A stretch of 44,748 nt of DNA, taken from positions 1 to 44,748 of the forward strand of contig JAAYZF010000032.1 of NCBI GenBank assembly GCA_012514975.1, read 5' to 3'. Below, one piece after another: positions 1-44,748 of the stretch. The position numbers and the translations under genes are program-made. The notes under the pieces were generated by a model. That model saw only the letters and a program-made list of their open reading frames with translations, was not told the origin of the DNA and did no database searches. The first letter of the stretch is position 1. The number at the start of each line of letters is the position of its first letter. This stretch comes from a bacterium (GTDB taxonomy: Bacteria > Auribacterota > UBA3054 > JAAYZF01).

Positions 1-260
1 CCGAGATTGATCACCCGGTTGCGGTCGCCCTGGAACCATTTCTTCAGGCTGAAACCCGCGCGGCCGAAGAAGTCGCTGTCGCCCAGCGCCATCTCCTCCT
101 CTTTCCACGTGCCGATCTGGTTCTTCGCCGGGTCGCCGGCGAGAGCCACGCGTTCCTGCTCGGTGTACGCGGCCCAGCGGATCGTGGGGTAGACGTAGTA
201 GAGGCAAACGAGGATGCCCAGGGCGATGAGTATGCTCTTCAGACGAAGCTCGCGGGTCAT
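1..260 (-). CDS. secD: SecD, preprotein translocase subunit (5' part only)
   Basis: N-terminal 86 codons of SecD; the gene continues beyond base 1. The product starts MTRELRLKSILIALGILVC, the short cytoplasmic tail and first membrane helix, and runs to RVINLG, the beginning of the conserved NLGLDLQGG region of SecD. SecD, with SecF and YajC, assists SecYEG during late, proton-motive-force-dependent export steps. The ATG at 258-260 is preceded by an AGGA-type ribosome site. The gene lies 57 nt downstream of yajC on the same strand, the usual yajC-secD order. What is seen is the N-terminus only; the family call rests on that motif and the neighbour. The missing part should hold the P1 domain and five further helices. 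Confidence 0.85.
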   Translation of the reverse strand, partial: MTRELRLKSILIALGILVCLYYVYPTIRWAAYTEQERVALAGDPAKNQIGTWKEEEMALGDSDFFGRAGFSLKKWFQGDRNRVINL

Positions 261-317
261 AACGAATCCTGCGGATGAGTTAAGCGAACGACTCGGATGT
301 CAGGCCTCGATGCCGGG

Positions 318-800
318 TTACTTTGTTTCGGCCGGCGCCGCGCCTTGCGCACGCTCGAGCACGGTGCCGATGGCGGCCTTGGCGAGCTCGATGCGCGTGT
401 TGTCGTCGATTTTCAGCCTGACTGAGTCCTGTTTCACCTGGGTCACCACCCCGTAGATCCCGCCGGTGGTGACGATCTTGTCGCCCACGCCGACCGCGCG
501 CAGCATCTGTTCTTTCTCGCGCTGCTTCTTCTGCTGGGGCCGGATCATGAGGAAGTACATGATGGCGAAGATGGCGATGAAGGGGAGAAGGCTCTTGAGC
601 ATGTTGCCTTGGGGCGCAGGCTGCTGTACCGCTTCCTCCCCCGCGGCCTGCACGGGCGCCTCGGGCGCCGGCGTTCCGGCCGGGGCGGACTGGACGGAGG
701 GAACGGCGGGGGCCTGCCCGGCGCCTTCCGGCGCGTCGGCGGCGTATACGAGCGCGGCTGCCGCCACGCAGACGAACAATGCTGCGGAGATCTTCTTCAT
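318..800 (-). CDS. yajC: YajC, Sec translocon accessory protein, with long N-terminal extension
   Basis: 160-aa YajC. The core (about residues 67-150) has the single membrane helix (LLPFIAIFAIMYFLMIRPQ) followed by QQKKQREKEQM and the GDKIVTTGGIYG motif, both typical of YajC. The start at 798-800 (MKKISAALF) has an AAGGAA ribosome site; an in-frame upstream extension would run into hppA and is unlikely. Residues 1-21 look like a signal peptide (ALVYA-AD), followed by about 45 residues rich in Ala, Pro and Glu before the usual helix. Most YajC proteins begin just before the helix, so this one may have two hydrophobic segments or be cleaved. It sits 25 nt after hppA and 57 nt before secD. Confidence 0.9.
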   Translation of the reverse strand: MKKISAALFVCVAAAALVYAADAPEGAGQAPAVPSVQSAPAGTPAPEAPVQAAGEEAVQQPAPQGNMLKSLLPFIAIFAIMYFLMIRPQQKKQREKEQMLRAVGVGDKIVTTGGIYGVVTQVKQDSVRLKIDDNTRIELAKAAIGTVLERAQGAAPAETK

Positions 801-825
801 GATGAGATTCCTTGTGTGCTGCGCG

Positions 826-3207
826 TTATTTCGTGACAAGGCCCAGCCAGCCCTGAATGACCGGCGCGAGCTTGACAATCACGGGGGTGAACACGACGCT
901 GACCATGCTCATCAGCTTGATGAGAATGTTGAGTGACGGGCCCGCGGTGTCCTTGCACGGGTCGCCCACGGTGTCGCCGATGACGGCGGCGCCATGCACC
1001 GGGTTCTTCGAGCCGTCAGGCAGTTTCTTTCCGCCGTAATTGCCCTTCTCGATGAATTTCTTCGCGTTGTCCCATGCGCCGCCTGCGTTGTTGAGCATGC
1101 AGGCGAGGACAAAGCCCGTCGTCAACCCGCCGGCCAGCAGGCCCATCACGCCCGCCACGCCGAGAATCAGGCCGGTGATCACCGGCACGGCGATGGCCAT
1201 GAGCGACGGGATGATCATCTCGCGCTGCGCGCCCGCGGTCGATATCTCGACGCAGCGCGCATAATCGGGCAGGTCGGTTCCCTGCATGATGCCGGGTTTC
1301 TCCTTGAACTGGCGGCGCACTTCGTTCACCATGGCGCCCGCGGCACGGCCGACGGCCTTGACCGTCATCGCGCAGAAGACAAAGGCCATCATCGAGCCGA
1401 TGAAGATGCCGCACAGGAGCAGCGGGTTCATCAGCGAGAGGTCGAATTTGTCGACAAAGTCGCTGATTCTCGCGTTCATCACCTGCTGGGCGTCGCTGAA
1501 GCCCATGAAACTTGCGCCGGTTTCCTTGATGATGCGGCCGACCCAGAGGCGGACTTCCTCGATGTAGGCGGCCAGGAGCGCCAGCGCCGTCAGCGCGGCG
1601 GAGCCGATGGCAAAGCCCTTGCCCGTGGCAGCCGTCGTGTTGCCCAGCGCGTCGAGCGCGTCCGTGCGCTCGCGGACCTGCGGCGGCATATGGCTCATCT
1701 CGGCGTTGCCGCCCGCGTTGTCCGCGATCGGGCCGTATGCGTCAGTGGCAAGTGTGATGCCCAGGGTGGCGAGCATGCCGACCGCGGCGAATCCCACGCC
1801 GTACAACCCCATCGCCATGTTCCCAAAGCCGCCGGAGAAGCCGAACGCGCAGAGAATGCCGATGACAATCGTGATCACCGGTATGCCGCTCGAGAACATG
1901 CCGACGGCAAGGCCGTCGATGATCGTCGTGGCAGGGCCCATCTGCGCCTGGATGGCAATGCCTTTCGTGGGGCCGTATTCATCCGACGTGTAATACTCGG
2001 TCGCCTGGCCGATGATGACACCGGCAACGAGGCCCGAGGCGACGGCCATGAACACGCCCCAGCCGAGGCCCATGAACCAGCAGACACCTGCCGTGCCGAG
2101 AAGAATCAGAACCGAGCTTGACAGCGTGCCCGTCAGCAGTGCGCGCAGGAGATTACGCTGCGTCGCCCCTTCCTTGCAGCGCACCGTGTAGATGCCGATG
2201 ATCGAGAGGATGATGCCAATGCCGGCGACGACCATTGGCGCGAGCACGTAGGACAGCGTCTTTGACACCGCCTGGTCGGCCGGGAAGAACTTGAACAGCG
2301 ATGCGCCCAGCGCCGCCGTCGCGAGAATCGAGCCGCAGTATGACTCGTACAGGTCGGCCCCCATGCCGGCGACATCACCGACATTGTCGCCCACGTTGTC
2401 GGCGATGGTGGCCGGATTGCGCGGATCGTCTTCCGGGATGCCCGCCTCGACCTTGCCGACAAGATCGGCGCCGACGTCAGCGGCCTTGGTGTAGATGCCG
2501 CCGCCCACGCGGGCGAACAGCGCCTGTGTCGACGCGCCCATGCCGAACGTCAGCATCGTCGTGGTGATCTCGACGATCTTCTGGTCGGGCGTCGTGCCTG
2601 CATGGACGAGGGTCAGGCCGATGAACTTCAGTCCGCTGACCATGTGCTCGGGCGTGAACACGAACTTGTCGAGCACGAAATACCACATCGCTATGTCGAG
2701 CAGGCCGAACCCGACGACCACAAGGCCCATCACCGCGCCGGAACGGAAGGCGACCTGCAGGCCCTGGTTGAGGCTCTTGGACGCGCCCTGCGCGGTGCGC
2801 GAGCTGGCGTTCGTCGCGGTCTTCATCCCGAGAAAACCGCACAGGCCCGAGAAAAAGCCGCCCGTCAGGAATGCCACCGGCACAAACGGGTTCTGAATGC
2901 CGATGATGGCCAGCACGGCGAAAATCACCACGAGCACCAGGAACACGATGCTCACCACCCGGTACTGCCGGAACAGGTAGGCCAGGGCGCCCTCGCGCAC
3001 GTATGACGCGATGGTCCGCATGGTTTCGTTGCCATCCTCCGATGCCATCATCTGGCGGTAGAAAACGAACGCAAAGACAAGCGCCAGCACCGAGGCGACA
3101 GGCGCGATCCACCAGTAGACCGGTGTGCCGCTCACTCCATCGGCGGCAAAGACACTTGACGTGGCGAACAGGGCTGCTGCACAGGCGACAACGCGGTTGC
3201 GTACCAT
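826..3207 (-). CDS. hppA: Membrane-bound K+-dependent ion-translocating pyrophosphatase
   Basis: 793-aa polytopic enzyme that couples hydrolysis of cytoplasmic pyrophosphate to H+ and/or Na+ export. The pyrophosphatase signature lies at about residues 244-278 ([18 protein letters not shown], then [11 protein letters not shown]). The [10 protein letters not shown] motif at 522-531 has Ala526 and Gly529, the residues that mark the K+-dependent subfamily; the K+-independent type has Lys and Thr. The C-terminal [17 protein letters not shown] motif is intact. Start chosen at 3205-3207 because GGAG lies about 9 nt upstream; it gives an N-terminal hydrophobic segment ending SSVFA-AD. Pumped ion cannot be decided by eye; Na+ pumping is common in the K+-dependent group. 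First gene of the hppA-yajC-secD unit. Confidence 0.95.
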
Positions 3208-3239
3208 GGTTGATAGCTCCATTATCATTAAGTGTGGGC

Positions 3240-3277
3240 AAAGCCGCGGCGCTGTCTCCTTGCAGACGCACGGCTTT
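3240..3277 (-). promoter_or_regulatory. Stem-loop in the hppA 5' leader
   Basis: Inverted repeat AAAGCCG...CGGCTTT (3240-3246 and 3271-3277) with a nested GTCT/AGAC stem, inside the predicted 84-nt leader between the hppA promoter and its start codon. It could influence translation or stability. It matches no riboswitch known to me and has no U-run, so it is not a simple terminator. Confidence 0.35.
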
Positions 3278-3297
3278 ACCATACCTAAAAGCGGCAA

Positions 3298-3326
3298 AGT
3301 ATACCATTTCCATCTTTCGGTGTCAA
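3298..3326 (-). promoter_or_regulatory. sigma70-type promoter of hppA-yajC-secD
   Basis: On the minus strand TTGACA (3321-3326) and TATACT (3298-3303) are separated by exactly 17 nt. The predicted transcription start near 3291 leaves a leader of about 84 nt. Both hexamers are consensus or one base off. Confidence 0.8.
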
Positions 3327-3927
3327 AAACTGCCGGATGCGGCATGAGATTCGTTTGCGTTTGGGGTTTCGTTTGGGGTCGGACCACGGCAAGTATTTGG
3401 TATTGAGGATGATAGAGAGTTTTTTGGGGCTGTTTTCCGCGTTAGAGCGCTGTTTTTGGCCCCGAAAAGGGGTCTCTAAGAAGCAGAAGCGGAGTCAGAG
3501 ATGGATGGCGGTGGCCCGGGTGCCTCTTTCGGACGGGCGTGTACGCGTTCCCACAGCCTTGAATCCGCGGTCCAGATCAGTTGCCCGAACGGCGGCGCAA
3601 CAGATTTGGGAGCCGGGCAGGAGGCGCGCTGGGCTGCCGCATGACCGCATAGGCACAACGGCGCGCGAAAGGTGGCAGGCGGCGACTCCAGTCGTGGCCA
3701 TCCGGTGCTGAAAGGCGTTGGCAGACGCGGACGCCACGTGTTGACGCGAAGTCACGTCATCCCCCCGCCTGGCAGCCTTTGCCTGACCATATATATGGCC
3801 GTCCCTGTGTTCTTTGTGCCTCGGTGACAGGACATATCTGTTGGTTTTGCCTTGCTGTTTCTGGCGCTTTTGTTTGTTTTTTGCTACCATACTAGCGGAT
3901 TCACCCGGGTTGCTTTGCATTTCATCC
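3327..3927. other. 600-base stretch without a convincing gene
   Basis: Open frames here are short, arginine-rich and resemble nothing I know. Visible elements are GGTCGGACC within a REP-like string (3375-3389), a CCCC-GAAAA-GGGG hairpin near 3460-3475, the perfect 12-base palindrome CCATATATATGG (3787-3798), and a string near 3810-3830 resembling the TTTGTGCCTCGGTGAC type of dispersed short repeat. It may be decayed sequence plus the leader of the Nudix gene. No promoter for that gene could be assigned firmly. Confidence 0.5.
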
Positions 3928-4632
3928 ATGATGGTAACATGCCAGAACCGTACGTTCGATCTTCGCGGCGATGCCGCGGCATGCGCGTTTGTCCTTGCAA
4001 GCACGCAGTTCAACACGTGGCTCGGCCGGATGGATGAACGGTTTGTCATCACGGCGATCGAGGTGCAGAGCGTGGACAAGCGTTTCGATGGCGGTCTCCT
4101 GTTCGCCAAGCTGCGCGCCGAGGTGACCGACCCTGAGGGCAATCGCATTCCCGGCTCGGTATTTCTGCGGGGCGATGCGGTTGCCGTGTTCATCGTGCTG
4201 CACGACGGGACGCGCGACTGGGTGGTGCTGACGACGCAGCCGCGGTTCCCTGTGGGCGTGTTCGAGAGCGTCGAGATACCCGCGGGGATGATGGATGACC
4301 GCGGCAGTTTTGCCGGCACGGCGGCGCGCGAGGTGCAGGAGGAAACGGGGCTCGTCATTAATCACGAACGTCTCACGTTGCTTGATGAGTTCGCCCCGTC
4401 CGGCGGCGGCAGTGATGAGTTCATAAAGCTGTATTCGTACGAGGCCGCGATGCCGCCCGGGGAGATCGCCGCGCTGCAAGGCCGCCTCGCCGGCGCGCAC
4501 CACGAGCATGAACGCATGTCAGTGCTTCTCGTGCCGCTCGACGAGCTGCCGCAGCATACCAAGGACATCAAGGCCCTGCTTGCGTACGGCTGCTATCATC
4601 GGTGGAGGATGGAGGGCCGCCGTTCCCGGTGA
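3928..4632 (+). CDS. Nudix hydrolase, ADP-sugar diphosphatase-like
   Basis: 234-aa Nudix protein expected to hydrolyse a nucleoside diphosphate linked to another group. The Nudix box starts at Gly120 and ends REVQEETG (134-141), with the catalytic Glu residues present. The Glu expected seven positions into the box is Gly here. The PAGMMDDRGSFAGTAAREV form and the following SGGGSDEF segment resemble the plant NUDX14 ADP-sugar diphosphatase group as I remember it, so a sugar-nucleotide substrate is more likely than dNTP or ADP-ribose; that is an inference. Start is uncertain: ATG codons at 3928 and 3931 are both plausible, neither has a clear ribosome site, and Met at 4030 would still keep the domain. 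It lies alone on the plus strand before a repeat-rich gap. Confidence 0.8.
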   Translation: MMVTCQNRTFDLRGDAAACAFVLASTQFNTWLGRMDERFVITAIEVQSVDKRFDGGLLFAKLRAEVTDPEGNRIPGSVFLRGDAVAVFIVLHDGTRDWVVLTTQPRFPVGVFESVEIPAGMMDDRGSFAGTAAREVQEETGLVINHERLTLLDEFAPSGGGSDEFIKLYSYEAAMPPGEIAALQGRLAGAHHEHERMSVLLVPLDELPQHTKDIKALLAYGCYHRWRMEGRRSR

Positions 4633-4658
4633 CCGCACGCCGGTTGCACGGTAACGAC

Positions 4659-4700
4659 CGAGTACGATTACGAGCACAAGGACGAGCACGAGGACGAGCA
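4659..4700. repeat. Hexamer tandem array, consensus CGAGNA
   Basis: Seven consecutive 6-nt units: CGAGTA, CGATTA, CGAGCA, CAAGGA, CGAGCA, CGAGGA, CGAGCA. It lies just after the Nudix stop and is the first of three different arrays before nadE. Confidence 0.75.
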
Positions 4701-4715
4701 GGCAGCGTGTTCAAT

Positions 4716-4736
4716 CTGAAATCTGAAATCTGAAAT
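4716..4736. repeat. Heptamer tandem array CTGAAAT x3
   Basis: Three perfect 7-nt copies of CTGAAAT, followed directly by the octamer array. The same core CTGAA in 7-nt periodicity recurs at 13313, 15434, 26889 and 29479. Confidence 0.8.
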
Positions 4737-4790
4737 CATCAAATCATCAAGTCATCAAATCATCAAGTCATCAAATCATCAAGTCATCAA
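4735..4790. repeat. Octamer tandem array RTCATCAA x7
   Basis: Seven perfect 8-nt copies of RTCATCAA, with A and G mostly alternating at the first base. The array ends 17 nt before the GTG start of nadE, so it lies in its likely leader or promoter region. Copy number may vary between strains (slippage). Confidence 0.85.
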
Positions 4791-4807
4791 GTCCTGCCGA
4801 GGTCACT

Positions 4808-6751
4808 GTGAATACGACTCATGGTTTTGCCCGTGTGGCCGCCGCGACGCCGCTGGTGCGCGTTGCGGACACGGCGTTCAACGCCGCCCAGGCGATCGCG
4901 CTGCTCACGCGGGCTGATCGCGCGGGCGTGCATGTGGTCGTGTTTCCCGAGCTGAACCTGACGGGGTACACGGTAAACGATCTGTTCCACCAGCAGGCGT
5001 TGCAGGCGGGCGCGCTCGATTCGCTCGATTCGGTGTGCCGGGCGACGAAGGAGCTAGCCGTGCTCGGCATCGTGGGCCTGCCGCTCGCGGCGGACAACCA
5101 GTTGTTCAACTGCGCGGCGGTGGTACAGCGGGGCCGCGTGCTTGGGATAGTGCCCAAGACGTTCATCCCGGGGTACAAGGAGTACTATGAAGAGCGCTGG
5201 TTTGCCCGTGCAACGGACAAGGTGAGCGACGAGGTGGCGTGTGGGGGCGGCCATGTGCCGTTCGGCGCCGACCTGTTGTTCCGCGCGGCGGACATGCCGG
5301 GCCTGGTGGTCGGCGTCGAAATCTGCGAGGATTTGTGGGTGCCGATCCCGCCGAGCTCATACCAGGCGGTGGGTGGCGCGACAGTGTTGGCCAATCTTTC
5401 CGCGAGCAACGAGCTTGTGGCAAAGCCGGAGTACCGCGCCGCGTTCGTCCGCCAGCAGTCGGGCCGGTGCGCCGCGGCGTACGTGCTTGCCGCGGCCGGC
5501 GTGGGCGAATCGACGACGGACATGGTGTTCAGCGGGCACACGATGATAGCCGAGAACGGCGTGATGATTGCGGACGGCACGCGGTTTGCACGCACGCCCC
5601 AGCTTGCCGTCGCCGACATTGACATCGACAGGCTTGTCGCCGACCGCCAGCGCACGACGAGCTTTGGCGAGAGCGTTGGGGCGATGAAGCCGCGGTTTCG
5701 CGCCATCCCGTTCACGTCAGCGCAGCCGGCGTGGAAGCCGCCGCTCGAGCGGCCCGCGGTGCCGCATCCGTTCGTTCCGCAGGATCCGGATCTCAGGGAT
5801 GAGCGGTGCGCTGAGATCTTCGCCATCCAGACGGCCGCGCTGGCCAAGCGGCTTGAACACACGCGGACGTCCACCGCCGTCATCGGGCTGTCCGGCGGGC
5901 TTGATTCGACGCTTGCGCTTCTTGTGTGCGTCAAGACCTTCGAGCTGCTCGGGCTCGACAAGAAAGGGATACACGGCCTGACGATGCCCGGGTTCGGCAC
6001 ATCGCGGCGCACGTATGCGAACGTGCAGAAGCTCTGCGCGGCGCTGGGCCTGCCGCTCGAGTCGATCAGTATTGTCGCGGCGTGCAGGCAGCATTTCCGC
6101 GACATTGGGCAGGACCCGGGCGATCATGACAACGTCTACGAAAACACGCAGTCGCGCGAGCGCATGCAGATCCTGATGAACCGTGCGAACCAGCTGGGCG
6201 GGCTTGTGGTCGGCACGGGCGACATGTCCGAGCTTGCGCTGGGATGGTGCACGTACAACGGCGACCACATGTCGATGTACAACGTCAACTGCGGCGTGCC
6301 CAAGACGCTTGTCCGCTATCTTGTCCACTGGGTGGCGGAGCGGCAGGTCGAGGGCGCGGCGCGCAGAGTCCTGCTTGACATCGTGAGCACGCCTATCTCG
6401 CCCGAGCTGCTTCCGACGGGCGAGGATGGGGAGATCAGGCAGAAGACGGAGCACGAGATAGGCCCGTACGATCTGCACGATTTCTTTCTGTACCATGTGG
6501 TGCGTTTTGGCGCGCGGCCGGCGAAGATCGTGTTTCTCGCGGGCCAGGCGTTCAAGGGGGCGTACACGAAGAAGGAGATCAAGAAGTGGCTGCGCGTGTT
6601 CTACACGCGCTTCTTCGTCCAGCAGTTCAAACGGTCATGCGTGCCGGACGGGCCGAAAGTCGGCTCGGTCAGCCTGTCGCCGCGGGGCGACTGGCGCATG
6701 CCGAGCGATGCGGAGGCGGCGACGTGGCTGGCCGAGCTGGACAAGGCGTGA
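4808..6751 (+). CDS. nadE: Glutamine-dependent NAD+ synthetase
   Basis: 647-aa two-domain enzyme making NAD+ from deamido-NAD+, ATP and glutamine. The N-terminal nitrilase-type glutaminase has the Glu-Lys-Cys triad at E48 (VVFPELNLTGY), K117 (IVPKTFIPGYKEYYE) and C173 (GVEICEDLWVP). The C-terminal synthetase has the PP-loop SGGLDST near residue 360 and conserved GTGDMSELALGWCTYNGDHM further on. Length matches the roughly 650-680-aa type known from Mycobacterium. Start is GTG at 4808 with GAGG about 7 nt upstream; the homology begins almost at once (FARVAAATPLVRVAD). First gene of a plus-strand run with apt (50-nt gap) and ade. Confidence 0.95.
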   Translation: MNTTHGFARVAAATPLVRVADTAFNAAQAIALLTRADRAGVHVVVFPELNLTGYTVNDLFHQQALQAGALDSLDSVCRATKELAVLGIVGLPLAADNQLFNCAAVVQRGRVLGIVPKTFIPGYKEYYEERWFARATDKVSDEVACGGGHVPFGADLLFRAADMPGLVVGVEICEDLWVPIPPSSYQAVGGATVLANLSASNELVAKPEYRAAFVRQQSGRCAAAYVLAAAGVGESTTDMVFSGHTMIAENGVMIADGTRFARTPQLAVADIDIDRLVADRQRTTSFGESVGAMKPRFRAIPFTSAQPAWKPPLERPAVPHPFVPQDPDLRDERCAEIFAIQTAALAKRLEHTRTSTAVIGLSGGLDSTLALLVCVKTFELLGLDKKGIHGLTMPGFGTSRRTYANVQKLCAALGLPLESISIVAACRQHFRDIGQDPGDHDNVYENTQSRERMQILMNRANQLGGLVVGTGDMSELALGWCTYNGDHMSMYNVNCGVPKTLVRYLVHWVAERQVEGAARRVLLDIVSTPISPELLPTGEDGEIRQKTEHEIGPYDLHDFFLYHVVRFGARPAKIVFLAGQAFKGAYTKKEIKKWLRVFYTRFFVQQFKRSCVPDGPKVGSVSLSPRGDWRMPSDAEAATWLAELDKA

Positions 6752-6801
6752 CGCGCCCGCGCGCGGTGGCACGGAGAGGCGGCAACAAGACAGGGACGCA
6801 C

Positions 6802-7329
6802 ATGCACGACGACATCAAGAAACGAATCCGCACCATCCCCCATTGGCCGAGGAAAGGCGTGATGTTCCGCGACATCACCACGCTGATCAATGACGCCGGC
6901 GGCCTGCGCGCCTCGTGCGACAGGCTGCACGACCATTACCGGCACATGCAGATCGACGCGATTGCCGGCATCGAGTCGCGCGGGTTCACGTTCGGCTGCG
7001 TGCTGGCGTACCTGATGAACAAGGGGTTCGTGCTCTTGCGCAAGCCGGGGAAGCTGCCCGCGAAGACCGTCAGCCAGGAATACAAGCTCGAGTACGGGAC
7101 GGACAGCATCGAGATGCACGAGGACGCGATCAGGCCGGGCGACCGCGTGCTGATTGTTGACGATCTGCTTGCGACGGGCGGCACGATGCGCGCGGCGTGC
7201 ACGCTTGTCGAGAAGCTTGGCGGGAAGGTCGTTGGCTGCGCTTTTGTCGTCGAGCTGCCGGAACTTGGGGGCCGCAAGGCGCTCGCGGGGTATGATGTAT
7301 TCTCGCTGGTGGAATTCGAGGGGGAGTGA
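6802..7329 (+). CDS. apt: Adenine phosphoribosyltransferase
   Basis: 175-aa cytoplasmic enzyme converting adenine and PRPP to AMP. It has the N-terminal IPHWPRKGVMFRDITTL, the GIESRGFTFG segment, the LLRKPGKLP motif and the PRPP loop VLIVDDLLATGGT. Start at 6802 with AGGGA about 5 nt upstream; a longer frame overlapping nadE lacks homology. The stop codon is directly followed by the ATG of ade, so the two are probably translationally coupled. Together they offer two fates for adenine: salvage to AMP, or deamination to hypoxanthine. Confidence 0.95.
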   Translation: MHDDIKKRIRTIPHWPRKGVMFRDITTLINDAGGLRASCDRLHDHYRHMQIDAIAGIESRGFTFGCVLAYLMNKGFVLLRKPGKLPAKTVSQEYKLEYGTDSIEMHEDAIRPGDRVLIVDDLLATGGTMRAACTLVEKLGGKVVGCAFVVELPELGGRKALAGYDVFSLVEFEGE

Positions 7330-9039
7330 ATGCACCACACCGCGGAGAAACTGGCGGCGGCGCGCCGCGACGTGCCGTGTGATCTTGTGATTCGCGGGGC
7401 GCGCGTGGTCAACGTTTTCAGCGGCGAGGTGGTCGAGACGGGCGTCGGCGTGTTCGAGGGCCGGATAGTCGGCCTCGGCGACTATGACGGGCGCGAGGTG
7501 GTGGAAGCCGGCGGCGCGTTCCTCGTGCCCGGGCTCATCGAGGGGCACATCCACGTCGAGAGCACCATGCTGACGATCCCGGAGTTCGCGCGGCTTGTCC
7601 TGCCGTGCGGCACGACGGCCGCCGTGATCGACCCGCACGAGATCGCCAACGTGTTCGGCGTTGACGGCATCCTGTACATGCTGCGCAGCGCGGCGTACAG
7701 CCCGCTCGATGTGTTCGTCATGCTGCCGTCGTGCGTACCCGCCTCGCCCTTCGAGTCGGCGGGCGCAAACCTCACGGCGGACGATCTTGCCGCGCTGATC
7801 AACGAAGCGTGCGTTGCCGGCATTGGCGAAGTCATGAATTTCCGCGCCGTGTGCGAGGGCGATCCGGAGTTTCTCAGGCGCATCGACGTGGGCAAGGGAA
7901 AAGTCGTTGACGGCCATGCCCCCGGCCTCGCCGGCCCGCTGCTCAATGCGTACGTCCTTGCCGGCATTACAAGCGACCATGAGAGCACCACGGCGGCGGA
8001 GGCGCGGGAGAAGCTGCGCCTTGGCATGCACCTCCACATCCGCGAGGGCAGCACCGAGCGCAACCTGCTCGACCTGGTGCCCGTCGTTACGCAGGCCAAC
8101 GCGCGATTCTGTTCGTTCGTCACCGACGACAAGCACCCGGACGATTTTCTTGCCGAGGGGCACCTGGATCACTCGATCCGCCTGGCGATCAAGGCGGGCG
8201 TGCCGGCGGTGACGGCGGTGCAGATGGCGACGATCAACACGGCGCAGCATTACCGTCTGCCGAATCTCGGGGCGATCGCCCCGCGGTACCACGCGGATTT
8301 TTTCCTTGCGGAGACGCTCGAGGAATGCCGGCCCGCGCGCGTGTACAAGCGCGGCGTGCTGGTGGCCGAGAACGGCAGGTGCGTTGCGCAGACGGGCGCG
8401 CCGCCGCCGCTGTCGCGCGCGACGATGAACGTCAAGCCCTTCGCGGACAATCCGTTTGCGGTTGCCGCGGCAGGCGCGCGGGTCCGCGTCATCAACATCG
8501 TCCCGCGGCAGATCGTCACGAAGGAGAGCATCGAGCCCGCGCCCGTGCGCGGCGGGATGCTCGAGGCGGACACAGGGCGCGACCTGTTGAAGATCGCCGT
8601 CGTCGAGCGGCACAAGGCGAGCGGCAATGTCGGCGTCGCGCTCGTGCGCGGATTCGGCCTGCAGCGCGGGGCGATTGCGAGCACGGTGGCGCACGATGCG
8701 CACAACATCATTGCCGTGGGAACGAACGACGGCGATCTGCGCGCGGCGGTGGAGGCCCTTGTCCACCTGGGCGGCGGGCTTGCGGTGGTCGAAGGCGGCG
8801 TTGTGCGCGCGACGCTGGCGCTGCCCATCGCAGGCCTTATGAGCACGAAGAGGTTCGAGGATGTTGCGGCGGGCGAACGCGCGGTGGTCGAGGCGGCGCG
8901 CGCCCTTGGCTGCACGATGCGGAATCCGTTCATGACGCTCAGCTTCCTCGCTTTGACGCCAGTACCCGAGCTGAAAATAACCGACCAGGGCCTTGTTGAC
9001 GCCCGCGCATTCACGCACGTCGCGCTGTTCGTGGAGTAA
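7330..9039 (+). CDS. ade: Adenine deaminase
   Basis: 569-aa metal-dependent amidohydrolase converting adenine to hypoxanthine and ammonia; usual length for the family. The metal site motif PGLIEGHIHVESTM, followed by PCGTTAAVIDPHEIANV, is characteristic of adenine deaminase. Further conserved parts are the GITSDHESTT segment, the SFVTDDKHPDDF region and the C-terminal HNIIAVGTNDGD domain. The start codon follows the apt stop without a gap, with GGGGGAG immediately upstream. The pairing with apt and nadE suggests coordinated purine and NAD salvage. Confidence 0.95.
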   Translation: MHHTAEKLAAARRDVPCDLVIRGARVVNVFSGEVVETGVGVFEGRIVGLGDYDGREVVEAGGAFLVPGLIEGHIHVESTMLTIPEFARLVLPCGTTAAVIDPHEIANVFGVDGILYMLRSAAYSPLDVFVMLPSCVPASPFESAGANLTADDLAALINEACVAGIGEVMNFRAVCEGDPEFLRRIDVGKGKVVDGHAPGLAGPLLNAYVLAGITSDHESTTAAEAREKLRLGMHLHIREGSTERNLLDLVPVVTQANARFCSFVTDDKHPDDFLAEGHLDHSIRLAIKAGVPAVTAVQMATINTAQHYRLPNLGAIAPRYHADFFLAETLEECRPARVYKRGVLVAENGRCVAQTGAPPPLSRATMNVKPFADNPFAVAAAGARVRVINIVPRQIVTKESIEPAPVRGGMLEADTGRDLLKIAVVERHKASGNVGVALVRGFGLQRGAIASTVAHDAHNIIAVGTNDGDLRAAVEALVHLGGGLAVVEGGVVRATLALPIAGLMSTKRFEDVAAGERAVVEAARALGCTMRNPFMTLSFLALTPVPELKITDQGLVDARAFTHVALFVE

Positions 9040-9097
9040 CCGCGCCACACGGCCACTCATGCTGCCAATGTCCTGCATCTGCCACTGCATCAGCCGC

Positions 9098-11740
9098 ATG
9101 GCCGGCTTCCACAGGCGCGCCGCCGCAGCCGTGCTGGCGCTGTGCGCCGCGATGGCTGTCCGCGCGCAGGAGCAGGAGGCGCCCAGCAACGGAACCGTCT
9201 TCGCCCTGTCGATCGAGGTGCCGAGTTTCGCGGCGGAGACCGTCCTTCCTTCTCCGCGCCAACTGATCGATCCGCTTGCGGCAGGGCGCATGCCGCACTG
9301 GCGATTCAGGTACGAGCGCGGCCGCCTGGTGGAAGTGTCGCGCCGCGACGCCGGCGGCACGTACCGGCCGATGGCGCTTCCGTATTACCTGCCGCCGACC
9401 AACGGGTATGTGTTCGAGTACGCGGGGGACGACGGGCAGCCATGCGCGCTTGTCGTGCCGTCGGGCCTGCGGTACGCGCTCTCGTGCGACTCGACGGGGA
9501 GGGTGTGGCGGATCGTCTCGCGGAACGACTACGACGAGCGGCGGGTGCCGTACGCGGAAGTCCGCGTGGCGAGGGACGCGGAGGGCAGCGTTACGTCCGT
9601 ATCGTTCTGGGCGCGGAGCGGCATGCCATCGGGCGATGCGTTCGGCGTGCACGCGCGGGTGTTTTCGTATGACACGAACGGGTATGTCAACGGGGTGCGC
9701 CTTACCGATGCAGCCGGCGGCGCAGTCAGCGGCGCCGTGTCCAAGGAATACACGCGCGGCGCGCATGGCGAATGGCTGTCCATCGCCAGCCGCGCGGCGG
9801 ACGGCGCACTGACGGACGACTGGCGGGGGGTCGCGCGCCATGTCTTTGCGTACGACCGTGGCGGGCAGATCACCGAGGCGGCGACGTATACGAGTTCGGG
9901 CCTGCCGCGCACCAACGTGCTCGGCGTCTATCGCATCAGGCCCCAGTATGACGTGCTGGGCAATCTTGTCGGCATGCAGGGATTCGGCACGAATGACGTG
10001 CTCGTGTTCGACGGACCCGCGCTGGCGCCGGAGCTGTTCAACCGCGCGTGGTGCCACGCGGTCGTCGCCGAGGAGAAGGGATGGCTGAATCTGCCCGTGT
10101 GGACATTCATGGACTACTCGGAGCTCTCGAGGGCGTACCGCCGCTGGGGCCACGGGGCGGACCGCCGGTGGCGCCCGGGCCCGTTCGAGATCGAGCAGCT
10201 TCGCGTGCTCGCCGATTTCCTCATCCAGGCGCAGGGAGGATTGTACGCGCTTGCCGCCGCATACGATTGCTGCGCAGGCGGGATCGCCACTTCCGCGGCG
10301 ATCAGGCAGGCCTTTCTGCGCAGCGGCGTCGTGCCGCATCCGGCAAGCGACGCCGGACGCCTCTGGCTGGACGAAGCGCACGCCGCGCTCGGGTCGAACG
10401 CCCTTTACTGCGGCGGCTATGATTTCGGGTGGCAGCTCGTCGAGTACGCCGCGCGCGTTGACGGCGAGCGCAGCGACATCGTGGCCGTGCTGCTCGCCAG
10501 CCTGTCGGACACGACGTACTGCGGCGCGCTCTCGCGCTTTCACGGCAGCGGCCTCTGGCTGCCCGGGGCCGAGGAATTCCGATCCATCATCCGTTCGTAC
10601 GCGCAGGCGTTCAGGCAGCCGGGGGTGCGCGACGACACCGCGCTCGATGTCAGGCCGGGCAGCGTCACCCTTCGTGGCCGGCGCACCATGCAGACGATGA
10701 CCGCGCGGCTGCTTGACGAGGTGATTGCCGGCAATGAATCGCGGCCCGTGTTCCTTGACGCCGCGCCCCCGTTCACCGACCTGTGGCGCCGGGTGACATT
10801 CGCCGGGCCGCTGCTCCGCGCGCTTCCCGCCGGCGCGGCGCCGGAGGGCACGAACGGGTATGCCCGTGCGTCGGCCTACTGGCGATCGCTCGAGCAGCGC
10901 GTGCGCTCGCTGCGTCCATCGCAGGACGCCTGGGCCGTCCGCAAGCTTTTCGCCTTCTGCGCCATCGCGCAGGGCGATGTTGCCCTGGCCGCGGATGCGG
11001 GCGACGCGGCGCGCGGGCTGTATCAGCATGCCATCACCCTCGCCCCGCGCGAGCCGCAGGCCTATGCGCGCATCGTGCGTCTCCTTATTGATCGCGAGTG
11101 CATTGCCGACGCAGTCGCCGTTGCCGGCGCCCTTCTTGCCGAGAGGCCGGATGATCCGCTGGCGCGTGCGTTGCGCGAGGAATGCGCTGCCACGCTGGAG
11201 CGGCATCGCCGCATCGGCGACATTGAAGCGCTTGTCGCCGGCGGGAATGCCACGGTCACCGCGCGGATCGAGCTCGTCGAACTGCACACGCGCGAGAATC
11301 ACCGGCCGCAGGCCCGCGCGGCGCTTGCCGCCATCGCCCCGCACTGCGCAACCAATGCCTTCCTGCTCGAGAAACTGATTCCGCTGTATGCGAGCCTTGA
11401 CGATCTCGACGGCGTGGAGTGGTGTCTCGAGAAGCTCACCCTTCTTCAGCCCGCCTCGTTCAACCACTGGCTGCGCCGCGCCGCCGTCGCGTTCGAGCGC
11501 CGCGAGCCGGCTGCGGCGGTCGCCTGCCTGAAGCGCGCCGCGGAGATCGACCGGCCGCGCCTCGCGCGCCTGCTGCGCTCCAGCAACACCATCGAGCAGC
11601 TCCGCGAGGATGAGAACACCGAGCTTCTCAGAAGCATCGAGGAACTCATCGCTCCTGCATCGCCCGGCGTGGAGGAAGGCACGGAGGAAGCGCCGGATGC
11701 GCCGGAGGAAGACGCCGGCGGACTCCCGTCAGTGGAATAG
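9098..11740 (+). CDS. Exported chimeric protein: YD-like repeats and TPR tail
   Basis: 880 aa from the chosen start, which gives a signal peptide (MAGFHRRAAAAVLALCAAM, cleavage after AVRA); ATG at 9059 would add 13 residues. I do not recognise the whole protein. About residues 150-320 hold YD-like motifs (VFSYDTNGYVNGVRL, VFAYDRGGQITEA). The middle part (SNALYCGGYDFGWQLVEYA, then SDTTYCGALSRFHG and SRPVFLDAAPPFTDLWRR) recalls the soluble C-terminal half of DUF2723-type membrane proteins of PVC bacteria, from memory. From about residue 620 the protein is helical and TPR-like, ending in an acidic tail. No active site is visible. It follows ade by 58 nt, so it may be co-transcribed, but a functional link to purine salvage is not evident. 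Confidence 0.7.
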   Translation: MAGFHRRAAAAVLALCAAMAVRAQEQEAPSNGTVFALSIEVPSFAAETVLPSPRQLIDPLAAGRMPHWRFRYERGRLVEVSRRDAGGTYRPMALPYYLPPTNGYVFEYAGDDGQPCALVVPSGLRYALSCDSTGRVWRIVSRNDYDERRVPYAEVRVARDAEGSVTSVSFWARSGMPSGDAFGVHARVFSYDTNGYVNGVRLTDAAGGAVSGAVSKEYTRGAHGEWLSIASRAADGALTDDWRGVARHVFAYDRGGQITEAATYTSSGLPRTNVLGVYRIRPQYDVLGNLVGMQGFGTNDVLVFDGPALAPELFNRAWCHAVVAEEKGWLNLPVWTFMDYSELSRAYRRWGHGADRRWRPGPFEIEQLRVLADFLIQAQGGLYALAAAYDCCAGGIATSAAIRQAFLRSGVVPHPASDAGRLWLDEAHAALGSNALYCGGYDFGWQLVEYAARVDGERSDIVAVLLASLSDTTYCGALSRFHGSGLWLPGAEEFRSIIRSYAQAFRQPGVRDDTALDVRPGSVTLRGRRTMQTMTARLLDEVIAGNESRPVFLDAAPPFTDLWRRVTFAGPLLRALPAGAAPEGTNGYARASAYWRSLEQRVRSLRPSQDAWAVRKLFAFCAIAQGDVALAADAGDAARGLYQHAITLAPREPQAYARIVRLLIDRECIADAVAVAGALLAERPDDPLARALREECAATLERHRRIGDIEALVAGGNATVTARIELVELHTRENHRPQARAALAAIAPHCATNAFLLEKLIPLYASLDDLDGVEWCLEKLTLLQPASFNHWLRRAAVAFERREPAAAVACLKRAAEIDRPRLARLLRSSNTIEQLREDENTELLRSIEELIAPASPGVEEGTEEAPDAPEEDAGGLPSVE

Positions 11741-11762
11741 GGAAACGCGGCAGACGGCCCGC

Positions 11763-12506
11763 TCAAGGCTGCTGCGCCTTGCCCGTCATCGGGACGAACA
11801 TCACGCCCATGAGGCGCTCGCGCTGCAGGTTCTTTCCGCGCCTTGTCACGCGCACGAGCTCCTGCCCGAACCCGCCGCCGACAGGAATGACGATCCGGCC
11901 GCCATCGGCAAGCTGGTCGATCAGCGGTTGTGGAATCGCATCGGGCGCGCAGGTGACGATGATGCCGTTGAACGGCGCGTGCTCGGGCCATCCGGCGTAC
12001 CCGTCGCCCGCGCGCACATGGACGTTCGTGTGGCCGAGGCGTTCAAGCGTTGCCTTCGCCTGCGCAGCGAGCTCGGGCACGATCTCAATCGAGTAGACAT
12101 TCGACACGAGCGCCGCGAGCACCGCGGCCTGGTAGCCCGAGCCGGTGCCGATTTCGAGCACAGCATCCGACGGCTTCAGCTCGAGCGCCTCGGTCATCGC
12201 GGCGACGATGTACGGCTGTGAGATTGTCTGGCCGAATCCGATGGGCACGGGGTGGTCGTCGTACGCCTCGTTGCGGAAGCGCTCGGGGATGAACTCATGA
12301 CGCGGCACGCGGCGCATGGCGGCGAGCACGGCGGGGGCGGCGACACCGCGCGCCTCGATCTGCAGGCGCACCATGTGCTCGCGCTGCGCCACCAGCGTGT
12401 TTGTCGCACCGGGCGAGGCAAAGGGCATGGCGCCGCCCCCTTCGCCACACGCGGCAAGCAGTGGCAATGGCAGGAGAATGGAGAGCGTTTTCATTGACAG
12501 TGCCAT
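11763..12506 (-). CDS. pcm: Protein-L-isoaspartate O-methyltransferase, lipoprotein-like
   Basis: 247-aa repair methyltransferase that uses S-adenosylmethionine on isoaspartyl residues of damaged proteins. The SAM motif EIGTGSGYQAAVLA, the upstream FGQTISQPYIVA substrate region and the NGIIVTCAP segment are typical of PCM. The N-terminus has a lipoprotein signal, with lipobox LAAC near residue 20 followed by a Gly-rich linker, so the enzyme is predicted to be exported and lipid-anchored, whereas Escherichia coli Pcm is cytoplasmic. Start could be 12506 (MALSMKTL) or 12494 (MKTL). The gene is convergent with the preceding gene (22-nt gap) and has its own promoter. Confidence 0.92.
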   Translation of the reverse strand: MALSMKTLSILLPLPLLAACGEGGGAMPFASPGATNTLVAQREHMVRLQIEARGVAAPAVLAAMRRVPRHEFIPERFRNEAYDDHPVPIGFGQTISQPYIVAAMTEALELKPSDAVLEIGTGSGYQAAVLAALVSNVYSIEIVPELAAQAKATLERLGHTNVHVRAGDGYAGWPEHAPFNGIIVTCAPDAIPQPLIDQLADGGRIVIPVGGGFGQELVRVTRRGKNLQRERLMGVMFVPMTGKAQQP

Positions 12507-12546
12507 GTGGCTTGTGAGCCTGTTTGAGATGTCTGCTGACAGGACT

Positions 12547-12575
12547 AGTGTACCGCCGCCGCGGCGAAAAGTCAA
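12547..12575 (-). promoter_or_regulatory. sigma70-type promoter of pcm
   Basis: Minus-strand TTGACT (12570-12575) and TACACT (12547-12552) with a 17-nt spacer. The predicted start of transcription is near 12540, about 34 nt before the pcm start. Confidence 0.75.
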
Positions 12576-12610
12576 CCTCTGCGGAACCGTGTGCTCTGTA
12601 CGGCTTCTCA

Positions 12611-12634
12611 CCACAGAGTCACAGAGGCGCAGAG
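12611..12634. repeat. Octamer array of the NCACAGAG type, x3
   Basis: Three 8-nt units, CCACAGAG, TCACAGAG and GCGCAGAG, in the gap upstream of pcm. This kind of short CACAGAG string is familiar from noncoding DNA of several bacterial groups; I see no function. Confidence 0.6.
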
Positions 12635-12727
12635 GAACCGGGGAGCGGATGAGTATGCGGAGGGAAGCGCGAAAGCAACGGACACGGGCCCGCAGTGCGC
12701 CCGTGAGGGCGTACCAAGCCGCACGGC

Positions 12728-12757
12728 GCGGCCATGTCACCGCCTCGACATCCGGAC
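12728..12757. repeat. Direct repeat, left copy (partner at 15075-15104)
   Basis: 30-nt sequence starting GCGGCCATGTCACCGCC that matches 15075-15104 at 27 of 30 positions. The two copies enclose a fragment, the promoter and the nucleotidyltransferase/winged-helix pair. Confidence 0.75.
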
Positions 12758-12771
12758 ATCCTTTGGCGATA

Positions 12772-13245
12772 ATGAGCGCGTGGTTGCGGTCTGAAGAAGC
12801 GGCAGTAGAGCACACCGTTGCCCTGTCCCTTCACGTGGTTGCTGACGACGGCCAGGCAATCCACACCAACAATGTCCCCTGGACAGTCGGCGCTACAAAC
12901 TGCGTCACTCTCACCCTCCTCCGCAACCCGTGCGTCGTGGCCGGTACCCTACAAGACGATGAGGACAAGCCGCTGGCAGGCGCCATCGTGCATCTGGCAC
13001 AATGGTGTAGAATGAGATTGGATGGAAACGGACAAGCGGCAGCGCGTTTTCCGAGTGGCACCTACCGCAATGGCGTGCTCGTGCATATGAACACGGAATA
13101 CGTGGTGGAGCCATTCACGGCTACACCGCAGACACGAAGTCTCACGCTGACGGCGCGGCCGCTTGGCGCCGAGGAAGCAGCGCAACGCAAGAGGCGGTTC
13201 CCGTGGTTTACCCCAGCCGAGGCGGCGGACAGTGGCGCGAGATGA
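12772..13245 (+). pseudogene. Probable fragment of a secreted beta-sandwich protein
   Basis: The frame encodes up to 157 residues from the ATG at 12772 and reads on open upstream, but has no signal peptide or ribosome site. The middle (GTLQDDEDKPLAGAIVHLA) resembles a carboxypeptidase-regulatory-like or CNA-B type beta-sandwich. The part ARFPSGTYRNG... NTEYVVE is similar to ARVPSGTRARVSNEYTVE in the fragment at 15171-15401. This suggests two diverged remnants of one gene family. A short living gene is possible; the lack of start signals and N-terminus favours a remnant. Confidence 0.4.
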
Positions 13246-13309
13246 TCTGATGCCCAACTACAATGTCCGGCGCGCACTTCCGCATGCACGTATCCCTGTA
13301 CGCATGGCC

Positions 13310-13329
13310 GTTACTGAACACTGAGTAAC
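13310..13329. repeat. Inverted repeat GTTACT / AGTAAC around a heptad repeat
   Basis: GTTACT (13310-13315) and AGTAAC (13324-13329) flank an 8-nt loop, including ACTGAAC heptad sequence. The string GCCGTTACTGAACACTGA beginning at 13307 recurs beginning at 15428. Confidence 0.6.
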
Positions 13330-13387
13330 CGGCAGCAATGTGCTGCTTGGCTGGAAGCGAGGCTGAATGTACGAATACACGGAATAC

Positions 13388-13416
13388 TTGACTTTTTAGT
13401 ATGTATAATGTATACT
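13388..13416 (+). promoter_or_regulatory. Promoter of the nucleotidyltransferase/winged-helix pair, leaderless type
   Basis: TTGACT (13388-13393), a 17-nt spacer and TATACT (13411-13416) on the plus strand. Transcription would begin near 13423, essentially at the ATG at 13424, and neither that ATG nor the one at 13430 has a ribosome site. A leaderless transcript is the simplest reading. The AT-rich segment stands out from the GC-rich surroundings. Confidence 0.7.
13398..13416. promoter_or_regulatory. Dyad over the -10 region, possible operator
   Basis: AGTAT (13398-13402) and ATACT (13412-13416) form outer arms; inside them GTATA-ATG-TATAC (13403-13415) is a perfect inverted repeat. A further AGTAT follows at 13421. 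The site overlaps the spacer and -10 hexamer, as expected for autorepression by the winged-helix protein encoded downstream. Binding is an inference. Confidence 0.55.
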
Positions 13417-13423
13417 ATAAAGT

Positions 13424-14038
13424 ATGACAATGCTTGATGGTCAGTCTGGTGTACATGCTTCACTCGCACGGCTTGGCAGACGGCTCCTGTACGAGTACGC
13501 AGACCCGATCGCGCTCGTCGTCTGTGGAGGCAGCGCGCTGAACGTGGTGGGCATCGCGCAGCGCACCACTCGCGATGTCGATGTTCTAGCTTTGGCTGAA
13601 GAGACACGTGGGGGCGTGGTTCTGAGAACAGGCAGTGCGCTGCCCGAAGCGGTTGTCAATGCCGTGGCACGGGTCGGTACTGACCTCGGTTTGCGTCCCG
13701 ACTGGCTCAACATGGGGCCGAAGGATCTCGTAGTGATATACGGCATTCCGCCCGGCATGCTTGAGCGTTTGGTACGGCATCAATACGGGCCGTCGCTGAC
13801 GGTTTTTTTCATAGGCCGGTTTGACCAAGTCCACTTCAAGGTTCTGGCTGCGGCAGATCCGCACGCCCAGCCGCACCACATGGAAGATTTGAACCTGCGC
13901 ATCAAACCATCTGCGGACGAGCTTCGAGCCGCCGTCACGTGGCTGTTGGATCGAAAGACATCACCTCAGTTCCGGGCTCGGCTGAAACATGTTGTCAACG
14001 AGTTGGGCTATGAACAGGCTGCTGCAGACATTCCGTGA
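13424..14038 (+). CDS. Nucleotidyltransferase-fold protein (DUF6036/AbiEii-like)
   Basis: 204-aa protein with a minimal nucleotidyltransferase signature: GGSALNVVGIAQRTTRDVDVL (GGS at 35-37, Asp51 and Asp53 as the likely metal ligands). The remainder (VARVGTDLGLRPDWLNMGP, then KVLAAADPHAQPHHMEDL) follows the pattern of DUF6036/AbiEii-like proteins, which often act as toxins or partners in toxin-antitoxin modules. Start ATG 13424 (or 13430) lies right at the predicted transcription start. The stop overlaps the next gene by 29 bases, so the two proteins are probably made together. Assignment as a toxin is inference. Confidence 0.75.
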   Translation: MTMLDGQSGVHASLARLGRRLLYEYADPIALVVCGGSALNVVGIAQRTTRDVDVLALAEETRGGVVLRTGSALPEAVVNAVARVGTDLGLRPDWLNMGPKDLVVIYGIPPGMLERLVRHQYGPSLTVFFIGRFDQVHFKVLAAADPHAQPHHMEDLNLRIKPSADELRAAVTWLLDRKTSPQFRARLKHVVNELGYEQAAADIP

Positions 14039-15041
14039 AGGGCTCCGCGAGATGCTCCTTGACCTCGTCTGGCGTCAGTGGTGTCAGATGGGAGTCTCCG
14101 GGGTTGTGAACCGCCGCGACAACTGGGTCATCGACCCCGAAGCGCTTCTGGCGTTCACCACGCAGGCGGGTCGTCACGACGCACGCCTGTTCGATGCAAC
14201 GCTTGACTGGCTCGTGCGCAATGGCCAGTGGATCAACGTGCAGCGTCTTGGTTCACTGATCGAGAAGGACAAGACTGGCTGCGGACCAGTGGCAGGTGCG
14301 ATTGCCGCATGGATGATGCGGCACGACAAGAGCGCCAAATGGCACGGACTGGCCGCGCGCATGCTCCCGGCCATGCCTGTCACGCCGGTGGCATTGTTTC
14401 ACTCCCAGTCAGTCGAATCCTTTCGAAGCGGCGCAGAGATCGACCCTGATTTCTCGCGCTATGGCCTGCTGCGCGCACCCGTTGTGTGCCGCGGTGCCAG
14501 TCAGGACGTTGACATGGTTCAGGGTGTGAATGTACTGTTCAGGTTTCGAGCGCTTTTCGGCATCGGCATCCGTGCCGATGTGATCGCGTCCATACTGATC
14601 AGCCCTGGTGGCCATGCCCGCGGCATCGCCGAGGCCCTGGCCTACAACCCGCTGCGCGTGCAGCGAGTGTTGGCGGGCTTGGCGGAAGCGGGCTTCGCGA
14701 CTGTGCACAGGAAGGGCAGGACCAAGAAGTACGAAATGGAGACGGAACGATGGTGGAAGGTGTTGATGGGAAACGAACACACCCCTGCTTCGTGGATCGA
14801 CTGGCGCGCCTTGACGCGCGCGTTGACACGTATCTGGCGTACGGCGTCAGCCATGGACGCTGAACGGGCGGACGACGACATCGTGCAGTCGGAGTTGCGC
14901 GCGGCGCTTCGTGAAGCCCACGACGATCTCCACCGCACCGGGCTTCAGTTTCACCTCCAGGAAGCGCCGGACCAAGGAGCACAGGAATTTGTGCTCTCCT
15001 TGTTGAGCATGTTGAGCATGCCGCTGAAAGGACTTCCTTGA
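14010..15041 (+). CDS. Winged-helix protein, putative antitoxin/regulator
   Basis: 343-aa protein. The N-terminal 170 residues are helical and unrecognised (LDWLVRNGQWINVQRLGSL). About residues 175-250 form a winged helix-turn-helix: RADVIASILISPGGHARGIAEAL, recognition segment YNPLRVQRVLAGLAEAGFATV, wing RKGRTKKYEME. The C-terminal 90 residues are helical. The ATG at 14010 overlaps the end of the nucleotidyltransferase gene. The layout resembles AbiE-type modules (winged-helix antitoxin plus nucleotidyltransferase) but the order is reversed and the antitoxin larger. It is the natural candidate to bind the dyad at 13398-13416. Confidence 0.7.
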   Translation: MNRLLQTFREGLREMLLDLVWRQWCQMGVSGVVNRRDNWVIDPEALLAFTTQAGRHDARLFDATLDWLVRNGQWINVQRLGSLIEKDKTGCGPVAGAIAAWMMRHDKSAKWHGLAARMLPAMPVTPVALFHSQSVESFRSGAEIDPDFSRYGLLRAPVVCRGASQDVDMVQGVNVLFRFRALFGIGIRADVIASILISPGGHARGIAEALAYNPLRVQRVLAGLAEAGFATVHRKGRTKKYEMETERWWKVLMGNEHTPASWIDWRALTRALTRIWRTASAMDAERADDDIVQSELRAALREAHDDLHRTGLQFHLQEAPDQGAQEFVLSLLSMLSMPLKGLP

Positions 15042-15074
15042 GCCGAGCGCCCGGCACGTTCATCAAGCCGGTGT

Positions 15075-15104
15075 GCGGCCACGACACCGCCTTGACATCC
15101 GGAC
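15075..15104. repeat. Direct repeat, right copy (partner at 12728-12757)
   Basis: 30-nt sequence starting GCGGCCACGACACCGCC, 27/30 identical to the left copy. It lies 33 nt after the winged-helix gene and begins a short stretch repeating the order found on the left: direct repeat, beta-sandwich fragment, GCCGTTACTGAACACTGA. Confidence 0.75.
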
Positions 15105-15170
15105 GGGAAAACCGGCAATCCCGGCGTTGAGTCCTACCCGGAAAACGGCGGGTCGCGCATCCTGATCGTC

Positions 15171-15401
15171 GTGAAAAGCCGTGATGCGCTTTCACCGCGT
15201 GGCCTGTTGACCTTCACCGACAAAACCGGCGCCGTGTGCGCACGAGTGCCTTCAGGCACCCGGGCGCGTGTGTCCAATGAGTACACAGTGGAACTGCCGC
15301 CCGGGGAATACACATTGCTTGCGCGCGAAGAGACGGGCCCGCTCTCCGAGGATGACAGAAGACACTTGGAAATGGTGGATGCGCCGCCCGCCGGCCCCTG
15401 A
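15171..15401 (+). pseudogene. Fragment related to the one at 12772-13245
   Basis: Open frame of 76 residues from GTG 15171, readable upstream only to a stop just before 15100. It is rich in beta-strand patterns (GLLTFTDKTGAV, NEYTVELPPGEYTLLARE). The ARVPSGT... NEYTVE part parallels the left fragment. There is no signal peptide or ribosome site, so a remnant is more likely than a gene. Confidence 0.4.
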
Positions 15402-15433
15402 AAGCATTCCGCGCCTCCGCGCAACACGCCGTT

Positions 15434-15468
15434 ACTGAACACTGAACACTGAACACTGAATACTGATC
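15434..15468. repeat. Heptamer array ACTGAAC x5
   Basis: Five 7-nt units, three of them perfect ACTGAAC, then ACTGAAT and ACTGATC. The array ends 8 nt before the stop codon of the convergent acyltransferase gene. Confidence 0.8.
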
Positions 15469-15476
15469 ACCGGCCG

Positions 15477-16628
15477 TCAACCAGCCGGGAACAGGTGCTT
15501 GACTGTGTTGGCGTAATAGTCGATGATGTCCGCGCGTTTGACGCGGATGTACATCGAGCTGTCCTTGGTGTGGATGCAGATGGCGTCGCGGAATCGCACG
15601 CGGTTGCACAGGTGTTCGAGCGCGCGTTTGAACACCTGGCCGGGGGAACGATGGCTGACGCCGCGGCCGATGAGGAGGCAGTTGTCCTTCGTGTATTTGA
15701 GGTCGGCGCGGATGTGGCGGAAGAGATCGTCCATCGGCACGGACGTACGGCCTGCGAGCGCGCGGCAGACGAGCGCCACGGCCGTCACGCGGATGAGTCT
15801 GCCCATGCGGGTGCGGAGCTCGCGCTCCAACTCGTCCATGTACTTGACATCCTTGACGTACATGGGCTCGCCGAAGTCGACGTACACGGCGCCTTTGGGC
15901 TGGAAGATGGCATGGCGGATGAACCCTCGTTTGTCGTAGGCGCGATAGGCATCCGCACCGGCGGCTTTCTGCTCGCGCATGCGATGAAAGCGCTCATCCT
16001 CGGTGACGCGGTCGTACGTCATGCCGACGGGCAGGAGAGCGACGCGGTGGGTGCCTTCCTTGAGCGCCCGTTTGGCGATGCCAAAGACGCCGAGCGCGAG
16101 CGGCTGGATGCTGCCGTCGTACGAGCGGCCCGCTTCAGGGAAGATGGTGATCGCGTCGCCCCTGTTCATGACTTCGTCCATCAGGTAGTCGTAGAAGGTC
16201 GACAGGTAGAGGAGGTTCTCGCGCGAACGAAGGTTTTTCGGATTGACCTTTTCGCGGTCGAGGCAGACGCCCTTGAACCGCGGGAGCATCCCCTCGAACA
16301 GGCCATGAAAGAGATTCTTGCCGGCGATGGTCGCGGGCAGCGACTTCATGTTGCTGAAGAGCACGTGGCCGAGCACGATGTAGTCAAGATGGCTCTTGTG
16401 GACGCAACTGAGGATCACGTAGGTGTCTTTTGGCATCGTGAGAATGTGATCGAAGCCGCCGACGATGACCTCCGAGAGGAAGAACCGGTCGAGAACAAGC
16501 CTCACGGGCCTCGCCATCCAGCGCGTGAACTCGTAGCTGTAGCGGTGGGCGATCTCGCTGCGATACTGCTTCGAGAGCCTTGCGGCCGCATCCTCGGTCA
16601 ATCTGCCTGCAGAAGCCATTGCATCCAT
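15477..16628 (-). CDS. Glycerol-3-phosphate/lysophospholipid acyltransferase (PlsB/PlsC-like)
   Basis: 383-aa acyltransferase of membrane lipid synthesis. The catalytic HX4D motif is HKSHLD (His77, Asp82) in SCVHKSHLDYIVLGHVL. The substrate motif is IFPEAGRSYDG (163-172). Region KGVCLDREKVN and motif ALLPVGMTYDRV complete the four-block pattern. HKSHLDY is closer to PlsB (HRSHMDY) than to typical PlsC, but the protein is only about half the length of E. coli PlsB. It could act on glycerol-3-phosphate or lysophosphatidate. Start chosen at 16628 (MDAMASAG); 16619 is the alternative. A TATACT lies at 16646-16651 on this strand without a convincing -35 box. Divergent from the giant membrane protein. 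Confidence 0.8.
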   Translation of the reverse strand: MDAMASAGRLTEDAAARLSKQYRSEIAHRYSYEFTRWMARPVRLVLDRFFLSEVIVGGFDHILTMPKDTYVILSCVHKSHLDYIVLGHVLFSNMKSLPATIAGKNLFHGLFEGMLPRFKGVCLDREKVNPKNLRSRENLLYLSTFYDYLMDEVMNRGDAITIFPEAGRSYDGSIQPLALGVFGIAKRALKEGTHRVALLPVGMTYDRVTEDERFHRMREQKAAGADAYRAYDKRGFIRHAIFQPKGAVYVDFGEPMYVKDVKYMDELERELRTRMGRLIRVTAVALVCRALAGRTSVPMDDLFRHIRADLKYTKDNCLLIGRGVSHRSPGQVFKRALEHLCNRVRFRDAICIHTKDSSMYIRVKRADIIDYYANTVKHLFPAG

Positions 16629-16728
16629 CCGGTGTTTTGAGCGATAGTATAGCAAAAGAAGGGCGCAAACGCACGAGCACGGCGGAAATGACGTATACCT
16701 GTTGGGCGAGCGTGCAGGGAAGGCGCTC

Positions 16729-16757
16729 TTGACCTCTGCCGTTGCTTCCGGTATGAT
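16729..16757 (+). promoter_or_regulatory. sigma70-type promoter of the giant membrane protein
   Basis: TTGACC (16729-16734), 17-nt spacer, TATGAT (16752-16757). The predicted transcript starts near 16764, leaving a leader of about 29 nt containing AGGAAAGG ahead of the ATG at 16793. Confidence 0.75.
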
Positions 16758-16792
16758 AGACGGACGTGTCACAGCCCACAGGAAGGAAAGGC

Positions 16793-19700
16793 ATGAATTC
16801 GCGCGAGCAGAATGATCTCATCCTGTTTCTTACCGGCCGCGCAGCGTGCGGCGCATTGCCGGCCGAACACATTGTGCCCGTGCTGCGTGAGCTGTGTGCC
16901 GGAGCAGGCGCGCAACGGCTGTCATCGACGCTGATAGAGCCGCTGGCCGGCCTGCAGGCGCCTGTTGCGGCAGCGTTGTTCGGTCAGTTGTGCGGCGAAC
17001 TGGTTGCAGACGCGCAGACGTGCCATGTTGCGTACGTGACCAGCGGGGCGTTGCCGGCTGATTGGCGCGCGCTGCTTGGCGGGTGCGCGCGGGAAATTCC
17101 GCCGGCATGGGCGGGCGTCACGGAGTCGTGTGCTGAACTCGACAAAGGCATTGCCCTTGCTGGTGATCAGTTTCTCGCCGTGGCGCACCGTGCGTGGCTC
17201 GGCGGCGTCACGGCGAAGATTGACGCAGCATTGCGCGGCGCGGCGGTGCTGGTGCACGACAGCCCGTGCGCGTGGCATGGCGATCTTGTGCGCGCCATCA
17301 TCGGCATGCTCGAGCACCGCGCAGCGACGCCGGAGCAGGCCGCGCGCATCGCCGCGTTGCGCGCGCGGTGCGATGAATGGATGAATGCCACGGCCACGGG
17401 CACGCCTGCCACGGCGGACGCCATTGGGGCTCTCGCGGCGCTTTCGGCGCGCAATGATCGCGGCGCGCTTGGCGCTGCACAGGCGGCGTTTGCCTCCACG
17501 ACCGATCGCGCCGCGCGCGCCGCGATACTCGACGTGCTGTGCACGTGGCCGACATGGCGCATGGCATGCGTGCTGCCAGGCCTCGCAACCGAGCCGTGGG
17601 CGCAACTGCGCGCGGCGGTGCTGCTGACGCTGCGGTTCGGTGCGCCACCGGATGCGCGATGGCCCTATTGGCAGCGATGGCTGGAGCTGACGGCCGGCGC
17701 AGTGCGCAGGGAGGATGATCGATGCGCGGCAGTGTGCGCACAGCATCCTGCGCGGGCGGCTGCGTTGTGGCTTGCCGGATTGCCCGAACGCGACACGGCG
17801 CTCGAAGAGGCGCTGGCCGGATGGAGCGGTGCGCTGGAGGCATCGTCGGGCGGGTCGTTCGTCCAGCGCTGGGGAACGGAAATGCCCGCGGAGGTCCGGG
17901 CCGGCATCGCCGGCATCAATGCCGCCGGCATGTCCGTGGCAGGCGAGGACGCGCCGCGGCAGGCGGTGCTGGAGAAGCCGGAGGAGGGCTTCCAGGCGGA
18001 GCCGTCAGTGCTGCGCGCGCGCGTCCACTCATTCCTTGCAGGGAACTGGTTCATGATCGCGGGCGCGCTGATGGTGGTGATCGGCAGCTCGCTTGTTGCG
18101 TACTACACATGGGACAAGCACTGGCTGTGGCGCTACACGATCATGCCGGCGCTGCTGGCGCTGCTCACGGCGGGGATTGCGCGCGTGGGCGGCTGGATGG
18201 AGCGGAAGGATGAGCAGTTCCGCGATACTGCCGCCGTGCTTCGCGCGATAGCGATCGGCCTCGTGCCGGTGAACATGATGGCCGTCGCACTGCTTGCGCG
18301 CGACCCGCAGGTGATGGTGCGCGGCGTGCTTTCGCCCGTGGTTGCAGCCGCGTATCTTGCGGTGGCGGGCGTGGCGTTGGTGCGCTGGTGCCGCGCGGTG
18401 CATCCCCCGCTGGGCGTTCCGCTGGGCATGACATTGCTTGCATTCACGGCGCAGGTTGTGCTGGTGCCGGTGCTGGGCGCGATGGGCGGGTCGTCCATGG
18501 CGGCGGACGAAGTGCTTTCATGCGGTTTCCACGGCGCGTTCGCGGTGGCGGTGTTGTTCGTGCTGCACGCGCTGCGGAGCGGCGATGCGGCGATGCCGGC
18601 GCGGCGCGTCATATGGTTTGCCGCGGCAGCGTGCGCGGTGGTTGTCATCGAGGCGTTCATCTGGTCGTACGGCTATCTGGGCCTTGCGCCGCGCGCGCGG
18701 ACGTATGCGTTGATGATGGCAGCGGCTGGCTGGCTGCTGCTGGTGATCGCGCGGCGCATAGGGCGCCCGGGCGCAGAAGGCGGGCCGATCAACGTGGAGG
18801 CGTTCGCGGGGTACGCGGCGGTGCTGCTGGGCGTGCTCATGGGGGTCACCGGGCAGTGGATGCGCATCGCGGTATGCATCACAGCCGCCGGCGCGCTGAT
18901 GCATGAAGCCATCGCGCGGCGCCACACGGTTCAGTACTGGCTGTCATGTGCGTTTCTGACCGCGGGCGCGGCGTCCGTCGGATTGCTGGACGTGTTCCCG
19001 CGCGAATGGCTGGCAGCGCTGGGCATCGGGTACGCAGCCGTGCTCAGCGGCATCATCATGGCGGGCGGACGGGCGAAACTTTCCGTCCTGGTTTCCGCGG
19101 GCATTGGGACACAGGTGACCGTCCTGTTCATTACGTCCGTCGTGGCGGTGCTTGCGCAGTGGCAGTACCGGACGGAGCCGGTGTGGACGGGCGCGGCGCT
19201 GGTGTGCATCGCGGCGCTGTTCGCCCTGCGCGCCGTGCGCGGGCAGCAGGTGCGCTGGCTGCACACGGCTGCGGTGATGCCCGCGCTGGCGCTGCCGTAC
19301 CTTGGCTGCGTGGACATCATGGGCCGCACGCTGCGCGGGAACACGCTTGTCTTCGGCCTTGCCGTGCTCTCGCTCGCGTGGATGATTGTGGCACGCGTGC
19401 GGCGGACAGGGCTCGTTGCGCGCGCTCGGTCGACGGTGCTGACACTGTACGGTGCATTTGCCATTGCGGCCATGGTGGTGCGCGTGCTCATCGAGCAGTT
19501 CAGGCCCGCGCACGGGCCGTCGTGGCATACGGGAATGGACCTCGGCGGCCCGCTGATGATCACCGCGGCGCTCGCCTGCACGGGATATTTCACGCGGTCG
19601 CTGCTGCCGATGGGCATGGGCGCGGTGATCATGGTCATTCTGTTCCCGGAGATGAAGGCGGATCTGCAGCTCTGGTTTCCGCAACTGGCGTGGGGCAGCG

Positions 19701-22700
19701 GGCTGGGCAGCGCGATCAGTGCGTTCGTCCTCGTGCTCGCCTGCTTCGGCGTGCGGCGCATTCCGCGGCTGCAGCGGCTCGAGGGCGGCGACAAATTCAT
19801 GGATGCAGCGGCGTATCCGCTGCTCCGGAGCGACTACTCGCTGTTCACGATTCCCGTGCTGATTTCGGCGGCGTTCCTGATGGGCAAGGTTGCGACGTGG
19901 AACGTGCTGAGAAACCTGGCGCTGTCGGGCGTGGGCACGCACACATGCGCCGCGCTGCTCATCGGCGGCGCGGGATGGATGTGGATGGCGGTGTATCTCC
20001 GCGCGCGGGGCAGCGCGCCTCTGTTCACGCATCTTGGCTGGCTTTCCCTTGCCGAAGGCGTCATGTTCGGGTACCGCCATGTCGTTGACAAGCCGCACTG
20101 GAGCTGGCCGGTGCTCGCCACGCTCGTTTCGTTCCAGATGCTGTACTGGGCGTATCGCTTTGTCGTTGAGCGCTGGTGCGACTGGGCGCGGCGGGTGCTG
20201 ACAACGCCGCTGCTGCACGTGCTGCGCTACGGCAGCCAGGCGGCGCTCGCCGTGTGCGTCATTGCGCTCTGGTGCGGCGGCATGTTCGAGCGCACATGGC
20301 CGCTGGCGGCGTTCCTCGGGGCACAAATGGCGTGGCAGGCGGTCATGACGGGCGGAGTGTTGTACGGCACGCACCTGTTTGTCCTCGGCATCACGTGCCT
20401 GCTCGCGTGGACCGGCGCAGACAGAAGGCTGATCGTGCACCGGCTGTCGGTTGCGCGCGATTTCACGCCTGCGTTGCTGTATCTGGCTGCGTGGCAGGTG
20501 GTGCATGGAGCGCTTGAATGGAGCGGGAACGTGTACGGCAGGCTGCGCGGGCTGATCCGGCCTGCATTGCTGCTGTCGACGCTGATCGCGGCACTGATGG
20601 CGCTTGTGCTCCCGGCGCTGCTGATGGCTGGCGTGCGCATGCCGGATGCGCTCCAGTTCTCCCTGCTGGGCGGCATACTGCTCGTTGCCGCGCGGGCCAG
20701 CCGATCCATGCCGTTCGTGACGCTCGCGGCTGGAGTGTTGTATCTGCTGGCGAACCGCGCGGGGCTCGTTGCGCAGGCGACCCCGGCGGGAAGGCTTGGC
20801 GTGCTGCTTGCGCCTGACGGCCTGGCGGTGCTTGCCGCGGGAATGGCTGTCGCGCCCGTGGCGGGCATTCTGCCGGCCAGGCGCGCGCGCTGGCTGTTCG
20901 CGCGCGACACGGGCATTCGGGCGCTTGCCGCGCCGGCCGCGGGCTGGCTGTTCCTTCCTGCGGCGCTGTGCGCCATGTTCGCTGTACTCCATTACACCAT
21001 GAATTCCGCGTATTCCGGCGCGCGTGAGTGGCTGTGGGTGCCGTACACATGCGCGGCGGCATGCGGCGTGGTTGCCGCGGTCTGGCAGCCTGGGGTGATG
21101 AGCGTGCTTGCTGCTGTCATTGCCACGGTGGCGAACGTGCACGCGGTGCATCTGCTTGCCGGCGCATTCCTGAGCGCGCATGGTGTTGCGCCGATGCACG
21201 CGGTGCTGCTTGGCTGTGCGGCGACGGTCGCGCAAGCGTACGTTGTGCCGCGCCGTGTCCTGGGTACCGCGCGGGCTGCGGCGGTTGGCGGCGTATGCGG
21301 CGCATGCATTGCCGTGGTCCTGGTGCTCATTGCAGCGGAGTATGCATGGAGGCCGGGCATGGAGCGGCTGACGTTCTGGCGGCTGTGCAGCGCCGGCGCC
21401 GGCGCGCTTGTTGCCGCGGTGTACACCGCGCGCGGCGCAGTGGGTGCGGGAGATGCGCTCCCGCCGGGCAGGCGGGTGGCCCATGCCATCGCGGCAACCA
21501 TCGCGTTGTGGTGCGCTGGGTTCATGATCCCCGTGTGCCGCCTGCCGGAGACGGCGCTGGCTGTTCTGATGGTGCCCGGCGCGTACTTCATGCTGCGCGC
21601 GCGTGCCAGCAGCGGCCGGCAGTTTGTGAACGCGGCAGCCGTCATATGGCTCGCCGTGCTTATCGCCGCCTTTTCGCCTGCTGCGTATCATGTCGCACTC
21701 TTCCCGCGGACGGCGATCGGTGTCATGCACTATCATGGCAGCGCGCCGTATGCAATCGTGGCGGGCATTGCGCTGTTGTGGTTGCACGGCAGGCGCAGGA
21801 TGCCGGGACTGGCCGTTGCGGGCGGCGCGGCGGTGTTCGCGGGCAGTTTTTTTGCTGTAACCGGGTACGACTCGTTCAGCCCGTTCGTGGACGGCATGCG
21901 CGCGGCATGGTGCGCGATCGGGCTGGCACACGCGTGGCTGCTGCTCATGGCGCCGAGATCGCCCGTCATGCGCCTTGTGCAGCGCATGACGGCTGCGGAT
22001 GACGGGCGTGCGGCGATGATGCGTGCATGGTGGCGCGCGTTCCTCGCGTTCGCGATGCATGTTGTGATCATCGCCGGCATCGGTGCATGCGACAGCCGGC
22101 CGCGGATGATCGCTCCGCTGGTCCTCGGGGCCGCATCGGTGATGATACACAGCGGCATCGCGGGCGGCTCACGGCTGGCGCTCGTGCTTGGCGGCATCGA
22201 GCTCTTTGTCGCGCTGCACGCCGATTTCATCGTGGCAAGCTATCTGCCCCGCAGACAGGTCGTCTGGGCGCTGCTTGGCCTCTGGGCGTTGTGGACTGCG
22301 GGGAGCCATGTGCTTGCGCGCCGCGGCAGGGCAGTCCCGGCAGGCATCGTCTCGAGCGCGAGCGCTGCAATCGTTTTCTGCCATATCCTCTACCATCATC
22401 CGTGGTCGACCGCAGGATTGTGGGCCATGGCGGCTGCGTGGTTCCTGGTGGTGCTCACTCCGCGTGCCGCGCGCGCGCCGCGCATGTTTGTGGAACGACT
22501 TGCGTCGTTGGTGGTCCTGCTTGTGCCCGTCTGGCTGGTGTTCTTCAGTCAGGTGCCGGCGCAAGGGCCTTTCGCCAGGCACGCGGACCTGACGTGGGCA
22601 GTCTTGTCAGCGACGGTTGCGCTTGTGGCGGTGGGCATTGCGGCGCGGGCTTTTGCGTTGAGGGCTGCTGCGGCGTACCGGGCGCTGCCGCGCGCATTTC

Positions 22701-23773
22701 CGGTGATGCTCGATCAGTGCCTCGAATGGGCCTGCGGCGCAGGCCCGGCGCTGCACATCGTGACGCTCGCGGCGGGATTCCTCGTGATGGGCATCGTGCA
22801 GGCGGCGCACTACTCGACGGCATTCGCCTTGCGCGAAGCGGTGGCGCTGGGCGCGCTGGCGCTCGGCGGCGCGTGGTGCTGGGTGCGCGCGGGAGCGATG
22901 CGGGAGCGCATGCTGCCGTTCTTCCTTGCACAGCTCTGCCTGCTGTCATTCGCCGTTCTCGTGCGCCGGCATATCATGCTGACAACCAGCCTGTGGAAAC
23001 CCGTGTACGACGTGTGGGCAAGCCTTGCAACATCAGCCTTGCTGACAGGCTTCAAGCACGCGATCGATGCGCGGCCGCGCGCCGTGCGCGTACCGTTCAT
23101 CACCACCGTGCTGATCCTGCCGGTGCTGACAATGGTCTGGGTGCTCGTCCATCATATGGGCAGCACTGCCGTGCTCATCGTTGCCGGCCTGCACACAGTG
23201 TTGTTCGCCTATCTCGGCAAGGACGATCGCGAATCGCCGTACCAGGCGCTCGGCGTGTGCTCGTTCATCACATTCCTGCTGGTCCTGTTCTGGGCAAAGC
23301 TGTCACTGCGCGTCGCATATGCGTATGTGATCCCGGCGGGCACCGGGCTGCTGGTGCTGGTACAACTGTTCCGCGACCGGCTCGCGCCGGCGGTGCGCGG
23401 CATCATCCGTTTCATCGCCGTCACCGCCATGCTGGGAAGCGCGTGTTACTATGCGCTGATTGGCGGCCAGTATCCCGTGGCGCATCTTGCGATCTTCGGG
23501 CTGCTCTGCCTCGGCGTGATGGGGCTTGGCGCCGTGCTGCGCATCCGATTGCACCTGGCACTGGGTTTTGCCGGGCTGGTCGTGGACCTGAGCGCCGTGG
23601 TCTACAAAGTCATCATGACCATGCAGCGCGGCGGGCAGATGATCATGATCGGCGGCATGGTGCTGCTGCTGGGCGTGGTGCTCGTTGCGGGCGCTGTCTA
23701 CTCGAAAACACACCGCGGCACCATCGCGGAGACGCTGGCCGCATGGCGCTCCCGGTTGCGCGAATGGGAGTGA
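16793..23773 (+). CDS. Giant polytopic membrane protein (DUF2339-like)
   Basis: 2326 aa, one uninterrupted frame. Residues 1 to about 410 are soluble and mostly helical, Ala/Arg-rich, without a motif I recognise. From about residue 415 (SFLAGNWFMIAGALMVVIGSS) to nearly the C-terminus the sequence is an almost unbroken series of hydrophobic helices separated by short Arg-rich loops, on the order of 50-60 segments. The start of that region is reminiscent of DUF2339/DUF2157-type proteins, which are much shorter. There is no ATP-binding site, catalytic motif or signal peptide. ATG 16793 has AGGAAAGG immediately upstream and a strong promoter. Possible roles (cell-envelope polymer handling, a membrane scaffold) are guesses only. 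Neighbour genes give no clear hint. Confidence 0.8.
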   Translation: MNSREQNDLILFLTGRAACGALPAEHIVPVLRELCAGAGAQRLSSTLIEPLAGLQAPVAAALFGQLCGELVADAQTCHVAYVTSGALPADWRALLGGCAREIPPAWAGVTESCAELDKGIALAGDQFLAVAHRAWLGGVTAKIDAALRGAAVLVHDSPCAWHGDLVRAIIGMLEHRAATPEQAARIAALRARCDEWMNATATGTPATADAIGALAALSARNDRGALGAAQAAFASTTDRAARAAILDVLCTWPTWRMACVLPGLATEPWAQLRAAVLLTLRFGAPPDARWPYWQRWLELTAGAVRREDDRCAAVCAQHPARAAALWLAGLPERDTALEEALAGWSGALEASSGGSFVQRWGTEMPAEVRAGIAGINAAGMSVAGEDAPRQAVLEKPEEGFQAEPSVLRARVHSFLAGNWFMIAGALMVVIGSSLVAYYTWDKHWLWRYTIMPALLALLTAGIARVGGWMERKDEQFRDTAAVLRAIAIGLVPVNMMAVALLARDPQVMVRGVLSPVVAAAYLAVAGVALVRWCRAVHPPLGVPLGMTLLAFTAQVVLVPVLGAMGGSSMAADEVLSCGFHGAFAVAVLFVLHALRSGDAAMPARRVIWFAAAACAVVVIEAFIWSYGYLGLAPRARTYALMMAAAGWLLLVIARRIGRPGAEGGPINVEAFAGYAAVLLGVLMGVTGQWMRIAVCITAAGALMHEAIARRHTVQYWLSCAFLTAGAASVGLLDVFPREWLAALGIGYAAVLSGIIMAGGRAKLSVLVSAGIGTQVTVLFITSVVAVLAQWQYRTEPVWTGAALVCIAALFALRAVRGQQVRWLHTAAVMPALALPYLGCVDIMGRTLRGNTLVFGLAVLSLAWMIVARVRRTGLVARARSTVLTLYGAFAIAAMVVRVLIEQFRPAHGPSWHTGMDLGGPLMITAALACTGYFTRSLLPMGMGAVIMVILFPEMKADLQLWFPQLAWGSGLGSAISAFVLVLACFGVRRIPRLQRLEGGDKFMDAAAYPLLRSDYSLFTIPVLISAAFLMGKVATWNVLRNLALSGVGTHTCAALLIGGAGWMWMAVYLRARGSAPLFTHLGWLSLAEGVMFGYRHVVDKPHWSWPVLATLVSFQMLYWAYRFVVERWCDWARRVLTTPLLHVLRYGSQAALAVCVIALWCGGMFERTWPLAAFLGAQMAWQAVMTGGVLYGTHLFVLGITCLLAWTGADRRLIVHRLSVARDFTPALLYLAAWQVVHGALEWSGNVYGRLRGLIRPALLLSTLIAALMALVLPALLMAGVRMPDALQFSLLGGILLVAARASRSMPFVTLAAGVLYLLANRAGLVAQATPAGRLGVLLAPDGLAVLAAGMAVAPVAGILPARRARWLFARDTGIRALAAPAAGWLFLPAALCAMFAVLHYTMNSAYSGAREWLWVPYTCAAACGVVAAVWQPGVMSVLAAVIATVANVHAVHLLAGAFLSAHGVAPMHAVLLGCAATVAQAYVVPRRVLGTARAAAVGGVCGACIAVVLVLIAAEYAWRPGMERLTFWRLCSAGAGALVAAVYTARGAVGAGDALPPGRRVAHAIAATIALWCAGFMIPVCRLPETALAVLMVPGAYFMLRARASSGRQFVNAAAVIWLAVLIAAFSPAAYHVALFPRTAIGVMHYHGSAPYAIVAGIALLWLHGRRRMPGLAVAGGAAVFAGSFFAVTGYDSFSPFVDGMRAAWCAIGLAHAWLLLMAPRSPVMRLVQRMTAADDGRAAMMRAWWRAFLAFAMHVVIIAGIGACDSRPRMIAPLVLGAASVMIHSGIAGGSRLALVLGGIELFVALHADFIVASYLPRRQVVWALLGLWALWTAGSHVLARRGRAVPAGIVSSASAAIVFCHILYHHPWSTAGLWAMAAAWFLVVLTPRAARAPRMFVERLASLVVLLVPVWLVFFSQVPAQGPFARHADLTWAVLSATVALVAVGIAARAFALRAAAAYRALPRAFPVMLDQCLEWACGAGPALHIVTLAAGFLVMGIVQAAHYSTAFALREAVALGALALGGAWCWVRAGAMRERMLPFFLAQLCLLSFAVLVRRHIMLTTSLWKPVYDVWASLATSALLTGFKHAIDARPRAVRVPFITTVLILPVLTMVWVLVHHMGSTAVLIVAGLHTVLFAYLGKDDRESPYQALGVCSFITFLLVLFWAKLSLRVAYAYVIPAGTGLLVLVQLFRDRLAPAVRGIIRFIAVTAMLGSACYYALIGGQYPVAHLAIFGLLCLGVMGLGAVLRIRLHLALGFAGLVVDLSAVVYKVIMTMQRGGQMIMIGGMVLLLGVVLVAGAVYSKTHRGTIAETLAAWRSRLREWE

Positions 23774-23799
23774 TTGGGCGGGACGGCAACGGCCCGGCG

Positions 23800-23841
23800 C
23801 GTCACGCTCATCCCCCGCAGCCTTGGCGCCGCTGCGTGACG
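23800..23841. terminator. Possible hairpin between convergent genes
   Basis: CGTCACG (23800-23806) and CGTGACG (23835-23841) can pair, with an inner GCAG/CTGC pairing, between the stops of two convergent genes. There is no U-run. A third GCGTCACG follows at 23846, allowing alternative folds. Confidence 0.3.
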
Positions 23842-23863
23842 GTGCGCGTCACGCCGGGCAGCG

Positions 23864-25537
23864 TCACCAGTTCTCCTTGAATACGCCTTTGGGGTCCGGC
23901 TGCACTCTGATGATGCCAGAGTGCACGGGCTCGAAGAGCATCTCGAACGTGACCAACGCGGGAGTCGAGGTAAGCGCGATGTGCTTGAGCGTCACGAGAA
24001 TCTGGCGCTTGTCAGCCTTTGCCTGTTTGAGTTTGAGCTTGTCGCCTGCGGGTGTTCTTGCAGTGCCGGCCGTGCCCTTCCTGTTCCATTTCCATGAAGC
24101 GTCGCCAGCGGTGAACAAGCCCGCCTCCTCATCCTCCAGGGACACCCTCACGTCATTCGTGAACATGAGCGGCAGGGCTTCGTCGTGCCTGACGCGGATC
24201 TTCAGGAGATGGCGTACGGTGTTGATGGAGCCTTTTGCAGCCGTGAACAGCAGGTTGGTCATGGGGCGGAGGAACTGTGTGAGGAAGGGATCCCATGTGG
24301 CATAGCCGGCGTTGGTCTGGCCATCAAAGGAGCTCTGGGTGCCGCCGCAGATGAATGCGTCGCCGCGCGGGGTGGCGGCGACGGCATTGCCCCAGTCACT
24401 GCCGGGCCCTCCCAGAAGATGCGCGCGGCGCCTTGTGCCATCGGTGTAGAAGGCGGTCAGGCAGGCGTCCATGCCGCCTGCGTTGGTCTGGCCATCGAAG
24501 CCGCCGAAGGTCAGGCCGGCGACGAACGGATTGCCTGCTTCGTCGGCGCCGATGCCGTGGGCTTCGTCACTGTCCGCAGAGCCCCAGATGCGCATCCACA
24601 CGAGCGAGCCGTCGGGCGCGTACTTGCGGAGAAAGAGATCAGTGGCGCCGGCAAACGGCTGGCCGTCAATCGGGCCGGAGATGCCTCCGGCGACATAGAC
24701 GAAGCCATTTGAGTCGATGGAGACTGCGCGGGCTTCGTCGTTCCACGTCGCGCCCCAGATGCGCGTCCACAGCCGTTCACCCCACGAGCTGAACTTGCAG
24801 AGGTAGGCGTCGCGGTTGCTGACAGCGGCCTGACCGTCGAACGGGCCGTCGGTCCAGCCACAGACGTACACGGCGCCATCGTGGGCAGCACAGACGCCCG
24901 CCGCGCCATCCATGACATTGCCGCCGGCGCCCCAGATGCGTGATGCTTGTTTCTCACCCGCGGCGTTGTACTTGGTGAGGCAGGAGCTGTAGGAGCCGGG
25001 GTTGGTCTGCCCGTCGAATTCGCCCGTGGTCCAGCCTGCAACATACACGCCGCCGATGCGGTCGACAGAGACCGCCTCGCCGCGTTCCTGGTCTGCGCCG
25101 CCCCATATGCGTGTCCAGTGCGCCGTGGCGTATGCATCGTACTTCTTCAGGAACAGGTCATAGGAGCCTGCGTTGGTCTGGCCATCGAATCCGCCGCCCG
25201 TGTATCCCGTGACGTAGACATGCCCTTCCGCATCAGCGGCAACCGCCTGCGCATTGTCGTCCTCGGCGGAGCCGAACAGGCGTGTCCATTCCTTCCCGCC
25301 GCCGGGGCTGAACTTCGTGAAGAACGCGTCAGAACGGCCCAGATTCGCATGGCCGTCGAACCCGCCTTCCGTCCAGCCTGACACATAGGCATTGCCGGCG
25401 GCATCAAGGCAGACGCTCTTGGCAAAGTCGTTCGTGGGCGTGCCCCATATTCGCGTCCACGCCTTTGTGCTGTCCGCTGCGGGAAGCGACATGGCGAAGA
25501 CCTGTACCACTGCTGCAGCAATCAGTGCATTTTTCAT
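23864..25537 (-). CDS. Exported SBBP beta-propeller protein
   Basis: 557 aa with a signal peptide (MKNALIAAAVVQVFAMSLPA-AD). About residues 27-400 consist of seven to eight repeats of roughly 50-55 residues with the pattern WTRIWG ... D ... G-VYV-G-T-GGFDGQTNAG-D-FL-KY, the hallmark of SBBP (seven-bladed beta-propeller) repeats. The C-terminal 150 residues are a different, beta-rich domain (KIRVRHDEALPLMF, GTARTPAGDKLKLKQ). Such proteins are surface or periplasmic and probably bind ligands; no enzyme activity is expected. ATG 25537 has AGGGAG 6 nt upstream. It lies 33 nt after hypD on the same strand and could be reached by read-through, without any clear functional link. Confidence 0.85.
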   Translation of the reverse strand: MKNALIAAAVVQVFAMSLPAADSTKAWTRIWGTPTNDFAKSVCLDAAGNAYVSGWTEGGFDGHANLGRSDAFFTKFSPGGGKEWTRLFGSAEDDNAQAVAADAEGHVYVTGYTGGGFDGQTNAGSYDLFLKKYDAYATAHWTRIWGGADQERGEAVSVDRIGGVYVAGWTTGEFDGQTNPGSYSSCLTKYNAAGEKQASRIWGAGGNVMDGAAGVCAAHDGAVYVCGWTDGPFDGQAAVSNRDAYLCKFSSWGERLWTRIWGATWNDEARAVSIDSNGFVYVAGGISGPIDGQPFAGATDLFLRKYAPDGSLVWMRIWGSADSDEAHGIGADEAGNPFVAGLTFGGFDGQTNAGGMDACLTAFYTDGTRRRAHLLGGPGSDWGNAVAATPRGDAFICGGTQSSFDGQTNAGYATWDPFLTQFLRPMTNLLFTAAKGSINTVRHLLKIRVRHDEALPLMFTNDVRVSLEDEEAGLFTAGDASWKWNRKGTAGTARTPAGDKLKLKQAKADKRQILVTLKHIALTSTPALVTFEMLFEPVHSGIIRVQPDPKGVFKENW

Positions 25538-25570
25538 AAGAACTCCCTGCACGTGATGTGACTCCGTTCT

Positions 25571-26662
25571 TCAGTGGCGGCCGTAGCGGTAGTACGCGGC
25601 GCAACTGCCTTCGCTTGACACCATGCACGGGCCGATCGGATGCTCGGGCGTGCAGCCGATGCCGAAGAGGCCGCAGTCCTGCGGCATGCATACGCCGCGC
25701 AGCACGTCGCCGCATTTGCATCCGTGCGGCTCGTGCGGCTCGAACGCGGGGACGTCGAGCCTGCCGAGCGCGTCGAGGCCGGCGAATTCGCTGCGCAGCT
25801 TGTACCCGCTGAGCGGGATCATGCCGAGGCCGCGCCACACGTCGCCGGCAACGTCAAACACTCTGGCGATCACCGCCTGGGCCTTGCGGTTGCCCTCGAA
25901 TGTCACGCTGCGGCCATACTGGATTTCCGTGTCGCACCGGCCGTCCGCGATCTGTTCGATGACCATGGCGAGCGATTCGAGCAGGTCGCACAGCTCGAAG
26001 CCCGAGACGACGCACGGGCGCTTGAACTCCTCGCCGATGAACCGGTATGCGTGCGCGCCGATGATCGTGGTGACATGGCCTGGCGCGATGAAGCCGTCGA
26101 TCACCTGTTCCTCGTCCTGCAGCAGCGCGCGCATGGCCGGCGGGGTGAGTTTGCCCGCGGCGAGGAAGAAGAAATTTCCCATTCCGGCTGCCGCGGCAGC
26201 GGTGACGGCGGTGGCAAGCGTTGGCGCGGTCGTCTCGAACCCGACGCCGAGGAGGACGCACGTGGCGTCAGGATGCTGCTGCGCGAACTCGACGGCCTGG
26301 AGGGCCGAATAGATGATGTGAAGGCTGTCTTCCCGCGCGCTGTTCGCCAGCGACGTGTGCGAGCCCGGCACGCGCACCATGTCGCCGAACGTGAACACGT
26401 GCACGCCGGGCCTGCCGCAGAGCCAGATGGCCGCGTCGATCACCGTGCTCGCCGTCACGCACACCGGGCAGCCGGGGCCCGAGATGATGCGTACACGCTC
26501 GGGCAGGACGGAGTGGATGCCGGTGCGGAGGAGCGCAGCGGTGTGGCCGCCGCAGATTTCCATGACACGCACGGGCCTGTCGAGCCTTCCGGCCGCGCTG
26601 TTCAGCCGCCCGAGCAGCGCGCGCGCAAGGCTTGGGTCGCGGAATTCATCGAGGTATTTCAT
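25571..26662 (-). CDS. hypD: Hydrogenase maturation factor HypD
   Basis: 363-aa iron-sulfur scaffold on which, with HypC, the Fe(CN)2CO unit of [NiFe] hydrogenases is built. All hallmarks are present: MEICGGHT with Cys37, SGPGCPVC with Cys65 and Cys68, GFETTAPT, and the C-terminal cluster-binding cysteines in HGCKCGDVLRGVCMPQDC and GIGCTPEHPIGPC. Length is normal. Its start overlaps the end of hypC by 17 bases, so the two are translationally coupled, matching their joint function. Confidence 0.97.
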   Translation of the reverse strand: MKYLDEFRDPSLARALLGRLNSAAGRLDRPVRVMEICGGHTAALLRTGIHSVLPERVRIISGPGCPVCVTASTVIDAAIWLCGRPGVHVFTFGDMVRVPGSHTSLANSAREDSLHIIYSALQAVEFAQQHPDATCVLLGVGFETTAPTLATAVTAAAAAGMGNFFFLAAGKLTPPAMRALLQDEEQVIDGFIAPGHVTTIIGAHAYRFIGEEFKRPCVVSGFELCDLLESLAMVIEQIADGRCDTEIQYGRSVTFEGNRKAQAVIARVFDVAGDVWRGLGMIPLSGYKLRSEFAGLDALGRLDVPAFEPHEPHGCKCGDVLRGVCMPQDCGLFGIGCTPEHPIGPCMVSSEGSCAAYYRYGRH

Positions 26663-26885
26663 CCTTCATCATCTCCGCGTACTCGCGCCAGAGCTGTAAC
26701 TGCTCCTTCGCTTCCTGTTCGTCAAGTTTGGTGATGGCGAAACCGCAGTGCGCGATGACGTAATCACCCACCCTGGCATCATCCACCAGCGACACGTCGA
26801 TCATGATCTCCGTCTCGCCGAACTGGACGCGCGCCTTGTTCGGCTGGGGCATTTCAACTATCTGTCCGGGTATGGCCAGGCACAT
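26646..26885 (-). CDS. hypC: Hydrogenase maturation chaperone HypC
   Basis: 79-aa chaperone that carries the iron site from HypD to the hydrogenase large-subunit precursor. The essential N-terminal Cys2 is present (MCLAIPGQIVEM), as are the GDYVIAHCGFAI motif and the helical C-terminus (DEQEAKEQLQLWRE). It follows the truncated hypF by six bases and overlaps hypD. The space before the start codon is taken by a heptad repeat rather than a clear ribosome site, so translation may depend on coupling to hypF. Confidence 0.96.
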   Translation of the reverse strand: MCLAIPGQIVEMPQPNKARVQFGETEIMIDVSLVDDARVGDYVIAHCGFAITKLDEQEAKEQLQLWREYAEMMKDEIPR

Positions 26886-26888
26886 GGG

Positions 26889-26909
26889 ATTTCAGATTTC
26901 AGGTTTCAG
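26889..26909. repeat. Heptamer array CTGAAAT type x3 at the hypF-hypC junction
   Basis: On the minus strand CTGAAAC, CTGAAAT, CTGAAAT, preceded by a degenerate CCGCAAC. The array supplies the last codons and TGA stop of the upstream gene (RNLKPEI-stop) and ends 4 nt before the hypC start codon. Confidence 0.8.
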
Positions 26910-28052
26910 GTTGCGGATTGACGACGCCATGACAGAAGCGGCCCGCACGCCCGCAAGGACGGCCTGGCCAAGCGACAGGCCGGCATCGCTTGGCGGCACA
27001 CGCGACGGTGTGACCAGCGTGCAGCCGCGTTCCTCAAGCATCGCGCGCAGCGAATGCGTGAAGCGCCTGTTCCAGAACACGCCGCCCGCGGCGGCGACGG
27101 TCTTCACCGCGCCGCCATCGATCCGCGCGCACCACGCCGCGACCGCCTCGGCGAGCGAATCGTGGAACCGCGCGGCTAGCGTCGCCGGCGAAGCCCCTTT
27201 GCCCATCTCGTCACTCATCCGCTGCACCATCGGCCGCCAGTCAAGTTCCTCCAGGGCATCCTCGCGGGCGAACGGCAGCGGGTAGAGCCCGCCGGCGTCT
27301 GTCGCGCCCGCGGCATGCTCGAGCGCGACCGCCGCCTGTGCCTCGCGCTCCGCACACGGGCAGATGCCCAGCAACGCCGCCACGCCGTCGAACAACCTTC
27401 CGACGCTCGAGGACCGCACCGGTGCATCTGCGCCGGCGGACAGCAGATGCTGGACAACGGCAAGCCGTTCGGCCGGCACGCCGCGCGGCAATGCCCGCCA
27501 GCGGCTTTCGTCGACGCCCGCGTCGTGCAGCAGAGCCAGCGCGATGCGCCACGGCTCGCGAATCGCCGCTTCGCCGCCTGCGAGCGTCATGGGCCGCAGG
27601 CGCGCCCTGCGCACGAACCCGTCGTTGAGCGAGCCGGTGAAGAATTCGCCGCCCCACAGCGTGCCGTCCGCGCCGTAGCCCGTGCCGTCGAACGCCAGGC
27701 CGATGACACGGCCCGCGCATCCCTCGGACGCACAGCAACTGGCGACGTGGGCCTCATGGTGCTGCACGGCCAGATGCCGCGCGCGCGGATGGAGCGCGGG
27801 GGCCGCCTTGGTCGTCACATACTCGGGATGCAGGTCATGCGCGATGATCGCGGGCTCGATGCCCAGCTCGCACGGCCATGTTTCGACACGGCAGCGCCAT
27901 TCGTCGAACGAGGCGGCGTCCTTGAGATCGTCGAGGGGGGCGCTCACCCATGCCTGCGTGCCCGCGGCGATGCAGACAGTATTCTTCATCTCGCTGCCCA
28001 GCGCAAGGACGGGCGCGTGAAGCGCGAAAGGAAGACTGACGGTGGCAGCCAT
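26892..28052 (-). CDS. hypF: HypF reduced to its Kae1-like carbamoyltransferase half
   Basis: 386 aa compared with about 750 for complete HypF. The protein starts MAATVSLPFALHAPVLALG, which corresponds to the point in full HypF where the YrdC domain ends and the Kae1-like domain begins (PVLALGSEMKNTVCIA). That domain is intact, with metal-binding HHEAH (98-102), DGTGYGADGTLWGGE and the C-terminal AAGGVFWNRR region. The acylphosphatase, zinc-finger and YrdC-like parts are missing, and upstream DNA is hypB with only 29 nt between, so there is no frameshifted first half. HypF makes the CN ligands by carbamoylating HypE; this form would need carbamoyl-adenylate from another protein, or act like the shortened HypF1 reported in Cupriavidus necator. 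No ribosome site is obvious at the start. Confidence 0.88.
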   Translation of the reverse strand: MAATVSLPFALHAPVLALGSEMKNTVCIAAGTQAWVSAPLDDLKDAASFDEWRCRVETWPCELGIEPAIIAHDLHPEYVTTKAAPALHPRARHLAVQHHEAHVASCCASEGCAGRVIGLAFDGTGYGADGTLWGGEFFTGSLNDGFVRRARLRPMTLAGGEAAIREPWRIALALLHDAGVDESRWRALPRGVPAERLAVVQHLLSAGADAPVRSSSVGRLFDGVAALLGICPCAEREAQAAVALEHAAGATDAGGLYPLPFAREDALEELDWRPMVQRMSDEMGKGASPATLAARFHDSLAEAVAAWCARIDGGAVKTVAAAGGVFWNRRFTHSLRAMLEERGCTLVTPSRVPPSDAGLSLGQAVLAGVRAASVMASSIRNLKPEI

Positions 28053-28081
28053 TGTGCAGGCGCGGAACAGCACGCGCGATC

Positions 28082-28795
28082 TCAGTGATGGTGAGGCTGA
28101 AGCGCCTTGTGCTCGTACCTGCCACGCAGCCACGAGACAAACGCGTCAAGCCCTTCGCCTGTCGTGCTCGAAAGGAGCATCACCGGCAGGTCGGGATTGA
28201 CCTGCCAGATGCCTTCCTTGCAGCGGTCAACATCGAAGGACACATGGGGCAGAAGATCGATCTTGCTTATCACTGCGGCGCTCGCATGGGCGAACGCGGC
28301 GGGGTATTTCTCGGGCTTGTCGTCCCCTTCGGTCACGCTGAGGACGACTAGTTTCTCGTCTTCGCCCACGTCAAACGCGGCAGGGCAGACCAGGTTCCCG
28401 ACGTTCTCGATAACGACGATCTTCGCCGAAAGGAACGGCTCGCGCGCAAGCACGCGCGCCACGCCGTCCGCATCGAGATGGCAGCCGCCGCCCGTGTTGA
28501 TCTGCACCGCGGCGACACCGCACCGCCTCAGCCGCTCGGCGTCATAGCGCGTCTGCACATCGCCCTCGATGACGGCAACGGGCAGATCGCGCATGAGCAG
28601 CGGGATCGCCTTCTCGAGCAGCGTTGTCTTGCCCGAGCCGGGCGCGCTGAGGATGTTCACCATGAAGGCGCCGCGATGCGCAAGCTCGTGCCGCGTTTCG
28701 TCGGCGATGGCATCGTTTTTCGAGAGGACTTTCTCCTCGATCGAGACGACGCGGCGTTCGCCGTGGTCATGGGTGTGTCCGTGTCCTTCGCACAT
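28082..28795 (-). CDS. hypB: Hydrogenase nickel-insertion GTPase HypB
   Basis: 237-aa SIMIBI GTPase that delivers nickel to [NiFe] hydrogenase. P-loop GSGKTT (53-58), switch GDVQTRYDAERL, metal-site NTGGGCHLDA (Cys106, His107), ENVGNLVCPAAFDVGE and base-recognition SKIDLL are present. The N-terminus (MCEGHGHTHDHGE) and C-terminus (HHH) are His-rich and may store nickel; the CXXCGC site of E. coli HypB is absent. Start 28795 was chosen by the family N-terminus. First gene of the hypB-hypF-hypC-hypD operon, directly behind a good promoter. HypA, its usual nickel-chaperone partner, is not in the window. Confidence 0.96.
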   Translation of the reverse strand: MCEGHGHTHDHGERRVVSIEEKVLSKNDAIADETRHELAHRGAFMVNILSAPGSGKTTLLEKAIPLLMRDLPVAVIEGDVQTRYDAERLRRCGVAAVQINTGGGCHLDADGVARVLAREPFLSAKIVVIENVGNLVCPAAFDVGEDEKLVVLSVTEGDDKPEKYPAAFAHASAAVISKIDLLPHVSFDVDRCKEGIWQVNPDLPVMLLSSTTGEGLDAFVSWLRGRYEHKALQPHHH

Positions 28796-28821
28796 GAGCA
28801 ATGAGCCTAACCTATTAATAA

Positions 28822-28850
28822 ATTGTAGCATAGACGCGCGCTGAAGTAAA
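28822..28850 (-). promoter_or_regulatory. sigma70-type promoter of the hyp operon
   Basis: Minus-strand TTTACT (28845-28850), 17-nt spacer, TACAAT (28822-28827) in a locally AT-rich stretch. The predicted start near 28815 gives a leader of about 20 nt. It separates the hyp genes from the upstream sulfur-transport genes, whose stop is at 28891. Confidence 0.7.
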
Positions 28851-28890
28851 GCGCCGCGCGCCGGAATAACCGGCCGCCGCAGCCGCGGCG

Positions 28891-29451
28891 CTACAGCCCT
28901 GCGCTGCTGAACCAGGCGAACAGGGCAAGCACGCCGAGCGCCACAGGCACTATGACCACCCATGGATTGACGTGCAGGAGACGCGGCAGCGTCAGATCGC
29001 CGAACTCGCCCTTGTGCAGCACCGCGCGGTCGAGCAACGGATACGCAGCCGCAAACAGCCCCGCGCCGATGACGATCCCCGCCATTCCCGCCACGGCATC
29101 CAGCGCGCCGTGCCCCGCCGCGCCGGCGACCGTGCCCGGGCAGTAGCCGAGCAGGCCGAAGCCGACGCCAAACAGCACTCCGCCGATGACCGTCGCGCCG
29201 GCAGAGCCCTGCTTGGGCTTCAGCGTTGCCGCTCCCACGGCGTGCAGCGCGTGGAAGCCCACCATGCCGGTGACCATGGCGGCGAGCATGATTTTCACCA
29301 CTGTCATGTCGCTGAACAGGAGCTGGCCGATGATGACACTGTAATCGGTCGCGCCGCCTTTCTGCAGGAGAAAGCCGAAGCATACGCCGACGAGCAGGCC
29401 AACTCCAAGCTGCCACCAGCGTTGCTGCCTTGGGTTCTTGATCTGTTCCAT
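28891..29451 (-). CDS. YeeE/YedE-type sulfur transporter, half-size (second subunit)
   Basis: 186-aa membrane protein with about five helices (LGVGLLVGVCFGFLL, GGVLFGVGFGLLGY and others). The motif GLLGYCPGT with Cys104 is the conserved cysteine of the sulfur-transport (DUF395/DUF6691) repeat, thought to relay thiosulfate or sulfane sulfur across the membrane. Complete YeeE contains two such halves; here each half is its own gene, the other at 29493-30005. The start ATG 29451 has a strong GGGAGGA site. It forms an operon with the half-transporter and the MBL/rhodanese enzyme upstream. Confidence 0.85.
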   Translation of the reverse strand: MEQIKNPRQQRWWQLGVGLLVGVCFGFLLQKGGATDYSVIIGQLLFSDMTVVKIMLAAMVTGMVGFHALHAVGAATLKPKQGSAGATVIGGVLFGVGFGLLGYCPGTVAGAAGHGALDAVAGMAGIVIGAGLFAAAYPLLDRAVLHKGEFGDLTLPRLLHVNPWVVIVPVALGVLALFAWFSSAGL

Positions 29452-29478
29452 AGCGGTCCTCCCTTGATGTTCCACGTT

Positions 29479-29492
29479 CTGAACACTGAACA
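29479..29492. repeat. Heptamer repeat CTGAACA x2
   Basis: Two perfect 7-nt copies in the 41-nt gap between the two half-transporter genes. The array directly abuts the stop codon of the upstream gene (29493-29495). Confidence 0.7.
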
Positions 29493-30005
29493 TCAGAAGC
29501 GATAGAGCAGGAATGCCGTCGCAATCCCGCCCGCGAAGAAACATGCCGCTGCAAGCCAGCTACTGACGGCAAGCTGCGCCGTGCCGCTGATGCCATGGCC
29601 GCTCGTGCAGCCGCCAGCCCAGCGCGCGCCCAACCCCATGCACACGCTGCCGGCCAGCGCAACGGCAACGCGCTTGAACACGCCGGGGCCGAACGACGCG
29701 CGCCACATCTCCGGCACCCATTGCAGCGCCCACGTCCCGGACAGCCATGCCGACAGGGCCGCGCCGATGATGACGCCGAGCACGAGCATCCATTCCCAGT
29801 CGACGGAAGGGGGGAAGGCCTGGTAGTATGGTTTCCGGCACACGCGTTCTCCCCGCGCGAGCTTCTCGATCATGCCGCTCGTGCGCGCGAACGCGGTCGA
29901 GCAGCCGATCGGTTTTTCGAGCAGGATGAGCGCGATGGTGTTGAGCACGCCGATGCACACGCCCACGGCATACGGCGACCAGCGATCCATTGCGAGCCAG
30001 TTCAT
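29493..30005 (-). CDS. YeeE/YedE-type sulfur transporter, half-size (first subunit)
   Basis: 170-aa membrane protein. It has KPIGCSTAFARTSG with Cys35 and GARWAGGCTSGHGISG with Cys133, the two cysteine motifs of the sulfur-transport domain. Four to five helices are visible. The start codon shares ATGA (30002-30005) with the stop of the MBL/rhodanese gene and has GAGAGG upstream. With its neighbour it would form a heterodimeric channel for thiosulfate or a related sulfur species. The pairing with a persulfide-processing enzyme supports that; the substrate is inferred. Confidence 0.87.
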   Translation of the reverse strand: MNWLAMDRWSPYAVGVCIGVLNTIALILLEKPIGCSTAFARTSGMIEKLARGERVCRKPYYQAFPPSVDWEWMLVLGVIIGAALSAWLSGTWALQWVPEMWRASFGPGVFKRVAVALAGSVCMGLGARWAGGCTSGHGISGTAQLAVSSWLAAACFFAGGIATAFLLYRF

Positions 30006-31447
30006 GCGTTACCTCTCTTTGTCCGGGGTTTTCCACCTGGGAATGCCGGCCCGTGCGGCGCGAGGCACGCGGGGCACGCGGCTGCATACCGCGCGTTCGC
30101 ATAGCCTGTCATGCCGCCGGCGACGTTGCACACGCTGGTGAATCCGTGCTGCTCGAGAATGCTTGCGGCGAGGGACGAGCGATGGCCTGTGCTGCAGATG
30201 CACGCAACGGGTTTTCCCCTGTCCACTTCATTGAACCGCGTGCGCAGGTCCGGTGCCGGGATGTTCGTCGCGCCGTCGATATGGCCTGCATCGAATTCGC
30301 GCGGCATGCGCACATCGAGCACGGCAAGCGCAGGCCCTTTGTCCATGCACTTGTGCAGCTCCGCTGCGGAGAGCAGGCCTGTGTGCGCCGTGGGCAGTCC
30401 CGCGACGGCCCAGGCGAACATGCCGCCATCGAGATATCCTGCCGTGCCGTCGAGGCCGACGCGCCGGAGGAGCACCGCGGCCTCCTCAGCCTGTGCCGCC
30501 GTGTGCGCCACGAGCAGGATGCGTTTGTCCGGCGGCAGCACCCAGCCGGCGAACGTCGGGAAATTCCCGCCGCTGTCGATGTGATACGCATGCGGCACGT
30601 GCTGGCCGCAATAGGCCTCGTACGCGCGGACGTCGAGGACGATCGTCCCCGCTTTGCGCGCCCCGGCACTGAACGCAGCGGGCGCCAGCGGCCGCGGGGC
30701 GGGCAGTGTGCGCACGAGCGCCGGCCCCTTGCGGTTGACGGCGCTGCACCGGCTGAAATGGTCGGGCGCGGCGGGCATGTTGGTGGTGAGCGACGCGACG
30801 AACTCTGGTATCGCCCTTATCTGGAGCGCCGGGTTGTACAGGCGTTCATAGCCGATGGTGCTTGTGCGTTTGGCCCCCATGGCGCGGCCGCAGAGGGAGC
30901 CTGCGCCGTGCGCCGGGTAGACTTCGCACATATCGGGCAGCGCGAGCAGTTTGTCATGCAGGCTGTGATACAGCGTGGTGGCAAGCTCCTTCGCGATGCG
31001 CGGGAACAAGTCAGGCCGGCCCACGTCGCCCACGAAGAGCGTGTCGCCGCAGAACACGCCGGCCGGTTCGCTCCCGCGCGCCTTGTCCACGACAACGTAT
31101 GACACGTGCTCGGGCGTATGCCCCGGCGTCTCGATCACGCGTATGACAAGGTTGTCGATCGCGAGGGACGAGCCGTCGGCGACGGCGCGATGCCTGAAGG
31201 CACAGCGCGCGCTCTTTGGCGCGACGATCGTCGCGCCCGTTTGGTCCGCGAGGTCGAGGTGCCCCGAGATGAAGTCGGCGTGAAGATGCGTCTCGAGGAT
31301 GTGGGTGATTGTCATCCCCATGTCCTTTGCCGCGTCAAGGTAGATCTGCACGTCGCGGCGCGGGTCGATCACCGCGCATGACTTTGTCCCGCCGAGCAGG
31401 TAGGACGAGTGGGCGATGCCCTTGACGAAAAACTGCTGCACGAACAT
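30002..31447 (-). CDS. MBL-fold persulfide-dioxygenase-like enzyme fused to two rhodanese domains
   Basis: 481 aa, no signal peptide. The N-terminal metallo-beta-lactamase domain has THLHADFISGH (His54, His56, Asp58), PGHTPEH (His110, His114), FCGDTLFVGDVGRPD (Asp135) and YPAHG (His180), the pattern of ETHE1-like persulfide dioxygenases, in which the final His of HXHXDH is often replaced. Rhodanese domain 1 (about 255-352) lacks the catalytic cysteine (LLVAHTAAQ). Domain 2 (about 360-455) has an active loop CSTGHRS with Cys418. Expected role: oxidation or transfer of glutathione- or protein-bound persulfide sulfur. The start has AGGGAGG. It lies between a methyltransferase and the sulfur transporters, with ATGA overlap to the latter. 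Confidence 0.9.
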   Translation of the reverse strand: MFVQQFFVKGIAHSSYLLGGTKSCAVIDPRRDVQIYLDAAKDMGMTITHILETHLHADFISGHLDLADQTGATIVAPKSARCAFRHRAVADGSSLAIDNLVIRVIETPGHTPEHVSYVVVDKARGSEPAGVFCGDTLFVGDVGRPDLFPRIAKELATTLYHSLHDKLLALPDMCEVYPAHGAGSLCGRAMGAKRTSTIGYERLYNPALQIRAIPEFVASLTTNMPAAPDHFSRCSAVNRKGPALVRTLPAPRPLAPAAFSAGARKAGTIVLDVRAYEAYCGQHVPHAYHIDSGGNFPTFAGWVLPPDKRILLVAHTAAQAEEAAVLLRRVGLDGTAGYLDGGMFAWAVAGLPTAHTGLLSAAELHKCMDKGPALAVLDVRMPREFDAGHIDGATNIPAPDLRTRFNEVDRGKPVACICSTGHRSSLAASILEQHGFTSVCNVAGGMTGYANARYAAACPACLAPHGPAFPGGKPRTKRGNA

Positions 31448-31488
31448 GATGCCTCCCTGTGTCGTTGGTTCGGCGGAATCCCGCATGT

Positions 31489-32112
31489 TCAGCGTGCGGC
31501 TTCGCGCCTGCACACCAGCAGGAAGAGCGAATACTCGCGCACGCCGGCCCCGCGCGTGCGGCGCAGGACGTGGCACGTGTCGCACGAGCACGGGGTGAGC
31601 CCTGCCGCCTCGGCCCGCGCCTTCAGCGCCGCGCGGTCAAACCCCCTGTGCCCCTTGAAATCGGCTCCATGGAACGATCCGTCCTCCGTGTCCAGATCAG
31701 CAATGCACACGTATCCGCCCGGACGCACCATTGCGCCGAACGCGCGCAGCACCGCATCAACATCCTCTACATGATGCAATGTCATCTGTGTGCAGATCAG
31801 GTCATACTGCCGCGCCGGCGGCGGCCCGGCCGCAAGATCGAGCAAAAGAGGAGCCATGTTCGCCGCGCCGGCAGCGTTGATCTTTTCAGCGCATACGGCG
31901 AGCATTCCAGGCGAGCTGTCTGCGAGCGTGACATGCCCCAGGCTGTCGCTCAGGGCGAAGCTCAGCAGGCCCGTGCCGCAGCCGTATTCCAGCATGTGCA
32001 TCGAGACATTCACGGGCACGCGTGCGCACACCGCCCGCGCGACCGCGCGAGCCATGTCGCTGCGCGCGAGGTCTTCGTCCCATGATCGCGCCCGGTCGTC
32101 GAACTCGTTCAT
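31489..32112 (-). CDS. Class I SAM-dependent methyltransferase
   Basis: 207 aa. SAM motif I is LEYGCGTG (41-48), the acidic residue ending strand 2 is in VTLADSSPGML, and later motifs are YDLICTQMTLHHV and LRAFGAMVRPGGYVCIAD. It belongs to the UbiE/small-molecule methyltransferase type (Methyltransf_11/25); the substrate is unknown. The C-terminus has an unusual CSCDTCHV cysteine cluster before the last strands. Its start shares ATGA (32109-32112) with the EFR1-type gene and its stop lies 41 nt before the MBL/rhodanese start. The sulfur context suggests a thiol, persulfide or metal(loid) acceptor; this is speculation. Confidence 0.85.
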   Translation of the reverse strand: MNEFDDRARSWDEDLARSDMARAVARAVCARVPVNVSMHMLEYGCGTGLLSFALSDSLGHVTLADSSPGMLAVCAEKINAAGAANMAPLLLDLAAGPPPARQYDLICTQMTLHHVEDVDAVLRAFGAMVRPGGYVCIADLDTEDGSFHGADFKGHRGFDRAALKARAEAAGLTPCSCDTCHVLRRTRGAGVREYSLFLLVCRREAAR

Positions 32113-32912
32113 GCAGGTGTCTCCGGGCTGGCGCCCGCGCGGCGCATGTCGGCGAGCGTGGCGGCGGGATGGTGGTAGCGCACCTGCCGCGCCGTCCTCC
32201 GCCCATACTGGATCGCCTGCTTCGGGCACCAGTGGAAACAGGCGTAGCACTGCTCGCAGTGGCCGAGCCAGTGCGGCGCGCCGCCTGCCAGCTCGATGTT
32301 CGCCACCGGGCAGACTTTTGCGCAGACGCCGCATCCGTCGCACTTCCCGTCGGCGTGAAACTTGCGGTCCGCCCCGGAAAAAGCGCGTACAAACGTCCAG
32401 TGCACACACCGGCTTGCGATGCGCCACAGAGGGTTGCGCGGAATGCCCGTGACGGCAGGCCATGTCTTGAGGCGCTCGATGATGGCGGCGATGGCGGCGT
32501 CGGCCTTTTCGAGCGTGCGCTGCTGGCTGGCTCTTCCCGGCGCGCCGCCGAACGGAGGATAATTGTCCACCATCTTCACGCCGAATCCCGCGGCGAGCGC
32601 AGAACCGCGTTTGCGCAGAAGATCGTTAACGATCGCCATCGTCGCGCCCATCATGCCGCCGCACGTCGCCACGGCAAACACGTACGCGCCTGCCGGCAGG
32701 GGCATTCTCGCGATGAACCGTTTCATTATCCCGGGCGGCCCGAGGCCGTAGACGGGGAAGACAAGGCCGATCCGTTCCGCGGGCGCGCCGTCTTCTCCTG
32801 CCAGCCCCTGCACCACCGCCACCAGCTCCGCGCCGCCAAGTCCGTCGCGCAACGCCTTGGCCACCGCAAACGAGTTGCCTGTTCCGGAGAACCAGTATAT
32901 CCGTGTCGCCAT
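32109..32912 (-). CDS. EFR1-type flavodoxin-ferredoxin fusion
   Basis: 267-aa electron carrier. The N-terminal flavodoxin-like domain begins IYWFSGTGNS (FMN phosphate loop, 5-14) and has VFPVYGLGPP and VATCGGMMG. The C-terminal part binds two [4Fe-4S] clusters: Cys191, 194, 197, 201 (CDGCGVCAKVCP) and Cys219, 222, 225, 229 (CEQCYACFHWCP). This is the EFR1 family architecture found in anaerobes. Start 32912 chosen for its AGGAG site; 32930 would give an ATGA overlap with the glycosidase stop. It may supply electrons to the sulfur operon that follows. Confidence 0.9.
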   Translation of the reverse strand: MATRIYWFSGTGNSFAVAKALRDGLGGAELVAVVQGLAGEDGAPAERIGLVFPVYGLGPPGIMKRFIARMPLPAGAYVFAVATCGGMMGATMAIVNDLLRKRGSALAAGFGVKMVDNYPPFGGAPGRASQQRTLEKADAAIAAIIERLKTWPAVTGIPRNPLWRIASRCVHWTFVRAFSGADRKFHADGKCDGCGVCAKVCPVANIELAGGAPHWLGHCEQCYACFHWCPKQAIQYGRRTARQVRYHHPAATLADMRRAGASPETPA

Positions 32913-32926
32913 GGCCGCTCCTTGTG

Positions 32927-35617
32927 TCATTCCAGCAGATGCAGCACGTAATAGAGCACGTCCGGCTTCAGTGTGATCCCCGCGGCCGTGCCCGCCTGCC
33001 CCACCGGCACGCCGTTCGCATCGAGCGCCTCGACGGCGAGATTCACCGCGTCAGCCCGCTTCAGCTTCACCGTGCCGGCGAACTGGCGCACGATGATCGG
33101 CGCGGCGCCAAGGGACTTGATCTCGCGCAGCCCTGTCCCCGGCGCGTCCCACCCGCTGTTCTGCTGCTCGGTCATCACCTGCAGCAGCAGTCTTGTCGAC
33201 GTGGCAATCGGCCGCCCGTCCATTGCGACCAGCGCCACCGCGGCATACTCCATCGGTGTCTCGACCGTCACATCGGGCAGATCGATCGCGCCGGCCGCGC
33301 GGAGGAACCCAACGGCAGCCTGCGCCTTTGGCGCCATGATCTTGACGAGCCCGTTGCCATAGTCCCAGCGCAACTGGCCCGTCGAGCTCGTGATCACTTT
33401 CCCCTTCTCGTCGATGTACTTCTTGAGGTCAATCATCTGCTGGCTGTTGTCGTTCGACGTGAAATTGACGCAGACCTTGCCGACGAAGAACGCGCGCGGG
33501 TCGATCGATTCGAGGGTGTCAACGCGGCCAAGCGCCTCCTTCGGCACATCCTCCGCGCGGTTCGCGTCCTGGCTGGCAACGGCATTGATGGGAACGCCTT
33601 CGAGGTTCATCACGCTCTCGACCGTGCGGTTTACCACGACCGCCGGCTTTGCCTCGTCAAGCAGGCCGAGCCGGTAGATCAGTGCCGCCGCGGGAAACTG
33701 GCCCATGTCCGTCGGCGTCTGGATCGGATAGTAGTCGTCGCACGCGTTCAGCCAGCCGGGCACGGAATCGAGGGCGAACATGATCATCGCATCCTGCCCG
33801 AGCATCGAGGCGACGGACGCGGAGAGCAACGGGGCTTCGGCGCGGAAGCGGTTGGGCGTCGTCCACGCGTATTCCGAGATGGTTGCGGGCATGCCGTTGT
33901 AGATGACGTCGGTAATCGGCAGGCCCCAGTCGTGCGTGCTCTTGCCGCCGCCGGCGGGCTGGAACGTGACGGCCGTGCGGTCGTCATACCAGTCGCCGGG
34001 CGCGGTGGCGAACTCGGGGCTCACTTTCTTCGTCGCGGGAGAGAAGTACCCGTGCGCGTCCATGAAATCGGCGAAGGTGTTGCAGTATTTGTCAATCGGG
34101 CCGAGATACCTGTCGTCAGCGGTGCGCCAGTTCGACGCGTAGATCGATCCCTTGAACCGGCAGTCGTCGCGAATCCATGAGTACATGCGCTTGAAGAAGG
34201 CGATCTGGGTCTCGGCGAGGAACCGCGCGGTGTCCTGCTCGCGCATGCCGCGCGTATTGAACAGCTTCCACAGCGGCACGAAGCCGATGCGTCCCGCGGC
34301 CGGGTCGTCATGCGGGTCCGCGGCATTCGGGCCCCATTTTTTCAGCGCCGTGTCAATCGAGCCGTGGCGCTTGGCGAGCCAGTCGCCGAACTGCTTCTCG
34401 AACAGCGCCATCGTCTGCGCCGGGATGCGCTTGTAGTCGAACGTCCAGAAGAACAGCGAGTCCTCGTTGATGATCTCGATGAACGCCACGGCCGGATCGT
34501 CGCACAACGGTGCGCCCGTCCACCGGTTCGTCGCCGTCAGTAGAGCCTTCTGCCATGACTGGTACATCGCCTGGTAGCCGGGATGGAAGAAATGGATGGC
34601 GAAGGGGAGCGTCTCCTCGGTGTATCCCGGGAACTGGGCGAGCTCATTGATGCGAATCCAATGCTGGAAGTAGATCGAGATCAGCGAGTAGATGCCCTCG
34701 CGTTTCATCGCCGCGACGAAGTAGTACAACTGGTCCAGATAGGCGACATCGGGCTGGCCTGCCTTTGGCCCGCTGGTGAAGTAGACGGGGCCGTGGATGC
34801 GCACGAGATTGACGCCCTTGCGCGCGAGCACGCGGGCAAGGTGGTCGACCTCGTCATGCGACATGCGCACGACGGCAGGGCCTGCGTTGACGGCCCAGAA
34901 ACGGACGGGCTCGCCGGTGTCTGCATGGACGAACGACTCGCCGCGCACGCGGATGAAGCCGCGGCTGCCCGCTTCATTTTCGTTCAGCAGGCCGCGCAGG
35001 TCGAGCGGGGTGTCGGCAAACGCGTCGTACGCGGGCGTGAAATTGAACCAGTTCGACGACGGCGGCGGGTAGGGCGCATCCGGCTTTGCCGGCCCGCGCG
35101 GGATGAACGGCTCCGTCGTCAGGATGAAACAGTCGAAACACGCCGCGCCGCTCTCGAGAATCTCGATCCGCAGCGTGTGCACGCCGGCGGTGAGCGAGAC
35201 CGCGCCCGCGTACACCCATGTCGCCACAAGATGCTGCGCCAGCCGCGCCGAATCGAGCAACGAGATGTCGCGTGTCACCGTCTGCCATTCCTGCGTGTCG
35301 AACCGCCAGCGGAACGGCCCGTGCTTCCAGAATTTCCGCGCGTAGAAGCGATACCCCGCCGTCTCGGGCACCGTGACCGCATACTCGATGAAGGCAGGCG
35401 TCGTCGATACATCGATCACGCCGCCTATCCATGCGCCGCCGGACAGGACGGCCTTTCCAGCCGCGTCGCCCGGCTGGAATGTGTTTCTGCCGGTGATGCT
35501 CGTCTTGCTTGGCTCCTCGCCCTCCCACCAGACGTACGCGGCCGAAGCAGCGTGCGCCGCAAGACATGCGATTGCAGAGATGAGAATGAGTGCGGTTGGT
35601 CTGCGCGTGCGGGTCAT
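32927..35617 (-). CDS. Secreted GH-A clan glycosidase-like protein with WWEGE N-terminal domain
   Basis: 896 aa. Signal peptide 1-26 (ending AHAASA), then AYVWWEGEEPSKT, the start of a beta-sandwich (about 28-175) that is probably carbohydrate-binding. From about 220 a (beta/alpha)8 barrel begins (RVRGESFVHADTGEPVRFW, ARKGVNLVRIHG). The predicted acid/base is Glu385 in FIEIINED and the nucleophile Glu582 in ATISEYAW, the Asn-Glu and Glu positions of clan GH-A. A C-terminal beta domain follows. I cannot assign a GH family or substrate. Paralogue of 38046-40727. ATG 35617 has CGGAGA upstream and a good promoter. The stop lies 14 nt from the EFR1 start, so transcription may continue into the sulfur operon. 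Confidence 0.8.
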   Translation of the reverse strand: MTRTRRPTALILISAIACLAAHAASAAYVWWEGEEPSKTSITGRNTFQPGDAAGKAVLSGGAWIGGVIDVSTTPAFIEYAVTVPETAGYRFYARKFWKHGPFRWRFDTQEWQTVTRDISLLDSARLAQHLVATWVYAGAVSLTAGVHTLRIEILESGAACFDCFILTTEPFIPRGPAKPDAPYPPPSSNWFNFTPAYDAFADTPLDLRGLLNENEAGSRGFIRVRGESFVHADTGEPVRFWAVNAGPAVVRMSHDEVDHLARVLARKGVNLVRIHGPVYFTSGPKAGQPDVAYLDQLYYFVAAMKREGIYSLISIYFQHWIRINELAQFPGYTEETLPFAIHFFHPGYQAMYQSWQKALLTATNRWTGAPLCDDPAVAFIEIINEDSLFFWTFDYKRIPAQTMALFEKQFGDWLAKRHGSIDTALKKWGPNAADPHDDPAAGRIGFVPLWKLFNTRGMREQDTARFLAETQIAFFKRMYSWIRDDCRFKGSIYASNWRTADDRYLGPIDKYCNTFADFMDAHGYFSPATKKVSPEFATAPGDWYDDRTAVTFQPAGGGKSTHDWGLPITDVIYNGMPATISEYAWTTPNRFRAEAPLLSASVASMLGQDAMIMFALDSVPGWLNACDDYYPIQTPTDMGQFPAAALIYRLGLLDEAKPAVVVNRTVESVMNLEGVPINAVASQDANRAEDVPKEALGRVDTLESIDPRAFFVGKVCVNFTSNDNSQQMIDLKKYIDEKGKVITSSTGQLRWDYGNGLVKIMAPKAQAAVGFLRAAGAIDLPDVTVETPMEYAAVALVAMDGRPIATSTRLLLQVMTEQQNSGWDAPGTGLREIKSLGAAPIIVRQFAGTVKLKRADAVNLAVEALDANGVPVGQAGTAAGITLKPDVLYYVLHLLE

Positions 35618-35643
35618 GCCAGTCTCCGGTTGGGTTGCTCCAT

Positions 35644-35672
35644 AGTATACCACCAATCTCCACGGCACGCAA
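35644..35672 (-). promoter_or_regulatory. Promoter of the minus-strand glycosidase
   Basis: Minus-strand TTGCGT (35667-35672), 17-nt spacer, TATACT (35644-35649). Predicted transcription start near 35637, 20 nt before the ATG. Its -35 box is only 3 bp from that of the divergent promoter. Confidence 0.7.
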
Positions 35673-35675
35673 CAG

Positions 35676-35705
35676 TTGACACATGAGGAAAGGGAATGGT
35701 ATAGT
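35676..35705 (+). promoter_or_regulatory. Promoter of the isomerase-creatininase-glycosidase operon
   Basis: TTGACA (35676-35681), 18-nt spacer, TATAGT (35700-35705). Predicted start near 35712, giving a leader of about 42 nt with GGGAG before the ATG at 35754. The two -35 boxes are back-to-back, so one bound regulator or polymerase could affect both directions. Confidence 0.75.
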
Positions 35706-35753
35706 GCACACGCAAAGACGCACCACAGGCCAGACACACCCGGGAGACATGCC

Positions 35754-37220
35754 ATGCATGTGCAACGCCGCACACCCCTCACCGCGCGCATCGGCATCCT
35801 TGCCGTCGGCCATCGCACCTACTGGACGCAGTTCGACGGCCTGCGCGACGAGCTGATGCGCAAGTACGACGCGCTTGTCCAGCGTGTCAGGACGATGCGC
35901 GCCGAGGTCGTCACGTTCGGCATGGTGGACAATGCCGAATCGGCCTACGCGGCCGTGCGCGACATCAAGGCCGCCGATCCCGACCTGCTCCTCATCGACA
36001 TGGTCACCTATGCCACGTCGTCCACGTTCGGCGTGATCGCGCGCGAGATCGATGCGCCAATCGTGCTCGTCGCGCTCCAGCCGATGAATGCCATGGACTA
36101 TGCGCGCGGGAGCACGTACATGCAGTTGTGCAACGACGACTTCTGCTCCGTGCCCGAGTTCACCGGCGTCGCCGTCCGCATGGGCAGGCGGCCGCCCGAG
36201 GTCATCCTTGGCACGCTCCATGACGACCCGGCGGCCGACGCAGCGCTCAACGAATGGTGCCGCATCGCCCATGTGCTCCACGACCTCAAGCGCGCCCGCA
36301 TCGGCCACATGGGCCACGTGCTCGAAGCCATGCTCGACATGCACACTGACCCCGCGGCGGTCACCGCTGCCTTCGGCTGCCACATTGCCCAGTGCGAAGC
36401 CGAGGAGCTGCTTCCGCATTACCGCGGCGCGGGCATGGAAGCGGTTGCGGCCAGGAAGAAGGACATCCTTGCGTTCTTCGACACGCCCGATCCTGTCTCC
36501 GACCCTCTCACCAGCAGGCTGAGCGATGGCGATCTCGACACCGCCGCGCGCGCAGCAGTTGCGCTTGACGCGTTCGTGGCCGCGCGGAATCTTGACGGCC
36601 TGGCGTACTACTATGAAGGCGAAGCGGGCAGCGAGCTTCGCACCGTCGTCACGAACCTCATCGTCGGCAATTCGCTTCTGTGCGCCGCGGGATTCCCCAT
36701 GTGCGGCGAATACGACCTCAAGACGTGCATCGCCATGCTGATCATGGACCGGCTCGAGACCGGCGGGAGCTTCGCCGAGTTCCATCCGGTTGACTTTGCG
36801 CGCGACTCGGTCCTCGTCGGCCACGACGGGCCGCACCACATCAACATCGCCGACGGCAGGCCCGTGTTGCGCAGCCTGGCAAAGTACCACGGCAAGCCCG
36901 GCGCGGGCGCCAGCGTCGAGTTCCGCATCAAGGAAGGGCCGATCACAATGCTCAGCATCGGCGTCAAACGCGGCGGCGCGTTCAAGTTCGTCATCGCCGA
37001 GGGCGAATCCCTGCGCGGCCCCATCCCGCCGACGGGCAACACGAACACGCACGGGAGGTTCCCCCCGGACGTGCGCACGTTCCTGACGCGCTGGGCGGCC
37101 GAGGGGCCCACGCACCACTTCGCGCTCGGCATCGGCCACCACGCGCGCACCATCGAGCGCATTGCCCGCTGCCTCGGCATCGAGGCGGTCATCGTCACGA
37201 ACCACAAGGAGAACGCATGA
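35754..37220 (+). CDS. L-arabinose/L-fucose isomerase-like protein
   Basis: 488 aa, cytoplasmic. The fold pattern and motifs follow the arabinose/fucose isomerase superfamily: VGHRTYWTQFDGL near the start, DLLLIDMVTYATS and PIVLVALQP in the N-terminal Rossmann part. The metal-site region is YYYEGEAGSELR (Glu288/290), MCGEYDL (Glu319), AEFHPVD (His344) and GHDGPHHI (His361/362), with GIGHHART near 462. These parallel the two Glu and two His metal ligands of AraA. It is a distant relative, so the sugar is uncertain. Start at 35754 with GGGAG 7 nt upstream. Shares ATGA with the creatininase-family gene. Confidence 0.8.
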   Translation: MHVQRRTPLTARIGILAVGHRTYWTQFDGLRDELMRKYDALVQRVRTMRAEVVTFGMVDNAESAYAAVRDIKAADPDLLLIDMVTYATSSTFGVIAREIDAPIVLVALQPMNAMDYARGSTYMQLCNDDFCSVPEFTGVAVRMGRRPPEVILGTLHDDPAADAALNEWCRIAHVLHDLKRARIGHMGHVLEAMLDMHTDPAAVTAAFGCHIAQCEAEELLPHYRGAGMEAVAARKKDILAFFDTPDPVSDPLTSRLSDGDLDTAARAAVALDAFVAARNLDGLAYYYEGEAGSELRTVVTNLIVGNSLLCAAGFPMCGEYDLKTCIAMLIMDRLETGGSFAEFHPVDFARDSVLVGHDGPHHINIADGRPVLRSLAKYHGKPGAGASVEFRIKEGPITMLSIGVKRGGAFKFVIAEGESLRGPIPPTGNTNTHGRFPPDVRTFLTRWAAEGPTHHFALGIGHHARTIERIARCLGIEAVIVTNHKENA

Positions 37221-38023
37221 ACTGGCTTGACATCACATCTGAAGACATGCCGAAGGTCATCAGGAAGGTCAAGGGCGTCTGCGTCGTCCCATGGGGCTCG
37301 ATCGAGCGGCATGGGCCGCATCTGCCGCTGGGAACGGACACGCTGATCGGCCAGGCCGTTGCCGAACGCGCGGCGGCGATCGAGCCCGCGGTCGTCTTTC
37401 CCGCGATGTTCCTCGGGCAGATCGCCGAGGCGCGCCATTGCAGCGGCACGGTCTCGCTCGATCACGGCCTGCTGCTCACCATGATGCGCGCCCTGTGCGA
37501 CGAGATCGGCCGCAACGGCTTTACGAAGATTTTCATCCTCAACTGCCACGGCGGGAACAACGGCCTCGTCAGTTATCTGCTCATGAGCATGCTGCAGGAA
37601 CGCAAGCCGTACATCGTCTATACCAACAAAGGCGGCCTGCTGCCCGAAGACGCGAAGAAGTGGAAGGAGATGGTCAAGGGCGACGACGGCCACGCGGGCA
37701 TCACGGAAACGAGCGCGATGATGCACCTGCTGCCCGGCGGCGTGCGTCTTGGCAACATCCGAGACAAGAACGACGGCCGGCGCCGCGGCGTGCTGGGCAA
37801 TCTCAAGGGCGCGCAGAACTCGTTCTGGTGGTACGCAGACTATCCGACGCACTTTGCCGGCAGCCCCGATGGGGCCGGCGAGGAGAAGGGCGGGTTCTTC
37901 GTCGATGCCATGGCCCGCAGCGCCGCAGCGCATATCCGCTCAATCAAGAAGGATGCCGTGACATCGCGCCTCGCACACGCATTCTACTCGGCCGCTGAAA
38001 AAGGCGGACGCGCAGGCCGATAA
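37217..38023 (+). CDS. Creatininase-family amidohydrolase-like protein
   Basis: 268 aa, cytoplasmic. Metal-binding pattern of the creatininase family: VPWGSIERHGPHLPLGTDT (Glu30, His32, Asp41), LNCHGGNNG (His111) and GHAGITETS (His159, Glu164). The family includes creatinine amidohydrolase, the MftE peptidase and formamide hydrolases, so the substrate cannot be read from sequence. Its place between an isomerase-like gene (ATGA overlap, AAGGAG inside the upstream gene) and a glycosidase suggests a role in sugar-derivative catabolism rather than creatinine use. Confidence 0.87.
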   Translation: MNWLDITSEDMPKVIRKVKGVCVVPWGSIERHGPHLPLGTDTLIGQAVAERAAAIEPAVVFPAMFLGQIAEARHCSGTVSLDHGLLLTMMRALCDEIGRNGFTKIFILNCHGGNNGLVSYLLMSMLQERKPYIVYTNKGGLLPEDAKKWKEMVKGDDGHAGITETSAMMHLLPGGVRLGNIRDKNDGRRRGVLGNLKGAQNSFWWYADYPTHFAGSPDGAGEEKGGFFVDAMARSAAAHIRSIKKDAVTSRLAHAFYSAAEKGGRAGR

Positions 38024-38045
38024 CAACAGCACAGGAGCGTGAGCC

Positions 38046-40727
38046 ATGAACCGCATCGGATTCCCAGCCGGACAGTACCGCATCCACGCCTGCGTATTCG
38101 CCGCCGCCTGCGTCGCGTGCCTTGCCGCCTCCCCGCCCGTCTGGTGGGAAGGTGAAGATGCGACTGTCGTGCCAGAGCAGGCGAAGAGATTCTGCCCGAC
38201 TGTCGAGAGCGAAGGGTTCTCGGGCGGCAGAATGCTTCACGCCTCCATGCAGAAGGTGCCGGATGAAGGCGTGACGCTGCGCTGGGAGATCACCACTCCC
38301 GGGGACGGCGTCTATGCACTGTGGGGCAGGCTGGGCTACCGCCCGTGGTCGAGCCATCAGTGGCGGTTCGACGACCAGCCGTGGAACGAATTCGGCACGT
38401 CATACGGCTTCTTCGAATTCATCAAGGTGCCGACGGAACAAGGGCTGGCCGAGGCGTGCTGGGCGCCGTATGCGAACGTCACGCTGAGCGCGGGCGTTCA
38501 CCGTTTCGAGATCCGCATCGCGGCGACGGAGACGAAGGCGGGTTTCCTGCAGAGCTTCGACTGCTTCGCCCTTGCGCGCGAACCGTTCGTGCCCGCCGGG
38601 AGGTTCAGGCCGGATGACACCATTCCCGTGAACGTCATTCCGGGCACGCTGGCGGACAACACGTGGTGGCCGCTCCATCCGCGCGTCGATGCCGCGCAGC
38701 AGCCCGCCGTCGACCTTTCGTTCATGAACGACGCGGCCGGCGCGCATGGGTTCGTCACCATGAAGGACGGTGAGCTGCTCTTCGAGGACGGCACGCCCGT
38801 CAGGTTCTGGGGCCCGAACGTCAGCTACTGGCAGGGCAACCTTGTGTACATGGAACACATGGCCGCCGACACCTTCGCCGCGTTCCTCGCCCGGCTCGGC
38901 GTGAACATCGTGCGCATCCATGTCCTTCACGCGATCAACAGCCTTATCGACGACACGCGGAATGACACGCAGGAATTCGACCAGGGCAAGCTCGACCGGC
39001 TTGATTACCTCATCGCCGCGCTGGGCCGCCGGGGCATCTATGTCAACATCGACCTGATGTATCACCGCACGTTCAAGCCGGGCGACGAGGTGGGCGAAGA
39101 GCTCATCGTGCCCGAGGGCGGCGGCAGGCGCGGCGATGAATACAATGTTTCGTGGGCATGCGGCGCGGCGTCGTTCTGGCATCCGCGCGTCATCGAGCTG
39201 AATCTCGAGCTGTACAGGAAACTGCTTACGCACGTCAATCCCTACACGAAGAAGTCCCTCGCCGAAATGCCCCAGATGGCCATGTGCACCATTCACAACG
39301 AGCAGTCGATCTTCTGGGGCACGAGCAACATGCGCCGCGGCCGCACGGCGGAAATCCTTGATGAAATCTTCGCCGCATGGCTCGCGCGGAAATACGGCAC
39401 GCACGAGAAACTCGCCGCCGCATGGCAGGCGCCCGGCCAGCCATCACCCTTCGACGGGGACGAGAACCTTGACGACGGGCGCGTCAAAGTCGGCACGATC
39501 GTCATGGGCGCGCACGGCAGGAACGCCAGGCGCGCGGCAGACCAGGTGGCATTCCTGTACGAGATGGAAACGGGATTCTACCAGCGGGTCATTGCGGCCA
39601 TGAGGTCGTGGGGCGTGAAATGCCCGCTGATCACGTCAAACTGGCAGGGCGGCGGGAACACCACGCGCCTCGTGCTCCAGGCCTCGACGCTCGGCGAGGT
39701 GGTCGACCGGCACATCTATTTCTCGCGTCCGGTCACCATGCTCGACAGCGTGGGCAAGGGGCTGCCCATGATCGGGTTCGACCAGCAGGCCGGCCGCGCG
39801 TTCAGCGTGTCCGAGTGGAATCACGGGTCCGACGGGCGGTACATGGCGGAGACGGTGCCATTGATGGCGACCGTCGGCGCGGTCCAGGGGTGGGATGCGC
39901 TGTTCCAATTCTGCGCGGGAACGCCGACGTGGCCGTCGGGCCTCGGCTCGATCACGCCGGGGCACTACGCGCTCTATCCGTTTGCGGCAATGATCTTCCG
40001 CCGCGGCGACATCGCGCAGGGCCCGGTCGTCTTCGAGCGCCGGCGCGATCCGGCATACCAGTTCAGTTCACAACCCGAGTCGCGATCTGAAACGACCGAT
40101 CCGGCGGCATTGCGCTTCAGGGATGCCGGCGGATCAGACGCCACGCCGCGCGTCCCGGCCGAAGTGCTTGCGATCGGCCGCGTGCAGAACGCCTATGTCG
40201 ACGCGCCGACGAACGATCTGCTCGATACGGCGCTGATCGCACGCTGCCGGGACGCGACGAACGGCGTGGTCTCCTCCGCCGCGGGCGACGTTGCATGGCA
40301 TTACGGCGGCGCATACGTCCTGCTCAAAGGCGCACGGACGCAGGGCGCGTTCGGCGCGCTCGCCGGCCGCGCGCTTGCCTGCCCGGACGTGACGATCATG
40401 ACGTCAAACGCGCATGCGGCACTCCTCGTCACGGCGCTTGATGCACGGCCGATCCGCTCGTCAACACGGCTGCTCGCCGGCGCCGTCGGACGCGCGCAGG
40501 GGAACGGCGTGCGCGACCCGCGGACAGGCGGGCTCGTCTCCACGCCTCCCTGCCTCATCGAGCCTGTCACCGGCGAGCTGCGCGTGCGGACGGCGCTGAC
40601 GAACGTCCACGCGGTTTCGTACACCGGCTACCGGCTCGCGCGCGTGCCCGCGCGCCGTGACGGCGCGTTCCTCGTCGTCCCGCTTGCCGGGCAGCCTGGC
40701 GTCATGTACTATGAAATTGCCGAGTGA
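38046..40727 (+). CDS. Secreted GH-A clan glycosidase-like protein, paralogue of 32927-35617
   Basis: 893 aa. Signal peptide to about residue 28 (CVACLAA-SPP), then VWWEGEDATVV and a beta-sandwich domain (to about 190) like that of the paralogue. The barrel begins near 235 (TMKDGELLFEDGTPVRFWG, LARLGVNIVRIH). The predicted acid/base is Glu419 in MCTIHNEQSIFW and the nucleophile Glu590 in AFSVSEWNHG. A C-terminal beta-rich domain closes the protein. ATG 38046 follows an AGGAG site. It is third in the plus-strand operon, 22 nt after the creatininase-family gene, and ends 5 nt from the convergent permease gene. Substrate unknown; the sulfatase nearby hints at a sulfated polysaccharide. Confidence 0.8.
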   Translation: MNRIGFPAGQYRIHACVFAAACVACLAASPPVWWEGEDATVVPEQAKRFCPTVESEGFSGGRMLHASMQKVPDEGVTLRWEITTPGDGVYALWGRLGYRPWSSHQWRFDDQPWNEFGTSYGFFEFIKVPTEQGLAEACWAPYANVTLSAGVHRFEIRIAATETKAGFLQSFDCFALAREPFVPAGRFRPDDTIPVNVIPGTLADNTWWPLHPRVDAAQQPAVDLSFMNDAAGAHGFVTMKDGELLFEDGTPVRFWGPNVSYWQGNLVYMEHMAADTFAAFLARLGVNIVRIHVLHAINSLIDDTRNDTQEFDQGKLDRLDYLIAALGRRGIYVNIDLMYHRTFKPGDEVGEELIVPEGGGRRGDEYNVSWACGAASFWHPRVIELNLELYRKLLTHVNPYTKKSLAEMPQMAMCTIHNEQSIFWGTSNMRRGRTAEILDEIFAAWLARKYGTHEKLAAAWQAPGQPSPFDGDENLDDGRVKVGTIVMGAHGRNARRAADQVAFLYEMETGFYQRVIAAMRSWGVKCPLITSNWQGGGNTTRLVLQASTLGEVVDRHIYFSRPVTMLDSVGKGLPMIGFDQQAGRAFSVSEWNHGSDGRYMAETVPLMATVGAVQGWDALFQFCAGTPTWPSGLGSITPGHYALYPFAAMIFRRGDIAQGPVVFERRRDPAYQFSSQPESRSETTDPAALRFRDAGGSDATPRVPAEVLAIGRVQNAYVDAPTNDLLDTALIARCRDATNGVVSSAAGDVAWHYGGAYVLLKGARTQGAFGALAGRALACPDVTIMTSNAHAALLVTALDARPIRSSTRLLAGAVGRAQGNGVRDPRTGGLVSTPPCLIEPVTGELRVRTALTNVHAVSYTGYRLARVPARRDGAFLVVPLAGQPGVMYYEIAE

Positions 40728-40732
40728 CCGCG

Positions 40733-41953
40733 TCACTCGGTGCGCAATGCATCGATGGGATTGAGATTCGCGGCCTTCATGGCGGGGTAGAAGCCCGAGA
40801 ACACGCCGATCACACCGGCGGAGATGAGCGACGAGGCAACCGCAAGAGGCGAGATCAGCGTCGGCCATTTCAGCGTGTATCGCACCACCGCCGTGGCGCC
40901 GACGCCGAGCGCAAGGCCGATCGCGCCGCCAAGACATGCCAGCGTCGCCGCCTCGACCACGAACTGCAGCAGAATGTCCCGCGGATGCGCGCCGACGGCG
41001 ATGCGGATGCCGATCTCACGCGTCCGCTCCGTCACGCTCACCAGCATGATGTTCATGATGCCGATCGCGCCCACCAGGAGCGACACGGAGGCGATCACGC
41101 CCAGCAGCACCTGCATCACGCGCGAGGTTGCCGTGCGCGATTTGAGCGCGTCGACCTGGTTGCCGATGAAGAAATTGTTCTCCTCTCCCTCGCGAAGCCG
41201 CTGGCGCTGGCGCAACAGCGCGGTGATCTCCTCCACCGCCTCGTCCATCAGGTCCGCCGACACCACCGAGCACTCGATCGAGTTGATGTGCATGATGTTC
41301 ATCAGCCTGCGTTGCACGGTCGAGAACGGCGCGTAAATGAGGTCATCCTGGTCTTCACCCCAGCTTGCCTGCCCTTTCCTGGCCAGCACGCCGATCACGC
41401 GGAATGGCGCGCCCTCGATCCGCACGGTCGTGTCAAGGGGGCTGCCGCCGTCCGGATACAGATTCTCGACCACCGTCTGGCCCAGGAGGCACACCTTGGC
41501 CATCCTGAGCTGGTCCTCGTCGGTGAACGCCTGGCCCTCGGCAATCGTCCAGCCACGGCAGGGAAAGTACCCGGGATACACGCCGAACACGCGCGTGGGC
41601 CAGTTCTCATTTCCGGCAATCGCCCTGGTGTTGAACCGCACAAGCGGAGAGCCGCCCTGGACGGTCCTGCATTCGGCGAGCACGGCCTTGGCGTCGTCCT
41701 CGGTGAATCCGGAGACGGTGCCTGCGCCGCCGCGCACGGCGCCCGAGCGCGTGCTGCCGGCGAAGATCATCAGGTAGTTGACGCCCATCGTGGCGATCTG
41801 CTCCTCGATCATCACACGCGCCCCGCTGCCAATCGCGACCATGGCGACCACGGAGCCGACGCCGATGACGATGCCCAGCGTCGTCAGCGTCGAGCGCGTC
41901 TTGTGGCGCATCAGCGTGCGCCACGCAAGGGCGATGACGGCAATGATGTTCAC
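40733..41953 (-). CDS. MacB/FtsX-type ABC transporter permease
   Basis: 406 aa. The N-terminus has ALAWRTLMRHKTRSTLTTLG and the first helix (IVIGVGSVVAMVAIGSGA), then a periplasmic MacB-type domain of about 230 residues and three C-terminal helices including VGAIGIMNIMLVSVTERTREIGIRIAVGA, the family hallmark, ending NPIDALRTE. Such permeases work with an ATPase (MacB/LolD type) in export or lipoprotein release. No ATPase gene adjoins it here. Start is uncertain: GTG at 41953 matches family length; ATG at 41989 adds 12 residues; neither has a ribosome site. A TATACT at 41960-41965 would place transcription start at the GTG. Confidence 0.88.
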   Translation of the reverse strand: MNIIAVIALAWRTLMRHKTRSTLTTLGIVIGVGSVVAMVAIGSGARVMIEEQIATMGVNYLMIFAGSTRSGAVRGGAGTVSGFTEDDAKAVLAECRTVQGGSPLVRFNTRAIAGNENWPTRVFGVYPGYFPCRGWTIAEGQAFTDEDQLRMAKVCLLGQTVVENLYPDGGSPLDTTVRIEGAPFRVIGVLARKGQASWGEDQDDLIYAPFSTVQRRLMNIMHINSIECSVVSADLMDEAVEEITALLRQRQRLREGEENNFFIGNQVDALKSRTATSRVMQVLLGVIASVSLLVGAIGIMNIMLVSVTERTREIGIRIAVGAHPRDILLQFVVEAATLACLGGAIGLALGVGATAVVRYTLKWPTLISPLAVASSLISAGVIGVFSGFYPAMKAANLNPIDALRTE

Positions 41954-42028
41954 GGAATCAGTATAGCATTTCCGGCGCACGCGCGTCATGCCGGGCGGGC
42001 GTGATGCGCCCTGTTCCGCCGGCCGTGC

Positions 42029-43519
42029 TCAGCGCCTGTCGCTGTCAAACGGCACGACGTCGCACGTCTCGACGTACCACGTCAGCATCCGCTCGCGCAG
42101 CGCGGCGAGCGCATCGCGGTACGCGGGCTCGCCGGCGACGTTGCGCGTCTCGCCCGGGTCGGCCTTCAAATCGTACAGCTCGTCGCGTTCGTACAGCCTG
42201 CGGACGTACTTGAATTCCCTCGTGCGGCACATGGCCGCCTTGCCGTGATACATGACGTCGTCGCGCCGCTGCAGGTCGAGCCGCGGCCAGTAGGGATGCT
42301 CCTCGGCGGGGGCGTTTGTGAAGGACTGCAGTTCCATCGCCTGCTTTTCGCCGCGCAGGCGGCCGCCCTCGCAAAAGGCTGCGTCGCGCACGTCGTCCGC
42401 CTCGCCGGCGAGCACCGGCAGAAGGCTCCTGCCGAACCGCGTGTACGGCGGGTCGATGCCGGTTATTGCATAGACGGTTTCGGAGAAGTCGACCAGCTCG
42501 ACCATAGCGTCGCTTACACGCGGTTTCACGCGCGTGCCGCGGGGCGGCTTGACGACGAACGGCACGCGGCTAAGGCAGTCCTCGAACGTGTTCTGCGTCT
42601 TCTCGACCAGGCCATAGTCGCCCGTGAAATCCCCGTGGTCGGCAAAGAAGAACAGGGCGGTGTCATCGTAGATGCCCGTCTCGCGCAGCGCCTTCAGCAG
42701 CTCGCCCAGCAGGGCGTCGGTCCGCATGCACATGCCGTAGTACACGGCGCGCAGCTCCGTCCATCGTTCCTCGCTCCAGCCCTGCATGCCGAAATTACGG
42801 AGCAGGCCGTCGATGATCGCCGGCTTTGCCGCCGCGGCCCCCGGCGCGGGTATCCGCCGCGGAAGCGCGCCGCGGTCGATCGCGGAGAAGAACGGGTCTT
42901 CGACGCCGTATGGCGGATGGGGATAGACAAGGGGCAGGTAGATGCACAGCGGCCGGTCGTCAGGGCGTGAGCGGATGAGCCTGATGGCCTCCATCACGTG
43001 CAGCCAGTCATCGTCATGGTAATATGCCTCGCCGGCCGCCTTCTCCATCCTGCCGTTGAAGAACGAGTAGTAGCTGTCCTGCCCGTGCGCGCCGCGGGCC
43101 TTCTTGTACACCGGGCCGTGCCAGTTCGGGTCGAGTGTGTAGCGGCTGCGGTCGCTCCACGTCTCCGCGTAGCGGTCTTTGGGCATCTGGCCGGGCACCA
43201 CGTCGTTCTTGCCGCCCCAGAACACGTGATAGCCGGCGTCCTTGAGGATGTTCAGCAGCATCGGCTCGCCGTGCTCGTGATGGAGCATGTAGTACATGGT
43301 GCGATGGCCGCGCGTGTGCGGATACCAGCCGGTCATGAAACTGCAGCGCGAGGGCGTGCACACAGGGTTCTGGCAGAACGCATTGCGGAAACTCACCGCG
43401 TCCTCCCGCACCAGCCGGTCAAGATGCGGCGTCCGTGCGGCTGCGTTGCCCATGTGGCCCAGCACGTCGCCGCGCCACTGGTCGGGGTTGAAGATGATGA
43501 TGTGAGGTTTCTTTTTCAC
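42029..43519 (-). CDS. Formylglycine-dependent sulfatase, no signal peptide
   Basis: 496-aa alkaline-phosphatase-superfamily sulfatase hydrolysing sulfate esters. The active-site signature is CTPSR (54-58) within NPVCTPSRCSFMTGWYPHTRGHR, where Cys54 is converted to formylglycine. Further marks are IIIFNPDQWRGD, GKNDV and FFADHGDFTGDYG (metal-binding Asp-His), and the C-terminal ELYDLKADPGE. There is no signal peptide, so it should act in the cytoplasm on an imported sulfated sugar, or the secretion route is not visible. The GTG start at 43517-43519 shares GTGA with the stop of the WbsX-like gene and has GGAGA upstream. Confidence 0.94.
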   Translation of the reverse strand: MKKKPHIIIFNPDQWRGDVLGHMGNAAARTPHLDRLVREDAVSFRNAFCQNPVCTPSRCSFMTGWYPHTRGHRTMYYMLHHEHGEPMLLNILKDAGYHVFWGGKNDVVPGQMPKDRYAETWSDRSRYTLDPNWHGPVYKKARGAHGQDSYYSFFNGRMEKAAGEAYYHDDDWLHVMEAIRLIRSRPDDRPLCIYLPLVYPHPPYGVEDPFFSAIDRGALPRRIPAPGAAAAKPAIIDGLLRNFGMQGWSEERWTELRAVYYGMCMRTDALLGELLKALRETGIYDDTALFFFADHGDFTGDYGLVEKTQNTFEDCLSRVPFVVKPPRGTRVKPRVSDAMVELVDFSETVYAITGIDPPYTRFGRSLLPVLAGEADDVRDAAFCEGGRLRGEKQAMELQSFTNAPAEEHPYWPRLDLQRRDDVMYHGKAAMCRTREFKYVRRLYERDELYDLKADPGETRNVAGEPAYRDALAALRERMLTWYVETCDVVPFDSDRR

Positions 43520-44625
43520 AGGCGGGTCTCCATCGAGTGCCGCACGGCTTCAAGGTATCGCATGCCGTGCACGGTGTCGGGTTCGAGATAGCTTCCCTCG
43601 CTCCACTCGTTCCAACTGTTTACGGTGATAAGGCGCGGTGACAACGCGTGCGCATCGACGAACGCCATCGCGCGGCGCAGGAAATCCCCAAACAGCTCCG
43701 GCGTGCCGCCTGTTATGAAATCTGGCGCCAGTGTCTTGAAACGCGGGTTCGTGTCCCAGCCGATCGACACATGCGGGTGGAACGGCGCGGAGAATGCCTT
43801 TGCCCATTTCTCCCATGAGGCAACGGCAGCGTCTCCCCAAGCTTTGTACTCTCCCGACGGCGTGACATAGTGGCACCACTGGTAATTGGTGAGACTGTCG
43901 AAGCCGAGCGAACGGATCGTGTTGTCCTGCGTCTGTGCGCGGTCGCCCGGAACCATGCTGAGCGACTCCGGAATGGCGCCCCAGAGGATGGCTTGAAGAT
44001 GAACTCCCGGGAAACCGGCCTCGCGCACGCGTACGCGGAAGGCGTCGAGGGCGTCGCGCGTCGCCTCGAGCCCGCCGAGGCCGTTTATGAGCGTGCCGAC
44101 CTCGTAGATCGAAAGCACCGGCTTCCCGTCAATGCGATAGTATGACGGATGGCTGAAAAATCTCTCGATCAGCCGCCGTGTCGCGCACTCGAACGTTGCG
44201 CGATCCACGGCGCCCGGCCAGACAACCTTGCGCTCATGCGATTGCTCGATGTCCCAGAGCGTCGTCGCATCATGGTTCGCCCACATGATGAAGAAGCGGA
44301 TACGATCGTTGTTCCGCGCTCCGACATACCCGCGGCCTAATGCCTCTTCGAGAAACGGCTGATTCCCGTACCAGTACCAGTCGAAGATGAAGACATTGAC
44401 ACCGTGCGCCGCCGCCGCGTCGATCTTTGTTTCCATCACGCGGGGATCGGCTTCATCGAGGTAGCCCCACAGCGGCACACGCGGCTGCCGGTGCCCGGGG
44501 AATTTCGGTGTTGCCTTGCGAATGGTCTGCCATTCGCCCTCGCCTTCCGGCATGAAACGCCGCCACCGCGGCTCGTCGTGATACGCCGGCCAGTAATAGG
44601 CTGCGATGTCGTATGACGCGTTCAT
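43516..44625 (-). CDS. WbsX/GH99-like domain protein
   Basis: 369 aa, no signal peptide. The sequence AAYYWPAYHDEPRW at the start, then VPLWGYLDEADPRVMETKI, GVNVFIFDWYWY and the C-terminal RLITVNSWNEWSEGSYLEPD, are the hallmark of the WbsX/glycosyl-hydrolase-99-like family. GH99 enzymes are endo-mannosidases; WbsX proteins are often linked to polysaccharide loci. Candidate catalytic carboxylates are in NSWNEWSEG. Coupled to the sulfatase by a GTGA overlap, so the two probably act on the same glycan. It starts 13 nt after the preceding gene. Confidence 0.88.
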   Translation of the reverse strand: MNASYDIAAYYWPAYHDEPRWRRFMPEGEGEWQTIRKATPKFPGHRQPRVPLWGYLDEADPRVMETKIDAAAAHGVNVFIFDWYWYGNQPFLEEALGRGYVGARNNDRIRFFIMWANHDATTLWDIEQSHERKVVWPGAVDRATFECATRRLIERFFSHPSYYRIDGKPVLSIYEVGTLINGLGGLEATRDALDAFRVRVREAGFPGVHLQAILWGAIPESLSMVPGDRAQTQDNTIRSLGFDSLTNYQWCHYVTPSGEYKAWGDAAVASWEKWAKAFSAPFHPHVSIGWDTNPRFKTLAPDFITGGTPELFGDFLRRAMAFVDAHALSPRLITVNSWNEWSEGSYLEPDTVHGMRYLEAVRHSMETRL

Positions 44626-44638
44626 CGACGCTCAGAGC

Positions 44639-44748
44639 TCATCGGTCCTCGAGAACGAAATCCGACAGGCGCAGCGAGTAGCCGCGAATCTGCCCTTTGG
44701 GCGCGTCGTCGACGATGTAATTGACAATGTAGATCTCGCCATCCTCGA
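44639..44748 (-). CDS. 3' end of an unidentified gene
   Basis: Only the last 35 codons lie in the window: EDGEIYIVNYIVDD, then KGQIRGYSLRLSDFVLEDR and TGA at 44639-44641. The beta-strand pattern and wording recall the end of BNR/sialidase-like beta-propeller proteins, but this is too short to decide. It ends 13 nt before the WbsX-like gene on the same strand, so it is probably the upstream gene of that operon. Confidence 0.6.
   Translation of the reverse strand, partial: EDGEIYIVNYIVDDAPKGQIRGYSLRLSDFVLEDR

Follow-up and report, generated by a model that had tools for sequence, protein, structure and literature searches.

One gene of the window (the whole stretch of 44,748 nucleotides analyzed here) encodes a giant polytopic membrane protein that belongs to a real but uncatalogued family, which occurs across phyla and carries a number of helices far beyond that of the nearest characterised family. 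Topology calculations and structure models predict this protein (hereafter, the giant) to be an inner-membrane protein with approx. 62 helices, a helical (HEAT-like) cytoplasmic N-terminal domain followed by an uninterrupted helix array, and both termini in the cytoplasm, and sequence profile comparisons indicate that it is probably a distant relative of the DUF2339 superfamily. The family also reveals a large gap in the coverage of protein family databases.

The gene and the predicted layout of its product

The coding region is a single open frame that runs uninterrupted through 2,326 codons from the ATG at 16793 to the stop at 23773, with an in-frame GTG at 16766 as a possible earlier start. 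A purine-rich stretch ahead of the ATG (aggaaggaaaggc) could bind the ribosome. The near-consensus promoter proposed in the original prediction was found as one promoter-like site, as compared to 0.2 sites expected in shuffled sequences. GC contents by codon position (0.70, 0.53 and 0.81) agree with those of the other genes of the window and are of the coding type, and the gene is present as a single copy in its own genome.

Table 1. Features of the giant gene, its product and the adjoining acyltransferase gene in the window
Feature	Position	Strand	Remarks
Glycerolipid acyltransferase gene (PF01553; nearest NCBIfam model PlsB)	15477..16622	-	divergent, ~173 bp from giant gene
Sigma-70-like promoter, TTGACC-17-TATGAT	16729..16757	+	consensus match only
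Gene of giant polytopic membrane protein	16793..23773, stop included	+	2,326 aa
N-terminal soluble all-helical domain, aa 1-405	16793..18007	+	predicted cytoplasmic; from AlphaFold2 and alignment
First membrane block, aa 410-505	18020..18307	+	sole part matching DUF2339
Membrane region, aa 420-2302	18050..23698	+	62-64 predicted helices
C-terminal block, aa 2033-2326	22889..23770	+	common to otherwise different relatives of 1,215-2,047 aa

A soluble region of about 410 residues followed by helices had been anticipated, in good agreement with the approx. 405 residues found. This N-terminal domain contains a conserved motif (approx. L9-L34), a HEAT-like patch (approx. aa 230-300; HEAT_2 matches are weak, with E = 0.12, in two members) and a disordered linker (approx. 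aa 376-405). In the relatives at L012:9401-9533 and L014:717-800 the domain is preceded by a zinc-ribbon-like CxxC...CxxC element, which is absent from the window protein.

The number of helices was calculated from the family alignment with a home-made topology predictor using the positive-inside rule, which gave 58 to 64 helices depending on the settings, 62 to 64 under most of them, and 54 to 66 for single members; hydropathy averaged over the family gave 61 to 64 hydrophobic segments. The original claim of exceptionally many helices was thus upheld, while the count of 50 to 60 was exceeded for most settings. Both termini were predicted to be cytoplasmic in 17 of 18 members, and the density of Lys and Arg was 0.195 in inner loops as compared to 0.084 in outer loops. 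The short Arg-rich loops described earlier represent an ordinary positive-inside signal. AlphaFold2 models of the two halves of the giant were helical throughout (mean pLDDT of 77 and 78) with a pTM of approx. 0.5; this poor global confidence means that helix packing cannot be taken from the models, which are usable locally.

Three regions are the most conserved: the first membrane block (aa 401-500), aa 1651-1700 and the C-terminal 230 residues. The C-terminal block closes with a tail (...WE) that is predicted to be cytoplasmic. The signature shared by the family, GSSLxAYYTWDKHWLxRYTxxP (aa 431-452), falls in the predicted outer loop that joins helices 1 and 2.

The original prediction also suggested growth by duplication of a DUF2339-like unit. 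Among 105 alignment-window pairs within the giant, four showed similarity with E-values of 3e-4 to 2.5e-3, whereas none of 105 reversed pairs scored better than 0.011 (larger alignment), although reversed controls are an imperfect null for membrane proteins. Pairs with E-values of 3e-4 to 5e-4 joined residues 676-844 to 1758-1925, 1773-1896 to 2019-2148 and 1069-1163 to 1186-1281, and two offsets (approx. +1082 and +248) recurred among self-similar pairs. These E-values and offsets weakly suggest a possible ancient duplication of blocks of about five helices; the paired segments, however, are not DUF2339 units.

Distribution of the family and of its shorter relatives

A first scan of one genome per species, which used exact peptide seeds so that the family counts are lower bounds, identified at least 12 loci in Verrucomicrobia, Lentisphaerae, Planctomycetes, a "Deltaproteobacteria" MAG (which the tree tool placed in Myxococcota) and a MAG of Elusimicrobia (in which the gene is in pieces, split by contig ends). 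Complete relatives are single frames of approx. 2,330 to 2,390 aa with 28 to 38% identity to the window protein from end to end. Profile searches added two members from Verrucomicrobia genomes and several from Planctomycetota, with identities down to 16-19%. The giant was found in 3 and 1 genomes, respectively, of two Verrucomicrobia samples of 195 genomes each (the seed genome being counted in each), while a sample of 216 Planctomycetota genomes contained approx. 8 long members, two of them among those found earlier. It was absent from the 58 listed relatives of the source genome. Overall, the phylogenetic survey called for by the original prediction revealed a patchy and rare occurrence in several distant phyla. 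In a tree of the family, members L122 and L123 were set apart, those from Lentisphaerae and Verrucomicrobia were grouped, and the window protein stood alone on a long branch.

As the giant is present in only 1 of 44 genomes of its own phylum, an artefact (i.e., misassembly, frame fusion or binning error) was considered, but we regard it as extremely improbable. Many unrelated genomes carry relatives that are equally long and encoded in a single frame; these relatives rule out misassembly and frame fusion, and they bear out the claim of one intact frame rather than a misassembly of two genes. Moreover, the contig fits its own genome in tetranucleotide usage (r = 0.98), which makes a binning error unlikely.

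The family is not represented in Pfam, NCBIfam or the PDB, so that profile searches placed the giant in no well-studied family; a PADLOC search likewise gave nothing useful, and plasmids showed no match to it. Foldseek searches against the PDB and viral models returned low-TM matches only (helical solenoids and tape-measure proteins) and were uninformative. Neither the giant nor any member matched an enzyme family in Pfam or NCBIfam, and the original observation that no catalytic motif is visible therefore stands.

Further relatives, unnamed and also not in Pfam (L014, L114, L115, L117 and L118; 1,215 to 2,047 aa), combine a C-terminal block with a similar N-block; their coordinates include L014:633-5774, L114:3687-7331 and L117:7789-13905 (minus strand). 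They share with the giant a C-terminal block of approx. 280 aa (hhalign E-values of 1e-6 to 1e-10 for L117 and L014) but differ from it in an unalignable middle part and in lengths that vary by whole helix stretches.

Relationship to DUF2339 and gene neighborhood

Relationships were assessed with hhalign against profiles built from fetched DUF2339 proteins; as the resulting E-values refer to single pairs, they were judged by reversed controls. Residues 410-491 matched a profile of 12 DUF2339 sequences with P = 92% and E = 5.8e-7 (reversed controls no better than 0.05), and the first block matched an 8-sequence profile with E = 3.4e-6 (reversed controls approx. 0.02), while the isolated N-block reached only E = 0.001 with the larger DUF2339 set. 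Sliding windows over the rest of the giant remained at the control level except for a weak C-terminal signal (E = 0.0015 to 0.008). The DUF2339-like stretch thus represents about 80 to 100 of 1,900 membrane residues. The Pfam model PF10101 (DUF2339) matched none of 13 members at E-values up to 10, nor the window protein at E-values up to 1. These results indicate that the suggested similarity to DUF2339 applies to the first membrane block, which we take to be homologous, and does not extend across the whole membrane region; as both the Pfam comparison and whole-length homology failed, we do not file the giant as a DUF2339 member.

In the L014 relative (1,713 aa), the same block matched the first DUF2339 alignment with E = 5e-6, a match that was not repeated with the larger DUF2339 set. 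The other two families proposed for profile checks found no match: PF09925 (DUF2157) matched no giant member, and DUF2723 gave no match in Pfam-A scans of the giant and members. Both the giant and a DUF2339 protein are encoded in 6 of 15 giant-carrying genomes, so that the two are not mutually exclusive and the giant does not simply stand in for the DUF2339 protein.

In the window, the giant gene adjoins the divergent acyltransferase gene (PlsB/PlsC type) listed in Table 1. At locus L013, genes for a C92 peptidase, an Aas-like acyltransferase-ligase, an LplT-like transporter, the giant, a PlsC-type acyltransferase and a PAP2 phosphatase follow each other in this order on one strand, with short gaps (18 and 35 bp on the Aas/LplT-like side upstream of the giant). 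An acyltransferase thus adjoins the giant in 2 of approx. 14 loci with readable flanks, and the two enzymes belong to different subfamilies. Such a link was not seen at L002, L004, L005, L006, L007, L010, L059 or L119-L123 (neighbors of L119-L123 being partly Pfam-scanned), and L012, the sister of L013, has no acyltransferase neighbor. No neighborhood was common to all giant loci.

Elsewhere in the window, a HypF gene (26892-28133, minus strand) encodes only 413 aa, in which the two Kae1-like domains but no acylphosphatase/YrdC part were detected; it adjoins HypD (25571-26662) and may be a hydrogenase maturation gene that has been truncated or split. Genes for sulphur-transport membrane proteins stand beside a metallo-beta-lactamase/rhodanese fusion at 28891-31591 (minus strand), likely a sulphur-handling cluster. 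In addition, an 8-base unit (TCATCAAG) is repeated in tandem at 4736-4793, immediately ahead of the NAD synthase gene at 4808, and a 963-aa frame at 32927-35818 (minus strand) matches no Pfam family.

Possible functions and comparison with known systems

In Pseudomonas aeruginosa, DUF2339 is represented by Arc3A, which has 35 predicted helices, a number that the authors describing it called unusual and tied to an unknown mechanism, and no residues indicative of enzymatic activity (PMC8926400). It was shown to prevent the build-up of lysophosphatidylethanolamine and monolysocardiolipin under phospholipase toxin attack, and aas genes adjoin arc3 genes in many bacteria; the same authors raised the possibility of lysophospholipid sequestration by the helices (PMC8926400). 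Protection against lipase effectors was confirmed in a later screen (PMC12663445).

By analogy, the giant may be an oversized, distant Arc3A-like protein that handles lysophospholipids in the inner membrane, a reading that we hold tentatively, as plausible though somewhat short of probable. It represents the best lead since the remote kinship of the first block coincides with the same kind of neighbors in two loci. The helix array would take up lysophospholipids or partition them out of the bilayer and so prevent membrane damage, alongside reacylating enzymes of the PlsB, PlsC or Aas type, while the soluble N-terminal domain might dock a partner. The narrower proposal of a single-chain lipid sink, i.e., an array of approx. 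62 helices that absorbs lysophospholipids and protects the inner membrane together with reacylating enzymes, enlarged far beyond the Arc3A form, appears rather doubtful.

The main rival to the Arc3A-like role is a structural organizer, in which a wide array would shape or partition the inner membrane without specific lipid chemistry, with the soluble domain anchoring it to cytoplasmic partners. The all-helical fold, the conserved length and topology, the lack of matches to enzyme families, the placement of the best-conserved charged residues mostly in loops or at helix ends and an occurrence mainly in Planctomycetota and Verrucomicrobiota are consistent with such a scaffold, but a distribution that is very patchy, and rare even inside families, ill suits a core structural part, and the outer-loop sequence AYYTWDKHW is conserved beyond the need of filler; we thus consider this explanation somewhat unlikely. 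The LplT-like, Aas, PAP2 and acyltransferase neighbors at L013 would also suit a lipid or polymer transporter or flippase in which a single chain provides several pathways, as would the few polar residues conserved within predicted helices (e.g., N1448, R1530, R1663 and H1786). Such a function is nevertheless unlikely, as the giant resembles no transporter family in Pfam, NCBIfam or the PDB and no ATPase or other energy module is linked to it across loci. An envelope-stress sensor, whose array would read lipid packing and whose cytoplasmic domain would signal, is suggested by LiaF, a protein of the phage-shock network that contains DUF2157 (PMC11237479), and by the match of the first block of the 1,215-aa relative L114 to DUF2157 (E = 9e-6, under the Pfam cut-off). 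We judge this reading quite improbable, as no linked regulator or PspA-type gene was seen and the scores of the giant itself against DUF2157 were not clearly above those of reversed controls, for which reason DUF2157 homology was rejected.

Under the Arc3A-like reading, lysolipid handling by helix arrays can be approached through two testable features, namely the first block with its conservation and the run of genes at L013. Moreover, a conserved but uncatalogued family with nearly twice the helices of Arc3A, whose members keep one length across distant phyla, suggests selection in favor of such arrays.

DUF2157 (PF09925) proteins carry a first-block signature similar to that of the giant, but those found measure approx. 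335 to 650 aa, and the giant has no DUF2157 match. The giant differs from Arc3A in having no Pfam match, in that only the first block can be aligned and in that no Arc3B partner was recognized. With DUF2339 proteins and Arc3A, on the other hand, it shares a soluble N-terminal part followed by a similar first membrane block (GxxxxxGxxxxxYxWDxxW...R), the Arc3A-like combination of very many helices after this block with no catalytic motif, and possibly, as at two loci, acyltransferase or LplT genes as neighbors. It is roughly double their size, with approx. 2,330 aa and 62 predicted helices as compared to approx. 800 to 1,130 aa in the fetched DUF2339 proteins and the 35 predicted helices of Arc3A.
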